NCBI GenBank assembly: GCA_016223165.1
Contig: JACRPO010000009.1
Coordinates: 248,001 to 312,000 of the forward strand
Length of the DNA stretch: 64,000 nucleotides
Source: Burkholderiales bacterium
Lineage (GTDB): Bacteria > Pseudomonadota > Gammaproteobacteria > Burkholderiales > Burkholderiaceae_C
Direction: 5' to 3'
Part shown: in pieces, positions 1-64,000 of the stretch
Layout: every line of letters starts with the position of its first letter
How positions within the stretch are numbered: position 1 is the first letter of the stretch
Notes under the pieces: model-generated
Database searches by the model: none
Told to the model about the DNA's origin: nothing
The model's input: only the letters and a program-made list of their open reading frames with translations
Made by a program: the position numbers and the translations under genes

Positions 1-74
1 CGTCAGGCCCGTCCCGCCCGCTCCGCGCCACCCCCACCGCAGCGCCGCTCCAACGCGGCGCCCAGCCCGGCTCC

Positions 75-581
75 ATGATCGACTTCGGTTTCGACAAGCT
101 AGCGCTCATCGGCGCGGTGGCGCTCATCGTCATCGGCCCCGAGAAGCTGCCGCGCGTCGCGCGCACGATGGGCCACCTGCTGGGCAAGGCGCAGCGCTAT
201 GTCGCCGACGTCAAGGCGGAGGTCAACCGCAGCATCGAGCTCGACGAACTCAAGAAGATGAAGACCGAGTTCGAGGAGGCGGCACGCGACGTGCAATCGA
301 GCGTGCAGAAGGAGGTCGACTCGGCGCGCTCGGCCTTCGAGACCGACTGGTCCTCGACCACCGCCAGCCTGGGTGACGGCAGCGGCGAGGGCGGCACCGC
401 CGGCAGCGGCGAGTCGATTCCGCCACCACCGCCGCAGTACCGGCATCCGAAGAAGAACTGGCGCCTCAAGCGCGGTGCCACGCCGCAGTGGTACAAGCAG
501 CGCAACGGCGTGCGCACGAAGGCGCAGTCGGGCGCGGCGCGCGTGGCACGCCACCGGCCGCGGCCGCTGGGCACGCCGTGA
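75..581 (+). CDS. tatB: Sec-independent protein translocase subunit TatB
   Basis: N-terminal [33 protein letters not shown] is the TatA/B hydrophobic helix plus hinge (GPEKLP), followed by an amphipathic helix; directly upstream of tatC. Confidence 0.93.
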
Positions 582-615
582 CGCGGCGGCCCGATCGCCT
601 GCCCGCGCCCTCGCG

Positions 616-1467
616 ATGAACGCACCCGACCCGAACGCCAAACGCGACGAGCTCGAAGGCACCGAGGCGCCGTTCGTCTCGCACCTGGTGGAGTTGCGCG
701 ATCGCCTGATCCGCGCCTTCATCGCCATCGGCATCGCCTTCGGTGCGCTGTGCCTGTGGCCGGGGCCGGCCGGGCTGTACGACTTCCTGGCCGCGCCGCT
801 GGTGATGCACCTGCCCAAGGGCGCGACGCTGATCGCCACCAACGTCATCTCGCCGATCCTGGTGCCGCTGAAGATCACGCTGATGGCCGCCTTCATGGTC
901 GCGCTGCCCGTCGTGCTCTACCAGGTGTGGGCCTTCGTCGCGCCGGGGCTGTATTCGCACGAGAAGAAGCTCGTGCTGCCGCTCGTGGTGAGCAGCACCA
1001 TCCTCTTCGTCGCCGGCGTCGCCTTCTGCTACTACCTGGTGATCCCGGGGATGAGCAAGTTCATCCAGGCCTTCGCGCCGAGCGCCATCACCGCGGCACC
1101 GGACATCGAGCAGTACTTCGGCTTCGTGCTCACGCTCTTCCTCGTCTTCGGCATCGCCTTCGAGGTGCCGGTGGCGGTGATCGTGCTGGCGCGCATCGGC
1201 GTCGTCAGCATCGAGCAGCTGAAGAAGTTCCGCGGCTACTTCGTCGTCGCGAGCTTCATCGTCTCGGCCGTCGTCACGCCGCCCGACGTGATCTCGCAGC
1301 TCGCGCTGGCCGTGCCGATGTGCATCCTCTACGAGCTCGGCATCATCGCCGCGCAGATCTTCATCAAGAAGACCCAGGCGCCGCCGGAGGCCGCCCAGGC
1401 GGCCGAGCCCGCCGCCGCGCCCGCCACCGGCAGTGCCGAGGACAAGGGCGCCGCCGGCTCGCCATGA
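616..1467 (+). CDS. tatC: Sec-independent protein translocase subunit TatC
   Basis: Start at internal ATG (MNAPDPNAKRDELEGTEAPFVSHLVELRDRLIRA), with conserved SHLxELRxRL and multi-TM TatC sequence (FEVPVAVIVLARIGVVS). Confidence 0.95.
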   Translation: MNAPDPNAKRDELEGTEAPFVSHLVELRDRLIRAFIAIGIAFGALCLWPGPAGLYDFLAAPLVMHLPKGATLIATNVISPILVPLKITLMAAFMVALPVVLYQVWAFVAPGLYSHEKKLVLPLVVSSTILFVAGVAFCYYLVIPGMSKFIQAFAPSAITAAPDIEQYFGFVLTLFLVFGIAFEVPVAVIVLARIGVVSIEQLKKFRGYFVVASFIVSAVVTPPDVISQLALAVPMCILYELGIIAAQIFIKKTQAPPEAAQAAEPAAAPATGSAEDKGAAGSP

Positions 1468-1898
1468 CGGCCCGGCCCGAGCCCCAACCCGAACGCGAGC
1501 CGCACGCCGCCCAGCACCTCAAGAGCCGCGGCGGCCTCGTCCGCATCTGGCGCGCCCTCGGCTACTCGCGTGCCGGCTTCACCGCCGCTTTCCGCCACGA
1601 GGCGGCGTTCCGGCAGGAGCTCGCGCTCGGCGTGCCGATGGTCGTGCTCGCCTGGTGGCTGGCGCCGACCTTGCTGCAGGCGCTGGCGCTCGTCGGCGTG
1701 GTGGTGCTGGTGTGGATCGTCGAGCTGCTCAACTCCGCCATCGAGGCGCTGGCCGACCGCGTGAGCGACGACCTGCACCCCCTGCTCGGCCGCGCCAAGG
1801 ACCTCGGCAGCGCCGCGGTCATGCTGAGCCTCGTGCTCGCCGGGCTCACCTGGGCGGTCGTGCTGGCCGGCCGCTGGTGGCCGGGGCTGCACGGCTGA
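1464..1898 (+). CDS. dgkA: Diacylglycerol kinase
   Basis: ATGA overlap with tatC stop; motif VELLNSAIEALADRVSDDLHPLLGRAKDLGSAAVMLS is the DgkA signature. Confidence 0.92.
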   Translation: MTARPEPQPEREPHAAQHLKSRGGLVRIWRALGYSRAGFTAAFRHEAAFRQELALGVPMVVLAWWLAPTLLQALALVGVVVLVWIVELLNSAIEALADRVSDDLHPLLGRAKDLGSAAVMLSLVLAGLTWAVVLAGRWWPGLHG

Positions 1899-1933
1899 AG
1901 CCTCGGCTCGCGAGACGACCATGGGTGACGACC

Positions 1934-3214
1934 ATGGATGACGTGAGCCGCATGGTGGCGCGGCAGTACGAGGCCTACGCCTACCCGGCGCCGTTCACCG
2001 ACCTCGCGGCCCAGATCGCCGAGGGCTATTTCGAATTCGGCAACCCCGCCGACTACGCCGCGCTGCTCTGGCCCGAGGGGCGGCCGCGGCGCCCGCTCAG
2101 CATCCTCGCCGCCGGCTGCGGCACGGTGCAGGCCGCCTATCTCGCCCACACCAACCGCGACAGCGAGGTCATCGGCGTCGACCTGAGCGAAGCCAGCCTC
2201 GCGCACGAACGCTTCCTGCAGGAGCGGCATGGCCTGGCCAACCTGCGCCTCTTCCGCGGCGACCTGCGCGAGGTGCACGAGCTCGGCCGCCGGTTCGACT
2301 GCATCGTCTGCTCGGGCGTGCTGCATCACCTCGCCGATCCCGACGCCGGCCTGCGCGCGCTCGCCGGCGTGCTGGCGCCGCAGGGCGCGATGACGCTCAT
2401 GCTCTACGGCGCCACCGCGCGCACGGGCGTCTACATGCTGCAAGACGCCTTGCGCCGCCTGCGCGTGCCGCAGAGCGCCGAGGGTGTCGCCTTCGCCCGC
2501 CGTCTCGTCGAGCAGCTGCCCGACGATCACTTCGCGCGCTGGTACCTGCGCGGCGCCGCCGAGCTGCGCGACGATGCCGCCTTCGTCGACACCTTCCTGC
2601 ACCCGCAGGACCGCGCCTACACGGTGCCGCAGGTGCTGGATTTTCTCGAGCGCAACGGCCTCGCCTTCGGCGGCTGGGTCGACAACGCGCACTACTACGC
2701 CGACGCCGCGCTGGCCCGCTTCACGCCCGAGGTGCGCGGCGCCGTCGCGGCGCTGCCGGCGCGCGAGCAATGGGCGGTGGTGGAGATGCTGACGCAGAAC
2801 CTGGGCATGCACATGCTGGCGGCGCGCCATGCCGGCGAAGGAACGCCGGCACCGGAGCCGGATTTCGCTTCGCCCGGCTGGCAAAGCCTCGTGCCCCGGC
2901 GGGTGCCCGGACTGCGACGCGCCGAGGCCGGCGGGAGGGCCGGCAGCGCCGGCGTCGCAAGCATCGCCGACAACCCGCGCGCCTCGTCGGCAGCGCCGGC
3001 CGTGGCGTTCTCGCGTAGCGGGCAGACGATCGAGCTCGGCCCCGGGCAGGCGGCGCTGCTGGAAGCGGCCGACGGTTCACGCCGCATCGCCGACCTGCTC
3101 GCGCTGCCCGCGCTGGCGCAGGTGCCGGCCGCTGCGCGCGAGCCGCTCACGCGCGAGTTCCTGGCGCAGATGTGGCGCCTCGGGCACCTGCTGTTCGCGC
3201 GCGGCGCGGCCTGA
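1934..3214 (+). CDS. Class I SAM-dependent methyltransferase with C-terminal extension
   Basis: MVARQYEAYAYPAPF..., SILAAGCGTVQAAYLA (motif I), VIGVDLSEASL, FDCIVCSGVLHHLADPDAGLRAL. Confidence 0.85.
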   Translation: MDDVSRMVARQYEAYAYPAPFTDLAAQIAEGYFEFGNPADYAALLWPEGRPRRPLSILAAGCGTVQAAYLAHTNRDSEVIGVDLSEASLAHERFLQERHGLANLRLFRGDLREVHELGRRFDCIVCSGVLHHLADPDAGLRALAGVLAPQGAMTLMLYGATARTGVYMLQDALRRLRVPQSAEGVAFARRLVEQLPDDHFARWYLRGAAELRDDAAFVDTFLHPQDRAYTVPQVLDFLERNGLAFGGWVDNAHYYADAALARFTPEVRGAVAALPAREQWAVVEMLTQNLGMHMLAARHAGEGTPAPEPDFASPGWQSLVPRRVPGLRRAEAGGRAGSAGVASIADNPRASSAAPAVAFSRSGQTIELGPGQAALLEAADGSRRIADLLALPALAQVPAAAREPLTREFLAQMWRLGHLLFARGAA

Positions 3215-3219
3215 GCCTG

Positions 3220-3243
3220 TGCCGGCAGGGCGTCCTGCCGGCA
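3220..3243. terminator. Bidirectional terminator-like hairpin between convergent genes
   Basis: TGCCGGCAGG-gcgt-CCTGCCGGCA, perfect 10-bp arms between methyltransferase stop (3214) and hlyD stop (3258). Confidence 0.6.
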
Positions 3244-3257
3244 GAGGCCCCAGGGGT

Positions 3258-4478
3258 TCACCGCTCCCTGAACGCCTCCTGGGTACGCAGCATCGGCCGC
3301 AGCAGGTACTCGAGCACCGTGCGCTCGCCGGTGCGGATCTCGGCGGTGCCGGTCATGCCCGGCAGCACTTCAAGCGCCCGGGCGCGCTTGCCTTCGCCGG
3401 CCTTGAAGCTGTCGCGGTCGGCATCCACCAGCGCCCGGTACCAGGTGCCGTCGGCAGTGGCGGCGCGCTCGGCGTCGCCGAGCGCGTCGGGGCTGATCGA
3501 GACCACCTTGCCGCGCAGCGAGCCGTAGATCGTGGGGTCGTAGGCCGAGAGCTTGATCGCCACCGGCTGCCCCACCTTGACGAAGCCGATGTCGGCGGGC
3601 TTGACGCGCGCTTCCACGAGCACGCGCGTGCCGATCGGCACGAGCTCCATGATCGGCGCGCCGGCGGCGACGACACCGCCGAGCGTGTTGTTCTTGATCT
3701 GCTTGACGATGCCGTTCACCGGCGAGACGAGCACGGTGCGCTTGAGCGCGTCGTCGCGCACGACCATCTGCTCCTCGAGCAGCGCGAGCTCGGTGCGCAC
3801 GCGCACGAGCTCGGCGCTGGCCTCCTGGCGGAAGCGGTTGATGCGCTCGCTGTTGCCCAGGCGCAGGTCGTTGACCTGCCGGCGCAGCCGCATCACCTCC
3901 ACCTCGCTCATCAGGCCGCGCTGCGCCATGCGCTCGGAGACGTTGAGCTCCTCGACGAGCAGCGCGATGCTGCGCTGGTTGGCCGCCACCGCTTCGTCGA
4001 GCGCCCGCTTGCGTGCCTCGAAGCTCTCGGTCTCGCCCTGCACCACCGCCGGCGACTTCTTCACCTCGGGCGGAAAGGTCAGCGGCTTGCCGGTGGCCTC
4101 GGCCGTCAGGCGTGCGACGGCGCCGCGCAGTGCCACGCGCTTGGCCTGGCCTTCGGCCTGCTGCGCCTCGACGCGCGTGGGGTCCAGCGTCGCGAGCTGC
4201 TGGCCCTGGCGCACCTGCTCGCCTTCGCGCACCGAGAGCTCGCGCAGGATGCCGCCTTCGAGGCTGGCGATGAGCTGGTCGCGCCCTTCGGGAATGATGC
4301 GCACGGGCGCTTTGGCGACGATGTCGACCTGCGCCGCTGCCGCCCAGCCGAGCGCCGCGGCGAGGATCGCGAGCATCAGGTAGACCGACCACATCGCGGC
4401 CGGTGCGGCCTCGACCACCTGCGCGCTGCGCACGGGGCTGAGATAGGCGAGGTCGCCGGGTTCGAGGCGGACACTCAT
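3258..4478 (-). CDS. HlyD-family type I secretion periplasmic adaptor
   Basis: IIPEGRDQLIASLEGGILRELSVREGEQVRQGQQLATLDPTR (biotinyl-lipoyl-like) and ...LVSPVNGIVKQIKNNTLGGVVAAGAPIMELVPIG; N-terminal single TM. Confidence 0.92.
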   Translation of the reverse strand: MSVRLEPGDLAYLSPVRSAQVVEAAPAAMWSVYLMLAILAAALGWAAAAQVDIVAKAPVRIIPEGRDQLIASLEGGILRELSVREGEQVRQGQQLATLDPTRVEAQQAEGQAKRVALRGAVARLTAEATGKPLTFPPEVKKSPAVVQGETESFEARKRALDEAVAANQRSIALLVEELNVSERMAQRGLMSEVEVMRLRRQVNDLRLGNSERINRFRQEASAELVRVRTELALLEEQMVVRDDALKRTVLVSPVNGIVKQIKNNTLGGVVAAGAPIMELVPIGTRVLVEARVKPADIGFVKVGQPVAIKLSAYDPTIYGSLRGKVVSISPDALGDAERAATADGTWYRALVDADRDSFKAGEGKRARALEVLPGMTGTAEIRTGERTVLEYLLRPMLRTQEAFRER

Positions 4479-4588
4479 TGCGGCCTTGACGGGGCGCGGT
4501 GGCCTCTTGCTGCGAACTGCTTGCTTTTGGTTCCCTGCTTGCAGTCGGTGGCGGCGAAGGGCTGCGCGGGCAGGTCGCGTCGCTTAGC

Positions 4589-4624
4589 TGCGGCGGTCGG
4601 CCCCGGGGGGGCCCGACCGCCGCA
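4589..4624. other. Hairpin in intergenic gap of the secretion operon
   Basis: TGCGGCGGTCGG ... CCGACCGCCGCA, 12-bp perfect arms, GC loop; lies between ABC stop and hlyD start on the minus strand, no T tract. Confidence 0.5.
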
Positions 4625-4695
4625 ACCAAGCCCCGACGGGCTCCCGCCCGCGGCCTTGCCCGCCACGGTCGTCGAACGCCTAACGACACACGAAC

Positions 4696-7014
4696 TCACA
4701 CCGAAGCCTCCCTCTGCACCGGCTGCGCACTCGGATGCAGATGCAAATTGCTCGGCGCTGCCGCGGCCCCCGCCGCGCCCGCGCCCGTGCCCGCATTCGG
4801 CGCCGCCGCCGGCTTGGCCCCCGAGAGCGCCGCCAGCACCTGCGCCTTCGGCCCATCCATCACGATGCGGCCCGCGTCGACCACCACCACGCGCGTCACC
4901 AGCTCCAGCACGGCCGGCCGATGCGTCACCATCACCAGCGTGCAAGAGAAGCCGGTCCCCGCGACCACTTCCTTCAGCTGGCGCAGGAAGGCGACCTCGC
5001 TTTGCGCATCCATCGAGCTCGTCGGCTCGTCCATGAGCAGGATCTGCGGCCGCGTGACGAGGCAGCGCGCCAGCGCCACCAATTGCCGCTGGCCGCCGGA
5101 GAGCAGCGCGCCGGCCTCGCCGACCGGCAGCTCCCACCCCTGCGGGTGCGAAGCGACGAGCCGGTCGAGCCCGGTGAGACGGGCCACGTCGGCCAGCCGC
5201 GCCGGGTCGGCCGTGGGCCGGTCGAGCAGCACGTTGTCGCGCAGCGTGCCGTTGAACAGACGCGGGTCCTGCCCGACGAAGCCGACGCGCGCGCGGTAGT
5301 CGGCGGGGTCGATCTGGCGCAGGTCCATGCCGTCCACTTCGACATGGCCTTCGGTCGGCTGGTACAGCCCCGCGAGCAGCCTGAGCACCGTGCTCTTGCC
5401 CGAGCCGATGCGCCCGAGCACCGCCACACGTTCGCCGGGTTGGAACTGCAGCGTCACGCCCCTCAGCACACGCGGGCCCGGTTCACGGTCGGCGAAGCCG
5501 GGTGTCGGATAGGCAAAGCCGACTTCGCGCAGGCCGACGCGCCCGGTCAGCTCGCGCCGCGGCACGTAGACGCGGCCTTCCTCGCGCTCCACCGGCTGGC
5601 CCATCACGCGGTCGAGCGCGCGCATCGCCGCGCGCGCGCCCTGGTAGCGCGTGGCCAGCTGCACGACGCTCATCAGTGGCGCCACGGCGCGCGTGGCGAA
5701 CATCACGGCGCCGATCAGCGCGCCGGCGGTGATGACCTTCTCGTCGATCAACCACACGCCCCACACCAGCATCAGCACCGTCACCACCTGCTGCGACACC
5801 GACGAGAGGTTCGTCGTCCAGCTCGAGATGCTGCGCGAGCGCAGCATGGCCTCGGCGGCGGCGACGGTGGCCTCTTCGTAGCGGCGCAGGAAGCGGCCCT
5901 GGGCGCCGGCCGCCTTCAGGTCCTCGAGGCCATCCACCGCTTCGACGAGCACGCCGTGCAGGTCAGCCGTCTCACGCATGTGCCGGCTCATCGCCCGGCG
6001 CAGCGCGCCTTGGATCATCAGTGCCACCAACAAGAGCGCCGGCACGGCGAGCGCCGGCACCCAGCCGAGCGGCCCGCCGATGACGAAGGCCATGGCGACG
6101 AAGAGCGCGATGAAAGGCAGGTCCGACAACGCCGCCAGCGTCGCCGAGGCGAAGAACTCGCGCACCAGCTCCACCTGCGCCAGGATGTGCGCGTAGGCGC
6201 CGGCGCTGTCGGGCCGGTGCTCCATGCGCAGCGCAAGGGTCTGCCGGAAGAGTGTCGAGCCGATGATGAGGTCGACCTTGCGCCCGGCCATGTCGATGAG
6301 GTAGGCGCGCAGCTGCCGCGCCACGAGGTCGAAGACGATGGCGATGGCGCAGGCCGTGGCCACCGCCCACAGCGTGACGTAGGCCTGGTGCGGGATGACC
6401 TTGTCGTAGATGACCGAGGTCGCGAGGCCGGTCACGAGCATCAGCAGGTTCGAGAGGAAGGCCGCGAAGAGCGCCGAGCGGTAGTAGGGCACGAAGCGGC
6501 GCAGCGTGCCCCACAGCCAGTGGCGCGCCGGGTCGCGCAGCGCCGCGGCTTCTTCGGCCGATTCGCCGCGCCGCGCGAGCTCGGGCGCCGGCTGCGGCGT
6601 CGCGACGAGCGCGAAGCCGCTGTACTCGGCCTCGAGCTCGCCTTGGCTGGCGGAGCAGGCGTGGTGCTCGGGGCCGGGCATGACGATGTCGTAGCGCGTC
6701 GGGTCGGCCGCGTCGCGCGCCACCACGATGCAGGCGTCGCCCTCGCGCAGCAGCAGCACCGCCGGCAGCAGCAGGTGGTGCAGCTCGCCGAGCGGGCGTT
6801 GCACGAGGCCGGCGGTGTAGCCCGCCTCGCGCAGCACGCGCAGCGCCTGGTCGGGGCCGATGCGGCCCTCGATCGGCTGGCCGGCCAGCAGCGACTGCGG
6901 CGAACGCTCGCGCCCGTGGTGGCGCGTCAGCCACGACAACGAGTGCGCCAGCGCGTCGTTCTCGAGATCCCAGGCCGGGGCTTCCGGCAGCGTGGGGGCA
7001 GCCTGCAGTGCCAT
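4696..7014 (-). CDS. Type I secretion ABC transporter (permease + ATPase, degenerate C39-like N-terminal domain)
   Basis: Walker A GRIGSGKST, signature LSGGQRQ, Walker B ILLMDEPTS; N-terminus DALAHSLSWLTRHHG aligns with C39 peptidase-like domain but lacks the catalytic Cys. Confidence 0.92.
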   Translation of the reverse strand: MALQAAPTLPEAPAWDLENDALAHSLSWLTRHHGRERSPQSLLAGQPIEGRIGPDQALRVLREAGYTAGLVQRPLGELHHLLLPAVLLLREGDACIVVARDAADPTRYDIVMPGPEHHACSASQGELEAEYSGFALVATPQPAPELARRGESAEEAAALRDPARHWLWGTLRRFVPYYRSALFAAFLSNLLMLVTGLATSVIYDKVIPHQAYVTLWAVATACAIAIVFDLVARQLRAYLIDMAGRKVDLIIGSTLFRQTLALRMEHRPDSAGAYAHILAQVELVREFFASATLAALSDLPFIALFVAMAFVIGGPLGWVPALAVPALLLVALMIQGALRRAMSRHMRETADLHGVLVEAVDGLEDLKAAGAQGRFLRRYEEATVAAAEAMLRSRSISSWTTNLSSVSQQVVTVLMLVWGVWLIDEKVITAGALIGAVMFATRAVAPLMSVVQLATRYQGARAAMRALDRVMGQPVEREEGRVYVPRRELTGRVGLREVGFAYPTPGFADREPGPRVLRGVTLQFQPGERVAVLGRIGSGKSTVLRLLAGLYQPTEGHVEVDGMDLRQIDPADYRARVGFVGQDPRLFNGTLRDNVLLDRPTADPARLADVARLTGLDRLVASHPQGWELPVGEAGALLSGGQRQLVALARCLVTRPQILLMDEPTSSMDAQSEVAFLRQLKEVVAGTGFSCTLVMVTHRPAVLELVTRVVVVDAGRIVMDGPKAQVLAALSGAKPAAAPNAGTGAGAAGAAAAPSNLHLHPSAQPVQREASV

Positions 7015-7020
7015 CGGCGG

Positions 7021-8925
7021 TCAGCCCTGCGCGGGCCGCTCCCGGCGCGCGTCGGGCCCCTCGTGCGCTTGCAGTGCTAGCCGCTCGAAGGCACTCTCGA
7101 TGTCGCGCACGATCTGCGGCACGTCGAAGAGCGGCGAGCTGCGGCCATGCTCGGCGAGATGGCGCTTCAGCGTCGCCACGCGCGCCGGCGTGCGGCCGAG
7201 CAGGATGGCCAGGCGCTCGTAGTCGGCCAGGCTCGTCGTCACGAGGTCGGGCAGGCCCACCGCGCTGAGCAGCGAGCCCGCCATGCGCGAGATGTAGGTG
7301 CGCCCGGAGAGCGTGACGATCGGCGTGCCCATCCACAGCGCGTCGCTGGCGGTCGTGCCGGCGTTGAACGGAAAGGTGTCGAGCACGAGATCGGCGAGCG
7401 TGAAGCGCGCCAGATAGTCGGCCGGCGAGACGCGCGGCGCGAACACCAGCCGCTCGGGCGCCACGCCCGCCGCCTGCGCCGCGGCCAGCATGTTGGCGCG
7501 CGCCGTGTCGTTGTCGGCGAGCAGCCACAGCGCGCTGCCCGGCACCGCGGCGAGGATGCGCATCCACGCCGAGAACATCTCGGGCGTGAACTTGTGGTTG
7601 TTGTTGAACGAACAGAAGACGAAGGCGCCCGACCCGGCCGAGGGCAGGCCGTAGCGCTCGCGCGTCTGCGTGACCAGCGGCGCCACCTCGCGCTGGCGGT
7701 CGCTCACCTGGTAGCAATGCGGCAGCAGCAGGGCGCGCTCGCTGCAGTAGCGCTGCAGCTCGGGCGGCATCACGTAAGCGTCGGCGAGCATCCAGTCGAC
7801 GCCCGGCAGGGCCGAAGTGCCGGGCAGGCCGAGGTAGCTCACTTGCACCGGCGCCGGCCGCTGCACGAGGATGCCCGGCCGCGCGCCGTTGGTCAGCCCC
7901 TGCAGGTCGACGAGCACGTCGATGCCGGCCTCGGCGATGCGGCGCGCCGCCGCGGTGTCGTCGACGCCGACGAGCGGCACGTGGTGGTCGATGGCCTTGA
8001 GGATGCGCTGGCGCAGCGGCTGCGCCGAGGGCGGCGTCCAGTCGAAGGCCCAGACCTCGAAGCGCTCGCGGTCGTGCAGCTCGAAGAGCTCCGCCGTCAG
8101 CAGGCCCACCGCATGCATGTGCAGGTCGCCCGAGAGGTAGCCGATGCGCAGGCGGCGCGGCGCGCTGCCGGGTGCGGCGGGCGCCTTCGCGAATTGCCGC
8201 CACAGCGGCGCGGCCGCGGGCTTGGGCACCTTCTCGTGCACGAAGCGCTGCGCCGCGAGCAGCTGCAGCGCCGGGTCGTCCGACAGGCCCATCATCGCCA
8301 GCAGCGAGGTGCCGGTGAGCAGCTGGTAGGCCGTCACCTCGCCCACCGGCTGCTCGGCCGGCCAGGCGCATTGTTTCTGGCGCACATGCACGTAGTGCTG
8401 GATGACGTCGGGCTGCGCCGCCTTCAGCTCGAGGCTGGCACGCATCTCGGCCTCGGCCTCGGGCAGGCGCTTCAGCTGCTCGAGCAGGCGGGCGCGGTTG
8501 TTCAGTGCGTGCAGGCGGTGTTCGAGCGCCGGCGCGGGTGTCGCCGAGGACGCCTCGCGCCAGCGTTCGAGGGCGGCGTCGAGTTCGCCGCGGCGCTCGT
8601 GCAGGTGGCCGAGGTTGAGCAGGGCCGGCGCGAAGCCGGGCACGCGCGCCAGCACGCGCCGGTAGGCGCGCTCGGCGCCGGCCTCGTCACCGGCCGCCGA
8701 GAGCGTCGTGCCCCAGTTGAAGCAGGCCGCCGGCCAGTGCGCGGCGGCCGGATTGCCGTCGACCCAGGCCTCGTACAGGGCGGCCGCCTCGCGCCCCTGG
8801 CCGCGCGCGGCCAGGCCCTGCGCACGCTCGATCAGCTCGGGCAGCGCCAAGCGCGCCGCGGCCGGGGCGGCGGCAACGGCAGGCAACTCGGTAACGACGG
8901 AAACGGCGGATTCGACGGCAGCCAT
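7021..8925 (-). CDS. TPR protein with SPINDLY/O-GlcNAc transferase-like (GT41) catalytic region
   Basis: N-terminal TPRs; RIGYLSGDLHMHAVGLLTAELFELHDRERFEVWAFD, VSYLGLPGTSALPGVDWMLADAYVMPP, FNNNHKFTPEMFSAWMRIL, DTFPFNAGTTASDALWMGTPIVTLSGRTYISRMAGSLL: classic GT41 motifs. Start chosen at MAAVESAV. Confidence 0.88.
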   Translation of the reverse strand: MAAVESAVSVVTELPAVAAAPAAARLALPELIERAQGLAARGQGREAAALYEAWVDGNPAAAHWPAACFNWGTTLSAAGDEAGAERAYRRVLARVPGFAPALLNLGHLHERRGELDAALERWREASSATPAPALEHRLHALNNRARLLEQLKRLPEAEAEMRASLELKAAQPDVIQHYVHVRQKQCAWPAEQPVGEVTAYQLLTGTSLLAMMGLSDDPALQLLAAQRFVHEKVPKPAAAPLWRQFAKAPAAPGSAPRRLRIGYLSGDLHMHAVGLLTAELFELHDRERFEVWAFDWTPPSAQPLRQRILKAIDHHVPLVGVDDTAAARRIAEAGIDVLVDLQGLTNGARPGILVQRPAPVQVSYLGLPGTSALPGVDWMLADAYVMPPELQRYCSERALLLPHCYQVSDRQREVAPLVTQTRERYGLPSAGSGAFVFCSFNNNHKFTPEMFSAWMRILAAVPGSALWLLADNDTARANMLAAAQAAGVAPERLVFAPRVSPADYLARFTLADLVLDTFPFNAGTTASDALWMGTPIVTLSGRTYISRMAGSLLSAVGLPDLVTTSLADYERLAILLGRTPARVATLKRHLAEHGRSSPLFDVPQIVRDIESAFERLALQAHEGPDARRERPAQG

Positions 8926-9050
8926 GGGAGTCGTGCGGCGGTCCGGCAGACGGACGCCATCACGTTCCATGCTAGGCAGCCGGGGTTGCGTGCAAGGGCG
9001 CAACAGCGGGGCAAAACCGGGCCAGTTACGGCCCGTGGCGCGCGGCAGCG

Positions 9051-9071
9051 GCGCGCCGCCGGGCGGCGCGC
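9051..9071 (-). terminator. Terminator-like hairpin downstream of the peroxidase gene
   Basis: GCGCGCCGCC-g-GGCGGCGCGC immediately 3' of the minus-strand stop at 9076. Confidence 0.45.
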
Positions 9072-9075
9072 TTCT

Positions 9076-10167
9076 TCAGCGCGGCAGGCGCGGGACCTCG
9101 TAGGGGACGTACGGCGTGCTCAGGGCCTGCAGGAATGCAAGCAGGTCAGCCTTCTCGCCCTCGCTCAGCGCCAGCGGCTTCATGTTCGGCGACAGGTTCG
9201 TGCGCACGTCGCCGCCGCGCACGTAGTGCTCGATCACGTCGGCGAGCCGCGCCACCGAGCCGTCGTGGAAGTACGGCGCGCTGTGCGCCACCTCGCGCAG
9301 CGGCGGGGTGCGAAAGGCGCCCTTCATCAGCGGCAGCGCTCGCTCCTTGAAGCGGCCCACGTCGGCGTTGGCCTCGCCCCACTGGCGCAGCCCCACGTTG
9401 TGGAAGCCGTTGTCGGTGAAGGTCGGCGCCGCATGGCACCCCGAGCAGTTGCCCTTGGCCGGGTCGAGGAACACGCGCAGCCCGTTCACCTGGGCCGGCG
9501 TCATCGCCGTCGCGTCGCCGCGCGCCCAGCGGTCGAACGGCGTGTCGCGCGAGACCAGCGAGCGCTCGAAGGTCGCGATGGCCTTGCCGACCGTGTTCTT
9601 GTCGATCGGTTCGCCGGGATAGGCCTTGCCGAAGGCCTCGGCGTAGCCGGCGATGCGGCGGATGCGCTCGATGCCGAGGTTGCCGTCGACGATGCCGAGT
9701 TCGCGCGCGCCGGCATTCAGGCTGCCGGTCATGCTCTGCGAGCCGACAGCCTGCTGCTCCAGCGTGCGGTTGCGCCCGTCCCACATGTGCAGCGAATTGA
9801 AGGCGACGTTGACCACGGTGGGCGAGTTGCGCGCCATGCGCTCGCCCATGAAGCGCATCGAGCCCGGGAAGCCGTCGCCCCAGCCGCGCTCCGGCGCGTG
9901 GCACGAGGCGCAGCTGGTCTGGCCGTGCACCGACAGGCGCGCATCGAAGAAGAGCATCTCGCCCAGCGCCACGCGCTCGGGCGTGATGCGGTTGCCCTCA
10001 GGCGCCGGGATGTCGGCCGGCAGCAGCCAGGGTTTCAGGCTCGGGTGCCCTGGTTGCAGCGTCACGCTGCGGCCCTCGGCATCGACGAACGATTGATCCT
10101 GGGCTGACGCGAGCGCGACGGCGGCGATGAAGAGGACGGGAAGGGTTCGCAGCGCGATTCGACGCAT
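9076..10167 (-). CDS. Di-heme cytochrome c peroxidase / MauG-family protein
   Basis: Signal peptide MRRIALRTLPVLFIAAVALASAQ; two CXXCH motifs (CASCH, CSGCH) and typical ...RNSPTVVNVAFNSLHMWDGR, AFRTPPLREVAHSAPYFHDGS. Confidence 0.92.
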   Translation of the reverse strand: MRRIALRTLPVLFIAAVALASAQDQSFVDAEGRSVTLQPGHPSLKPWLLPADIPAPEGNRITPERVALGEMLFFDARLSVHGQTSCASCHAPERGWGDGFPGSMRFMGERMARNSPTVVNVAFNSLHMWDGRNRTLEQQAVGSQSMTGSLNAGARELGIVDGNLGIERIRRIAGYAEAFGKAYPGEPIDKNTVGKAIATFERSLVSRDTPFDRWARGDATAMTPAQVNGLRVFLDPAKGNCSGCHAAPTFTDNGFHNVGLRQWGEANADVGRFKERALPLMKGAFRTPPLREVAHSAPYFHDGSVARLADVIEHYVRGGDVRTNLSPNMKPLALSEGEKADLLAFLQALSTPYVPYEVPRLPR

Positions 10168-10419
10168 GGCAACGGCTCCTGGACTTGGGGATGGGATGCA
10201 GATCGGTACCGTGGGCGGGAACTTGAGGCGCATCTGCCGCCGAGCTCGAACCCCGGCGCGCGACAGATCTCGCGCGACAATGCCCCCGGCGGGTCGAGCA
10301 GTTCGCACAAGCGCTCCGTGCGGCCCGCGGCCCCTTGGGCCCGCGCGACGCCGGCCACCGCGGCGATCGGGCCGAAAGTGCCGAACGAGCCATGCCAGTC
10401 CCCACCCGCATTGCCGGCC

Positions 10420-10947
10420 ATGCACCCACGCGTGTTGACGTTGCCGCTTCCGACCCCGTCGCTCGCCGCGCTCACCCTGGCTGCCGCGCTCGCGGCGAGT
10501 GCGGCCATCGGCGCTGAGCCGCCGGAGCGCGAAGGCCTCGCCTGCACCGTCGCGAAGCAGTCGCTCGCCGAGGGACTGCGGCTCGAGGTCGTCTTCGCGA
10601 ACCGGACGGCCGAGCCGGTCTCGCTGCCGCCGGGGCCACACCTGGTGCTGTACCGGGACGCCGCGGCTTTGGATCCGATGGAGATCACCGCGCGCATCGA
10701 CCGCCTGCAGCGCACGCCCCTCGTCGTGCCGGCACAGGGCAGCGCGGTCGGCCTTTTCGGCGCCGACGCACGGCAGACCGAAGAGCTCCTGTGCAACGGC
10801 AGCAAGCCCGCCGCCGCCGGCCTCTACTTCTATCAGTTCAGTCGGCTACCCACGTTCCGCTGCCTGCTGCGCGATGCGCCGCTCGCCGCCTTGCCGATGA
10901 AGGCGGATTGCGCCACGGCAAGGAAGGCTGCCCTGCCCGGCCGCTAG
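10420..10947 (+). CDS. Exported hypothetical protein
   Basis: ORF with hydrophobic N-terminal signal-like segment (LAALTLAAALAASAAIGAE); no recognised family. Confidence 0.5.
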   Translation: MHPRVLTLPLPTPSLAALTLAAALAASAAIGAEPPEREGLACTVAKQSLAEGLRLEVVFANRTAEPVSLPPGPHLVLYRDAAALDPMEITARIDRLQRTPLVVPAQGSAVGLFGADARQTEELLCNGSKPAAAGLYFYQFSRLPTFRCLLRDAPLAALPMKADCATARKAALPGR

Positions 10948-10981
10948 CATCGGCCTGAAAGCCGAAGAGGGAGGAGAGACG

Positions 10982-11680
10982 ATGGCGGATTGGCCGAGCG
11001 ACATCTACACCGAGCCGACGAAGGTCGATGTCGACACGCTGGCCTGCCTTGGCCCGCTGGCGCCGCTGGCCGGCCTTTGGGAGGGCCAGCGCGGCCTCGA
11101 TGTGAAACCGAAAGCCGAGGGCCCGAAGAAGCAGGCCTACGTCGAGCGCATCGAACTGCAGCCGATCGACCCGCAGACCAACGGTCCGCAGCTGCTCTAC
11201 GGGCTGCGCTACCACACGCACGTCACCAAGCCGGGGCAGGTCAAGACCTACCACGACCAGGTCGGCTACTGGCTCTGGGAGCCGGCCACCGGCACCGTGA
11301 TGCACACGCTGACGATCCCGCGCGGGCAGACGGCGATGGCGGCCGGCACCGCCGCGCCTGATGCGAAGAGCTTCGACCTCGTCGCCACCCAGGGCCTGGA
11401 AACCTGGGGCATCTGCTCGGCACCCTTCCTGCAGCATGCCTTTCGCACCGTCGAGTTCCGCATCAAGGTGACGGTGAACGCCGACGGCACCTGGGGCTAC
11501 GAGGAAGACACGGTGCTGGTGATCCAGGGCCAGGCCGAGCCCTTCCACCACACCGACCGCAACCTGCTCGTGAAGGTGGGCGAGGCGACGCCGAACCCGC
11601 TGGCAGCGGCGGCGCGGGCCGCAAGAACGGCCGCAGCGGCCGCAGCGCCAGAACCGGCAAGCACGGCGAGCGCGCCCTGA
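10982..11680 (+). CDS. Heme-binding beta-barrel (FABP-like / nitrobindin-like) protein
   Basis: CLGPLAPLAGLWEGQRGLDVKP... LRYHTHVTKPGQVKTYHDQVGYWLWEPATGTVMHTLTIPRG pattern of the heme-binding beta-barrel family. Confidence 0.7.
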   Translation: MADWPSDIYTEPTKVDVDTLACLGPLAPLAGLWEGQRGLDVKPKAEGPKKQAYVERIELQPIDPQTNGPQLLYGLRYHTHVTKPGQVKTYHDQVGYWLWEPATGTVMHTLTIPRGQTAMAAGTAAPDAKSFDLVATQGLETWGICSAPFLQHAFRTVEFRIKVTVNADGTWGYEEDTVLVIQGQAEPFHHTDRNLLVKVGEATPNPLAAAARAARTAAAAAAPEPASTASAP

Positions 11681-11740
11681 GGGCGGGCGACTAGGCCACG
11701 ACTAGCCCGCCCTCCTGCCGGCCGCGACAGCGGGCCGCCT

Positions 11741-12577
11741 TCAGACCAGCCACGCGGCGCGGTAGTCCTTCGCATACTGCGCAAAGCTGCCCGGCGCGCG
11801 GCCGAGGATGGCCTGCACCGCGTCGGTGGTGCGCTCGGCATAACCGGCCTTGAAGAAGCCGAGGATGAGCACCAGGAACTCGGCGTAGGGGCGCGGCACC
11901 TGCGCGTCGAGCAGGCCCTTCAGCATCGCCTCGGGCGTGATGTCCTCGAAGCCGAGCGTGCGGCCGGTCTCGCGCGACAGGATCGCCGCCACCTCGTGAT
12001 GGTCGAACGCCTCGGCGCCGGTGAGGTCGAAGTCGCGGCCGTCGAGGTCGCTGCGCGAGAGCAGTTCGGCGGCCACGGCGGCGATGTCGCGCGCATCGAC
12101 GAAGCTGCCCTTGGCACGGCCCACCGGCAGGAAGATCGCGCCCTGCTCGCGCAGGCCGTGCAGCCAGAAGGTGTTGAAGTTCTGCATGAACCAGTTCGGG
12201 CGGATGACGTTCCACGCCAGCCCCGAGCGCTCGAGCGCGAGCTCGGCCTTGCGCAGCGGCGCCGCCTCGTCGGCATTGGCGCCCATGGCCGACAGCAGCA
12301 CCACTTTCGCCAGGCCGCGCTCGCGCGCCTCTTCGATGAGGGGCACGAGCAGCGCATCCTGCTGCGCATGGCCGGGCGGCGAGAGCAGGAAGGCGCGCGT
12401 CACGCCTTCGAAGGCGGCCGCCAGGCCCTGCCGCGTGGCGAGGTCCACCTGCACCTGGCCGGGCTGCGTGGGCGCGCGGTGCGTGCTGCGCACGACCTCG
12501 TGGCCGCGGGCGGCGAGCAGGCGCGCGAGTTCGGAGCCGACGGTGCCGCTGGCACCGATGACGAGGGTCTTGGACAT
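11741..12577 (-). CDS. NmrA-like NAD(P)-binding / SDR-type oxidoreductase
   Basis: MSKTLVIGASGTVGSELARLLAARGHEVV (GxxGxxG), SAMGANADEAAPLRKAELALERSGLAWNVIRPNWFMQNF. Confidence 0.88.
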   Translation of the reverse strand: MSKTLVIGASGTVGSELARLLAARGHEVVRSTHRAPTQPGQVQVDLATRQGLAAAFEGVTRAFLLSPPGHAQQDALLVPLIEEARERGLAKVVLLSAMGANADEAAPLRKAELALERSGLAWNVIRPNWFMQNFNTFWLHGLREQGAIFLPVGRAKGSFVDARDIAAVAAELLSRSDLDGRDFDLTGAEAFDHHEVAAILSRETGRTLGFEDITPEAMLKGLLDAQVPRPYAEFLVLILGFFKAGYAERTTDAVQAILGRAPGSFAQYAKDYRAAWLV

Positions 12578-12636
12578 GGGGTGTTCCGTGTGGGTGACGA
12601 AGGCCTCCAGTCTGGCCGCCCTCATCCGAACCAGGA

Positions 12637-13686
12637 ATGGACATGAATCCGCAATTCATGTCCAATCGTCCGGTATCGCGGACCCATCACCAACCCGCGG
12701 CACCGGACCCGAACCCGCACCCGCCCCCCTTGGACCTGCTCACCGACATCCTCCAGCAAGCCGGCCTGCGCCGGCGCCTGCTCGACCTGCGCCGACTCTC
12801 CGCCTCGACGGCGCTGCGCTTTCCCTGCGACAAGAGCATCGGCCTGCATGTCGTGGCCCAGGGCACCGTGCACCTGCACGCGCCGAAGCTGCCCGCGCCG
12901 CTGGCCCTGCAGGCCGGCGACATCGCCGTCATGGCGCGCGGCTGCGTGCATGTGCTGAGCCAGCACACCGACCCCGCGGCGGTGCCGGTCGAGCCGATCG
13001 GCACCTTCAGCGACGCGCGTGCGCTCGAGGAGGGCGGCGCGGACGCCGCTGCGCAGGCGTCCGTGGTGAGCGGCGCCTACCAGCTGTGGAATGCGCCGCT
13101 GCACCCGCTCTTCGCCGAGATGCCCGACTGGTTCGTGCTGCGCGCCGACGAGCTGCCCAAGCTCGGCCCGCTCGCGCTCACCGTCGGCCTGCTCGACGAG
13201 GAGGTGCGCCATGGCGGCCTCGGCGCCGAGACCATCGTGCACGGGCTGCTCGACGTCGTCTTCACCTACCTGCTGCGCGAGATGGTGAGCCGCCTCGGCC
13301 AGGGCGGCGCCGGCTGGGGCCAGGCCGTGCGCGACCCGCAGGTGCGCCGCGCCGTGACGCTGATGCACACCGACAGCGCGCACCCGTGGACGCTCGGCGA
13401 GCTGGCCCGCCGCGCCGGGCTCTCGCGCACGACGCTCGCCGAGCGCTTCCGCGCCGCGATGGGCGACACGCCGCTCAACTACCTGCGCACGCTGCGCATG
13501 CAGAAGGCGATGCGCCTGCTCGGCGAGACCGACCGGCCCCTCGAGAGCGTCGCCGTCGAAGTGGGCTACCAGGACGCCTTCAGCTTCTCGAAGGTCTTCA
13601 AGCGCACCGTCGGCATCGCGCCGCGCGAGTTCCGCCGGCAGGACCTGGCGGCGGAAGACGACCCCTGGCGGTTCAAGGTGGGCTGA
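12637..13686 (+). CDS. AraC-family transcriptional regulator with cupin N-terminus
   Basis: C-terminal double HTH: TLGELARRAGLSRTTLAERFRAAMGDTPLNYLRTLRMQKAMRLL...VAVEVGYQDAFSFSKVFKRTVGIAPREFR. True start may be 12643, 12658 or later because the upstream ATG sits in a palindrome. Confidence 0.9.
   Translation: MDMNPQFMSNRPVSRTHHQPAAPDPNPHPPPLDLLTDILQQAGLRRRLLDLRRLSASTALRFPCDKSIGLHVVAQGTVHLHAPKLPAPLALQAGDIAVMARGCVHVLSQHTDPAAVPVEPIGTFSDARALEEGGADAAAQASVVSGAYQLWNAPLHPLFAEMPDWFVLRADELPKLGPLALTVGLLDEEVRHGGLGAETIVHGLLDVVFTYLLREMVSRLGQGGAGWGQAVRDPQVRRAVTLMHTDSAHPWTLGELARRAGLSRTTLAERFRAAMGDTPLNYLRTLRMQKAMRLLGETDRPLESVAVEVGYQDAFSFSKVFKRTVGIAPREFRRQDLAAEDDPWRFKVG
12638..12664. promoter_or_regulatory. 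Perfect 11-bp inverted repeat (operator candidate)
   Basis: TGGACATGAAT-ccgca-ATTCATGTCCA in the divergent NmrA-like/araC promoter region. Confidence 0.6.
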
Positions 13687-13730
13687 ACGCCATCTTCATC
13701 CATCGCCGCGTGGCGGGATACGCCCTAGTG

Positions 13731-13860
13731 ATGGAACCGGTCTTCGCTTCCTGGCAAGAGATCAGGCTGACCGAGAATCACATCAAGCAGTTCCGATCGA
13801 GACCGGCGGCTACAAGACCTCGACCGAGATCGTGCGGCTGGCGGCGCCGGCGCCCGCGAC
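13731..13860 (+). pseudogene. Frameshifted ParD-like antitoxin remnant
   Basis: Frame 1 reads ...IRLTENHIKQF, then a shifted frame continues IETGGYKTSTEIVRLA, resembling ParD-type 'LTxHxxxF...xSGxYxsxSEVVRxALR'; then degenerates. Confidence 0.5.
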
Positions 13861-13952
13861 GGCCGGCAGCACGGGTGATATGTTCGCCAGACCCGAGCCA
13901 CGGCAGGAACCACCATGCACCGCAGCCTCAACCTCGACGACGCCACCCTGGT

Positions 13953-14096
13953 ATCCCCTGGTCGGCGATCGTCGGCATGCGCAATCGCCTGGTGCACGCC
14001 TATTTCGACATCGACGCCGACGTCTTCTGGACAGCAGCGACGAAGGAGATTCCCGCGCTGCTGCCGCGACTGCAGGCGCTGGCGGCGAGCGACTGA
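13953..14096 (+). pseudogene. C-terminal fragment of a HepT/HEPN (DUF86) toxin
   Basis: IPWSAIVGMRNRLVHAYFDIDADVFWTAATKEIPALLPRLQALAASD-stop matches the HepT C-terminal motif (IPWxxIxGMRNRLxHxYxxxD) with no N-terminal domain in frame. Confidence 0.65.
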
Positions 14097-14208
14097 TCAC
14101 GGGCAACCAGATAGGCATCACCAACCACAGGAACGCAACGGCGCGCCTCGGCCGGCGGCCGGCCCTCCATCGAGCCCGAGCCGTCGATGAGACGCGCCGG
14201 TGTCGCGT

Positions 14209-14247
14209 TGCCCGGATCGCATGCCCGGATCGCATGCCCGGGTCGCG
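14209..14247. repeat. 13-bp direct repeats (3 copies)
   Basis: TGCCCGGATCGCA x2 followed by TGCCCGGGTCGCG, about 70-110 bp upstream of the hydrolase start. Confidence 0.7.
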
Positions 14248-14318
14248 CGTCCCGGTCGCGTGTCGGATCGTGCGGTCGCTCCGGGAGCGCGGTCCGCCGT
14301 TTGGGCCCACACTCGCGC

Positions 14319-15539
14319 ATGACCCAGCCGCTCCTGCAAGCCGCCGACCTGCGCGGCGCCGCGCGCCTGACCACCGATGCGGTGGCCGGCCTCACCAGCC
14401 TCGTGGAAGCGATGCACGCGCGCATTGCCGGCACCGTTCGCCTGTCCGCGCCCGACGCGCCGGCCGACGAGCGCACCCGCGGCCTGACCGGGCTCGTCTA
14501 CACCTCGGTGCGCGGCGTCACGCAGGTGGTGGGCGCCAGCGCCGAAGCGCTGCTCGGCTGGCTGGGCCCGGCCCTGGCACCGGCCGACCCCGCGCGGCCA
14601 CCGCACCCCGAGCGCGAGGCGATCGTCGCCGCGCTCAACGGCGTGCTCGGCGACCACCTGGCCGCCACCGACAACCCGCTGGCCATCGCCATGGCCTTCC
14701 GGCACGCCGGCCGCCCGCTGGTGCTGGACCGCTTCGCGATGCGCGCGCGCCTGCCGGAAGCGACGCCGCGCCTGCTGGTGCTGCTGCACGGGCTGTGCAT
14801 GAACGACCTGCAGTGGCAACGTGCCGGCCACGACCACGGCGCCGAGCTGGCGCGCGAGCTGGGCTTCACGCCGGTGTACCTGCACTACAACAGCGGCCTC
14901 AGCATCTCGACCAACGGCCGCATCCTGGCGCAGCAGATGGAGCGGCTGTTCGATGCCTGGCCGATGCCGGTCGAACGCCTGGCCCTGCTCGGCCACAGCA
15001 TGGGCGGCCTGGTGGCCCGCAGCGCGCTGCACCACGCGCCGCTCATCCAGCGCGGCACGTTGCGCTGGCCGGCGCGCGTCGACACGCTCGTCTGCCTGGG
15101 CACCCCGCACCAGGGCGCCCCGCTCGAGGCCGCCGGGCACGGCGTGGACCTGCTGCTTGGCGCCGCGCCCTATGCCGCACCGCTGGCGCGCCTGGGCAAG
15201 GTGCGCAGCGCGGGCATCAACGACCTGCGTCACGGCAGCATCCTGAGCGGCGCAGCCGGCGGCGACGACGCCGCCCAGGCCCAGGTGACGGTGAGCCTGC
15301 CTGCCTCGGCGCGCTGCTTCGCCGTCGCCGCGAGCCTGGGCCCGGCGGCCGGCAGCCTCAAGGCGAAGCTGCTGGGCGACGGCCTCGTGCCCGTGGCCAG
15401 CGCGCTCGGGCACCACCGCGAGCCCGAGCGGCGCCTGGCCTTTGCGCCGGAACACCAGGCCGTGGTGCACGAGACCGGCCACCTCGACCTGCTGTCCAGT
15501 GCCGAGGTGTTCGGCCTCCTGCGGCAGTGGCTGAACTGA
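14319..15539 (+). CDS. Alpha/beta hydrolase (lipase/PGAP1-like)
   Basis: LLVLLHGLCMNDLQW (oxyanion) and ERLALLGHSMGGLVARSAL (GHSMG nucleophile elbow), VCLGTPHQGAPLE. Confidence 0.85.
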   Translation: MTQPLLQAADLRGAARLTTDAVAGLTSLVEAMHARIAGTVRLSAPDAPADERTRGLTGLVYTSVRGVTQVVGASAEALLGWLGPALAPADPARPPHPEREAIVAALNGVLGDHLAATDNPLAIAMAFRHAGRPLVLDRFAMRARLPEATPRLLVLLHGLCMNDLQWQRAGHDHGAELARELGFTPVYLHYNSGLSISTNGRILAQQMERLFDAWPMPVERLALLGHSMGGLVARSALHHAPLIQRGTLRWPARVDTLVCLGTPHQGAPLEAAGHGVDLLLGAAPYAAPLARLGKVRSAGINDLRHGSILSGAAGGDDAAQAQVTVSLPASARCFAVAASLGPAAGSLKAKLLGDGLVPVASALGHHREPERRLAFAPEHQAVVHETGHLDLLSSAEVFGLLRQWLN

Positions 15540-15657
15540 GCTGCTGTACCGAACTGCTGAACCGAGCTGCTGAGCTGGGCGCTGAACCGCGCGCTGAACT
15601 TCGCACGGAAACCAGCGCTCGCACGTCGCTGCGCGCGCCCTCACCGCGAGGGCCGCG

Positions 15658-17301
15658 TCAACGCAGCCGGAAGCCCGCGTAGCCGTTCGCGGCCACCTCG
15701 GCACATTGCTCGGCATAGGCCGGGAAGCCGCCGACCAGCGCCATGAAAACGCGCGGCTTGCCGGGGATGTTGGCGCCCAGGTACCACGATTCGCAGCCGA
15801 GGAAGACCGTGTGCCGCGCCAGCTCGAGCATGTGCGCCATCCAGGCCGCCTCGGCGTCCTCTTCGGCTTCGATGCTCTTGTGGCCTTGCGTGTCGAGCCA
15901 GGTGATGCAGTCGCCGATCCAGTCGACGTGATGCTCGATCGACAGGATGACGCTCGTGAACGCGGCCGTGCTGCCGGCGCCGGCGACGTGGAAGAGGTTG
16001 GGGAAGCCGGCCGTGCCGAGGCCGAGATAGTTGAGCGGGCCGCCGGCCCACTTGTCCTGGATGCGCAGGCCGCCGCGGCCCTGCAACGGCAGGCGCATCA
16101 GCGTGCCGGTGACGGCGTCGAAGCCGGTGGCGAGCACGAGCGCGTCGAGCTCGTGCTCGCGCCCGCCGGCGACCACGCCGCGCTCGGTGATGAACTCGAT
16201 CGGCCGGCCGCCGCCGCTCACGTCCACCAGCTCGACCTGCGGCAGGTTGAAGGTCTCGTAGTAGCCGGCGCTGTCCACGCACAGGCGCTTGCAGCCGATG
16301 GGGTAGGTGGGCGAGAGGCGCGCCGCCACCTCGGGGTCGCGCACCGTGCTGCGGATCTTGCCGCGCACGAATTCGGCCGCCAGCGCGTTGGCGCGCTCGT
16401 CGATCATGAGGTCGTAGAAGGTGCCGAGGAAGGCGAAGCCGCCGATGCGCCAGCGCGCCTCGAAGCGCGCCTCGCGCTCCTCGGCGCTGGCGGCGAGCGC
16501 CGACTTCATGTGCGGCGGGTGTTCGCTGCCGAAGCCGGTGCGCATGGCGCGCGAGCGGGCGCGAAAGCCCGCGTAGTCGGCCTTGACGCGCCGTTCCCAC
16601 TCGGCATCGAGCGGGCCGTTGTGCGCCGGCACCACGTAGGCCGGCGTGCGCTGGAAGACGGTGAGGCGGCGCGCCTGCTTCGCGATTTGCGGGATCACCT
16701 GCACGCCGGATGAACCGGTGCCGATGACGCCCACGCGCTGGCCGCTGAAGTCGACCGCGCCCTGGTCTTCATGCGGCCAGGCGGCCGTGTGCAGCACGCG
16801 GCCCTTGAAGCGCTCGAGGCCCGGGAAGGCCGGCATGTACGGCGTCGAGAGCGGCCCCGAGGCCATGACCATGAAGCGCGCCGCGAGGCACTGCTCGCTG
16901 CCGTCGGCAGCGCGCAGCGTCGCCTGCCAGCGGGCCAGCGCCTCGTCCCAGCGCGCCGCCACGAGGCGGGTCTCGAGCCGGATGCGGTCGCGCAGCGCAA
17001 AGCGGTCGGCGACATGGTTGGCATAGCGCAGCAGCTCGGGCCGCGCGGCGTAGCGCTCGTTCCAGTGCCAGGCCTGCTGCAGTTCCTCGGAGAAGGAGTA
17101 CGAATACTCGAGGCTCTGGACGTCGACGCGTGCGCCGGGGTAGCGGTTGTGGTACCAGGTGCCGCCGACGCCGGGCGCGGCATCGACCGCGAGCGCGCGC
17201 AGGCCGAGCGTGCGCGCCTTGTGCAGCATGTACAGGCCGCCGAAGCCGGCGCCGACGACGAGCACGTCGAGCCCTTCGCCGGCGGTGGCTTGGCTCGACA
17301 T
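15658..17301 (-). CDS. Flavin-containing Baeyer-Villiger-type monooxygenase
   Basis: VLVVGAGFGGLYMLH (FAD Rossmann), GGTWYHNRYPGARVDVQSLEYSYSF, fingerprint FKGRVLHTAAWPH, VGVIGTGSSGVQ (NADPH Rossmann). Confidence 0.92.
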   Translation of the reverse strand: MSSQATAGEGLDVLVVGAGFGGLYMLHKARTLGLRALAVDAAPGVGGTWYHNRYPGARVDVQSLEYSYSFSEELQQAWHWNERYAARPELLRYANHVADRFALRDRIRLETRLVAARWDEALARWQATLRAADGSEQCLAARFMVMASGPLSTPYMPAFPGLERFKGRVLHTAAWPHEDQGAVDFSGQRVGVIGTGSSGVQVIPQIAKQARRLTVFQRTPAYVVPAHNGPLDAEWERRVKADYAGFRARSRAMRTGFGSEHPPHMKSALAASAEEREARFEARWRIGGFAFLGTFYDLMIDERANALAAEFVRGKIRSTVRDPEVAARLSPTYPIGCKRLCVDSAGYYETFNLPQVELVDVSGGGRPIEFITERGVVAGGREHELDALVLATGFDAVTGTLMRLPLQGRGGLRIQDKWAGGPLNYLGLGTAGFPNLFHVAGAGSTAAFTSVILSIEHHVDWIGDCITWLDTQGHKSIEAEEDAEAAWMAHMLELARHTVFLGCESWYLGANIPGKPRVFMALVGGFPAYAEQCAEVAANGYAGFRLR

Positions 17302-17331
17302 CGGCGGAACTCCGGCGCGACGCGGCGCGCC

Positions 17332-18687
17332 TCAGCGCTCGCCGCCGAGCCCATGGCGGGCGAGGAACGCCGCGAAGCGCGGGTCGTCGCGCGCCGCGTC
17401 CCATGAAGGGTCGGTGAGCGCGTAGATGGTGTTCGAGTCGCGTGTCGACGCGGCCTCCTCGAGCAGCGCCAGGGCCGCGTCGCGCTCGCCGCGGCACAGC
17501 TCGATGAGCGCGAGCTGGTAGGGGGAGACATAGAGCCCGGCAAAGCGCTCGCGCAGCCGCGCCAGCGTGTGCTGCACGCCGGCAAGGTCGCCGAGCTGCC
17601 CCTGCGCCAGCGCGACGCCGACGAGGCCGATCGGATGCTGCGGCGCCTTGGCGTCGAGGTGCCGGTAGCGCTCGAGCGCCGCTTCGCCGCGGCCACCGAA
17701 GAGGTCGAGCGCGCCGAGCATGTGCAGTGCCGGCAGGTGCGCGGGTGCGAGGTCGAGAATCGACTCGATCTCGCTGCCCGCCTCGGCATAGCGCCGCTCG
17801 GCCACGCGCAGCAATGCCATGTGCCAGCGTGCGTTGAGGTAGTGAGGGTCGAGCGCGCGCGCCAGCTGCAGCTCGCTTTCCGCGCGCGCGAAGTCGCCGG
17901 CCAGCAGCAGGTGCGCGCCGTAGCCCATGTGCGCGAAGGCCAGGCCCGGCGCCAGCTCGATGGCGCGCCGCAGGTGCCGGCGTGCGCCCGGCCAGTCGAA
18001 CTGGTAGCGGTGCAGCGTGGCGCCGAGCAGCGTCAGCGCCTCGGCGTTGAGCGGGTCGAGCTCGAGCGCGCGCTGCAGCGCCTCGGTCGCGTGGTCGACC
18101 CAGGGCAGCGGCGCCTCGTAGACCTCGGCCACCAGGTTCATCCAGGCGCGTGCTGCACCGAGGTGGGCACCGGCGTGTTCGCCGTCCTCGCGCAGGGCAG
18201 CCTCGAAGCGCTGCACCGCCTTGCGCAACGCCTCCTCGCCGCCCTCGCGCAGGAAGTGATAGCCGCGCTCCACGAGGTCGCTCGCGACGCGCGAGCGGGC
18301 ACTCGGCTGGTCCTCAGAACGCTTGAGCGTGGGCACGTAGCTGCCCACAGGCAGCTCGATGCGCAGCGGCGAGCTGCGCCCCTCGGTGTCGTAGTAGCGC
18401 TGCAGGCGCTGGCGCAGCCGCCGCACCTCGACACGCACGATCGAGTCGCGGCTCGGGTCGTAGGCATGCACCGCGCGCTCGAAGAGTTCGAGCGCGAGCA
18501 CCGATTCCTTCAGCGCCCGCGTATCGCCCGCCACCGTGCGCTCGACCAGGTGGCGCAGCATGCGCTGGTGCCGCGGTGAGGGCTTGAACGCCGCGCTGCC
18601 GGTGATGCGGCCGAGCTCGCGGTCGATCATCGCCCGCGAGATCGCTGCGGCAGCGCTGTCGCTGTCGATCAACGAGGGGTCGGCCAT
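17332..18687 (-). CDS. TPR protein with N-terminal winged-helix-like domain
   Basis: N-term ...FERAVHAYDPSRDSIVRVEVRRLRQRLQRYYDTEGRSSPLRIELPVGSYVPTLKR followed by TPR-type helices (HAGAHLGAARAWMNL, NAEALTLLGATLHRYQFDWPGARRHLRRAIEL). Confidence 0.75.
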   Translation of the reverse strand: MADPSLIDSDSAAAAISRAMIDRELGRITGSAAFKPSPRHQRMLRHLVERTVAGDTRALKESVLALELFERAVHAYDPSRDSIVRVEVRRLRQRLQRYYDTEGRSSPLRIELPVGSYVPTLKRSEDQPSARSRVASDLVERGYHFLREGGEEALRKAVQRFEAALREDGEHAGAHLGAARAWMNLVAEVYEAPLPWVDHATEALQRALELDPLNAEALTLLGATLHRYQFDWPGARRHLRRAIELAPGLAFAHMGYGAHLLLAGDFARAESELQLARALDPHYLNARWHMALLRVAERRYAEAGSEIESILDLAPAHLPALHMLGALDLFGGRGEAALERYRHLDAKAPQHPIGLVGVALAQGQLGDLAGVQHTLARLRERFAGLYVSPYQLALIELCRGERDAALALLEEAASTRDSNTIYALTDPSWDAARDDPRFAAFLARHGLGGER

Positions 18688-18868
18688 GCCCGCAGCACCA
18701 CCATGCCGGGCCAGCATAGCGGCGCCGCCGCGGGCGCGCCAGCCCGAGGGTGGGGATGGCGCGCGCGGCCTGGCTCGGGCGGCGAAGCGCCGGCCACGAA
18801 GGATCGGGCGGCGGGCGGGTCGGCATCGTCATCGGCACTCGATCCAGGGCTTCGCGTCGCCGCGGCCG

Positions 18869-21800
18869 CTACTTCACCGTCAGCGTGAAGTTCACGGTGT
18901 GCGACACCGTGCCGTCGCTCGCCGTGACCTGCACGGCGTAGGTGCCGGCCGGCGTGCCCGCGGGCGCAGGCGGCGGTGGCCCGCCGCCGCCACCCGGATC
19001 CCCGGCACCGCTTGCGCCGCCACCTCCGCCCCCGCCACAGGCGTGCAGGCCCAGCGCGGCCGCCGCGACCAGGCCCGCCCATACCCAACGGCGCAGCGCC
19101 GGCGCGCCTTCGCGGCGGCGACGCCACCGCGGCAGCGCGAGCCCGGCCATCAGCAGTACCGGTGGCATCCCCGCGAAGACCAGCGCGCCGGCCAGCGCCG
19201 CGGTGCGCGCCGTCGTGCTGACAGTGAGCGTCGTGCCGGCCGCCCCCGCGCCCACCGTGACGCTTTGCGGCGCGAACGCGCACGCCGCCGCGGCAGGCAG
19301 GCCGCTGCAGCTGAACGACACCGTGCCGGTGAAGCCACCGCTCGGGTTGAGCGTGAGCGTGGTGGTGGCCGACTGGCCGGCCGTCACGCTGGCCCCCACA
19401 TCGGCCGCGGCGACGCTGAAGTCGCGCGGCGGCGCGGCAGCCGCCGGCACGCTCAGCAAGAGCGTGCTGCCTGCGATCACGTCGGGCTTGCCGTCGCCGT
19501 TGAGGTCCATCGCCTTGGCCGCGCCGCCCACCGGCAGCAGGATCGAGCGGCTCGGTCCCGGCGAGCTCGCCGAGCCCGTGGACTGCAGGCTGCCGTCGCC
19601 GTTGCCGAGCAGGATGCCGCTCTTGCCGCTGAACGGATCGAGGAGGACCACGTCGAGCTTGCCGTCGCCGTCGAAGTCGGCCACCGCGAGCTGCTGCTGG
19701 CTGCCGAGGTACTGGCCGCCGTAGGCCATGAGGATCGGCGCCTTGAAGCTGCCGTCGCCCCGGCCCGGCACCACTGCCACCTGCAGGCTGGCGCTGCCCG
19801 TGCCGCCGAGCGCGACGAGGTCGCCGATGCCGTCGCCGTCCATGTCGGCCACGACGATGGGGGCGGGCAGGCTGTCGCCGGCCGAACGCACGATCTGCTC
19901 GGGGCCGGCCACATCGACCGGCGTTGCGAAGCTGCCGTCGCCGGCGCCCAGCGCGACCTGCATCTTCGAGACGAAACCGCCGAAGGTGGCGACGGTGGCA
20001 GTCTGGGTGGCGAAGATCAGGTCGGCGCGGCCGTCGCGGTTCAGGTCGGCCACCTGCTGCACCTGCGAGGCGAGGAAGAAGGCGGTGTTCGCGGGCCCGC
20101 TGTGGAAGACGATGGTCCTCGGCGCCTGGAAGCTGCCGTCGCCATTGCCCAGCTGCACCGCGGTGCCGACGCTGAGCGTGTCGGCGAAGAACGCGGTGGT
20201 GCGGTAGGCGTACACGAGGTCGCCTTTGCCGTCGCCGTTGACATCGGCCACGAGCAGGTTGCTCGCGATCAACCCATAGTCGAAGTCCCCGGGAGGCGCG
20301 AAGTTCGGCGCAGGCACGAAGGTCGGCGCGGCAAAGCCGCCGCCGCCGTCGCCGAGCGCGACGAGCAGGCCGGGCGAGTAGAACTCGCCCGGGCTGTTGC
20401 GCGCCACGAAGTCCTTGCCGAAGAAGAGCAGGTCGGCCTTGCCGTCGCCGTTGACGTCGGCGAGCGCGAACGACTCGATTTCGCGCACCGTGAACGACTC
20501 GCCGCTGCCGAGCGTGATCGTCGCCACCGGCAAGGTGGCGCGGGCCGTGAAGCCGCCCCGGCCATCGCCGAGGTAGGCGGTGAACGAGACATCGGCATTG
20601 ACGCCGACCGCGTCGGGCACGGCGTCGCCGTTCAGGTCGACGAGATTGCGGCCGGTGTGCACGAACGGCAGCGAAGGCGCGCCGCGGAAGCTGCCGTCGC
20701 CGTTGCCCATCAGCGCGTAGGCCTGCGCGACATCGAACTGGTCGCCGCCGAAGGTGCCTCCATTGGCCAGGCCGACGTAGAGATCGACGTTGCCGTCGCC
20801 GTCCAGGTCGGTGGCGCTCAGGTAGCCGACGCTGTCGTTGGACGCGTAGGCCCGGCCGGCGGTGAACGTGCCGTCGCCGCGGCCGGCGATGATGCGGATG
20901 GTCGCGCCGTCGCTCACGGCGACGTCGAGCTTGCCGTCGCGGTCGAAGTCGGCCGCGGCGAGGTTGGGGCCGGCGCTGGAGGTGGCCGGGCGCGGCGCGA
21001 AGGCCGTCGCGCCCTCGGTGAAGCGGCCGCTGCCGTCGTTGAGCAGCACGATGCCGTTGGAGCCGACGATGTCCTGGCGGCCCAGGCCGCGGAAGTCGCC
21101 GGCGACGAGGTTGGCGATGCGCTGCGTGCCCACGGTGCCGCGCGGCGTGCCGACGTTGAACGACTGCGCGGCGTCGAAGCTGCCGTCGCCGCGGCCGGTG
21201 AGCACCGAGACGATCTCCTGGTTCGCCGCGTCGACGGTGGCGACGACCACGTCGACCTTGCCGTCGCCGTTGAAGTCGGCCATCACCGCCGCCTCGGCCT
21301 GCCGGCCGGGCAGCGCAATGCTGCGCGCCGCGCCGACGCTGCCGTCGTGCCGGGCGAGCCAGACGGTGATCGATGCGGCCGCCAGGTCGAGGCCGACGAC
21401 GTCGGCCAGCCCGTCGCCGTCGAGGTCGCCGGCGGCGATGGCGTGCACGTCGGGCTGCGCGAGGTCGATGGCGAACGAGTGCAGCGTCTGCGTGGCCGGG
21501 TCGAGGGTGGCGAGGTAGAGCGCATCGGTCCCGGCCAGCCGGTCGTAGCCGGCCGCCGCGAACATGTCCCAGCCCTGGTTGGTGCGACCGAGGAAGAAGC
21601 CGCGCCGCGAGCCGACGCCCAGCGTCGGCGAAGCGCAGCCGCCCGTGAAGCGGCCGGCCGCGGTGGCCAGCCCCGCCCGCGCGTGCAGCTGATCCTGGTA
21701 GTTGGCCGTGGCGCCGAGCAGCTGGATGGTCAGGCTCGGCAGGTTGACCGCGTACGAGCCGTATTGGTAGCGCAAGGAGCAGTCGGGCTGGCGCTGCAGC

Positions 21801-22192
21801 ACCACGCCCAGGCCGGCCTCGCTGCTGATGAGCGTGCGGTTGCCGTCGAAGTCGGCCACTGCGGGCGTGCTCGCGGCCGGCGCCTGCAGCAGCTTCGCCG
21901 TCATCGCCTTGGCCGTGCGCCGCGCGAACATCGCCAGCCGGTCGAGGCGGGCGGCGAACGACAGCTGGCGCCACTTCGGGTGCGCGCGCGCCTGCCGCGC
22001 CCGCTCGATGGCGAGGCGCTGCTCGATCGTGTACGCCGGGCTCGCACGCGCCGCCGCATCGATCGCGCCGGGTGCCGAGGCATCGGTGCCGGCCAGCGCC
22101 AGCGGCGCGCCGATCACGAGCGCCGCCAGGGCCCGTCGAGTCCGCTTCGCCCACCTGCGGGTCACGAAGGCTGTGCATCGATCCATTGACAT
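18869..22192 (-). CDS. Large exported FG-GAP/VCBS-repeat beta-propeller protein with C-terminal Ig-like segment
   Basis: Many repeats of the type VADFDGDGKLDVV / VDLNGDAVPDAVG / LADVNGDGKADLLFFG; signal peptide; Ig-like TLTLNPSGGFTGTVSFSCSGLPAAAACAFAP. Confidence 0.88.
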   Translation of the reverse strand: MSMDRCTAFVTRRWAKRTRRALAALVIGAPLALAGTDASAPGAIDAAARASPAYTIEQRLAIERARQARAHPKWRQLSFAARLDRLAMFARRTAKAMTAKLLQAPAASTPAVADFDGNRTLISSEAGLGVVLQRQPDCSLRYQYGSYAVNLPSLTIQLLGATANYQDQLHARAGLATAAGRFTGGCASPTLGVGSRRGFFLGRTNQGWDMFAAAGYDRLAGTDALYLATLDPATQTLHSFAIDLAQPDVHAIAAGDLDGDGLADVVGLDLAAASITVWLARHDGSVGAARSIALPGRQAEAAVMADFNGDGKVDVVVATVDAANQEIVSVLTGRGDGSFDAAQSFNVGTPRGTVGTQRIANLVAGDFRGLGRQDIVGSNGIVLLNDGSGRFTEGATAFAPRPATSSAGPNLAAADFDRDGKLDVAVSDGATIRIIAGRGDGTFTAGRAYASNDSVGYLSATDLDGDGNVDLYVGLANGGTFGGDQFDVAQAYALMGNGDGSFRGAPSLPFVHTGRNLVDLNGDAVPDAVGVNADVSFTAYLGDGRGGFTARATLPVATITLGSGESFTVREIESFALADVNGDGKADLLFFGKDFVARNSPGEFYSPGLLVALGDGGGGFAAPTFVPAPNFAPPGDFDYGLIASNLLVADVNGDGKGDLVYAYRTTAFFADTLSVGTAVQLGNGDGSFQAPRTIVFHSGPANTAFFLASQVQQVADLNRDGRADLIFATQTATVATFGGFVSKMQVALGAGDGSFATPVDVAGPEQIVRSAGDSLPAPIVVADMDGDGIGDLVALGGTGSASLQVAVVPGRGDGSFKAPILMAYGGQYLGSQQQLAVADFDGDGKLDVVLLDPFSGKSGILLGNGDGSLQSTGSASSPGPSRSILLPVGGAAKAMDLNGDGKPDVIAGSTLLLSVPAAAAPPRDFSVAAADVGASVTAGQSATTTLTLNPSGGFTGTVSFSCSGLPAAAACAFAPQSVTVGAGAAGTTLTVSTTARTAALAGALVFAGMPPVLLMAGLALPRWRRRREGAPALRRWVWAGLVAAAALGLHACGGGGGGGASGAGDPGGGGGPPPPAPAGTPAGTYAVQVTASDGTVSHTVNFTLTVK

Positions 22193-22260
22193 CGCTCCCC
22201 CTGTTCATCCGCTTGCAGATGAGCCTAGGCAGCGCCTCGCGCGCCGGCAAGCGCGGCCAC

Positions 22261-22359
22261 GTGACATGGGCGTGACATGGGCATGTCGTGGGCACGACGA
22301 GGGCATGTCGTGGGCACGACGAGGGCATGTCGTGGGCACGACGTGGGGATGACACGTGC
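22261..22359. repeat. 11-bp periodic repeat array (about 9 units) composed of overlapping palindromes
   Basis: GTGACATGGGC x2, then alternating ATGTCGTGGGC / ACGACGAGGGC units; a 22-bp superunit GGGCATGTCGTGGGCACGACGA repeats at 22279, 22301, 22323. Confidence 0.9.
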
Positions 22360-22509
22360 GTGGGGCGTGCCCATCCCCCATCCCGAAAGCGCTTGCGCCC
22401 GGTCATGGCAGGCCCATCCCGAACGCATAGACTGGCCCGGATCCTGCATCGTGTGTGCTGCACCCTGCGCCCTGCGGCGCGAGCCCTGCGCCGCCATCAA
22501 GGACCTTCC

Positions 22510-25263
22510 GTGAGCATTCGCAATCTCGACGACCTGTTCGACCCGTCCTCGGTGGCGGTGATCGGCGCCTCCACGCGCGAAGGCAGTGTGGGCTACACGG
22601 TGTGGCGCAACATCCGCAGCGGCACCTTCGCCGGCCCGATCTGGGCCGTCAACGCGGGCCATGGCAGCGTGCAAGGCGACAAGGCCTACGCGAGCGTCGC
22701 CGACCTGCCCGGCGTGCCGGCGCTGGCCGTCATCTGCACGCCGCCGGCCACGGTGCCGGGTCTCATCGCCGAGCTCGGCGCGCGCGGCACGCGCGCCGCC
22801 GTGGTGCTCACCGCCGGCCTCACGGCCGAGCAGCGCCAGGCGATGCTCGAGTCGGCACGCACGCACGTGCTGCGCATCCTCGGCCCCAACTGCCTCGGCC
22901 TGCTCTCGCCGCCGGCCGGGCTGAATGCGAGCTTCGCGCCCGACCCTCTGTCGTCGGCGCATGTGGCTGCCGGCTCGCTCGCCTTCGTGTCGCAAAGCGG
23001 CGCGCTCGCCACCGCCATGCTCGACTGGGCGCGCGCGCGCGGCATCGGCTTCTCGCGCGTGGTGTCGCTCGGCGAAGGCGCCGATGTCGACTTCGGCGAC
23101 ATGCTCGACTGGCTGGCCAGCGACGCCAAGACGCGCGCCGTGCTGATATACGCCGAGTCGCTCTCACCGGCCCAGGGAGCGGCGCGCAAGTTCATGAGCG
23201 CGGCGCGCGCGGCGGCGCGCAACAAGCCGGTGCTGATGGTGAAGGCCGGCCGCAGCAGCGAGGGCCAGCGTGCCGCCGCCTCGCACACCGGGGCGCTCGC
23301 CGGCAGCGACCTCGTCATCGAGGCCGCCATCCGCCGCGCCGGCATGCTGCGCGTCGACACGCTGCAGGACCTGTTCGTCGCCGCCGAGACGCTGACGCGC
23401 TTCCGGCCGGCGGTGCGCGGCGCCGACGCCGAGGCGCTGGCGCGGCTCACGCTCGTCACCAACGGCGGCGGCGCCGGCGTGCTCGCCGCCGATGCCGCCG
23501 CCAGGCTCGGGCTCGAGCTGGCGACGCTGTCGCCCGAGCTCGTCGCCGCGCTCGACGCCGGGCTGCCCGCCAACTGGTCGCGCGGCAACCCGGTGGACAT
23601 CATCGGCGACGCGCCGGTCGAGCGTTATGTGCACACGCTGCGCACGCTGCTCGCCGCGCCCGCGGCGGGCAAGGTGCTCTTCATGCACGCGCCGACCGCC
23701 ATCGTGCCGGCGCGCGACATCGCCGCGGCGCTGGTGCCGGTGCTGAAGGAGTTCCCGGGCCGGCTGGCCAGCTGCTGGCTCGGCGCCGGCGCGGTGGCCG
23801 AGGCGCGCGCCCTCTTCATCGAGGCCGGCGTGCCGGTGTACGACACGCCCGAGCAGGCCGTGCAGGCGCTGACGATGCTCGTCAACTACCGGCGCAACCA
23901 GGAGCAGCTGCTCGAGGCACCTGCGGATGCGCCACCGCCCGCGCTGCCGGACGACCACGAACGCGCCGCACCGGGCGTGCGCGAACTCGTCGACGCCGCG
24001 CTCGCCGCCGGCCGCGAGTGGCTCACCGAGCCCGAGGCCAAGCAGCTGCTCGCCGCCTGCGGCGTGCCGGTGGTGCCCACGCGCACGGTGATCGCCTCGC
24101 CGATCGCCGCCGTCGCCGCCGCCACCGCGCTCGGCTTCCCGGTGGTGCTGAAGCTCCTGGCGCCCGAGATCACGCACAAGAGCGACGTCGGCGGCGTCAT
24201 GCTCGACCTCGGTTCGCCGGCCGAAGTGGCCGACGCGGCGACGCGCATGCTCGAGCGTGTCGCGGCGCGCCGGCCCGATGCGCACATCGAAGGCTTCACG
24301 CTGCAGCCGATGGTGCGCCGGCGGCGTGCGCTGGAGCTCATCGCCGGCACGCACATCGACCCGCTCTTCGGCCCCGTCATCCTCTTCGGCGCCGGCGGCA
24401 CGCGCGTCGAGGTGGTGGCCGACCGCGCCGTCGGCCTGCCGCCGCTGAACGAGCCGCTGGCGCGCGCGCTCGTCGCGCGCACGCAGGTCGCCAAGCTGCT
24501 CGCCGGCTGGCGCGACGTGCCGCCGGCCGACATGGCCGCGCTGCACGGCGTGCTCATCGCGCTGTCGCGCCTGATGGCCGAGGAGCCGCGCATCAGCGAG
24601 CTCGACATCAACCCGCTGCTCGCCGACGCCGACGGCGTGATCGCCCTCGATGCGCGCGTGCGCGTCAGCGCCGCGGCCCCCGGCGGCGAGGCGCGCTTCG
24701 CGATCCGCCCCTACCCGGCCGAGCTCACCGAGTCGTACGTGTGGGAGACGCCGGCCGGCCCGCGCACCGTGACGCTGCGCCCCATCCGCCCCGAGGACGA
24801 GGTGCGCCACCGCGACCTGCTCGAGCGCACCAGCGCCGAGGACATCCGCATGCGCATCTTCTACTCGCGCCGCACGATCGAGCGCAGCGAGCTCGCGCGG
24901 CTGACGCAGATCGACTACGAGCGCGAGATGGCCTTCGTGGCCACGGCGCCCATGCCCGCCGGCGAGGGCCCGGGCGGCGGCGACGAGGAGACGCTGGCCG
25001 TCGTGCGCACCGTCACCGACCCCAACAACCACGAGGCCGAGTTCGGCATCCTCGTGAGGAGCGACCTGCAGGGCGCGCGCCTCGGGCAGCGCCTGCTCAC
25101 GAAGATGATTCACTACCAGCGCAGCCGCGGCACCAAGCGCCTCGTCGCCACCGTGCTGCGCGAGAACACGCGCATGCTGGCGCTGGCCAAGGAGCTCGGC
25201 ATGGTGTCCGACTCGCAGCAGGTGGAGCCCGGGACCGTGCGGGTCGTGCTCGAGTTGAACTGA
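22510..25263 (+). CDS. Pat-like bifunctional acyl-CoA synthetase (NDP-forming)/GNAT acetyltransferase
   Basis: GTG start; CoA-binding DPSSVAVIGASTREGSVGYTVWRNI, ATP-grasp EITHKSDVGGVMLDL, C-terminal GNAT VTLRPIRPEDEVRHRDLLERTSAEDIRMRIFYSRR...FGILVRSDLQGARLGQRLLTKMI. Confidence 0.9.
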   Translation: MSIRNLDDLFDPSSVAVIGASTREGSVGYTVWRNIRSGTFAGPIWAVNAGHGSVQGDKAYASVADLPGVPALAVICTPPATVPGLIAELGARGTRAAVVLTAGLTAEQRQAMLESARTHVLRILGPNCLGLLSPPAGLNASFAPDPLSSAHVAAGSLAFVSQSGALATAMLDWARARGIGFSRVVSLGEGADVDFGDMLDWLASDAKTRAVLIYAESLSPAQGAARKFMSAARAAARNKPVLMVKAGRSSEGQRAAASHTGALAGSDLVIEAAIRRAGMLRVDTLQDLFVAAETLTRFRPAVRGADAEALARLTLVTNGGGAGVLAADAAARLGLELATLSPELVAALDAGLPANWSRGNPVDIIGDAPVERYVHTLRTLLAAPAAGKVLFMHAPTAIVPARDIAAALVPVLKEFPGRLASCWLGAGAVAEARALFIEAGVPVYDTPEQAVQALTMLVNYRRNQEQLLEAPADAPPPALPDDHERAAPGVRELVDAALAAGREWLTEPEAKQLLAACGVPVVPTRTVIASPIAAVAAATALGFPVVLKLLAPEITHKSDVGGVMLDLGSPAEVADAATRMLERVAARRPDAHIEGFTLQPMVRRRRALELIAGTHIDPLFGPVILFGAGGTRVEVVADRAVGLPPLNEPLARALVARTQVAKLLAGWRDVPPADMAALHGVLIALSRLMAEEPRISELDINPLLADADGVIALDARVRVSAAAPGGEARFAIRPYPAELTESYVWETPAGPRTVTLRPIRPEDEVRHRDLLERTSAEDIRMRIFYSRRTIERSELARLTQIDYEREMAFVATAPMPAGEGPGGGDEETLAVVRTVTDPNNHEAEFGILVRSDLQGARLGQRLLTKMIHYQRSRGTKRLVATVLRENTRMLALAKELGMVSDSQQVEPGTVRVVLELN

Positions 25264-25422
25264 GAGGTTGAGAGTCTTTCGATCATGCCCGCTCATCACG
25301 CCAGAAGGCGCCCGCTCGTCGTTGCAAATGTTCGCCATAGCCCTCGCTATGGCTCGCATTTGCGCCTAGATCGGACACCTTCTGGCGCGCTGCTCGGGCA
25401 CGCTCGAAAAACTCTCAACCTC
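25264..25422. repeat. 159-bp long imperfect palindrome
   Basis: Outer arms GAGGTTGAGAGTcTTTCGAtcaTGCCCG / CGGGCAcgcTCGAAAaACTCTCAACCTC; middle CGCCAGAAGG / CCTTCTGGCG; core GCCATAGC-cctc-GCTATGGC; all centred near 25343. Confidence 0.8.
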
Positions 25423-25478
25423 TGAGCCTTCGTCGGGCGCCGCGCCGCTGTCCTGGCAGGCGCGCGGCCCGGAGGCGG

Positions 25479-25928
25479 TCAGTCCTGCTGCGGCGGCTCG
25501 AGCGCCTCGAGATCCGCCAGATCCTTCAGCCGGCCGCTGGCGCGCTTGTTGGCCTTGAAGTCTTCGAGTCCGATCAGTTGCAGCTCGGTGCCTTCCAGCA
25601 CCACCTGAAGACGACGAGGCCAGCACTCGGCGAAGTTGACGCCGTCGATCTGCGTCAGCAGGTCGATGCGGTTGGGGGGGCGGCCGAGTTGAATCACCGA
25701 GTCGCCGCCGAAATCCTCTCGCCGCAGGCCCAGGGAGCCAAAGCCGAAGGCGGCCAGCGCCGCGAGCAGACGCTCGATGTTGGCCGCCTCCGGCGCGATC
25801 CAGAAGTCGATATCGCCGGTGTAGCGCGGGTGCCCATGCGCCGCCAGCGCATAGCCGCCGACGAGAAGGTACTCAACGCCGTGCGCGTGGAGCAACTCGG
25901 CAAACTCTTTGAAGTCGCGATTGAGCAT
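25479..25928 (-). CDS. Nucleotidyltransferase-fold protein (DUF6036/AbiEii-like)
   Basis: FAELLHAHGVEYLLVGGYALAAHGHPRYTGDIDFWIAP (GG...T.DID motif of nucleotidyltransferases). Confidence 0.8.
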   Translation of the reverse strand: MLNRDFKEFAELLHAHGVEYLLVGGYALAAHGHPRYTGDIDFWIAPEAANIERLLAALAAFGFGSLGLRREDFGGDSVIQLGRPPNRIDLLTQIDGVNFAECWPRRLQVVLEGTELQLIGLEDFKANKRASGRLKDLADLEALEPPQQD

Positions 25929-26070
25929 CCGAGGGCGCAGCGGCGTCGATGGCCTGCGCACGCAAGGTCTCCAGCGCGGCAAGGCGTGCCTCGACGGGCT
26001 GGGACAACCAGAACTCGAGATCGGCTCGCAGCTGAGTGCTCCTGCGGGTCACGACCAGGGTGCGTTCCAT
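25873..26070 (-). CDS. Small (65 aa) protein upstream of and overlapping the nucleotidyltransferase
   Basis: MERTLVVTRRSTQLRADLEFWLSQPVEARLAALETLRAQAIDAAAPSDAQSRLQRVCRVAPRARR; WLSQPVEARLAALETLR matches the small partner typically found before such nucleotidyltransferases. Confidence 0.65.
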   Translation of the reverse strand: MERTLVVTRRSTQLRADLEFWLSQPVEARLAALETLRAQAIDAAAPSDAQSRLQRVCRVAPRARR

Positions 26071-26156
26071 GCCGCGGATTGTCTCGCGGATTGGCGCGCA
26101 ATCGCGTGCGTCGGTACGAGCGCCCGGCCCGCCCGGGCCATGCTCAGCCTCGATGC

Positions 26157-28529
26157 TCAGCCCGCGGCGAGCCGCCAGGCCGCGGCGGCGCTGCGCAGGC
26201 GCTCCGAGAGGTGCAGCGCGAGGTTGCGGTAGATCTGCGCCGCCACCGCCGGCTGATCGTGCTGCAGCTCCTGCAGCAGCGCGGCCGGCAGCTGCCACAC
26301 CGTGCTCGCCTCGTCGGCGCGGGCGTCGGCGGTGCGGCCGCCGCCGTCGAGCACGGCGGTCTCGCCGAAGCACATGCCGGGCGAGAAGCTCACGAAACGC
26401 TGGCCGCGTGCGCGGTCGAGCACGCTCACGGACCCCTCGGTCAGCAGGTAGATCGCGTCGCCGGGGTCGCCTTCGCCGAACAGGCGCTCGCCCGCTTGCA
26501 GGCGGCGCTCGGCCAGGCGCGGCAGCAGCGCCGCCAGGGCCGGTGCGGGCAGCCCTTCCAGCAGCGCGTTGCGCGCCAGCGGCACCGCAAGGCCGGCCGG
26601 GTCCGCGCCCTCGCGCTGCAGCAGCGTGCGCTCGGCCGCCTCGATCGCGTGGTCGGCGTCGGGGTTCAGTTGCCAGGGCATCGGTCCGCCGTCCGCCGGC
26701 CGCAGCATCCCTTGCGCCTGCAGCGCACGCCCGTGGCGGTTGTCGACGGTGACGCCGGCCAGCAGCAGCGTGACGCCGCCACCCTCGAGCCGCTCGCGCA
26801 GCATCGCCAGCCCGACCGCGCCCGAGGCGTCGATTGTGCTCACGCGCCGCAGGTCGAGCACCAGGAAGCCGCGGCCCTGCCCGGCCGGCCCGGCCCGACC
26901 GGCCAGCGCCGCCTGCCCCGCCTGCACGGCCTCCTGCGCCAGCCGGTCGGCATTGCCGAAGAAGAGCGCCCCTTCCAGCTCGATGACCTCGATGCGCGGG
27001 CGCAGCCGCTGCAGGCGCGCCTCGAACACCGGCGGATAGACGCGGCGGCTCGCCACCTCGGCGGCGCTGTAGCGCAGGCGCACCAGCGAGCGGTGGAGCG
27101 CGCGCATGAAGATGAGCATCGACAGCAGCACGCCGACACCCACGGCCGCGACGAACCCCGCGGCGAGCGTGACGACGCAGACGATGGCCGCGATGACGAG
27201 GCTCCACTGCAGCTCGGCGGTGCGTTCGCCGCGCCACCACTCCAGCACGAGCCGCCGCGTCCAGCGGTCCACCAGCCCCCAAGCCAGCATGACCACGATG
27301 CCGGCCACCACCGCCAGCGGCACGCCGGCGAGCCAGGGCAGCGCGAGCGCGAAGACGAGTGCCAGCATGACGCAGCTCAGGGCCACCGCGCGGGCGCCGC
27401 GTCCGCCGGCCGAGAGCGTGGTCATGGCGCGCAGGCGCAGGTAGGTGACAGGCAGGCCGCCGACGAGGCCGATGGCGACGTTGGCCAGCCCGAGCGCGAC
27501 CAGTTCGCGGTTGGTGTCGGTGCGTCGTCTCAGCCGCTGGTCGATCGCCGCCAGGTTGAGCGCCGACTCCAGCCCGCCGATCAGCGCCACCAGCAACGCG
27601 GTGGTCGCCAGCGTCGACGCGTGCCGCGACAGCGCGGCGAGCGCCGGCGCATCGGCGAGGGCCAACGCCGCCTCGGGCCGCGGCAGGCCGGCGCTGAGGG
27701 CGCCGAAGGTCTGCAGCGCACAGGTGCCGGCCGGGGCCCCGCCGGTGCAGGCCGTCTGCAGGGCCAGCACGAGCGCCGTGCCCAGCACGAGCGCGGCGAG
27801 ACCGGCCGGCACGCGTGGCCAGCGCCATGCCACGGCCGCCATCACGGTCGCCGAGAGGAGGGTCGCGACCAACGCCGGCCAATGCCATTGCGCGAGCGCG
27901 CCGAAGCCCCGGCGCGCCAGCTCGTCGGCCGCGACGCCGGCGATGACGGGCAGCTGCGACAACACCATCAGCACGGCCACGCCGTTCATGAACCCGGCCA
28001 GCACCGGCTGCGGCACGAAGCGCACCAGCGCACCGGCGCGCATCAGCCCGAACAGCACGAGCACCGCGCCGCTGCCCATGACGGCGAGGCCGGTGGCGGC
28101 GAGCAGCAGGGCTGCGCCGCCCGGGGTGGCCGGATGCAGCGCGCTGTCCTGCACCAGCCGCGCCACGCAGGCACCGAGCAGCAGCGCCGTCGACGAGCTC
28201 GGCGCGGCGGCGGGCATGGGCGCGCGGCTCGCCAACAGGTAGACCAGCGCACCGAGCACGAGGGCGACGATCGCCCCCGAGACACCCATCTGCACCGCGG
28301 CCAGGCCGGCAGCCCCGAAGGCGACGACACCCCAGCTGGCCGCCATCGGCAGCATGGCCACCGTGGCGTTGAGCGCGCCGAGCGCATCGCCCGACCAGGC
28401 GCCGGTGCCTGCCGGCGTGGGTGCCGGCATGGGCGCCGGCATGGGCGCCGGTGTGGGTGGCGGCGAGGGTGGCGGCATGGGCGCCGGTACGGGCCCAGGC
28501 ACGGGCGCCGGAACCGCGGCCGGCTTCAT
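26157..28529 (-). CDS. SulP-family anion transporter with STAS and C-terminal cyclic-nucleotide-binding domain
   Basis: Multi-TM SulP core, STAS segment GRGFLVLDLRRVSTIDASGAVGLAMLRERLE, CNBD segment LQAGERLFGEGDPGDAIYLLTEGSVSVLDRARGQRFVSFSPGMCFGETAVLDGGGRTADARADEASTVWQLP. Confidence 0.9.
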   Translation of the reverse strand: MKPAAVPAPVPGPVPAPMPPPSPPPTPAPMPAPMPAPTPAGTGAWSGDALGALNATVAMLPMAASWGVVAFGAAGLAAVQMGVSGAIVALVLGALVYLLASRAPMPAAAPSSSTALLLGACVARLVQDSALHPATPGGAALLLAATGLAVMGSGAVLVLFGLMRAGALVRFVPQPVLAGFMNGVAVLMVLSQLPVIAGVAADELARRGFGALAQWHWPALVATLLSATVMAAVAWRWPRVPAGLAALVLGTALVLALQTACTGGAPAGTCALQTFGALSAGLPRPEAALALADAPALAALSRHASTLATTALLVALIGGLESALNLAAIDQRLRRRTDTNRELVALGLANVAIGLVGGLPVTYLRLRAMTTLSAGGRGARAVALSCVMLALVFALALPWLAGVPLAVVAGIVVMLAWGLVDRWTRRLVLEWWRGERTAELQWSLVIAAIVCVVTLAAGFVAAVGVGVLLSMLIFMRALHRSLVRLRYSAAEVASRRVYPPVFEARLQRLRPRIEVIELEGALFFGNADRLAQEAVQAGQAALAGRAGPAGQGRGFLVLDLRRVSTIDASGAVGLAMLRERLEGGGVTLLLAGVTVDNRHGRALQAQGMLRPADGGPMPWQLNPDADHAIEAAERTLLQREGADPAGLAVPLARNALLEGLPAPALAALLPRLAERRLQAGERLFGEGDPGDAIYLLTEGSVSVLDRARGQRFVSFSPGMCFGETAVLDGGGRTADARADEASTVWQLPAALLQELQHDQPAVAAQIYRNLALHLSERLRSAAAAWRLAAG
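28417..28512. repeat. 12-bp tandem repeat (8 degenerate units) encoding the Pro-rich N-terminus of the SulP protein
   Basis: Units gtgggtgccggc / atgggcgccggc / atgggcgccggt / gtgggtggcggc / gagggtggcggc / atgggcgccggt / acgggcccaggc / acgggcgccgga. Confidence 0.85.
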
Positions 28530-31500
28530 GCTCCGCCCCCGCCTGGCGACGCGGCGGTGGCGCGCGGCGGGCCTTCGGCCACGCGGCGCCGCAAGGCGGC
28601 CCAGTGCGGCAAGGCCTGCACGCGGCTGCGCGCCAGGTCATCGGGCAACTGGGCCAGCTGCTCCTGCAAGCGCAGCTGCAGATGGCCCAGCAGGCCCGCG
28701 GCACGGTCGTCGGCCACGTCGGCCGCGTCGGCCGCGTCGGCCACGCCGGCCACCCCTGCACGAGCATCGAGCACGCGCACGCAGGTCAGCAGCGCATCGG
28801 GGTCCAGCTGACGGTAGCCGGCGTCGCCCGCGTTGGAGGCCGTGGCCAACACCTCGTCGACGGCGCGCAGCGCATCGGCCGCGCGGCCACCGGCGAGGTC
28901 GAGGGCGGCGATCTCGCAGCGCATCTGCGCGACCTCCGGCTCGCGTCCCTGGGCCGCGTACAGATCGAGGGCCCGCTGCAACGCCGCTCGGGCGCCATCG
29001 GCGTCACCGCGCGCCGCGGCCACGTGTCCCAGGCACTGGTGCACCAGCGGCCGCACGAAGTCGTTGCCGGCGGCCTGCACCAGGCGCATGGCCTGGTCGG
29101 CCGCGTCCTGGGCGCCGGCGATTTCACCCAGGGCCAGAGCGGACTGCGCCACATCGAGCAGCGCCGTCGTCTGCAGGCGCGGCATCGCGAGCTCCAGCGC
29201 GCACTCGAGTGCCTGCTGCGCCGTGGCGCGTGCCTCCTGCCACGCGCCCAGTTCGTGCTGCGCCCTGTACAGCAGCTGCAGCAGGATGTAGCGGTCGTGC
29301 GGCAGCGGCCGCGGCCGGCGGGCCAGGCTCGCGAGGCCGCGCTCGGCCGCGCGCGCCGCCTCGGCATGGCGCTCCTGCAGCGCCAGCGCATGGATCTCGA
29401 TGCTGCGCAGCTGCAGCTCGTAGCCGTCGTAGCCGCCCTGCGACCCCGGCAGCAGCGCCGTGCGGCGCGCCTGCTCCAGGGCCTCGGCCAGGTGCGGCTC
29501 GGCGCGCACGAAGTCACGCCGCCCGACGGCCAGCCAGGCCAGCTCGCCGTGCGCCAGGGTGAGCGGCGGAGCAGCGGCGGGATCGGTGCTGTGCGCCAGC
29601 AGCGCGACCGCCTGCTCGGCCAGCCGCTGCGCGTCTTCGGCGCGGCCTTCGTGGTCGGCCCGCAGCATCTTCGCCGTGGCGAGGTCGGCGCGCATGACGT
29701 CGTCGTCGCAGGCCTCGGCCCATTCGTGCATCGCCTGCGCCGCCCGCCCGGCCTCCTCGCGGCGCTCCTGGCGGTCGAAGACGATATGGCGCCCGTGCAG
29801 CAGGCGGAAGCGGTGGCGCGGCGCGGTGAGCGCCGGTTGCGCCAGCGCCCGGTCGATGAGCCTCAGCGCGGCGTCGTGGGCGAAGCGGGCCTCGGCGTCG
29901 CGGCGCGCGCGATCGTAGAACTCGAGCGCCCTCGCGCTGTCGCCGGCGCGCTCGTAGTGCTCGGCGGTGATGACGACGAACTCGCGCTCGCGCCCGACGG
30001 CGCGTGCCGCCAGCCAGCGCGCCGCGCGCGCGTGGCCCTCGCGCCTGGCGGCCTTGAGCACGGTGCCGTACGTCACGTCGTGCAGCAGCTGGTGCTGGAA
30101 GGCGTATTCGTCGCTCTGCCCGAAGGCGCTCGCCTGCCGGCGCACGAGCAGGCCGCGATGCATCAGCACCGGCAGCGCCGCGGGCGCCGCCGCATCCAGC
30201 TCGGCCAGCGCCGACGACCAGAAGACCGGCCCGACGATGCTCGCCTGCTGCAGCGCCGCGAGCTCGGCGGCGGGGAGCGCATCGAGGCGCGCCTGCAGCA
30301 CGCCCAGCAGCGTCTCGGGCACGCGCAACTCGCTCAGCCGCTCGGCCACCAGGCGCCAGGGGCGCGTGCGCGTGTCGATGACGCCGTCGTCGATGAGCAT
30401 GCGCACCAGCTCTTCCATGAAGAACGGGTTGCCGCCGGCGCGCTGCAGCAGCAGCTGGCGCAGCGGCTCGGGCGCGCCCTGCATGGCGCCCAGCAGGGCA
30501 TCGGCCAGCGCGGTGCAGGAGGCATCGCCGAGCGGGGGCAGATGCACGTGCTGCCGCTCCATCTCGGGCGTCTCGGCCGGCAGCGCCCGCGCCTCCGCCC
30601 AGCCGGGGCGCGCCAGGATCAGCAGCAGCAGCGGCACCGGCGCCGGCTGCGCCAGCGACTTCACGAAGTCCAGCGAGGCCTCGTCGGCCCAGTGCAGGTC
30701 CTCGAAGACGAGCAGCAGCGGCGTGCTCGCGGCCACCGCGCGCAGCGCCTCGCCCAGCGCGCCGAAGGCCTGCTCGCGCAGCTCGCGCGCGCCCAGCGCC
30801 TGCACCGCAGCGACGGCGCCGAAGTCCAGGCCCACGAGCTGGCCGACGCGCTGGGCACGCGCCTGCGCATCGGCGCCCAGCCAGGGGCCGAGGCCGCCGA
30901 CCAGCCGCGCCCGCGCCTCGTCGGCGGTGAGGTCGTCGAAGATGCCCAGCCAGCGCGCCAGCAACTGGCGCAGCAGGCCATAGGCCTGCAGCTCGCTGCT
31001 CGGCTGCGCGCGCACGCGCAGGCAGTGCACGGCGTGCGCCGTGGCTGCCGTGACGGACCGCGGGCGCGGCGGCGCCCCTTCGATCGCGCCCACGCGCTTG
31101 AGCAGTTCGCGGCGCAGGCGTGTCTTGCCCATGCCCGCCTCGCCGGTGACCACCGCCAGCGCCGCCCGCCGCGTGCGCACGCTGCGCTCGCACAGGCCGA
31201 GCAGGCCCTGCAAGGCCGGCTCGCGGCCGACCATCGGCGTCGCCAGGCCCTCGATGCCGCGGCGCACCGTGCGCTCGCCCTCGTCCTCGTCGCGCTTCAC
31301 GAGAAAGGTGACGAGCGGCTCCTCGAGACCCTTGACCACGAGCGGCGGCTGGGCCTCCAGGCGGAAGAGCCCGCGCACCTGCTCGCGCGTCTCTCGGCTG
31401 ATGCGCAGGCGCCCGACCGGCGCGCTCTGCTCCATGCGCGCGGCCAGGTGCACGGCGTGCCCGATGGCGCCGCGCTCTTCGTCGACACCGTCGCCGAGCA

Positions 31501-32041
31501 GCACCATGCCGGTGTGGATGCCCGCGCGCACGCCGAAGCGCGCAATGCCGAGCGGCCGCGCCACGCGTTCGGCGTGCTCGGCCGCCGCCTCGAGGATGCG
31601 CAGGCCGGCGCGCACGGCCTGCGCGGCATCGTCCTCGCGCAGGCGCAGCGAGCCGAAGGCCGCCTTCAGGCCGTCGCCGGTGAAGCGCAGCACCTGCCCG
31701 CCGTGCGCGCGCACGATGCGCGCGAAGGCCTCGAGCGCGTCGCTCACCAGCGCCAGCGCGTCCTCGGCGCCGACGCGCTCGAGCATCGCCGTCGAATCGG
31801 CCACGTCGACGAAGAGCACGCTCACCAGCCGCAGCCGCGGCGCCTGCGCCTGCGGCTGCGCCTGCTGCGCCAGCGGTGCCTCGGGCGACTGCTGCGCCTG
31901 TGTCGCCTGCATCGCCTGTGTAGCTTGCTTCGCGTTCGCGCGCAGCGCCCCCACGGCGGCGTCGACGGCGGCGTCGCCCAGCGCACTGCGCTGCGCCTGC
32001 AACTGTGCGATGGCGGTTTCGAGTGGGCTCGGCTCAGTCAT
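28526..32041 (-). CDS. Class III nucleotide cyclase-homology / AAA-type ATPase / TPR signalling protein
   Basis: LVSVLFVDVADSTAMLERVG...VLRFTGDGLKAAFG...GAIGHAVHLAARMEQ (cyclase homology), VVTGEAGMGKTRLRREL (Walker A), LLLVFEDLHWADEASLDF (Walker B), long C-terminal TPR region. Confidence 0.9.
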   Translation of the reverse strand: MTEPSPLETAIAQLQAQRSALGDAAVDAAVGALRANAKQATQAMQATQAQQSPEAPLAQQAQPQAQAPRLRLVSVLFVDVADSTAMLERVGAEDALALVSDALEAFARIVRAHGGQVLRFTGDGLKAAFGSLRLREDDAAQAVRAGLRILEAAAEHAERVARPLGIARFGVRAGIHTGMVLLGDGVDEERGAIGHAVHLAARMEQSAPVGRLRISRETREQVRGLFRLEAQPPLVVKGLEEPLVTFLVKRDEDEGERTVRRGIEGLATPMVGREPALQGLLGLCERSVRTRRAALAVVTGEAGMGKTRLRRELLKRVGAIEGAPPRPRSVTAATAHAVHCLRVRAQPSSELQAYGLLRQLLARWLGIFDDLTADEARARLVGGLGPWLGADAQARAQRVGQLVGLDFGAVAAVQALGARELREQAFGALGEALRAVAASTPLLLVFEDLHWADEASLDFVKSLAQPAPVPLLLLILARPGWAEARALPAETPEMERQHVHLPPLGDASCTALADALLGAMQGAPEPLRQLLLQRAGGNPFFMEELVRMLIDDGVIDTRTRPWRLVAERLSELRVPETLLGVLQARLDALPAAELAALQQASIVGPVFWSSALAELDAAAPAALPVLMHRGLLVRRQASAFGQSDEYAFQHQLLHDVTYGTVLKAARREGHARAARWLAARAVGREREFVVITAEHYERAGDSARALEFYDRARRDAEARFAHDAALRLIDRALAQPALTAPRHRFRLLHGRHIVFDRQERREEAGRAAQAMHEWAEACDDDVMRADLATAKMLRADHEGRAEDAQRLAEQAVALLAHSTDPAAAPPLTLAHGELAWLAVGRRDFVRAEPHLAEALEQARRTALLPGSQGGYDGYELQLRSIEIHALALQERHAEAARAAERGLASLARRPRPLPHDRYILLQLLYRAQHELGAWQEARATAQQALECALELAMPRLQTTALLDVAQSALALGEIAGAQDAADQAMRLVQAAGNDFVRPLVHQCLGHVAAARGDADGARAALQRALDLYAAQGREPEVAQMRCEIAALDLAGGRAADALRAVDEVLATASNAGDAGYRQLDPDALLTCVRVLDARAGVAGVADAADAADVADDRAAGLLGHLQLRLQEQLAQLPDDLARSRVQALPHWAALRRRVAEGPPRATAASPGGGGA

Positions 32042-32227
32042 GCGCGGGCGGGTCACATCGATGGGGTGGTCGATGGCGTGGTTGCGGCCGTTCGCGCCCG
32101 GCGAAGGACCCCGTGGGTGACTCCTTTTGCCGTCGCGCCGCCGGCCACGCAAGCCGGGCTTTCCCGAGCGGGCCGGGCCTCGACCCGCCACGCGACAGGG
32201 GCCGCACCGGCGGCCGAGAATCATCGC

Positions 32228-33175
32228 ATGACCAGCTCATCGATCCCCGCCGCCACGGCCCTCGGCGGCACCGCCTTCGCCACGCTGCTGCTCATCGCCC
32301 TGATGATGGGCGGCAACCACGTCGCCGCGCGCATCGCCTTCGACCACGGCGTCGACGTGGTCACCGCGGTGTGCTTTCGCAGCGGCATCACCGCGCTCGT
32401 CGTCGCCTTCATCGTCTGGCGCCAGCGCGTGCCGCTGGCGCTGCAGGCCGGGCACCGCTGGTCGCTGCCGGCCATCGGCGTGCTGATCGCGCTGCAGAGC
32501 TATTGCCTGTATTCCGCGGTGGCGCGGCTGCCGGTGGCGCTGGCGCTGCTGGCCTTCAACCTCTATCCGCTGTGCACGGCCTTGTGGGCGCGCGTGCTCT
32601 ACGGCCACCGCGCCGAGCGGCGCGTGCTGCTGGCGATGCCCGTCATCCTCGCCGGCCTGGCGCTGGCGCTTGATGTGTTCGGCGCCGCCTCGGGCCTGGG
32701 CGCCGGCGCGCACTGGGGGCGCATCGGCGCTGGCGTCGCCTTCGCGGTGGCCGCGGCGGTGATCTTCGGCCTCGCGCTCGTGCTCACGCAGCACGAGGCG
32801 GGCACGCTCGACGGCCGCGTGCGCACCGCGAGCACGATGGCGCTGGTCGGCCTCATCGCCGGCGCCGCAGCGCTCGTGCAGGGCGGCTTTCACCTGCCGT
32901 CGGCACCCCCCGGCTGGTGGGGGCTGGCGACGCTGACCTTCCTCTACGGCACCGCGTTCACGATCATGTTCACGGTGCTGCCGAAACTCGGCGTCGTCGG
33001 CAACTCGGCGATCATGAACGTCGAGCCGATCTTCGCGCTCGTGCTCGCCTGGGCCATCCTCGGGCAGCGCATCGCGGCGATGCAGGTGGGTGGGGGGCTC
33101 GTGGTCGTTGGGTGCGTGGTGTGGCTGGGGCTGCGGAGGACGAGCACGGTCAGGGCGACGCCGGCACCACGGTGA
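32228..33175 (+). CDS. DMT-superfamily (EamA) transporter
   Basis: MTSSSIPAATALGGTAFATLLLIALMMGGNHVAARIAF...; ten hydrophobic segments; ...FLYGTAFTIMFTVLPKLGVVGNSAIMNVEPIFALVLAWAILGQRI. Confidence 0.88.
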   Translation: MTSSSIPAATALGGTAFATLLLIALMMGGNHVAARIAFDHGVDVVTAVCFRSGITALVVAFIVWRQRVPLALQAGHRWSLPAIGVLIALQSYCLYSAVARLPVALALLAFNLYPLCTALWARVLYGHRAERRVLLAMPVILAGLALALDVFGAASGLGAGAHWGRIGAGVAFAVAAAVIFGLALVLTQHEAGTLDGRVRTASTMALVGLIAGAAALVQGGFHLPSAPPGWWGLATLTFLYGTAFTIMFTVLPKLGVVGNSAIMNVEPIFALVLAWAILGQRIAAMQVGGGLVVVGCVVWLGLRRTSTVRATPAPR

Positions 33176-33287
33176 ACTCGATGCGACGGTTCTTGGGCAT
33201 CAAGACCTTGATCGTGCCCCCGACGTTGTGCACCCCCGCACCCTGCACCTGCGCCATCGTGGCGTTGACGCGGGCCCGGCGCGCACT
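33150..33287 (-). pseudogene. OmpA-family C-terminal fragment
   Basis: Minus strand translates ARRARVNATMAQVQGAGVHNVGGTIKVLMPKNRRIEFTVVPASP-stop; NRRIEFTVV is the OmpA-like C-terminal motif; no full-length ORF upstream; overlaps the EamA 3' end. Confidence 0.55.
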
Positions 33288-33338
33288 GAGATGGGATCGG
33301 CGCGGCGGCGTCGGCCGATGAGGTGATCCGCCTGACCC

Positions 33339-34841
33339 TCACGGGAACCGCGTCAACGGCGTGCCATTGACGCTCACCGCAGTAAGGACCTGGGTGGTGT
33401 TGGCCGTTTGCGTCTTGACGTTGACGCCATAGCCGACCATCAGCCAGTTCGTCTGGGCCGAGCCGCCGGCAACTTGCTCGGTGACCTTGCACGTCAAGAA
33501 AGTGCCGCCGGGCACCGTGATCGTCTCCGTGCCATGAAAGGTGTAGGTCGTGGTCGTCGTCTCGGTTGAGGTCGCCGGCGCGCCAGCCACACCGTTGACT
33601 ACGGTCACCATGGTGGTGTCCGCTGTTGCTGTCACCGTTTCGCTCTGGCCGGCCGCGAGCGCATAGACGGGGTAGCGTGCCGGCTGCCGCCCCACGATCG
33701 TCACCTCGGTGTAGTTGTTGGGGTCGATGCCCAGGCGCACGATGGAGCCATACGGCGTGAGTAGGCGGCTCGTCGTGTCGTAGCTGGAGAAGACGCGTGT
33801 GATCGCGGGGAAGAAGGTTCCGCTCGTGTCCAACTTCGCCTCGAACGCCGCGCGCCCCTGGAACGTCGATGCGCCCACGATGGTCAACGTGGCAGACTGC
33901 GGCGTGCCGACCACCCCATTGACCGCGAGCGCCCAATCGGACCGCAGCACCATACCTGCGGGCAGCACGTTTGCGGGCACGCAAGTCGTGGGGATGGTGC
34001 CCGTGCCGCCGCCTCCGCCGCCCGTCCCAGCGTTCACCGTCAACGTGACAGCGTCGCTCATCACCGAGCCTGACGTGTTGCTCACCACCACGCGGTACTT
34101 GCGGCCGGAATCGCCCGTGCTGGTCGCCGGCATCGTGTAGCTCGCGGCTGTTGCGCCGGCGATGTCGTTGAAGGTCGTGCCGCCATCGGTGCTGAGCTGC
34201 CATTGGTAGTCCGGCGCGGGTACGCCGCTGGCGGCCACGGTGAAGGTGGCGGCTGCCGGCACGGTCACGCTCTGGTCGGTCGGCTGCTGCGTGATCGCGG
34301 GCGCACTGCCGCTCATGCCGTTGACGGTCAAGGTCGCGGCGCCGCTGGTCACGAGGCCCGCACCGTTCTGAATTGCCACGCGAAACTGATGCCCGTTCAT
34401 CGCCGCATCGACCACGGCGACGGTGAAGCTCGAGCCGGAAGCCCCACTGATGGCCTGCCACGTGACGCCGCCGGAGGTACTGCGGGACCAGGCGTAGTTC
34501 AGGCCGCCCCCGGTGGCCGTGACGGTAAAGGTCGCCGTCGCGCCGACTGGCGCCGAGACTGAAGTTGGTTGAGCCGTTATGACCGGCGCCGTAACCACCG
34601 GCGGCGTCGCTGCAGAAGGCTCCTCACCACCACCTCCGCCGCCGCAACCCGGAAGCAGCAGGACGAGCGCGAGCCACGCGCAAAGCAAACGCCAGCCTCG
34701 CCGCAAGGCGCCGCGCGCGCCGTGTTCACGCGCCGTTGCGGTGCGCCGCGCGGAATCTGCGCCCGCCAACGCCCGGCCTCCCCCGTCGACTGCGCCTCCC
34801 AGCGCGCGCGGCTCTCCCTGCTCGACAGCGATCGATGTCAT
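33339..34841 (-). CDS. Secreted lipoprotein with tandem Ig-like domains
   Basis: Lipobox-like LALVLLLPGCGGGGGG; repeated ITAQPTSVSAPVGATATFTVTATGGGLNYAWSRS / ITQQPTDQSVTVPAAATFTVAASGVPAPDYQWQLS. Confidence 0.82.
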   Translation of the reverse strand: MTSIAVEQGEPRALGGAVDGGGRALAGADSARRTATAREHGARGALRRGWRLLCAWLALVLLLPGCGGGGGGEEPSAATPPVVTAPVITAQPTSVSAPVGATATFTVTATGGGLNYAWSRSTSGGVTWQAISGASGSSFTVAVVDAAMNGHQFRVAIQNGAGLVTSGAATLTVNGMSGSAPAITQQPTDQSVTVPAAATFTVAASGVPAPDYQWQLSTDGGTTFNDIAGATAASYTMPATSTGDSGRKYRVVVSNTSGSVMSDAVTLTVNAGTGGGGGGTGTIPTTCVPANVLPAGMVLRSDWALAVNGVVGTPQSATLTIVGASTFQGRAAFEAKLDTSGTFFPAITRVFSSYDTTSRLLTPYGSIVRLGIDPNNYTEVTIVGRQPARYPVYALAAGQSETVTATADTTMVTVVNGVAGAPATSTETTTTTYTFHGTETITVPGGTFLTCKVTEQVAGGSAQTNWLMVGYGVNVKTQTANTTQVLTAVSVNGTPLTRFP

Positions 34842-35001
34842 GTCCGGCTCTCCCCGTTCGTCCTTGGCGTGCAGGCAGCCCGGGCCAGCGTGCCGGAACC
34901 GGCCCGCGCCGTCCTCGCGGAAACCTCACGGCCGCACGTTTCGCGTTCCAACGTACGCCGGTCGCCGCGGTCGGTGCCTGCGTGGGCGCAGTGCACTCAG
35001 C

Positions 35002-35769
35002 TCAGAAGAACCCGGACAGCGCGTAGGCGGTCTTGTTGAACAGCTGGTCCTGAGCTTCCTCGAGCTTGAGGTTGGCCTTGTTCGCCGTGGTCACGACCCT
35101 CGTCCTGTATTCCTTGCGGTCGGTCACCTCGGACACGCGCTGCTGGCTCGAGCCCGCGTCGGAGACTCTGGTGTCGATCTGCGAGTCGCGGCGCACGAGA
35201 ACGCCCTTTGCGGCGCGTTCCTTCACCGAGACATCGCACACCAGCATGTAGGTCACGTCCTTGACGAGGCTGTTGGCGATCAACGAGCCACCGGCCATCA
35301 GGGCTGTGCCAGCCAGGCCGCCGACGGCAGCGCTGCGGCCACTGCCGTTCCGTCCTCCGACCAGGACGCCCGCCGCCCCAGCCAAGGCGGTCTCGCCCTG
35401 GTAGCCCGTATTCAGCGCTGCCTGGGCGGCGGTGGGGTCGGCGATTTCGAGATTGAGGACGTAGATCGACAGCATGTACTGCGCCGCATCGGGATCGTCG
35501 ACGATGCGGTACCCGTTCTCGTTGCGCGCAAACTCGTCCCGGACGAACTTGCCGAACGCGCGGCGGTCGAACTCCTGCACGCCGCTGCGTACGTCGACGT
35601 ACACCAATCGCTTCTCGCGCGGTACAGGCTCGACGAAGATGGCCGTGCTGGTCTTCGACTGCACCACCAGATCCTTCTTGCTTAGGGCGACCTGCGTCGC
35701 TGCGCAGCCCGCGAGCGTTACCACGGCGGTCAGTACCGCCACCAGTTTCATTGTGCGCGTTGCGTTCAT
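35002..35769 (-). CDS. traT: TraT-like complement resistance / surface exclusion lipoprotein
   Basis: MKLVAVLTAVVTLAGCAATQVALSKKDLVVQSKTSTAIFVEPVPREKRLVYVDVRS... SLIANSLVKDVTYMLVCDVSVKERA..., typical TraT layout. Confidence 0.85.
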   Translation of the reverse strand: MNATRTMKLVAVLTAVVTLAGCAATQVALSKKDLVVQSKTSTAIFVEPVPREKRLVYVDVRSGVQEFDRRAFGKFVRDEFARNENGYRIVDDPDAAQYMLSIYVLNLEIADPTAAQAALNTGYQGETALAGAAGVLVGGRNGSGRSAAVGGLAGTALMAGGSLIANSLVKDVTYMLVCDVSVKERAAKGVLVRRDSQIDTRVSDAGSSQQRVSEVTDRKEYRTRVVTTANKANLKLEEAQDQLFNKTAYALSGFF

Positions 35770-35863
35770 TCTGCCTTTCCTCCGAAACTCGAGATTTGGA
35801 TATGCCTGTCGAACAAGGTCCGGCGTCTCGCGATCGTTCGACGGAACCGGGGGCGGCTCGTGG

Positions 35864-36187
35864 CTAACGCCAGTAGCGCCCGTACACATGGAAGTAGTAG
35901 ACGCAGTTCCTGTAGTCGGCGTACGCGTAGGCCGGATGGACGGTCAGGTTCGAGCAACTCCATCCAGGCTGCCAGTGCGTCGGTGCGACAGCAACGGGCT
36001 TGACGCCTTCCTTCTTCGCCTGCTCGGCGTAGGCTTGCGCTTTCCGGACGTCGCCGGGGTTGAAGGGCTGCGCGATTACATGCTCGTTGAGCGCGCGCTG
36101 CGCCTCCTCGCGAGCCCGGTCGGCATCGTCGGTGGCATGGGCAGCCAGCGACAGCAGCATGGTCAGGATGGGCAATCGGCGGTGCAT
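35864..36187 (-). CDS. Small exported hypothetical protein
   Basis: Signal peptide MHRRLPILTMLLSLAAHA followed by DDADRAREEAQRALNEHVIAQPFNPGDVRKAQAYAEQAKKEGVKP. Confidence 0.65.
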   Translation of the reverse strand: MHRRLPILTMLLSLAAHATDDADRAREEAQRALNEHVIAQPFNPGDVRKAQAYAEQAKKEGVKPVAVAPTHWQPGWSCSNLTVHPAYAYADYRNCVYYFHVYGRYWR

Positions 36188-36261
36188 TCGCAACTCCTTC
36201 GCGTGGTGCGGGGGGAGTCCCGCGTGGTTGGGTGGTGGGTCTGCCAGCGACGCACCCGATG

Positions 36262-37584
36262 TCATCGCGCGCCCCGTGAGGTCGGCCTCGGCATTCCGGG
36301 CGCAAGCGCTGGCGCGGGCACAAGGCCAGCGAGCAATCGGTCGAACTCCTGCATTACGCGAGGTGATGACAGGATGCTTTCGTGGTCTTCGTCGAATCCC
36401 CTCACCGTCACCGCTTCTGCCTGGGCACGCCAGCTCAGCTGACTTGCCAACGTCACCGTGCCGTCGCTGTTGGACCCGCGCCGCCCAGGTGGCCCCCGGT
36501 AACCGAAGAACAGATGGTGTTCGATGCCGGCGGGAAGCGCGCTCGAGAACAGGGCGCGGATGAAGTCACCGTTCGGCGTCATGTCGATCCACGAGGGAAT
36601 GACAGTCGGCGAAAGTTCCACACCGATGACCGCGAACGGATCGCCACCCCACGGCGTGGACAGCGAGACGAACTGCCTGATCGCCGGCAATTGCGCACCG
36701 TGCTTGACCAGCAACTCGCGCACGACCATTCCGCCCATGCTGTGGGCGACGATGACTGCAGTCGTCGGCTGGAGCTTCGCCTGCAGGTTTTCGAGTTGCC
36801 AGAACAACAGTTCGGCGCATTTGGCGAGCGCCGCGCCCGATGGGTACCGGAAGATCCACGGTTGGTACCGACGGCGGTCGATATGCTCGATGAAGTAGCG
36901 CCAATCCTGCGGCGAACCCGCTGCGCCATGGACGAAGATGATCGGGACCCTGGCCTCGTCGTAGGGCTCGATGAGGAAGACGTTGCTGCCGACGGCGCGT
37001 AGCGCCTTCATCGGATTCCAGTAGCCGTCGCGTCCTCTCGCGCTGGAATTGGGGGCATCGTCGAGATGCCCGATCACGCCCGCCTGCGCTCTGCGCGGTG
37101 GCCCACCTTCTGGCCCCGTGAACTTCGTTCCCCAGGGCAACGCGCAGACAGTCGCCGGGCCGGCCAGTTCGATGTCAAGCACCTTCCGCCCGACCGATGC
37201 AGCCTGGCTACCCACAGCAAGCCCGCAGGGCTCGCCAGGATCGAGGGTGGCGTTTGCGTTTCGGTCCAGGAATGCGGCAACTCGGTAGAGGCCCCTGGGA
37301 ACGAACAACTCGAAGTCGCCCGAGCTGTCCAACTGCGCGGCGTCGGCGACATCCGGTTGACCTGACTCGGTGCTGTAAGCGGCGACGATCACCCGGCCGA
37401 TGTCGCCAGGGGCCGAATGCACATGCCCCCGCAATACGGTGGACTCATGGTACGAGCGGATGTCGGCTTGCGACGGCAGAAGGCTGCATCCTGCCGTCCA
37501 CAGGCACGCGAGGAGCACGGCCGCAAGACGGCAGAACTGCGCCAGTTGGTCGCTTCGGGGGAACATCGGATGTTCCAGGTGCAC
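36262..37584 (-). CDS. Lipoprotein alpha/beta hydrolase (lipase-like)
   Basis: Lipobox LLACLWTAGCSLLPS; VPIIFVHGAAGSPQDWRYF and TAVIVAHSMGGMVVRELL (HSMGG elbow). Confidence 0.85.
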   Translation of the reverse strand: MHLEHPMFPRSDQLAQFCRLAAVLLACLWTAGCSLLPSQADIRSYHESTVLRGHVHSAPGDIGRVIVAAYSTESGQPDVADAAQLDSSGDFELFVPRGLYRVAAFLDRNANATLDPGEPCGLAVGSQAASVGRKVLDIELAGPATVCALPWGTKFTGPEGGPPRRAQAGVIGHLDDAPNSSARGRDGYWNPMKALRAVGSNVFLIEPYDEARVPIIFVHGAAGSPQDWRYFIEHIDRRRYQPWIFRYPSGAALAKCAELLFWQLENLQAKLQPTTAVIVAHSMGGMVVRELLVKHGAQLPAIRQFVSLSTPWGGDPFAVIGVELSPTVIPSWIDMTPNGDFIRALFSSALPAGIEHHLFFGYRGPPGRRGSNSDGTVTLASQLSWRAQAEAVTVRGFDEDHESILSSPRVMQEFDRLLAGLVPAPALAPGMPRPTSRGAR

Positions 37585-37848
37585 GAGTGATCGCGAGGGA
37601 TCAACCCGTGGACGTCCCTCGGTTTAGCAGGGGCGCCGCACCGCGAATGCCAGCGATCGACCGCCGCGTCCCACCGATCCCCCGCTCGAAAACAACCGAT
37701 GTCATGTTCGCTCCTTCAGCGCGCGGCAGCGAAGGCCGCCGGCGTCGTGGGCGAATTTGTACTAGTCGTCGAGTGACCGGCGAGTGACCGACAGGGGAGA
37801 CGTACTTGCGGCCTGCGTCGGGGCTCGCGTTCACCGGCCGCGCGCCGG

Positions 37849-38517
37849 TTAGGCGGGAGCGATCTCCACGCGGTTGAACCCCGCTGACGCCTTGATGCCG
37901 AGCGCCTCGAACGCCGGCCCCGCGACCGCGATCTCGGCGGCCATCAGCTGGATGTCGACGACGTAGGTATTGCCGCGCTGGTAGAGGCCGGGCCGAAAGC
38001 CTGCCGCGCGCAGTTGCTCCGCCATCCGTTCGGCAGCTACCCGTGGCTGCGTTGCCTTCAGCTTCTGCACGTTGGCGTGGCCGAGCATCTCGGGCGGAGC
38101 ACCGTAGTCGGGCCGATCGACGATTTGCGTAACAAGCACGGCGCCGATGACCGCCGACGCCGCTAACGCGACCAGCACGCGGCGACGGCGCCACCACGGG
38201 AACTCGATTACGTTGGACTGCGGCGGCGCAGGTGCAGGCAGCACGGCGCTATCCGGTTGCTCACGCTCGAACGCGCCCTCGGCCCGCGCGCGCTGCAGCA
38301 GCTTGTCCAACTGCGCCTGCCGCGCTTCATCGCTCTTCTCCGCGCGTGGCTCGGTGCGTGCCTCCATCTCCAGACGCCGACGCTCCAACGCGGCGCGCAG
38401 GGCAAAGCCTTCGCGCGCAGCCGGCGATGCCGGGTCGACGCCTTCGCCCCTCAGCGCTTCGAGCCACTGCCGATCGGAGTCGCTGAACTCTGGCTTGTCG
38501 TAATCAGGGTTGTTCAT
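37849..38517 (-). CDS. Putative membrane anti-sigma-type protein
   Basis: Soluble N-terminus, one TM (VLVALAASAVIGAVLVTQIV), ATGA-coupled directly after a sigma factor gene. Confidence 0.6.
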   Translation of the reverse strand: MNNPDYDKPEFSDSDRQWLEALRGEGVDPASPAAREGFALRAALERRRLEMEARTEPRAEKSDEARQAQLDKLLQRARAEGAFEREQPDSAVLPAPAPPQSNVIEFPWWRRRRVLVALAASAVIGAVLVTQIVDRPDYGAPPEMLGHANVQKLKATQPRVAAERMAEQLRAAGFRPGLYQRGNTYVVDIQLMAAEIAVAGPAFEALGIKASAGFNRVEIAPA

Positions 38518-39173
38518 CGCTTCCCTTCCCCTCGGTTTGGCCATAGCTCCAGGCAGGGCTTGACCAGAGGCCCGAACTTCCTGCGTGCGGAGAACACCTC
38601 GGCCTTCGCCTTGAGCGCGTCGCCGCCGAGAAGGCTCGCCGTCTCTTCGAGCGTCAGCTCCTCGACATGCATGAAGACCAGGAGGCGGGCCAAGCGTGGA
38701 TGCTGCTGCTCGAAGGCTTCCAGCTTGTCGTGCACACATCGGCGGAAGTCCGGCCAGCCGTCATCGGTGCGCCATGAAGGCACGAGCAGCTGAAGTGCCT
38801 CCTCCGCCAGTGCCTCCGTCGCTTCGTCGGCCAGGCTGTCATGCCTGCGCTCGACCTTGCGTTCGCGGTCGAAGTAGTGCGTCGCCTTGTGCCAAAGCAC
38901 CTGTCGCAGGAACGACCGGACTGGCCCCTTTCGCTCGTAGCGGACCGCGCCACGTGCGATGTCCAGCCACAACTCCTGCGTCTCTTCCTCGGCACGGGCC
39001 GGCGGCAGGCTCCAAAACTCGAGGCGGCGCACGAACAGGTCGCCGTAGGCCTCGAACAGGGCCAGCCAAGCGGGCTCTGCCAGCGCGCCGCCGGCCGCGA
39101 TCGCGTCCATCCACTGCTCCTCGGCCGCGTCCCAGGCGGGATTGGCCAGCTTGAAGTGCTGTCGCTTGTGCAT
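38514..39173 (-). CDS. RNA polymerase sigma factor (ECF-like)
   Basis: WLALFEAYGDLFVRRLEFWSLPPARAEEETQELWLDIARGAVRYERKGPVRSFLRQVLWHKATHYFDRERKVERR (region 2-like) and HVEELTLEETASLLGGDALKAKAEVFSARRKF (region 4-like). Confidence 0.7.
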   Translation of the reverse strand: MHKRQHFKLANPAWDAAEEQWMDAIAAGGALAEPAWLALFEAYGDLFVRRLEFWSLPPARAEEETQELWLDIARGAVRYERKGPVRSFLRQVLWHKATHYFDRERKVERRHDSLADEATEALAEEALQLLVPSWRTDDGWPDFRRCVHDKLEAFEQQHPRLARLLVFMHVEELTLEETASLLGGDALKAKAEVFSARRKFGPLVKPCLELWPNRGEGKR

Positions 39174-39340
39174 GTCCCTGATCGTTCAGCGCGTTGACGA
39201 CATCTTGTTACATCTTCGCTCGTCGCGCCTCTAACCGACCACGCCGCCGCCGGCCCTCCACGAACGCTGGGAGGACTGCGGCTCGCGCTCGACGGCCGCT
39301 CCTTCCCGGCGATTCATCAACCGTGGAAGGAAGCGTTGAC

Positions 39341-39484
39341 ATGTACAGCAAGTTCATCAAGGCAGCGGCCCTGGCCGCTCTGGCCGCCGGTGTGGCCCAC
39401 GCCGCGTCGCCCGATCCGGTCGCGCCGAACTACATTTTCCCCGTCGGTACCTTGTTCGAGGCCCTGCTGTCGCTGTTCCGATAG
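39341..39484 (+). CDS. Small secreted peptide (47 aa)
   Basis: MYSKFIKAAALAALAAGVAHA|ASPDPVAPNYIFPVGTLFEALLSLFR: clear signal peptide with AHA cleavage-like site; followed by tandem hairpins. Confidence 0.55.
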   Translation: MYSKFIKAAALAALAAGVAHAASPDPVAPNYIFPVGTLFEALLSLFR

Positions 39485-39503
39485 CTCCTCGACCCGCGAC
39501 GGT

Positions 39504-39556
39504 GGCGCCGCCCTGCGGGCGGCGCCCGGTCCGAGCGCCGCGCAAGGCGCGGCGCT
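39504..39556. terminator. Tandem terminator-like hairpins
   Basis: GGCGCCGCCC-tgc-GGGCGGCGCC (39504-39526) and AGCGCCGCGC-aag-GCGCGGCGCT (39534-39556), between the small peptide stop and the convergent BTAD gene stop. Confidence 0.7.
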
Positions 39557-39564
39557 TGTCCCTT

Positions 39565-42500
39565 TCAGCACTGCCATGCGAGCACCGCACGATTCACGGC
39601 GTTGGCCTGGGCAAATGCGTGTCGTAACGTCGGCGCCATTCGCACGCTTGCCGCATCGACCCATTGGCGAGCGACTCGCACGCAGGCGATCCGGCGCTCG
39701 TCTTCGCCGCCACGCTCGAAAGCCCGCGCCAGATCGAGCAGGACCTCGGGGAGATAGCCCCTAGCACTGAGCCCGCCGGCGACGTGCTCGTCGAGTGATC
39801 GTGCGAGTGCAAGCGCAGCCTCGGTCGCTGCCCGTCCGCGTACCTCGAGCCAACGCGCCAGCTCGCGCCAGGCCAACGTGCGAGCAGTGCCATGCATGCC
39901 GAGGGCCAGGAGTTCGGCCCGGGCGCGCTGCAGCCGCTCGATGGCCGCGGGTGCCTCTTCGCGGTAGGAGACCTCGAAGTCGACGCCCAGGACCACGGGT
40001 AGATCCGCGTGCGCGGTCACCAAAGTGTCGAAACGCTGCCAGTAGGGCCGCGGCGACGTCCGATCCAGTTCAGCGGCGCGCGCCAGCAGCCACAGCGCCT
40101 GCAGCTGCATACCCGGCGGAACACCCATGGCAGGTACCTGCAATGCCAGTGCGCGAGCGCGGTCGGCTCGACCGAGCTGCAACCAGACTCCGGCCAGCGC
40201 GATGAGTGCCTTCGCTCGCACGGCAGCGGCCGCCTCGGGCCCGGCGCGGTCGACGGCCTCCTGCAGCGCCGCCAGCGCCTCGTCGAAGTTGCCGAGTGCG
40301 GCCGCCGCGGCGCCGAGCACGGTGCTGTTGAGGACGAAGGGAGTGCTGTTGTTCGCAAGACCGAGGTCGGCTTGCTGCTTCCGTGCGCTGCTAGCCTGGT
40401 CGTAGGTCGCGCGCACGTCGCCCACGCCGGCCAGCAAGGCCGCGAGGCTGATCCGCGAGGCAACCATCAAGGTGCGGTCACCAAGCGCCTCGGCGCAGGC
40501 GAGTTCCTCGCGCTGCACGGCCACCGCATCGGCCAGGCGCCCGACTGACCAGTGCACGTACATCTGCGCATTGAAGGCTTTCAGCGCCAGTTGCGGATCG
40601 CCGCGCGCCCGTGCCGTCTGCACAGCCTGCGTGGCCTGCACAAGCGCGGCCTCCGTGCGCCGGCTCTGCGCTAGCGCAATGGCCAGCTGGCAGTGAACGC
40701 GCAGCGCAAGGTCGGCGTGCGCGGCGGCCTCGTCCAGCGCGCGTTGCGCATCGACCGCGGCGTCGAGCGCCCGACCCTGCTCCAGCAGCGCCTCAATGCG
40801 TTCGATGCGGCAGCTCACTCGTTGGGCGGAGGTATCCGCCAGCAGCTCCACCTCAGGCAACGCGGCCAGCACCGCAGCCCCGCCCTGGCGCAGGTGCAAG
40901 CACTCGAGCCGCGCGAGCAGCGCAGTGAAACAGGCCGTACGGTCCCCTGCTTCTCGATGACAGCGGGCAGCGGACTCGAGCAGCGCGGACTGCTCCGCCA
41001 GCTGGCCGGCCAGTCGCGCCGCCTGTGCGGCCCGATGCCACGCCCTCCCCGCCTCCGACCAACGCAACCCGCGTTCCCAATGCTCGGCGATGCGAGCCGG
41101 AAGGGCACCATCTTCATCCTCCAGCAGAGCGGCCCAGCGCCGGTGCAGCGCTTGGCGAAACCCCTGCGGCACCGATCGCAGTGCCGCCTCGTGCACGAGG
41201 TCGTGGCTGAACGCCTCGCCGCGCAGGACGTTGCTGGCCTCGAGCTGTGCCCAGGTGTCGGTCAGGTCGAGCGGGGCGCGGGCGAGCAGGCGTGCCGCGC
41301 GCTCGACGTTCAGGTCGGCGCCGCCGACGGCGGCGACCTGAAGCAGCTCGCGCGTATGGCCCGGCAGGTCACGCACGCGTGCATCGAGCAGCGCATTCAC
41401 CGCGGGTAGCTGCTGCAGCGCGCCGGCATGCTGCAGCCCAACGCCCCGCACCACCGCGTCCTGCAGCGTCGCCAGCGTATACAGCGGGTGGCCGCCCGCG
41501 TGGCGATAGAGGTGCACCGCCACCCGGTCATCGAGCAGGGTCGGCAACGCCAGGCTGGCCAGCAACTCGCGAAGCTCGGACGGCGTCAGAGGCTTCAGAT
41601 CGATGCGCGTCGGGCGTTGCGAGTCGGAGAGCCACTCTTGCAGCACCACACCGACACCCTGCTCGGACCATGGCCGCGACGCGAAGCCCAAACGCAATGC
41701 CGACAGCGCGGGGCTCGCCGTCAGCCAGCGCAGGGTCTCCAGCGAACCCCGGTCGGCGTTGTGTAGATCGTCGACCACGATGGCACGCAGGCCGCGGGTG
41801 AGTGCATCCGAAAGCCAGTCTTCGATGGCGTGCCGCACTACAGCCAAGTTCGCCGGCGTCGCCGGTCGCTCGCCGAGCGCGGGCTGCACCCGTGCCAATT
41901 CGGCGCGCTGCGGGGCGCTGCACCTCGGGGCGAAGCGCTGCTCGACCATGAGCAGCAGCCGCCCAAGCAGTGCGTCCGACGATTGATCGTCGCCTGGACG
42001 CGCGCGGTCCGCCAGAAGCCCGTCGCGGTCGTGCGCGAACACTTCGAGCAACCGGCTCTTGCCGAGCCCGGCCTCGCCGACCAGCACGAAGGGTTGCTGC
42101 CGCTCCCACGCTCCCACCATCTCGGTCCAGGGGCCATGCCGCCCGATCAGCAACGGCGGCCGCAGGAGGCTGGCAGGCACCGGGCGGTTCGGCAAAGGCA
42201 CGGGCGATGCGCCGGCCGCCTCCAGCGTCTGGGCCAGCTGTTGCGTTTCGCCGCTGGGGCGCACGCCCAGCTCGTCGCGCAGCAGCGCGTGAACGCGCCA
42301 GTACGCCTCCTGAGCGGCGGCGCGGTCACCGCTCAGATAGTGCAGGCGCATGAGCCGCCGCCAGCCCTGCTCGGCAAGGGGCATCCACTCGACAGCACGA
42401 CGGGCCATCGCCACGGCTTCGGCCAGGTGACCGCGTTGCTCTAGGGCATCGGCGTGTTCGGCCAGCCGGCTCGCGCAACGTTCGGCCACGCGCCGGCGCG

Positions 42501-42963
42501 CGTCAGCCAGCCAGCGATCGAGGTCGTCCTGGTCGCCGAAATCCAGCCCCGCGAGCAGCTCGGGGCTCGTGAGGAGTTTGTCCTCGCCGAGACGTTCGAT
42601 CTGGCACACGTCCACGATCACTCCGGGGTGCAGCGATGTCGTGGCGCCAAGCTCTACGAAGGGCACCCCCGCCGCCGCGCGCAACCGGCTCGCTCGCTGG
42701 CGCAGGCTGGCGGCTGCCTTCTCGGGCGTGCTGTCCGGCCAAAGAAGCTCGCACAAAGTATGGCGCGGCTGCGGGCCGTCGAGGGCGAGCTTGGCCAGCA
42801 AGGCCGCATCCTTGCCCGAGAGTGCCAGGGGTTCACCTCCGCCCACGCGCCAAGCCGGCGCACCCATCAGGTGCACCGTCAGCTGGTCCTCTTGCGAATC
42901 TCCCTGAGGGACAGCGGCAGCCACTTTCTTCTTCGATGACGCGGCGACAGCGAGGCCGCGCAT
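39565..42963 (-). CDS. BTAD (SARP-type) domain - ATPase - TPR transcriptional regulator
   Basis: VHLMGAPAWRVGGGEPLALSGKDAALLAKLALDGPQPRHTLCELLWPDSTPEKAAASLRQRASRLRAA (winged helix), BTAD region ...MPLAEQGWRRLMRLHYLSGDRAAAQEAYWRVHALLRDELGVRPSGET, Walker A VLVGEAGLGKSRLLE. Confidence 0.87.
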   Translation of the reverse strand: MRGLAVAASSKKKVAAAVPQGDSQEDQLTVHLMGAPAWRVGGGEPLALSGKDAALLAKLALDGPQPRHTLCELLWPDSTPEKAAASLRQRASRLRAAAGVPFVELGATTSLHPGVIVDVCQIERLGEDKLLTSPELLAGLDFGDQDDLDRWLADARRRVAERCASRLAEHADALEQRGHLAEAVAMARRAVEWMPLAEQGWRRLMRLHYLSGDRAAAQEAYWRVHALLRDELGVRPSGETQQLAQTLEAAGASPVPLPNRPVPASLLRPPLLIGRHGPWTEMVGAWERQQPFVLVGEAGLGKSRLLEVFAHDRDGLLADRARPGDDQSSDALLGRLLLMVEQRFAPRCSAPQRAELARVQPALGERPATPANLAVVRHAIEDWLSDALTRGLRAIVVDDLHNADRGSLETLRWLTASPALSALRLGFASRPWSEQGVGVVLQEWLSDSQRPTRIDLKPLTPSELRELLASLALPTLLDDRVAVHLYRHAGGHPLYTLATLQDAVVRGVGLQHAGALQQLPAVNALLDARVRDLPGHTRELLQVAAVGGADLNVERAARLLARAPLDLTDTWAQLEASNVLRGEAFSHDLVHEAALRSVPQGFRQALHRRWAALLEDEDGALPARIAEHWERGLRWSEAGRAWHRAAQAARLAGQLAEQSALLESAARCHREAGDRTACFTALLARLECLHLRQGGAAVLAALPEVELLADTSAQRVSCRIERIEALLEQGRALDAAVDAQRALDEAAAHADLALRVHCQLAIALAQSRRTEAALVQATQAVQTARARGDPQLALKAFNAQMYVHWSVGRLADAVAVQREELACAEALGDRTLMVASRISLAALLAGVGDVRATYDQASSARKQQADLGLANNSTPFVLNSTVLGAAAAALGNFDEALAALQEAVDRAGPEAAAAVRAKALIALAGVWLQLGRADRARALALQVPAMGVPPGMQLQALWLLARAAELDRTSPRPYWQRFDTLVTAHADLPVVLGVDFEVSYREEAPAAIERLQRARAELLALGMHGTARTLAWRELARWLEVRGRAATEAALALARSLDEHVAGGLSARGYLPEVLLDLARAFERGGEDERRIACVRVARQWVDAASVRMAPTLRHAFAQANAVNRAVLAWQC

Positions 42964-43082
42964 TGTCTCCGCACGGATGAAGAGCGGGAAGAGCGCGAGC
43001 CCCCGCTGCGGCTTCACGCCCAGCGCGGTGCATGAGACGATCGCGTCCGACGAACAAGAGCCACGCGTCTGGGGAGGCGAGC

Positions 43083-46000
43083 ATGGACAACAGCACGCGG
43101 TGTGAGCCCGGGTACGAACTTCGCCGTGCCCTTGCTGGCTTACTGTTGCTCGGTGCCGGTGCGCTGCCCGCGCACGCACAGACCGGGATCGCGTCGCAGC
43201 TGGCTGAGCCCGAAGGCGAGAAGTTGCTGTGCCTTCCGGTGCACGGCACGATGAACGACGACACCGTTGCACTGCGTTTGGCCGCGCCGCCCCTGTCGCC
43301 CCAGATGGGCGCTGGCACACTCCAGATGATCATGCAGCGGCTCATGGGCGGGGGGCTCGGTGTGACGCCTCCTGCGAGCGCAACCCAAGGCAATGCGCTC
43401 GCCGGCCTCGCGTTCGGCTCCCCGCCCGCGACGCGCAGCTTGGTCGACGGCAGCGTCGATGCCAACGCTGGGCGCCACGCCGAAGCGCAGCGCCGGCTGA
43501 ACGAGTGTGCGCAGCAGGCGGCCGGACAGAAGGACAGCCTGCTCGAGGCGGCCTGCCGGAACAACCTCGGCGTTTCGCTCGCCGCTCAGGGACAGTGGGC
43601 CCGGGCACGGAGCGAGCTCGAGGCAGCTTTGAAGCTGTATCGCGCGCCGCGCGATCCTCCCGCCGACCTGCCGATGCCCCAGGGCATGGGGGGGATGTTG
43701 CCAGGATCGCACCCGGCGATGTCCGCAGTCACGCAGCAAATGCTGGAGCGCATGTCACCCGAGCAGCGTGCAGCCTACGAGGCGCAACGGCCGGCCTTGG
43801 AGGAGCAAGTGCGTGCGAGCCAGTCCGCGATGTCCACGGCGCTGGCATCGGCCTTGAGAGAGGGTGCGCCCAGGCAATGGCGCGAGTACGAGCGCCTGGA
43901 CACATTGCGCGGCATGGAGCGCACGCTGCTCAACCTCGGCAACCTGTCGGTGGCCGCCGGCCGCCTCGGCGAGGCCGAGCCGCTGCTCGAGGACGCGATG
44001 CGCGGCCGCGTCGAGGGCGAGTCTGCCGCGTGCGCCACCGCTGTAGCCATGGACCTCGCCCGCCTGTTCCAGCGGCTGCGGCGCACCGCCGACATCCGCG
44101 CGCTGATGGCACGGTACCGACTCGAACGCGGAGTCGAGGCGCGCGGCGAGCCAGAGGGCGTCTGGAGCAGTGTCGAGATGGGCGTGGTGCGCTTGGCGGG
44201 TAACCGGCCCGAAGGGTCGCCGGCGGTGGTGTCCGCGCCCGCGCACGCTCCGCAAGCCACCAACCCAGGCGACCGAACTGAGTTGTCGATCGACTTCAGT
44301 TTTGCGGAGGCCGGCAGCCGATTCGACGACAGTGCGCTTGCAAGGCTGCACCAGCAGGCCGCCGCCGCCGACGCGGCACGAGGACCCGGTGCCTTCCGCG
44401 CCTGGCGGCTGCTCTCCTTGCGGGCCCAGGCTGCACGGCGGCCCGACCTGCAGTACTCCGCGCACGCCGCACTCATGAACCTGCACGTGCGTCAGGCGGA
44501 GACCGACGCCGCGATCTTCCACGGCAAGCGTGCGGCTAACCTGGCGCAGGCCGTACGCGCAGCCCTGGGCGATGCCTCGCCCTCGCGCGACACGCGCCGG
44601 GCGTTCCTGCGCCAACGGCGGCGGGTGTATGTGACGCTGGCGCAGCTGCTGCTGGACGCGCAGCGCCTGCAGGAGGCCGAGTCGGTGCTGCACGTGTTGA
44701 AGGAGGACGAAGGGCAGCAGTTCATCGGCAGCGCTGCCGGTGCAGCCCTCGGCACCTTGGCCCTGACAGGCCCCGAGTCCGATGCGACGCGGCAGGACGA
44801 TGAAGCGGCTGCGCGGTTACGCCGCGGCGAGCAGGGGCGCGTAGCCGCCGTCGCGCAGGTGCCCATGGGCGCGAATGTGCTCTTGATGCTGAAGCCCGCT
44901 CAGTTGGAAGTGGGACGGATCAGGGCCGGCCTCGCACTGCCCGGGCTCGCAGCACAGTTGAGGCAGCGGCCGTGGCGCACTCTGGCAGGCGACGAGAAGC
45001 TCCGCGCCGCCGCCGCCGATCTGCAGGACTTCTTCGTCGGCCCGAGTGGACGCCTCGAACGATTCCTCGTCCACCTGCTGGAGGACGCATCGGCGTTCGA
45101 CCCGCCGGTCGCCGCGGCAGACCGGACCCGGCTCGCCGAGACGTTGAAGCGCGTGCCACAGATTCAGGCCGAACTGAGGCCATTGCTGAGCGTCATCCCG
45201 GTCGATGCAGCGAGCGCTATCACCACGACGACTCGGCCCGGCGGCAGCGCCGACGCTGCAGCGCCAGAACTGGGCCCATGGGATTTCGCGATGGCTGAAC
45301 CCGCCGAGCGCTTGTGGCGCGAGCCGCGGGAGGTGGACCGCCTCGAGGCCCGTCACCTGCAGGGAGGTTTCGGCACCGCCCCGCGCTCGCGCACTGCAGA
45401 ACCAACGCAACCTCTGGCGGGCGTGCAGGAGGAGACGACTGCGCTGATGGCCAGGCAACCCGTGCCCACCGCGTTGCTGTACTACTTGACGGGCGAGCAA
45501 CGGCTCGACGCGCTGCTCGTCACTGCAAAGGGCCGCCGGCACTTCCGCTTGGCGGTTTTGCAGTCCGAACTGGACGCGCAGATCGATGACTTCGCAAAGC
45601 GGCTGCGCCAGCCCGAACGCGACCTGCGGCCGGCGGCCGCCGCCTTGTACCAGCGGCTGTTCGCGCCGGTCGCGCAGGCGATGGCCGACAGCGGTGCGCA
45701 GGTGCTCGCGTTGTCCCTGTCCGGAAAGCTGCGCTTCGTTCCTTTCGCCGCGCTCTACAGCGGGCACGGTTGGTTGGTCGAGCGGTATGCGCTGGCGGTC
45801 CACCCCGGCGGAACGCTGCAGGGCAGGCTCAGACCGGCGTCACCGAATTGGCGCGTGGCGGCCTTCGGTGCCAGCATCGGCGATGCGGAGTTCCCGCCGC
45901 TGTTGAACGTGGCCGGCGAAATCGCCGGCATCGTGCGCCAGCGCGGGAGCCCCGGCGGCGCACTGCCGGGCGAAGCCTGGCTCGACCGGGCCTTCACCGC

Positions 46001-46595
46001 CGAGCAGCTGCGCCTCGCGCTCGGCGGCGGCGCGCAGGTGGTGCATGTGGCGAGCCACTTCAAGTTTGCCGGCGGCGACGCGGAGGGCTCGTACCTGCTG
46101 CTGGGCGACGGGGGCCGCCTCAGCCTCGGCGAGCTGGCCGGCCCGCAATACCGCTTCGATCGCACCGAACTCGTCACGCTGTCGGCGTGCACCACGGGCT
46201 TGAGCGCCGACGACACCTACGGGCAGGAAGTGGACGGGCTGGCCGCGCTGCTGATGGGACAGGGCGCGCCGTCGGTGATCGCCTCGCTATGGGACGTGAA
46301 CGACCGCAGCACTTCGGTGCTCATGGCTTCGATGTATCGCCTGCGCGAGAGCCACAAACTCTCTCGCGTGGTCGCGTTGCAGCAAGCGCAGTTGACGATG
46401 ATCCGCGCCGGCACGGCGGTCGCGAGCCCGCCGCGTGCAGCGAGTCAGGCCCCTGGCCGGGGCGCATCGCGCGTGCGCCTGCCGGGTGACCCAGAGCCTG
46501 GCCCAGGCGAGCGCACCGCGCCCGAAGGGGCAGCGCTCGGCGCGGCGCACCCCTTCTATTGGGCACCGTTCGTCCTGATGGGCAATTGGCTTTGA
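43083..46595 (+). CDS. Exported TPR-CHAT (caspase-clan) protein
   Basis: Signal peptide RRALAGLLLLGAGALPAHAQ; C-terminal CHAT: LSLSGKLRFVPFAALYSGHGWLVERYALAVHPGGTL, His in VVHVASHFKF (46056-46058), Cys in LSACTTGLSAD (46188-46190), GLAALLMGQGAPSVIASLWDVND. Confidence 0.9.
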   Translation: MDNSTRCEPGYELRRALAGLLLLGAGALPAHAQTGIASQLAEPEGEKLLCLPVHGTMNDDTVALRLAAPPLSPQMGAGTLQMIMQRLMGGGLGVTPPASATQGNALAGLAFGSPPATRSLVDGSVDANAGRHAEAQRRLNECAQQAAGQKDSLLEAACRNNLGVSLAAQGQWARARSELEAALKLYRAPRDPPADLPMPQGMGGMLPGSHPAMSAVTQQMLERMSPEQRAAYEAQRPALEEQVRASQSAMSTALASALREGAPRQWREYERLDTLRGMERTLLNLGNLSVAAGRLGEAEPLLEDAMRGRVEGESAACATAVAMDLARLFQRLRRTADIRALMARYRLERGVEARGEPEGVWSSVEMGVVRLAGNRPEGSPAVVSAPAHAPQATNPGDRTELSIDFSFAEAGSRFDDSALARLHQQAAAADAARGPGAFRAWRLLSLRAQAARRPDLQYSAHAALMNLHVRQAETDAAIFHGKRAANLAQAVRAALGDASPSRDTRRAFLRQRRRVYVTLAQLLLDAQRLQEAESVLHVLKEDEGQQFIGSAAGAALGTLALTGPESDATRQDDEAAARLRRGEQGRVAAVAQVPMGANVLLMLKPAQLEVGRIRAGLALPGLAAQLRQRPWRTLAGDEKLRAAAADLQDFFVGPSGRLERFLVHLLEDASAFDPPVAAADRTRLAETLKRVPQIQAELRPLLSVIPVDAASAITTTTRPGGSADAAAPELGPWDFAMAEPAERLWREPREVDRLEARHLQGGFGTAPRSRTAEPTQPLAGVQEETTALMARQPVPTALLYYLTGEQRLDALLVTAKGRRHFRLAVLQSELDAQIDDFAKRLRQPERDLRPAAAALYQRLFAPVAQAMADSGAQVLALSLSGKLRFVPFAALYSGHGWLVERYALAVHPGGTLQGRLRPASPNWRVAAFGASIGDAEFPPLLNVAGEIAGIVRQRGSPGGALPGEAWLDRAFTAEQLRLALGGGAQVVHVASHFKFAGGDAEGSYLLLGDGGRLSLGELAGPQYRFDRTELVTLSACTTGLSADDTYGQEVDGLAALLMGQGAPSVIASLWDVNDRSTSVLMASMYRLRESHKLSRVVALQQAQLTMIRAGTAVASPPRAASQAPGRGASRVRLPGDPEPGPGERTAPEGAALGAAHPFYWAPFVLMGNWL

Positions 46596-46639
46596 CGGCG
46601 GCAGCCACGCTGACGGCGAACCGAACCTTGCCGCGCGCG

Positions 46640-48793
46640 ATGCGCCGCCTCGCTGTCGCGCTCGCGTGCGCGGCCACCGCGACGGCATGTGACGCCACCA
46701 ACCTCGCCCTGCTCGTGGGCGTGAGCCGGTACCCGGACCTCGCGCCAGAACTGCAACTGCGGGCGCCCGCCAACGACGTACGACTGATGCGCGACGTGCT
46801 CGTGCAGCTCGGGTTCGATGCCGCGAACATCGAGATGTTGACCGACGGCAGCGAGGGCGCCCTGCTGCCGACCCATGCCGCCATCCTTGCGGCCCTGCAG
46901 CGTCTGGCTGCGCGGGCGCGTGGCGGCGACTCCGTCTACCTCCACTTCTCGGGCCATGGCAGCCATCAGCCCGTCCGCGAGACCGGTGCGGGCTCGGATG
47001 AGGGCGCGACCCGCTGGCAACCGGTGTTCCTGCCCCGCGATGTGCGTGGGTGGGACGGCAAGGCCGCGACGCCCGTGCCGAACGCCATCCCCGACACCAC
47101 GCTGCGCGACCTGATCGACCGAATCAACGATCGTGGCGCCTTCGTCTTCGCGGTGTTCGATGCCTGCCACTCCGCCCGCCTGGTGCGCGGTTCGTTGCCT
47201 GGCACCGACGGCTCGCGCGTACGCGTGCGCCACGTTCCGCCAGCCGCGCTCGGGGTGGCCTCCGCGCCCGCACAGGAGATGTGGCCGGCGTGGGCGGAGC
47301 CCGGCCGCACCGGGGCGGCGTCCTCTCGCGGTGCGACTTCGGTTGGCGCAACGCCCTCCGACACGAGGCGCGGGCAGGCCGCGTACTTCTACGCGGCGCA
47401 GAGCCTCGAGCTGGCCACTTCGCTGCCGCTGCGCGTTGGCGGCAAGGCCGTGTGGCACGGCCTCCTCAGCTGGCACGTGGCCCAGGCGCTTGCGCTGGGG
47501 GACCCGCTGACGCACCGGCAACTTGGGCAGCACATCTTGTCGCGTTACGACCAGCTGCCGGCTACTTCCGCGACGCCGCTGTTCAGCGGGGACGGACTCG
47601 ACCAGCCGGTGTTCGGGCGGCAGGTGGCAAGCGTTCGCCAGTGGCCGCTCGATCACCTGCAGGGCGAGCTCGTGCTGCCGGCCGGGGCGCTGTCAGGACT
47701 GGCCGAGGGGGCACTGCTGGCCCTACTCGCCGACCCGCTGGCCCCGGCCGCAACTGGCGATGGAACAGGAGCGGCGCGAGGGTCGACCCGGATACCGCGC
47801 GGCACGCTCGGCTTCGTGCGCCTGAAGACGCTCGAGGCGGAGCGTGCGCTGCTGGAGCCCGTGGCTTTGCAGGGCTGGGCGGCACCGATGCCGAACGCGC
47901 TTGCGCCGGGCACCTGGGCCCGGCTGGTGAGCAACCCACTATCGTTCGCGCTGCGAGTTGCTGTCGACCCAGCAGGCTGCCAGGGCAACTGCCTCACCGC
48001 TCGCGCGCTCGCGCGACTGCAACGTGAAGGAGTTCCCGGGGTCGACGTTCGATGGGTCGCGGAAGCGGACGCGGACATCACGTTGCGCAGCACCGATCGC
48101 GGCGTGCATCTGCGTGTCCATGCGATGGGGGGCGCGGATGGCCCCTGGGGCGCACCGGCCCAGGCGCAGAGCGATGCTGCTGCGTTGGATGCGCTCGTAC
48201 AGGAGACCGCCGGTGCGCTGCATCGAGTTGCCCGAATGCGCAATCTGCTGCAGCTGACGGCACGACTGGCGACCCTGCCCCGGCGAGCCGACCTGCAGCT
48301 CACCTTGAAAGCCAGACGGCAAGGCAGCGACGCCGATTTGCCCATCACCAGCGAGCAACTGGTGCCGCTGCGGCCTGGCGACCTGGTCGTGCTGGAGGCG
48401 CGCAATGGGGCCGGCGACCCCGTCGACCTGGCCGCCTTCTGGCTGAGCGCAGACCAGAGCATCCGCCGCCTCTTTCCCCTCGACGCACGTGACACCCCCC
48501 GCCTCGGCTCAGGCGAAAGACTGCGACCGTTCGGAGTACGCATCGACCCGGGCAGCGCAGGCACAGAGCGCCTGCTCGTGCTGAGCATGCCGATGCGCCG
48601 CGGGCACGAGGCGAGCGATTTCCGCTTCCTTGAACAGTCACCGCTCGCACGCCTGCGCGGCGATGTGGATACTGAGTTGCAGGCGCTTTTCGACGCCTGT
48701 TTCGCCGACTATCGGTCGCGCGGCGAAGCGACAGCTGCACTGCCCGTGGAACAACTCGGCATGCAGATGTTCTCGTTCCGCATCGGCCCATAG
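46640..48793 (+). CDS. Exported caspase-like (peptidase C14) protein with DUF4384-like C-terminus
   Basis: LALLVGVSRYPDL, His in YLHFSGHGSHQ (46955-46957), Cys in FAVFDACHSARLVRG (47165-47167); N-terminal hydrophobic signal MRRLAVALACAATATAC; C-term LRPGDLVVLEARNGAGDPVDLAAFWLSADQSIRRLFP. Confidence 0.88.
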   Translation: MRRLAVALACAATATACDATNLALLVGVSRYPDLAPELQLRAPANDVRLMRDVLVQLGFDAANIEMLTDGSEGALLPTHAAILAALQRLAARARGGDSVYLHFSGHGSHQPVRETGAGSDEGATRWQPVFLPRDVRGWDGKAATPVPNAIPDTTLRDLIDRINDRGAFVFAVFDACHSARLVRGSLPGTDGSRVRVRHVPPAALGVASAPAQEMWPAWAEPGRTGAASSRGATSVGATPSDTRRGQAAYFYAAQSLELATSLPLRVGGKAVWHGLLSWHVAQALALGDPLTHRQLGQHILSRYDQLPATSATPLFSGDGLDQPVFGRQVASVRQWPLDHLQGELVLPAGALSGLAEGALLALLADPLAPAATGDGTGAARGSTRIPRGTLGFVRLKTLEAERALLEPVALQGWAAPMPNALAPGTWARLVSNPLSFALRVAVDPAGCQGNCLTARALARLQREGVPGVDVRWVAEADADITLRSTDRGVHLRVHAMGGADGPWGAPAQAQSDAAALDALVQETAGALHRVARMRNLLQLTARLATLPRRADLQLTLKARRQGSDADLPITSEQLVPLRPGDLVVLEARNGAGDPVDLAAFWLSADQSIRRLFPLDARDTPRLGSGERLRPFGVRIDPGSAGTERLLVLSMPMRRGHEASDFRFLEQSPLARLRGDVDTELQALFDACFADYRSRGEATAALPVEQLGMQMFSFRIGP

Positions 48794-48855
48794 CAGACCA
48801 GGAACCCCGCTCAGCGTGGGCAATTGCGAGGGGCGTGCGTCAAGCAGAGGCATCC

Positions 48856-49686
48856 TCAGCCCGCCCGCAGCCCCCGATCTCTCGCTTCGTGCAGCGCATG
48901 CAGCGTGATCTTCCTCACCTCCACCTGGCTCTGGCCGATGTGCCCGCGCAGCACCATCAGCGCCTGCTCGGCCTTGCGCTGAATGATGGCGCGCAGGATC
49001 TTGGCGTGCTCCTGGTAGGTGGCCTCGATGCGGTCGTCGCGCGTGAAGTCCAGGCGGCGCACGATGCGGATGCGCTCGGTCACGTCCCAGTGCACGCGCG
49101 CCATCTCGGCGTTGCCGGTGGCGCGCACGAGCGTGGCGTGGAACTGCTCGTCGAGCGCGCCGACCTCGGCGCCGCTGGTCAGGCGCTCGGCGGCGGGCAC
49201 GAGCCAGACGCGCTTGAGCGCCTCCAGCTCGGCGGGCGTGGAGCTGGCCGCACACAGGCGCGCCACGCAGGCCGTCTCGAGCACGACGCGCAGGTCGTAC
49301 AGCTGCTCGAGGCGGTCGAAGTCGATCGGCTGCACGAACCAGCCGCTCTTGCTCTCGACATCGATGAGCCCCTCGTTGCGCAGGCGGAACAACGCCTCGC
49401 GCACCGGCGTGCGGCTGACGCCCAGGTGCTGCGCCATCTCGGCCTCGGAGAAGCGGTCGCCGGGCACGAGCATGAAGTCGTGCATCTGCTGCTTGAGGGC
49501 GGCGTAGACCTGCTCGGCCAGCGGTTGTCGTGTCGGTTGCCGTGTCGGTTGGCGCGCCGGCTGGCGTGCGGGCCGCGGCTGCGCCGGCGGCCCGGCCGTC
49601 GCGACGGTCGCGGCGGTCGCGGCGGTCGCGGCGGTCGCGGCCGATGACGCCACGGCAACGGGCGGGTTGGCGACGACGGAGCGCAT
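48856..49686 (-). CDS. GntR-family (FadR/FCD) transcriptional regulator
   Basis: MAQHLGVSRTPVREALFRLRNEGLIDVESKSGWFVQPID HTH plus FCD ligand domain; low-complexity N-terminal extension. Confidence 0.9.
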   Translation of the reverse strand: MRSVVANPPVAVASSAATAATAATAATVATAGPPAQPRPARQPARQPTRQPTRQPLAEQVYAALKQQMHDFMLVPGDRFSEAEMAQHLGVSRTPVREALFRLRNEGLIDVESKSGWFVQPIDFDRLEQLYDLRVVLETACVARLCAASSTPAELEALKRVWLVPAAERLTSGAEVGALDEQFHATLVRATGNAEMARVHWDVTERIRIVRRLDFTRDDRIEATYQEHAKILRAIIQRKAEQALMVLRGHIGQSQVEVRKITLHALHEARDRGLRAG

Positions 49687-49689
49687 GAC

Positions 49690-50865
49690 CTAGTCTGCCA
49701 TCAGCACCGGCAGCGGCCATTGCACGCCGAACCGCGCGACATGGCAGGCCGCAAGATGCTCCCGGTCGTGGCGCAAGTCGTGGCCCGGAGAGCGGCTCGC
49801 AGCGCGGCCCGTCTGGCTTCCCGGGTGGCTTCCCGGGTGGCTTCCCGGGTGGCTTCCCGGTGGGTGCCCCGGCTGCGCCGCCCCCGCCTGCAGCGGCGGC
49901 GCCTCGCGCGAGCAGCGTTCGTGCGCCAGCGGGCAGCGGCTGGCGAAGCGGCACACCTGCGGCGGCGGGTCGATCGGGCTCGACACCTCGCCGGCCAGGC
50001 GCACGCGCGGCCCGTGCCCGGGAATGGCCGACAGCAGCGCCTGCGTGTACGGATGCGCCGGCTGCGCGAAGACCTCGGCCGAGTCGCCGACCTCGACGAT
50101 GCGCCCGAGGTACATCACGGCGACGCGGTCGGTGAGCAGGCGCACGACGTTGAGGTCGTGCGAGACGAAGAGCGTCGTCAGCCCGAGCTCGCGGCGCAGC
50201 CGGTCGAGCAGCTGCAGCACGACGGCCTGCACGCTGACGTCGAGCGCCGCCGTCGGCTCGTCGAGGATCAGGAGGCGCGGCCGCGGCGCAAGCGCGCGTG
50301 CGATGCCCACGCGCGCCTTCTGCCCGCCCGAGAGCTGGTGCGGAAAGCGCGACAGCAGCTCCAGCGGCAGCCCCACCTGCGCCGCCACCTCGTCGACGCG
50401 CGCATCGGCGCTGGCGCGGTCCATGCCGGCGAGCAGCAGGCATGGTTCGCGGATCGTGTCGCGCGCCGTGAAGCGCGGGTTCAGGCTGTCGCTCGGGTCC
50501 TGGAAGACCATCTGGATCAACGCCCGCTCGGGCCGGCGCGCGAAGCCGGCGCTGCCGAGCTCGGCGAGGTCGACGCCGTCGAAGACGATGCGGCCGCTGC
50601 TCGGGTCGAGCAGGCGGGCCAGCAGGCGCACCAGCGTGCTCTTGCCGCAGCCCGATTCACCGACGAGGCCGAAGCTCTCGCCGGCGCGGATGTGGAACGA
50701 GAGGTCGTCCACCGCGTGCAGGAACGAGCCGCGCCGGCCGGCGACCGCAAAGCGCTTGCTCAGGCGCTCGACCTGCAGCAGCGGTGCGGCGGCAGTGGCG
50801 TCGACAGCCCGGGCGCCGGCTTCGATGGCGCCCGCCGTCACGGGTGGGGCCACGGCCCTATCCAC
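49690..50865 (-). CDS. Peptide-type ABC transporter ATP-binding protein (DppF-like)
   Basis: [62 protein letters not shown] start overlapping the preceding gene; C-terminal PGSHPGSHPGSHPGSQTG repeat. Confidence 0.9.
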   Translation of the reverse strand: MDRAVAPPVTAGAIEAGARAVDATAAAPLLQVERLSKRFAVAGRRGSFLHAVDDLSFHIRAGESFGLVGESGCGKSTLVRLLARLLDPSSGRIVFDGVDLAELGSAGFARRPERALIQMVFQDPSDSLNPRFTARDTIREPCLLLAGMDRASADARVDEVAAQVGLPLELLSRFPHQLSGGQKARVGIARALAPRPRLLILDEPTAALDVSVQAVVLQLLDRLRRELGLTTLFVSHDLNVVRLLTDRVAVMYLGRIVEVGDSAEVFAQPAHPYTQALLSAIPGHGPRVRLAGEVSSPIDPPPQVCRFASRCPLAHERCSREAPPLQAGAAQPGHPPGSHPGSHPGSHPGSQTGRAASRSPGHDLRHDREHLAACHVARFGVQWPLPVLMAD

Positions 50866-51913
50866 GGACGGCCTCCGGGAACACGCCCTCCGCTTCGTCG
50901 AGCGGGTGCCAGCAGGCCACCGCGTGCGCCTCGTCGCCGCGCATCGCCGGCAGCGGCCCGCGGCAGACCTCGCTCGCACGCGTGCAGCGCTCGCTGAAGC
51001 GGCAAGAGGGCAGATCAGACCGGCGCAGGTCGGGCAGGTTACCGGGCACCGGCGCCAGCGAGTCGAGGGTGCCCTGCACGTCGGGCGTGGACGACATCAG
51101 GCGCGCCGTGTACGGGTGGCGCGGCGCGGCGAAGAGGGCGCGCGTCGGTGCCGCCTCCACCGCATGGCCGGCATGCATGACGACGATGCGGTCGCAGTAT
51201 TCGGCGGCCAGGCCGAGGTCGTGCGTGATGAAGAGCGTCGCCATCTGCCGCTCGCGCGCGAGGCCCGTGATGAGGTCCATCACCGCCGCCTGCGTGGTGA
51301 CGTCCAGGCCCGTGGTCGGCTCGTCGGCGATGAGCAGGCTCGGCCGGCACGCCAGCGCGATGGCGATCATCACGCGCTGGCACATGCCGCCCGAGAGCTC
51401 GAACGGGTAGGCGTGATACCGCCGCTCGGGGTCGGCAATGGCCACCTCGCGCAACGCCTGCACGGCGCGCGCGCGCAGCCCCTTGCCGAGCTCGAGGCCG
51501 GTGCCGCTGCCCAGGCGCGTGGGTGCGGCATGGCGGCGCAGCACGTCCTCGATCTGCAGGCCGACGGTGCGGATCGGGTTGAGCGCCGTGCGCGGGCTCT
51601 GGAAGATCATCGAGATCTCGCGCCCGCGCAGGTCGGCGAGCGTGCGCGCATCGGCGCGCAGCAGGTCGAGGCCGCCGAAGACGGCGCGGCCGCTCGTGAT
51701 GCGCGCCGCCGCGTCGGAGATGCCGAGCATCGCGTAGCTCAGCACCGACTTGCCCGAGCCGCTCTCGCCGACGAGGCCGACGATCTCGCCCTTGTGCAGG
51801 CGCAGGTTGACATGCTCCAGTGCGTGCACGGTGCCGCTGCGGGTGCGGAACTCGAGGCCGAGGTCCTCGACCTCGAGCAGCGGCACGGGTGCGGCTGTGG
51901 CGCCGGCGGTCAT
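50858..51913 (-). CDS. Peptide-type ABC transporter ATP-binding protein (DppD-like)
   Basis: GLVGESGSGKSVLSYAMLGI, FELSGGMCQRVMIAIALACRPSLLIADEPTTGLDVTTQ. Confidence 0.92.
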   Translation of the reverse strand: MTAGATAAPVPLLEVEDLGLEFRTRSGTVHALEHVNLRLHKGEIVGLVGESGSGKSVLSYAMLGISDAAARITSGRAVFGGLDLLRADARTLADLRGREISMIFQSPRTALNPIRTVGLQIEDVLRRHAAPTRLGSGTGLELGKGLRARAVQALREVAIADPERRYHAYPFELSGGMCQRVMIAIALACRPSLLIADEPTTGLDVTTQAAVMDLITGLARERQMATLFITHDLGLAAEYCDRIVVMHAGHAVEAAPTRALFAAPRHPYTARLMSSTPDVQGTLDSLAPVPGNLPDLRRSDLPSCRFSERCTRASEVCRGPLPAMRGDEAHAVACWHPLDEAEGVFPEAVRG

Positions 51914-52758
51914 GTCCTGCGCCTCGGGTCGAAGATGTCGCGCAGCGCATCGCCGAGCAGGTTGAAGGTGAACACGGCCAGCATCAGCATCGCGCCGGGA
52001 AAGAAGCTCACCCACCATTCGCCGCTGACGATGAAGGCCGCACCCTCGGCGACGAGGATGCCCCACTCGGGCTCGGGCGGGCGCACGCCCAGGCCGATGA
52101 AGCTCAGGCCCGCGGCATTGAGGATGGCCCAGCCCATGTTCAGGCTCACCTGCACCATGGCCGGCGGCAGCGCATTGGGAAACAGGTGCACGGCGAGGAT
52201 GCGCGCATTGCCGTTGCCGGCCAGCCGCGCCGCCTCCACCCAGCCGGCGCCGCGGCGCACGTTGGCCTCGGCGCGCGCGACGCGGATGTAGAAGGGCAGG
52301 TTGATGATGGCCGTGGCGAGCACGATGTTGCCCACGGTGTTGCCGAGCGCCGCGACGATGCCCATGGCGAGCACGAAGAGCGGGAAGGCCATCACCGTGT
52401 CGGCCGTGCGCGTGACGATGCGCTCCCACCAGCCGCCGAAGAAGCCCGCCGCCAGGCCGAGCGGCATGCCGATGAGAAAGCTCAGCAGCACCGCCGCGAA
52501 GGCGATGCCCAGGTCCAGCCGCGTCGCGACGATGACGCGCGAGAAGATGTCGCGCCCGAGCGCATCGGTGCCGAACCAGTGCGACCGTGACGGCGCCTGC
52601 AGGGCCGCGGTGGCGTCGCTCGCCAGCGGGTCGTAGGGCACGAGCACGGGGCCGAGCAGCGCCAGCACGACGAAGACGAGGAAGAGCCCCGCGGCCACGA
52701 GCGTGACCGGGTTTTCCGAGAGCACGTGGCGGATATGCGCCGCGGTGGTATTGCTCAT
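51910..52758 (-). CDS. Peptide-type ABC transporter permease (DppC-like)
   Basis: FGTDALGRDIFSRVIVATRLDLGIAF, LNMGWAILNAAGLSFIGLGVRPPEPEWGILVAEG. Confidence 0.93.
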   Translation of the reverse strand: MSNTTAAHIRHVLSENPVTLVAAGLFLVFVVLALLGPVLVPYDPLASDATAALQAPSRSHWFGTDALGRDIFSRVIVATRLDLGIAFAAVLLSFLIGMPLGLAAGFFGGWWERIVTRTADTVMAFPLFVLAMGIVAALGNTVGNIVLATAIINLPFYIRVARAEANVRRGAGWVEAARLAGNGNARILAVHLFPNALPPAMVQVSLNMGWAILNAAGLSFIGLGVRPPEPEWGILVAEGAAFIVSGEWWVSFFPGAMLMLAVFTFNLLGDALRDIFDPRRRT

Positions 52759-52768
52759 GGCCGGCCGC

Positions 52769-53782
52769 TCATGATTCGATCTTCACGCGGGGGTCGATGG
52801 CCACGTACAGCAGGTCGATGGCCAGGTTCAGCAGCACGAAGAGCAGGCCCATCGTCAGCACGAAGCCCTGCACCGGCGCGTAGTCGCTGGCGGTGAGTGC
52901 GTCGATGGCGTAGCTGCCCACGCCCGGCCAGCCGAACACCTTCTCGATGACGACCGAGCTGCCGATCATGAAGCCGAAGACCATGCCGAGCGTCGTCACT
53001 ACCGGCAGCAGCGCGTTGCGCAGCGCGTATCGCACCAGCACCGTCGTCGCCGAGAGGCCGCTCGCACGCGCCGTGCGCACGAAGTCGCTCGACAGCACCG
53101 ACAGCATCGAGGCGCGCGTCATGCGCGCGATCGGTGCCAGCACGAAGATGCCCATCGTCAGCACCGGCAAGATGAGTTGGCGCAGGCTCGCCCACCAGAC
53201 CGCGCCGTCGCCGGCGATGGCCGCATCGACGAGGTAGAAGCCGCTCACCAGCGGCGGCGGCGAGAACACCGGGTCGAGCCGGCCGAGCGGCGAAGGCGCC
53301 CAACCGAGCAGGAAGTAGAAGACGTAGGCGAGCAGCAGGCCCGTGAAGAAGGTCGGCAGCGAGACACCGGCCGTCGTGATGAGGCGCGCCACCTGGTCGA
53401 TCCACGAGCCCGGCCGCGTGGCCGCGGCGACGCCCAGCGGGATGGCGATGGCGCAGGCGAACACCAGCGCCAGCAGCACCATCTCGAGCGATGCCGGCAG
53501 CCGCTGCAGCAGCTCCTGCAGCACCGGCTGCCCGGTCGTGAGCGAAAGCCCGAAGTCGCCGCGCGCGAGGTCGGCGACATAACGGAAGAACTGCTCGGGC
53601 AGAGAACGGTCGAGGCCGAGCTGGTGGCGCACCTGCTCCACCGCCTCCTTCGTCGCCGAGGCACCGGCGAAGTAGGCGGCCGGGTCGCCGGGGATGGCAC
53701 GCGTGAGCACGAAGGTGATGACGATGACGCCGGCGATGTTGGGCAGCGCGGCGAGCAGGCGGCGGAGCACGGTGCGCAGCAT
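52769..53782 (-). CDS. Peptide-type ABC transporter permease (DppB-like)
   Basis: MLRTVLRRLLAALPNIAGVIVITFVLTRAIPGDPA..., RASMLSVLSSDFVRTARASGLSATTVLVRYALRNALLPVVTTLG. Confidence 0.93.
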   Translation of the reverse strand: MLRTVLRRLLAALPNIAGVIVITFVLTRAIPGDPAAYFAGASATKEAVEQVRHQLGLDRSLPEQFFRYVADLARGDFGLSLTTGQPVLQELLQRLPASLEMVLLALVFACAIAIPLGVAAATRPGSWIDQVARLITTAGVSLPTFFTGLLLAYVFYFLLGWAPSPLGRLDPVFSPPPLVSGFYLVDAAIAGDGAVWWASLRQLILPVLTMGIFVLAPIARMTRASMLSVLSSDFVRTARASGLSATTVLVRYALRNALLPVVTTLGMVFGFMIGSSVVIEKVFGWPGVGSYAIDALTASDYAPVQGFVLTMGLLFVLLNLAIDLLYVAIDPRVKIES

Positions 53783-53810
53783 GGGCGGGCTCGAATCTGG
53801 TCTGGCCGTG

Positions 53811-54578
53811 TCAGCGGCCGGGCGGGCTCGGGGCCACGTTCGTGGGCGGGGGCGGCGGCGCTGTCGCGGGCGCCGGCTCGGGCAACGCGCGCAGCACCGC
53901 CGCCAGCGGCGCCGCCCAGCCGACGATGCCGCCCTGCGCCACGATCATCTCGATGGCGCTGTCCTTGAAGTGCGGGAAGTAGCTGGCCGTCGCCTCCTCG
54001 ACGAGCAGGCTGTCGTAGCCGCGGTCGTTGGCCTCGCGCATGGTCGTCTGCACGCAGACCTCGGTGGTGACGCCGGCGAAGACGAGGTGGCTCACGTCGA
54101 AAGCGGTGAGGCGCCCTTGCAGCGGCGTGGCGTGGAAGGCGCCCTTGCCCGGCTTGTCGATCACCACCTCGCCCGGCAGCGGCGCCAGCGCCGGCACGAT
54201 GTCGCAGCCGGGCTCGCCGCGCACGAGCAGGCGGCCCATCGGGCCATGGTCGCCGATGCGCAGCCGGGGGTTGCCGCGCGTGCGCTTGGCCGGTGGGCAA
54301 TCGGAGAGATCCGGCGCGTGCGATTCGCGCGTGTGCACCACCGGCCAGCCGCGCGCGCGCCAGGCGTCGAGCAGCGCGCGCGTCGGTGCGACGGCCGCTT
54401 CGAGGCGCGAGACATCGTTGCCGAGCGAGGCGCCGAAGCCGCCGGGCTCGATGAAGTCGCGCTGCATGTCGATGATGACGAGCGCGGCCCGGCCGGGCGG
54501 AAAGGTGAAGGCGAAGGGGCGCGCGGCGATCGTCACGAGCGCCGTCGGTGGCGCGGTGGCCGTGTGGTCGTCGCTCAT
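53811..54578 (-). CDS. Isochorismatase-family cysteine hydrolase (BiuH-like paralog)
   Basis: [17 protein letters not shown] (Asp), [13 protein letters not shown] (Lys), [22 protein letters not shown] (Cys). Confidence 0.9.
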
Positions 54579-56362
54579 GCCACCTCCGCCTCGCGCGCCG
54601 ACGCCGCCTTCGCCGGCGCGGCATCGCCGTGCCCACCCTCGCCCGCGTGGTGGCCGCCCATGAAGCGGCCGAGCTCGTGCCGTTCGGCACCGGCAGCAGC
54701 GCACTCGTGCACGAGGCGGCCGCCGCTCATCACGACGATGCGGTCGGCGAGCTGCAGCAGCTCGTCGAGGTCCTCGCTCACCATCAGCACGGCGGTGCCG
54801 GCGTCGCGCGCCGCGCGCAGGCGCGCTTGCACCTCGGCCACGGCGGTGAAGTCGAGGCCGAAGACGGGGTTGCTGACGAGCAGCACGTCGGCCGGCTGCG
54901 AAAGCTCGCGCGCGAGCACGGCGCGCTGCACGTTGCCGCCCGAGAGCGAGGCGATCGGCGCGCCCGGGCCCTGCGTCTTGACGCGGTAGGCGGCGATGAG
55001 CGCGAGGGCGCGTTCGGTCAACGCGCCGGGCACGCGCAAGCCGGCGCGCGCCTGCGGCGGCTCGTCGAAGCTGCGCAAACCCATGTTCTCGGCCACGCTC
55101 ATCACCGCGACACAGCCGTTCTTCAGCGGCTCCTCGGGCAGGCCGCGCACCTTGAGGCGGCGGTTCTGCGCGCGCGTGGCGCGGTAGGGCTCGCCGGCGA
55201 CCGTGACTTCACCGGCCTCGCGCTCGCGCTGGCCGGCCAGCGCCTCCATCAGCTCGCGCTGGCCGTTGCCGGAGACGCCGGCGATGCCGACGATCTCGCC
55301 GGCGCGCACGTCGAGCGCGAGCCCGGACACGGCCGCCTCGCCGCGGTCGCCGAGCACGGTGAGCCCGCGCACCGCGAGGCGCACCGGGCCGGCGGGCCGC
55401 GCTGCCGCGGCCGGTGTGGCGGCGGCTGCCGTGGGCGCACCGCCGACGGCCGCGTTGCGCGCAGCCGTGGCGGCCGCCGCGCCTTCGGCCACCTCGGTGG
55501 CGACCTCGGTGGCGACCTCGGTGGCAACCTCCGCCGCCACCTCGGCCGCCTCCTCGGCCTTGGCTCCCGAACCTTCACCGGCCGCGCCGCCGCCGACCAT
55601 GCTGGCGGCCAGCCCGGGCGCATCGGCCCCCATCACCGCGCGGCTCGCCACCAGCCGCCCGCGGCGCAGCACGCTCACGTCGTCGGCGAACTCGAGCACC
55701 TCGCGGAACTTGTGCGTGATCATCACCACCGTGCAGTCGCCGGCGTGCGCGCGCTCGCGCAGGGTCGAGAGCACTTCATCGGCTTCCTGCGGCGTCAGCA
55801 CCGAGGTCGGCTCGTCGAGGATCAAGAGGCGCGGCTTCAGGTACAGCTGCTTCAGGATCTCGAGCTTCTGCTTCTCACCGGCCGAGAGGTCCTGCGGCGT
55901 CGCGTCGAGCGGCAGGCGGAAAGGCGCCGCAGCCATGAAGGCACCGAGCTCGGCGCGCACTGCACGCCAGTTGATGAACGCCGGCAGCGCGCCCTTGGCG
56001 AGCAGCAGGTTCTCGGCCACCGTCATGCCCGGCACGACGGTGAAGTGCTGATAGACCATGCCGATGCCGAGCGCGCGCGCCGCGGTGGGGCTGCCGATCT
56101 CCTGCTCGCGGCCGTCGAGCAGCACCGAGCCCTGGTCGGGCCGATGCCAACCGACGATGCACTTCACGAGCGTGCTCTTGCCGGCACCGTTTTCGCCGAG
56201 CAGCGCATGCACGGTGCCCGGGCGCACGTCGATCGACACATCGTCGAGTGCCTTGAAGGCGCCGAAGCGCTTGCCGAGCGTGTAGGTCTGCAGGGCCAGC
56301 GCGCCGGTCGCCAGAGGTGAAGCGGGGTCCTTCACCGGCGTGCCTGCAACGAATGCGCTCAT
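54575..56362 (-). CDS. BMP/nucleoside-type ABC transporter dual ATP-binding protein
   Basis: Two nucleotide-binding halves: [33 protein letters not shown] and [21 protein letters not shown]...[32 protein letters not shown]; Ala/Glu-rich linker between. Confidence 0.9.
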
Positions 56363-56371
56363 GCAGGTTCC

Positions 56372-57055
56372 TCAGAACGCCCGCAGCGCTTCGAGCACGG
56401 CGGCGGAGTTCGAGACGGCGCCGAACACGCCGCCCTGCATCTGCACCATCTTCAGCGCCGCGGCGTGGTTGCCGGCGTCGGTGGCGCCGGTGCAGTCTTC
56501 GAGCAGCAGGCACTCGAAGCCGCGATCGTTGGCCTCGCGCATCGTCGTGTGCACGCACACGTCGGTGGTGATGCCGGTGAGGATGAGGTTGGTGATGCCG
56601 CGCGTGCGCAGGACGAGCTCGAGGTCGGTGGCGCAGAAGCTGCCCTTGCCGGGCTTGTCGATCACCACCTCGCCGGGCAGCGGCGCGAGCTCGGGGATGA
56701 TCTGCCAGCCCGGCTCGCCGCGCACGAGGATGCGGCCGCAGGGGCCCGCATCACCGATGCCGGCGCCGATGCGCTGCGAGCGCCAGCGCTTGTTGGCCGG
56801 CAGGTCCGAGAGGTCGGGCCGGTGCCCCTCGCGCGTGTGCATCACCGCGAAGCCTTTGGCGCGCATCGCCGCCATCAGGCGCTTCAGGGGCTCGATGGGT
56901 GCGCGCGTCATCGAGAGGTCGTAGCCCATCTTGTCGACATAACCGCCGACACCGCAGAAGTCGGTCTGCATGTCGATGACGATGAGCGCCGTGTTGGCCG
57001 GGCGCAGGTCGCCGTCGTAGGGCCAGGGATAGGGGGCGGAGGCGAGGGTCGGCAT
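56372..57055 (-). CDS. biuH: Biuret amidohydrolase-like isochorismatase-family hydrolase
   Basis: [40 protein letters not shown]...[46 protein letters not shown]...[47 protein letters not shown] closely matches the BiuH pattern as remembered. Confidence 0.75.
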
Positions 57056-57079
57056 GGTCGGTCCTTCGCAGAGACGCGT

Positions 57080-57994
57080 TCAGCGCGTGACGCCGAGCTC
57101 GGCCGGCGCGCCGCGCAGGCTCTGCCGCGGCGAGCAGGTCCACACCAGGATGGCCAGCGTCAGCACATAGGGCACGGCGTTGAAGAGGTGGTAGTACCCG
57201 CTCACGCCCACCGACTGCAGCGCCGGCCCGAGCGCGCCGGCGCCGCCGAAGAGCAGCGCCGCCCACAGGCAACGCACCGGACGCCAGCGCGCGAAGATGA
57301 CGAGCGCCACGGCGATGAGGCCCTGGCCGCTCGAGAGGCCCTCGTTCCAGCTGCCCGGGTAATACAGCGACAGCGAGGCGCCGCCGAGCCCGGCGATGAA
57401 GCCGCCGGCCGTGGTGGCGGCGATGCGCACGCCGGCCACCGAGGTGCCGAGGGCGCGCGCCGCATCGGCCGAGTCGCCGACCATGCGCACCTTCAGGCCC
57501 CAGCCGGTGTTCCTGAGCGCCCAGGCGAGTGCCAGCGCGAGCGCGACGCCGATCGGGAACAGCACGTTCACGTCGAGCGCCGCCGCCACCTTCTGCGAGC
57601 TCGACCAGCCGCCGAACGGCAGCGCCGGTATCTGCTCGGCCTGCGGCTGGATGAGAGGCTTGCCGAGATAGAACGCGAGCCCGGCGCCGAACAGCATGAT
57701 GGCGATGCCGGCGGCGATGTCGTTGACGCGCGGCAGGCTCGCGACGAGGCCGTGCAGGGCCGCGATGAGCGCGCCGCTGAACCCCGCCAGCAGCACGCCG
57801 GCCCACCAGTGGCCGGTGAGGTACGAGCCGCCGAAGCCGGCCATGGCCGAGAAGACGAGCACGCCTTCGAGGCCGAGGTTGATGCGCCCGGCCTTCTCGG
57901 TGAGGCATTCGCCCAGGCTCACGAAGAGGAAGGGCGTGCCGACTCGGATGGCGCCGCCGAGGACGGCGAGCAGCACGTCGAGGAACTCGCTCAC
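57080..57994 (-). CDS. BMP/nucleoside-type ABC transporter permease
   Basis: GTG start; VGTPFLFVSLGECLTEKAGRINLGLEGVLVFSAMAGF, typical of YufQ/RbsC-like permeases. Confidence 0.88.
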   Translation of the reverse strand: MSEFLDVLLAVLGGAIRVGTPFLFVSLGECLTEKAGRINLGLEGVLVFSAMAGFGGSYLTGHWWAGVLLAGFSGALIAALHGLVASLPRVNDIAAGIAIMLFGAGLAFYLGKPLIQPQAEQIPALPFGGWSSSQKVAAALDVNVLFPIGVALALALAWALRNTGWGLKVRMVGDSADAARALGTSVAGVRIAATTAGGFIAGLGGASLSLYYPGSWNEGLSSGQGLIAVALVIFARWRPVRCLWAALLFGGAGALGPALQSVGVSGYYHLFNAVPYVLTLAILVWTCSPRQSLRGAPAELGVTR

Positions 57995-57996
57995 TC

Positions 57997-58116
57997 GGCA
58001 ACCTCCACGCGGTGCATGTCGGCACTCGCCTCGGGAGCGGCCCGACGGCTCATTCGGGCAACCACCGCGCTGCGCGCTTCGGTGTTCGCCTCGGGAACGG
58101 CCCGTCGGCTCACGCC
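57997..58116. repeat. Degenerate 60-bp tandem duplication
   Basis: Two 60-bp units (57997-58056, 58057-58116) sharing GGCAACC...CGGY...TCGCCTCGGGARCGGCCCGWCGGCTCA. Confidence 0.6.
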
Positions 58117-59195
58117 GCGGCTCCCGCCGGCGCCGCAGCGCCGCCCACCGGCGGCCGCCGCAGCACGAAGAGCTCGCCCAGGCGCCCGCGCAGCGCCTCG
58201 CTGGCCAGGATGAGCACGAAGCAGAAGCCCATCAGCACCTGCACCGACGCATCGGGCAGGCCCATGCGCCGCTGCAGCAGGCTGCCGGCGGCGAGAAAAC
58301 CGCCGAAGAGAATCGCCACCGGCGCAATGGCCAGCGGGTGGTGGCGCGCGACGAAGCTGACGAGGATGCCCGTGTAGCCCAGGCCCGCGATCAGCGACGC
58401 GTTGGCCGAGGTGTGCACCGCCGCCACCTCGATGCCGCCGGCCACCCCCGCCGCCGCGCCGCCGAGCGCGCAGGCCGTGACGATGAGCGCCGTGGCCGGC
58501 AGCCCGACGAGACGCGCGGCGCGCGGGTTGCCGCCGACCACGCGCGTGGCGAAGCCGTGCGTCGTGAGGGCGAGCCAGAACGCGGCCAGGGCGCAGGCGA
58601 CGAGGCCGAAGGCGAGCCCCCAGTGCACGTCGCTGCCGGCAATGGTGCCGATGCGCAGCGACTCTTCGAGCGGCAGCGTCGAGGGCTTGTTCAGGCTCGC
58701 CGGGTCGCGCAGCGGCCCCTCGACGATGTGCTTGAAGAGCGCGATCGCGACGTAGCCGAGCAGCAGGCTCGAGATGGTCTCGTTGACGCCGCGCCACTGG
58801 CGCAGCCAGCCGGCCAGCGCCACCCAGGCCGCGCCGGCCGCGGCCGCGGCGACGAGCAGGATGGCGGTGCCGAGGCTGCCCTGCGGCAGCGGGATGGCGT
58901 AGGGCAGCGCCGCCGTCGCGAGCCCGCCGAGCACGAGCGCACCCTCGCCGCCGATGACGGTGAGGCCGGCGCGCGCCGGCAGGGCCACCGCCAGCGCGGT
59001 GAGCATCAGCGGCGCGGCGCGCTGCAGCGTGTTCTGGATCGAGAAGCTGTCGCCGAAGGCGCCCTTGAAGAGCAGCGCCCAGGCTTCGAGCGGGCTGTGC
59101 CCGCCGAACCAGACGAAGACGCCGAAGAGCGCCAGCCCGCCCGCCAGCGCGAGCACGGGCAGGGCGATCGACTCGGCGGTGGCGCGTGCGTTCAT
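58110..59195 (-). CDS. BMP/nucleoside-type ABC transporter permease
   Basis: ALLFKGAFGDSFSIQNTLQRAAPLMLTALAVALPARAGLTVIGGEGALVLGGLATA..., paired permease. Confidence 0.88.
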   Translation of the reverse strand: MNARATAESIALPVLALAGGLALFGVFVWFGGHSPLEAWALLFKGAFGDSFSIQNTLQRAAPLMLTALAVALPARAGLTVIGGEGALVLGGLATAALPYAIPLPQGSLGTAILLVAAAAAGAAWVALAGWLRQWRGVNETISSLLLGYVAIALFKHIVEGPLRDPASLNKPSTLPLEESLRIGTIAGSDVHWGLAFGLVACALAAFWLALTTHGFATRVVGGNPRAARLVGLPATALIVTACALGGAAAGVAGGIEVAAVHTSANASLIAGLGYTGILVSFVARHHPLAIAPVAILFGGFLAAGSLLQRRMGLPDASVQVLMGFCFVLILASEALRGRLGELFVLRRPPVGGAAAPAGAAA

Positions 59196-59224
59196 CGGCG
59201 GAGCTCAGCACAGCATGGCGCGCC

Positions 59225-60364
59225 TCAGGCCTTGCCGATGACGCCTTCGACGAGGTAGTTCATGCCCTCGAGCTCGGCATCGGTCTGCTTGAAGATCTTG
59301 CCCTTCGGGATGACGACCTTGCCGGTGTTGTCCTTCAGCTCGCCGGCGAAGATGTCGAAGCCGCCGGCCATCATCTTGGCGCGCACGGCCTCGGCGTTCT
59401 TGCGCGCGCCCTCGCTCACCATCGCACCATACGGGCTGCTCTTGACGAAGCCGTCCTTGAGGCCGCCGCGCACGAAGTTCGGGTGCGGCTTGCCGGTGCG
59501 CGCGGCGTCGACGATGCGCGTGTAGGCGGTGAGCCAGTTCCACTCGGCGCCGGTGAGGTAGGCCTGCGGCGCGAGCTTGGCCTGGCTGGCGTGGTAGCCG
59601 CAGACCAGCTTGCCGCGCTTGGCGGCGGTCTCCATCACGACCTTCGGGCCGTCGACGTGGCAGGTGAAGACATCGACGCCCTGGTCGGCGAGCGAGTTCG
59701 TCGCTTCCGCCTCCTTCACCGGCATGCTCCAGTCGCCGGTGAAGATGGCGTTGGTGGTGATCTTCGGGTCGACCGAGCGCGCGCCCATCGTGAAGGCGTT
59801 GATGTTGCGCAGCACCTGCGGGATCGGCTTGGCGGCGACGAAGCCGAGCTTCTTGCTCTTGCTCATGTGGCCGGCGATCACGCCGTTGAGGTACTGCGCC
59901 TCGTCGATGTAGCCGAAGAAGCTGCCCGTGTTCAGCGGGTGCTTGCCGGCCGTCCACATGCCGCCGCAATGGGCGAAGCGCACCTTCTCGTTCTTCGCCG
60001 CCATGGCCAGCATGTGCGGGTCGAAGTAGCCGAAGCTGGTGGGGAAGAGCAGCGTCGCGCCGTCCTGCGAGATCATGCCCTGCATCGTCTTCTGCACGGC
60101 CTGCGTCTCGGGGACGTTCTCCTCCTCGATCACCTTGACGCCGGCGATCTTCTTCAGCTGCGCGGCAGCCTCGGCGTGCGCCTGGTTGTAGCCGAAGTCG
60201 TCGCGCGGACCGACGTAGATGATGCCCACCGTGATGGGCGCCTGCGCGAGCGCCGAGCGCAGCGCGCCGGGCAACGCCAGCGAGGCGCCGGCCAGCGCGC
60301 CGCCGGCGAGCAGGTGGCGGCGCAGGGCGGCGGCGGCGGGGAGGCGGGGATCGTCGTGGTTCAT
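59225..60364 (-). CDS. BMP-family ABC transporter substrate-binding protein
   Basis: Tat/Sec-like leader ALRRHLLAGGALAGASLALPG, ITVGIIYVGPRDDFGYNQAHAEAAAQLKK, FGYIDEAQYLNGVIAGHMSKSKKLGFVAAKPIPQVLRNINAFTMGARSVDP. Confidence 0.92.
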   Translation of the reverse strand: MNHDDPRLPAAAALRRHLLAGGALAGASLALPGALRSALAQAPITVGIIYVGPRDDFGYNQAHAEAAAQLKKIAGVKVIEEENVPETQAVQKTMQGMISQDGATLLFPTSFGYFDPHMLAMAAKNEKVRFAHCGGMWTAGKHPLNTGSFFGYIDEAQYLNGVIAGHMSKSKKLGFVAAKPIPQVLRNINAFTMGARSVDPKITTNAIFTGDWSMPVKEAEATNSLADQGVDVFTCHVDGPKVVMETAAKRGKLVCGYHASQAKLAPQAYLTGAEWNWLTAYTRIVDAARTGKPHPNFVRGGLKDGFVKSSPYGAMVSEGARKNAEAVRAKMMAGGFDIFAGELKDNTGKVVIPKGKIFKQTDAELEGMNYLVEGVIGKA

Positions 60365-60414
60365 GGTGGCTCCTGTTTTTTCGGGTGAGGGAAACGTCGG
60401 TTCGGGTTTCGGAT

Positions 60415-60864
60415 TCATGCCGGGTCGTCCGGCGGGAGGTCGATCAAACTCACATGCGCCGCCACCACACGCCACCCTTCGGCCATGCGCACCCAGGTCT
60501 GGCTCTGGCGCCCGAGCTTGGTGCCGCCAACGCGGCGGAACTCGGTCATCGTGGTGGCGAGGTCGCGCCCGAAGGTGGTGATCACGGTGTGATGCAGATG
60601 CCGTGCCAGGCCCTGCGGCGGCCGCGCCTGGCGGAAGGCGCGGATGGCCTCGATGCCACGCAGGTTCTCGCCGACGCCGTAGCGCACGGTGTGCTCGCTG
60701 GCCCAGAAGAGCTCGTCGAGCACGTCGAGCCTGTTGTTGACAAGCGCGTCTTCGTAGCGCGCGAAAACGGCGCTGACTTCGGCGCGCACTTCGGGATCGT
60801 TGACCGGCAGGTTGACGGGCACGGACGCAGGGGAGCTTGCGGGCATGTTCGCGGGTTGGTTCAT
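60415..60864 (-). CDS. AtzH/HpxZ-like (DUF3225, NTF2-fold) protein
   Basis: VNDPEVRAEVSAVFARYEDALVNNRLDVLDELFWASEHTVRYGVGENLRGIEAIRAFRQARPPQGLARHLHHTVITTFGRDLATTMTEF pattern of this family. Confidence 0.82.
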   Translation of the reverse strand: MNQPANMPASSPASVPVNLPVNDPEVRAEVSAVFARYEDALVNNRLDVLDELFWASEHTVRYGVGENLRGIEAIRAFRQARPPQGLARHLHHTVITTFGRDLATTMTEFRRVGGTKLGRQSQTWVRMAEGWRVVAAHVSLIDLPPDDPA

Positions 60865-60882
60865 GGGCAGGCCCGCCCGCGC

Positions 60883-62241
60883 CTACAGCTGCGCCACCGG
60901 CGCATGCGTCACCGCTTGGCACTCGAGCGCATGCGCGACGCGCAGCGCGAGGTCCTCGCGCCACGGCGCGGCGATCACCTGCACGCCGATGGGCAGGTGC
61001 GGCAGTGCCGCGTTCGTGCGCCAGCGCGGCACCGTCACCACCGGCAGGCCGATGCACGACACCGGCTGCGTGAGCAGGCCCATGCTGGCGCGCGCGGGCA
61101 GGCGCTGGCCTGCGATCTCGAGCCACTCGGTGCCGATCTCCGGCGCCACGCACGGTGTGGCCGGCGCCAGCAGCACGTCGACGGTCTCGAAGCTCTTGGC
61201 CACCTGCCGCGCAAACCAGTGCCGCAGCCGCTGCGCCTGCACCACCCACGCCGCGGGCAGCAGCGCGCCGGCGAGGAAGCGGTCGCGCGAGAGCGGCTCG
61301 AAATCGGCGGCGCGCTTCTTCAGGTCCGGCAAGTGCAGTGCCGCCCCTTCGACGTTGGTGATGAGAAAGGCGGCTGTGCGCGCCCGGTCGACCTCGGGCC
61401 ACTCGACGATGCGATCGGTGCCGAGCGCGGCGGCCATGCGGTCGACGGCGGCCAGCGCCTCGGGCAACGCCATGCGGCGGAACCAGCCTCCGAGCACGCC
61501 GATGCGCAGGCCCTCGGCACCGCGCTCGAGCAGCGGCAGCGTCGGCTCGATCGGCCGCGGCGCCTGCGCCGCATCGTCGGCATCGGCGCCCTGCATCGCG
61601 TCGTAGGCGAGCGCGAGGTCGCGCACGCTGCGCGCGAAGGGGCCGAGGTGGTCGAGGCTGGCGACGAACGGGTACGAGCCGGTGCGCGGCAGGCGGCCGA
61701 AGGTCGGCTTCAAGCCGAAGACGCCGCACAGCGACGCCGGCACGCGGATGGAGCCGTTCGTATCCGAGCCGAGCGCGAGCGGCACCTGCCCAGCCGCCAC
61801 CGCCGCCGCCGAGCCGCCCGAGCTGCCGCCGGCAATGCGCGCGAGATCGTGCGGGTTGCGTGTCGGTCCGTAGTGGCTGTTCTCGGTCGTGAAGCCGTAG
61901 GCGTACTCGTCCATGTTGAGCGCGCCGACGCAGACCGCACCGGCCGCCTCGAGCCGGCGCACGAGCACGGCGTCACGCGGCGCGGGCTTCGCCTCGCGCT
62001 CGATCTTCGAGCCGGCGAGCGTGGGCAGGCCCTGCAGGTCGAAGAGGTTCTTCACCGCGAAGGGCATGCCGGCGAGAGGACCGGTCGCCGCCTTGCCGGC
62101 TTCCGGGCCGCCGGCATCGAGCGCCGCTGCACGCGCGAGCGCGCGCTCGGCGAGCACGGCGGTGAAGGCGTTGACGCGCCCGTCGGTCGCCTCGATGCGC
62201 GCGAGCGCGGCCTGCACGTTGGCGAGTGCGCTTGCGCTCAC
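60883..62241 (-). CDS. AtzE/HpxY-like amidase (amidase signature family)
   Basis: AGMPFAVKNLFDLQGLPTLAGSKI (Lys), ARIAGGSSGGSAAAVAAGQVPLALGSDTNGSIRVPASLCGVFGLKPTFGRLPR (Ser-cisSer-Lys amidase signature). Confidence 0.9.
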   Translation of the reverse strand: MSASALANVQAALARIEATDGRVNAFTAVLAERALARAAALDAGGPEAGKAATGPLAGMPFAVKNLFDLQGLPTLAGSKIEREAKPAPRDAVLVRRLEAAGAVCVGALNMDEYAYGFTTENSHYGPTRNPHDLARIAGGSSGGSAAAVAAGQVPLALGSDTNGSIRVPASLCGVFGLKPTFGRLPRTGSYPFVASLDHLGPFARSVRDLALAYDAMQGADADDAAQAPRPIEPTLPLLERGAEGLRIGVLGGWFRRMALPEALAAVDRMAAALGTDRIVEWPEVDRARTAAFLITNVEGAALHLPDLKKRAADFEPLSRDRFLAGALLPAAWVVQAQRLRHWFARQVAKSFETVDVLLAPATPCVAPEIGTEWLEIAGQRLPARASMGLLTQPVSCIGLPVVTVPRWRTNAALPHLPIGVQVIAAPWREDLALRVAHALECQAVTHAPVAQL

Positions 62242-62516
62242 GCCTTTCCTCCATGCTCGCCGCGCTCGCCACGCTCGGCGTAAACGCCGCGCGCGCCCGA
62301 CTGTTCGCCCCGCTCGCCACCCGGCGGCACCGGCACGAAGACATGGCCCGATTCGTCCGCCGGCCCGAGCTCGAAGTCCATGACGCGCGGCGCCATGCCG
62401 GCCGCGAGCTGAAGGTAGCGCAGCACGCCGGGGCGATGCTCGGGCGCGATGGGCAGCCCGAGCAGCGCGCTCTGCGCGTCGAGGTACGCCTCGAAGTCCA
62501 TCTGCGGCGCTGTCAT
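62238..62516 (-). CDS. AtzG/HpxX-like (DUF4089) small amidase partner
   Basis: MDFEAYLDAQSALLGLPIAPEHRPGVLRYLQLAAGMAPRVMDFEL; ATGA overlap with the downstream amidase. Confidence 0.8.
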   Translation of the reverse strand: MTAPQMDFEAYLDAQSALLGLPIAPEHRPGVLRYLQLAAGMAPRVMDFELGPADESGHVFVPVPPGGERGEQSGARGVYAERGERGEHGGKA

Positions 62517-62532
62517 CCCGGGCCCCGGCGCT

Positions 62533-64000
62533 TCAGCTCTTCCACAGCTGCCGGTAGTCCGGCTGCAGGTGGAACCAGTACATGTAGCCCATGACGTTGG
62601 CCTGCATGGCCACGTCCTGGCTCGGCTGCACGAGCGGGATGCGCGGCACCTCGTCGTAGGCGATCTGGATCATCTCCTTCACGGCGCTCTCGTACAGGGG
62701 CTTGCTCTCGGCGAAGCGGGCGTTGGTGATGGTCCGGTCCAGCTTCGGGTTCTGGTAGCTCATCGTGTTGAACACGGCGTTCTGGCCGTGGTAGCACCAG
62801 AAGAAGAAGTACTCCGGGAAGTCGAGCCAGCCGCCGAAGCGGTTGACGATGAGCGGCATGTCCTTCTTCAAGAGTGCCGAGCGCCAGGTGGCGCCGGGGA
62901 TCTTGTTGATCTGCGCCTTGATGCCGATCTGCGCCAGCGACTCCTGGATGAGGATGGCGGCGGGCTCACCCACCGTGGCGCCGCCGAGGTCGAGGCTCAA
63001 CGTCGTCTCGAAACCCGCCGCGGCGCCGGCCTCGGCCATCAGCGCCTTGGCCTTGGCGATGTCGGTGTTGTAGCCGGTGGGTTGCGGCCAGGCGGTGCTC
63101 TTTACCTGCGCGCTCGGCGCGCCCCAGAGCTTGGCGCCGCGGCCGTAGAACGCGTTGTCCTGGATCTTGTCGTAGGGCAGCGCGTAGGCCACCGCCTGGC
63201 GGATCTTGACCTTGTCGAACGGCGGCTTGGTGACGTTCATGCCGACGTAGAACATGGCGTTCTCCACCGGCATCGTCACCACCTTGACGCTGCCGCCATC
63301 CTTGGCGAGCTCGCTGAAGTCCTTGGGCGGCATCTCGTAGGTCATGTCGATGTCGCCCTTCACCAGCAGCGCGCGCCGGTTGCCGGCGTTGGGCACCTCG
63401 CGCTGCACGATGCGACGCAGCTTCGGCAGCGGGCCGCTCTTCCAGTCGTCATAGCGGACGTAGACGATTTCCTGCCCGGGGCGGAAGGCCTCCACCTTGT
63501 AGGCGCCGCCGCCGGCGGTGTTGTTGCGCGTCCAGGCCAGGCCCCAGGCGTCCTGCGACGTCGCGTTCTTCTTCACGAGCTCGCTGTTGTAGATGCAGGG
63601 CACCGGCACCGCGAGGTCGTTCATCGTCAGCTTGTCGGGGCGCAGGAACTTGACGCGGAAGGTGTGCGTGTCCACCACCTCGAACTGCTCGGGCTTCTCG
63701 AGCGAGCCGGCGGCCATCTGGAAGGTCGCGAAACCGCCGACGCTGACGGCGCGGTCGAAGCTCCACTTCACGTCCTTGGCCGTCACGGGCGTGCCGTCGT
63801 GGAACTTGGCGTTCTTGCGCAGGCGGAAGGTGACGCTCATGCCGTCGGGCGCCATCTGCCAGCTCTCGGCGAGCTCGGGCTCGAGCTTGTTGCGGTCGTA
63901 GATGACGCGGCCGTCGGGCAGCGTCTTCCTGCCGTAGGTCATCAGGCGGTCGTAGCAGAGCCAGCTCACGCCGTAGCTCGGGCGGTTGGCGCCGATGGTC
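62533..64000 (-). CDS. Peptide-type (family 5) ABC transporter substrate-binding protein, N-terminus beyond window
   Basis: LAESWQMAPDGMSVTFRLRKNAKFHDGTPVTAKDVKWSFDRAVSVGGF..., continues to the window edge. Confidence 0.93.
   Translation of the reverse strand, partial: TIGANRPSYGVSWLCYDRLMTYGRKTLPDGRVIYDRNKLEPELAESWQMAPDGMSVTFRLRKNAKFHDGTPVTAKDVKWSFDRAVSVGGFATFQMAAGSLEKPEQFEVVDTHTFRVKFLRPDKLTMNDLAVPVPCIYNSELVKKNATSQDAWGLAWTRNNTAGGGAYKVEAFRPGQEIVYVRYDDWKSGPLPKLRRIVQREVPNAGNRRALLVKGDIDMTYEMPPKDFSELAKDGGSVKVVTMPVENAMFYVGMNVTKPPFDKVKIRQAVAYALPYDKIQDNAFYGRGAKLWGAPSAQVKSTAWPQPTGYNTDIAKAKALMAEAGAAAGFETTLSLDLGGATVGEPAAILIQESLAQIGIKAQINKIPGATWRSALLKKDMPLIVNRFGGWLDFPEYFFFWCYHGQNAVFNTMSYQNPKLDRTITNARFAESKPLYESAVKEMIQIAYDEVPRIPLVQPSQDVAMQANVMGYMYWFHLQPDYRQLWKS

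Follow-up and report, generated by a model that had tools for sequence, protein, structure and literature searches.

The window analysed here, a stretch of 64,000 nucleotides from a Rubrivivax-like bacterium, carries on its reverse strand two genes that overlap by the four letters ATGA and encode P0001, which joins a class III cyclase homology domain to a STAND-type ATPase and helical repeats, and P0002, a SulP transporter with a STAS domain and a C-terminal cyclic nucleotide-binding domain (CNBD) (Table 1). The sequence-only reading of this DNA had proposed both reading frames, their overlap and the domain content of both products. All of this is confirmed: the frames and their overlap by the coordinates of the TGA stop and the ATG start, the upstream product by Pfam matches to Guanylate_cyc and AAA_16 together with an all-helical repeat C-terminus in the AF2 model, and the downstream product by Pfam matches to all three of its domains. 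An alternative, earlier in-frame start of P0001 is possible at 32224; orthologues align from the ATG at about 32041. Between the window and L148, a locus of the same clade, dN and dS are 0.12 and 0.37 for the cyclase gene and 0.16 and 0.52 for the SulP gene, and both genes are thus under purifying selection with dN/dS of about 0.3. A promoter and terminator scan gave no useful signal.

Table 1. Features of the gene pair in the window, and of two loci used for comparison
Feature	Position	Strand	Basis
P0001, class III cyclase - STAND AAA_16 ATPase - TPR protein, 1171 aa	32041-28526	-	Pfam, AF2 model, fold matches
Class III cyclase homology domain, P0001 residues 68-249	31295..31840	-	Guanylate_cyc (PF00211), 60.4 bits
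AAA_16 / STAND NTPase domain, P0001 residues 270-472	30626..31234	-	AAA_16, 70.3 bits; P-loop GEAGMGKT, Walker B-like EDLHWAD
TPR-like helical repeat sensor region, P0001 residues ~700-1150	28592..29944	-	Weak TPR_12; AF2 all-helical with high pLDDT; 6mfv fold match
Stop/start overlap ATGA, P0001/P0002	28526..28529	-	Stop TGA 28528-28526, start ATG 28529-28527
P0002, SulP-STAS-CNBD anion transporter, 790 aa	28529-26157	-	Pfam, AF2 model, fold matches
SulP/SLC26 membrane domain, P0002 residues 45-479	27093..28397	-	Sulfate_transp, 121 bits (47-421); Glu321 (TM8), Arg365/Arg367 (start of TM10)
STAS domain, P0002 residues 510-594	26748..27002	-	STAS, 34 bits (Pfam)
Cyclic nucleotide-binding domain, P0002 residues 675-755	26265..26507	-	cNMP_binding, 63 bits; Glu723 (ribose) and Arg732 (phosphate) positions
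L193, sAC-like C1-C2-AAA-TPR cyclase and divergent SulP-STAS-CNBD gene	3910-7692, 7494-10115	-, +	Another betaproteobacterium
L094, cluster of SulP-STAS-CNBD, glutaminase-STAS-CNBD, cyclase-like/TPR and CNBD-NTE-patatin genes	L094:8099-18326	one strand	

Three other genes of the window lie in the surroundings of the pair. A few kilobases away, at 39565-43320 (-), a BTAD-AAA_16-TPR protein (Pfam) represents a second STAND-type regulator; the frame at 22288-25263 (+), judged by reading alone, resembles a fusion of an NDP-forming acyl-CoA synthetase and a GNAT domain, comparable to the protein acetyltransferase Pat; and downstream of the pair, at 25479-25982 (-), lies the gene for a small nucleotidyltransferase-like protein (DUF6036 at 25.2 bits, AbiEii just under its cut-off).

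P0001 has both the fold and the profile of a class III cyclase, followed by an AAA_16-type NTPase with a P-loop and by a repeat sensor, as in STAND ATPases. Foldseek on its AF2 model (pLDDT 85.6) placed the whole protein closest to 6mfv, a STAND protein with a TPR sensor; the AAA_16 NTPase, the conserved P-loop and the TPR-like repeats are common to both, whereas the effector of P0001 is the cyclase domain. The P-loop and the Walker B-like motif are kept across the P0001 family, in which G303, G305, K306 and R308 are invariant. The repeats reach only a sub-threshold TPR_12 score in Pfam (20.8 against a cut-off of 30.1), and the model shows them as a long all-helical C-terminus. By fold, the cyclase domain matches Cya2, CyaB, CyaC and Rv1900c, with target-normalised TM-scores of 0.8-0.9 to Cya2, CyaB and Rv1900c. 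The NCBIfam model for TOMM kinase/cyclase proteins also matched, under its cut-off, and the name was not used.

Of the six canonical catalytic positions, P0001 has changes at three. The metal-binding Asp79 and Asp123 and the transition-state Arg202 are all retained, and the canonical substrate residues are replaced, Lys by Arg119, Thr/Asp by Gly191 and Asn by His198. Both metal Asp residues and the Arg are likewise present in all aligned family members except one, and in the SulP-adjacent family members examined, where the exception is an sAC-like protein at L193 in which these residues are split over two domains. At the three substrate positions, near orthologues keep the Arg and have Gly/Ser/Thr and His, respectively. 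Viewed across the family, Gln or Arg almost always takes the place of the Lys that contacts adenine; Gly stands at the Thr/Asp position in the window and L148, most other members having Ser or Thr there, and His occupies the Asn position in the clade of the window. Since replacement of Lys by Gln or Arg is the rule in this family, it is no mark of decay. We withheld a class IIIb or IIIc label because the family combines Thr/Ser at the substrate position with Gln/Arg in place of Lys. P0001 is a probable producer of a cyclic nucleotide, either cAMP or cGMP; its catalysis is plausible, though the three replacements leave it uncertain.

The transporter has in common with the SulP/SLC26 family (AtSULTR4;1, SLC26Dg, BicA) a Sulfate_transp membrane domain with STAS, an Arg in TM10 and an acidic residue in TM8, to which it adds the C-terminal CNBD and a second TM10 Arg. 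Its AF2 model (pLDDT 84.5) matches prestin, SLC26 and AtSULTR4;1 by fold; the first 43 residues form a Pro/Ala-rich repeat of low model confidence, encoded by a 12-base tandem repeat at 28411-28511 of the window. In the alignment, Glu321 corresponds to Glu347 of AtSULTR4;1 and Arg367 to Arg393, which in the AtSULTR4;1 structure serve proton coupling and the anion site, respectively, whereas in BicA an Asp at the position of Glu321 serves Na+ (PMC8298490). In SLC26 proteins, the anion site features a basic residue where TM10 begins (PMC11078650). Glu321 is invariant among near relatives of P0002, as is the second TM10-start Arg, and the TM10 Arg residues are absent from BicA. Although P0002 matches the BicA membrane domain best by sequence, SLC26 members of very different substrates match it about equally well, and the score against the BicA equivalog of NCBIfam is 95.2 bits against a cut-off of 880. 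A match to the NCBIfam sulP model also fell under its cut-off, and we left that name unused. Since Glu321 and Arg367 match AtSULTR4;1, TM10 starts with a basic residue and the BicA cut-off was missed, an H+-coupled anion carrier resembling SLC26/SULTR proteins is favoured over a bicarbonate carrier, and the bicarbonate transport proposed in the sequence-only reading is not supported. Further SulP-STAS-CNBD genes include one in the same genome as the window (L085, G000:C12:29145-31496), 45% identical and with no cyclase neighbour, and a shortened copy of 533 aa at L073:8079-9677, which has lost most of its membrane domain and is convergent with a full-length copy at 9756-12167.

The CNBD of P0002 holds the ribose Glu and the phosphate Arg in its binding cassette, and among 101 SulP CNBDs the Arg is kept in all and the Glu in 99, while Ser or Thr directly follows the Arg in 100. 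This conservation is strong evidence of selection for cyclic-nucleotide binding, with or without a neighbouring cyclase. The domain matches the cyclic-nucleotide-gated channel SthK by fold and the MloK1 CNBD by sequence. These proteins, too, are membrane proteins with a C-terminal CNBD and a Glu/Arg pocket; the gated part, however, is a cation channel in SthK and MloK1 and would be a secondary anion carrier with STAS in P0002.

How often such transporters lie beside a cyclase was counted in 100 related genomes. A P0001-family cyclase adjoins seven of the 41 SulP-STAS-CNBD genes in the sample, the window's own included (window, G054, G042, G032, G053, G004 and G006), against about 0.4 of 41 expected to have a cyclase within 5 kb from the per-genome counts of PF00211 cyclases, an estimate that takes loci as independent. 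In the same search, none of 70 SulP genes without a CNBD has a P0001-family cyclase within 10 kb (Fisher p = 7e-4). Scanning 84,980 species genomes yielded 343 relatives, and among the best 80 of the 343 loci a cyclase lies within 8 kb in 12. The cyclase-transporter pairing is therefore real and recurrent. The conserved-pair search proposed as a check in the sequence-only reading recovered the pair, with its gene order unchanged, from at least three further species, and differently ordered pairs occur as well. SulP-STAS-CNBD genes mostly lack an adjacent cyclase, and a class-level survey found a neighbouring cyclase at none of ten such loci outside the order; the transporter family is thus broader than the cyclase pairing, and the transporter would be able to use the general nucleotide pool. 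P0001-family cyclases also adjoin Crp-type CNBD regulators (L115, L139, L136, L147). In the open-access literature that our search covered, we found no relevant paper linking SulP-CNBD or glutaminase-STAS-CNBD proteins to cyclases, and on cyclase-CNBD gene neighbours PMC4886424 alone. There, a bacterial class III cyclase-like gene beside a CNBD gene was taken as evidence of function, but no SulP or other named transporter is among the partners listed (PMC4886424).

The arrangement of the pairs varies. Cyclase and SulP-STAS-CNBD genes stand in tandem at L148, L149, L154, L192 and L166 (the last cut by a contig end), convergently at L178, L183 and L185, and divergently at L188 and L193; L149, L154, L166 and L188 are the loci counted above in G054, G042, G032 and G053. 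Cyclases of other types lie near the transporter at L156 and L214. L105 has the opposite gene order and an in-frame overlap, GTGA; at L148 and L068 SulP can start at a TTG that overlaps the cyclase stop (TTGA); and at L082 the genes are neighbours separated by about 20 bases or more. The four nearest pairs, those of the window, L148, L068 and L082, form one clade and were therefore counted once rather than as independent cases. Mapped onto a 54-cyclase tree, SulP adjacency requires at least eight changes, gains or losses; shuffled labels need 11 on average and as few as eight in 6 of 500 shuffles. Related species have assembled this pairing repeatedly and with differing gene orders, so that it is probably a real messenger-controlled transport switch.

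We consider it reasonably probable that P0001 and P0002 form a local second-messenger module that switches a SulP anion carrier. With its STAND ATPase and TPRs, P0001 would sense some signal, upon which an ATP-dependent rearrangement or oligomerisation would pair the cyclase domains into a class III dimer, a step modelled on what is generally known of STAND proteins and class III dimers. The dimer would make cAMP or cGMP, which would bind the CNBD of P0002, and the CNBD would act via STAS to turn the carrier on or off. The latter is probably H+-coupled, for sulfate or an organic or inorganic anion, and not a BicA-type Na+/bicarbonate transporter, and overlapping translation may keep the two proteins in step. 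Direct cyclic-nucleotide gating of P0002 is likely.

Two other accounts of the pair must be weighed here. It is conceivable, though unlikely, that the cyclase domain of P0001 has lost cyclisation and that the protein regulates as a STAND protein or acts as a partner that binds nucleotide; the CNBD of P0002 would then read the cell's general cAMP, supplied by other cyclases. The three substrate-site replacements, the six further PF00211 matches in the host genome and the lack of a cyclase neighbour at most SulP-STAS-CNBD genes would all fit. However, the metal Asp pair and the transition-state Arg persist in the SulP-adjacent family members examined (L193 apart), the change of Lys to Gln or Arg is usual throughout the family, and its recurrent placement next to CNBD proteins would be unexplained if the cyclase were a mere bystander. 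Adjacency by chance or hitch-hiking, with both families abundant in the genus and the overlap a product of a compact GC-rich genome, would be consistent with the several cyclases per genome in this genus and with the shared descent of close orthologous pairs; set against seven pairs observed where 0.4 were expected, the absence from all 70 SulP genes without CNBD, the several gene orders and the number of changes on the cyclase tree, it is most improbable.

The sequence-only reading had likened P0001 to mammalian bicarbonate-stimulated soluble adenylyl cyclase (sAC, ADCY10) and had seen in the pair a self-contained anion/bicarbonate sensing and transport loop, in which a nucleotide made by one protein would gate the other. 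On this account, an sAC-like cyclase activated by bicarbonate would gate a BicA-like bicarbonate transporter. Like P0001, sAC is a soluble protein that joins a cyclase part to an AAA-type ATPase and TPRs, a layout extending beyond its solved C1-C2 core, and this likeness speaks for the account. The two differ in that ADCY10 has two unlike cyclase domains in tandem, C1-C2, whereas Pfam finds one in P0001, presumably homodimeric and with altered substrate residues; nor is ADCY10 among the 40 PDB sequence matches of P0001. The bicarbonate account draws some support from L193, which by its sequence has the true sAC layout beside the same type of transporter: the neighbouring protein, a single locus on a long branch of the cyclase tree, combines a pair of cyclase domains with AAA_16 and TPR, human ADCY10 is its top match in the PDB and covers both of these domains of the pair (E 3.6e-27), and its half-sites are complementary, domain 1 holding both metal Asp residues and no Arg, and domain 2 holding Thr, Asn and Arg and no metal Asp. 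Yet at what we take to be the bicarbonate site of sAC, Lys95 and Arg176, this protein has Tyr and Ala. With a single cyclase domain in P0001, Gly at the Thr position in the window and L148, and a carrier which, despite its top match, resembles BicA neither in score nor at the TM8 and TM10 positions and matches SLC26 proteins of very different substrates about as well, the bicarbonate loop is very unlikely. Its gating half fares better: since the linkage recurs, is missing from SulP genes without CNBD and comes with conserved pocket residues, we infer that cyclase and CNBD transporter are functionally linked and that the CNBD is under selection to bind a cyclic nucleotide.

The STAS-CNBD cassette is not confined to transporters. 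Glutaminases also carry it (L094, L102, L205), and the clusters that hold SulP and glutaminase-STAS-CNBD genes include CNBD-patatins and other CNBD proteins too. At L094 four such genes follow one another on one strand (Table 1), and at L102 and L103 SulP-STAS-CNBD, glutaminase-STAS-CNBD and cyclase-like/TPR genes lie together, with SulP divergent. The cyclase-like domains of the glutaminase clusters are themselves divergent and go unreported by Pfam at E 0.001, and their activity is therefore less certain. More tentatively, with the balance tilting slightly against it, we suggest that a portable STAS-CNBD cassette of Burkholderiales, Rubrivivax-like ones and others, may place SulP carriers and glutaminases, along with CNBD-patatins, under dedicated neighbouring STAND-cyclases, as a modular and repeatedly assembled cyclic-nucleotide system.

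Crp-like regulators are the main known recipients of cyclic-nucleotide signals in bacteria, and the SLC26 family includes human disease proteins. If the proposed gating is true, the pair would exemplify, in compact form, direct messenger control of an SLC26-family transporter by a translationally coupled cyclase. It would offer a simple system for asking what role STAS plays in the SLC26 family and which signals STAND-cyclases sense, for which the reversed, convergent and divergent pairings would provide natural replicates. Should the wider cassette also prove real, a modular cyclic-nucleotide system would gate transport and metabolism directly, beyond transcription, and the pair in the window would be its simplest, two-gene form.
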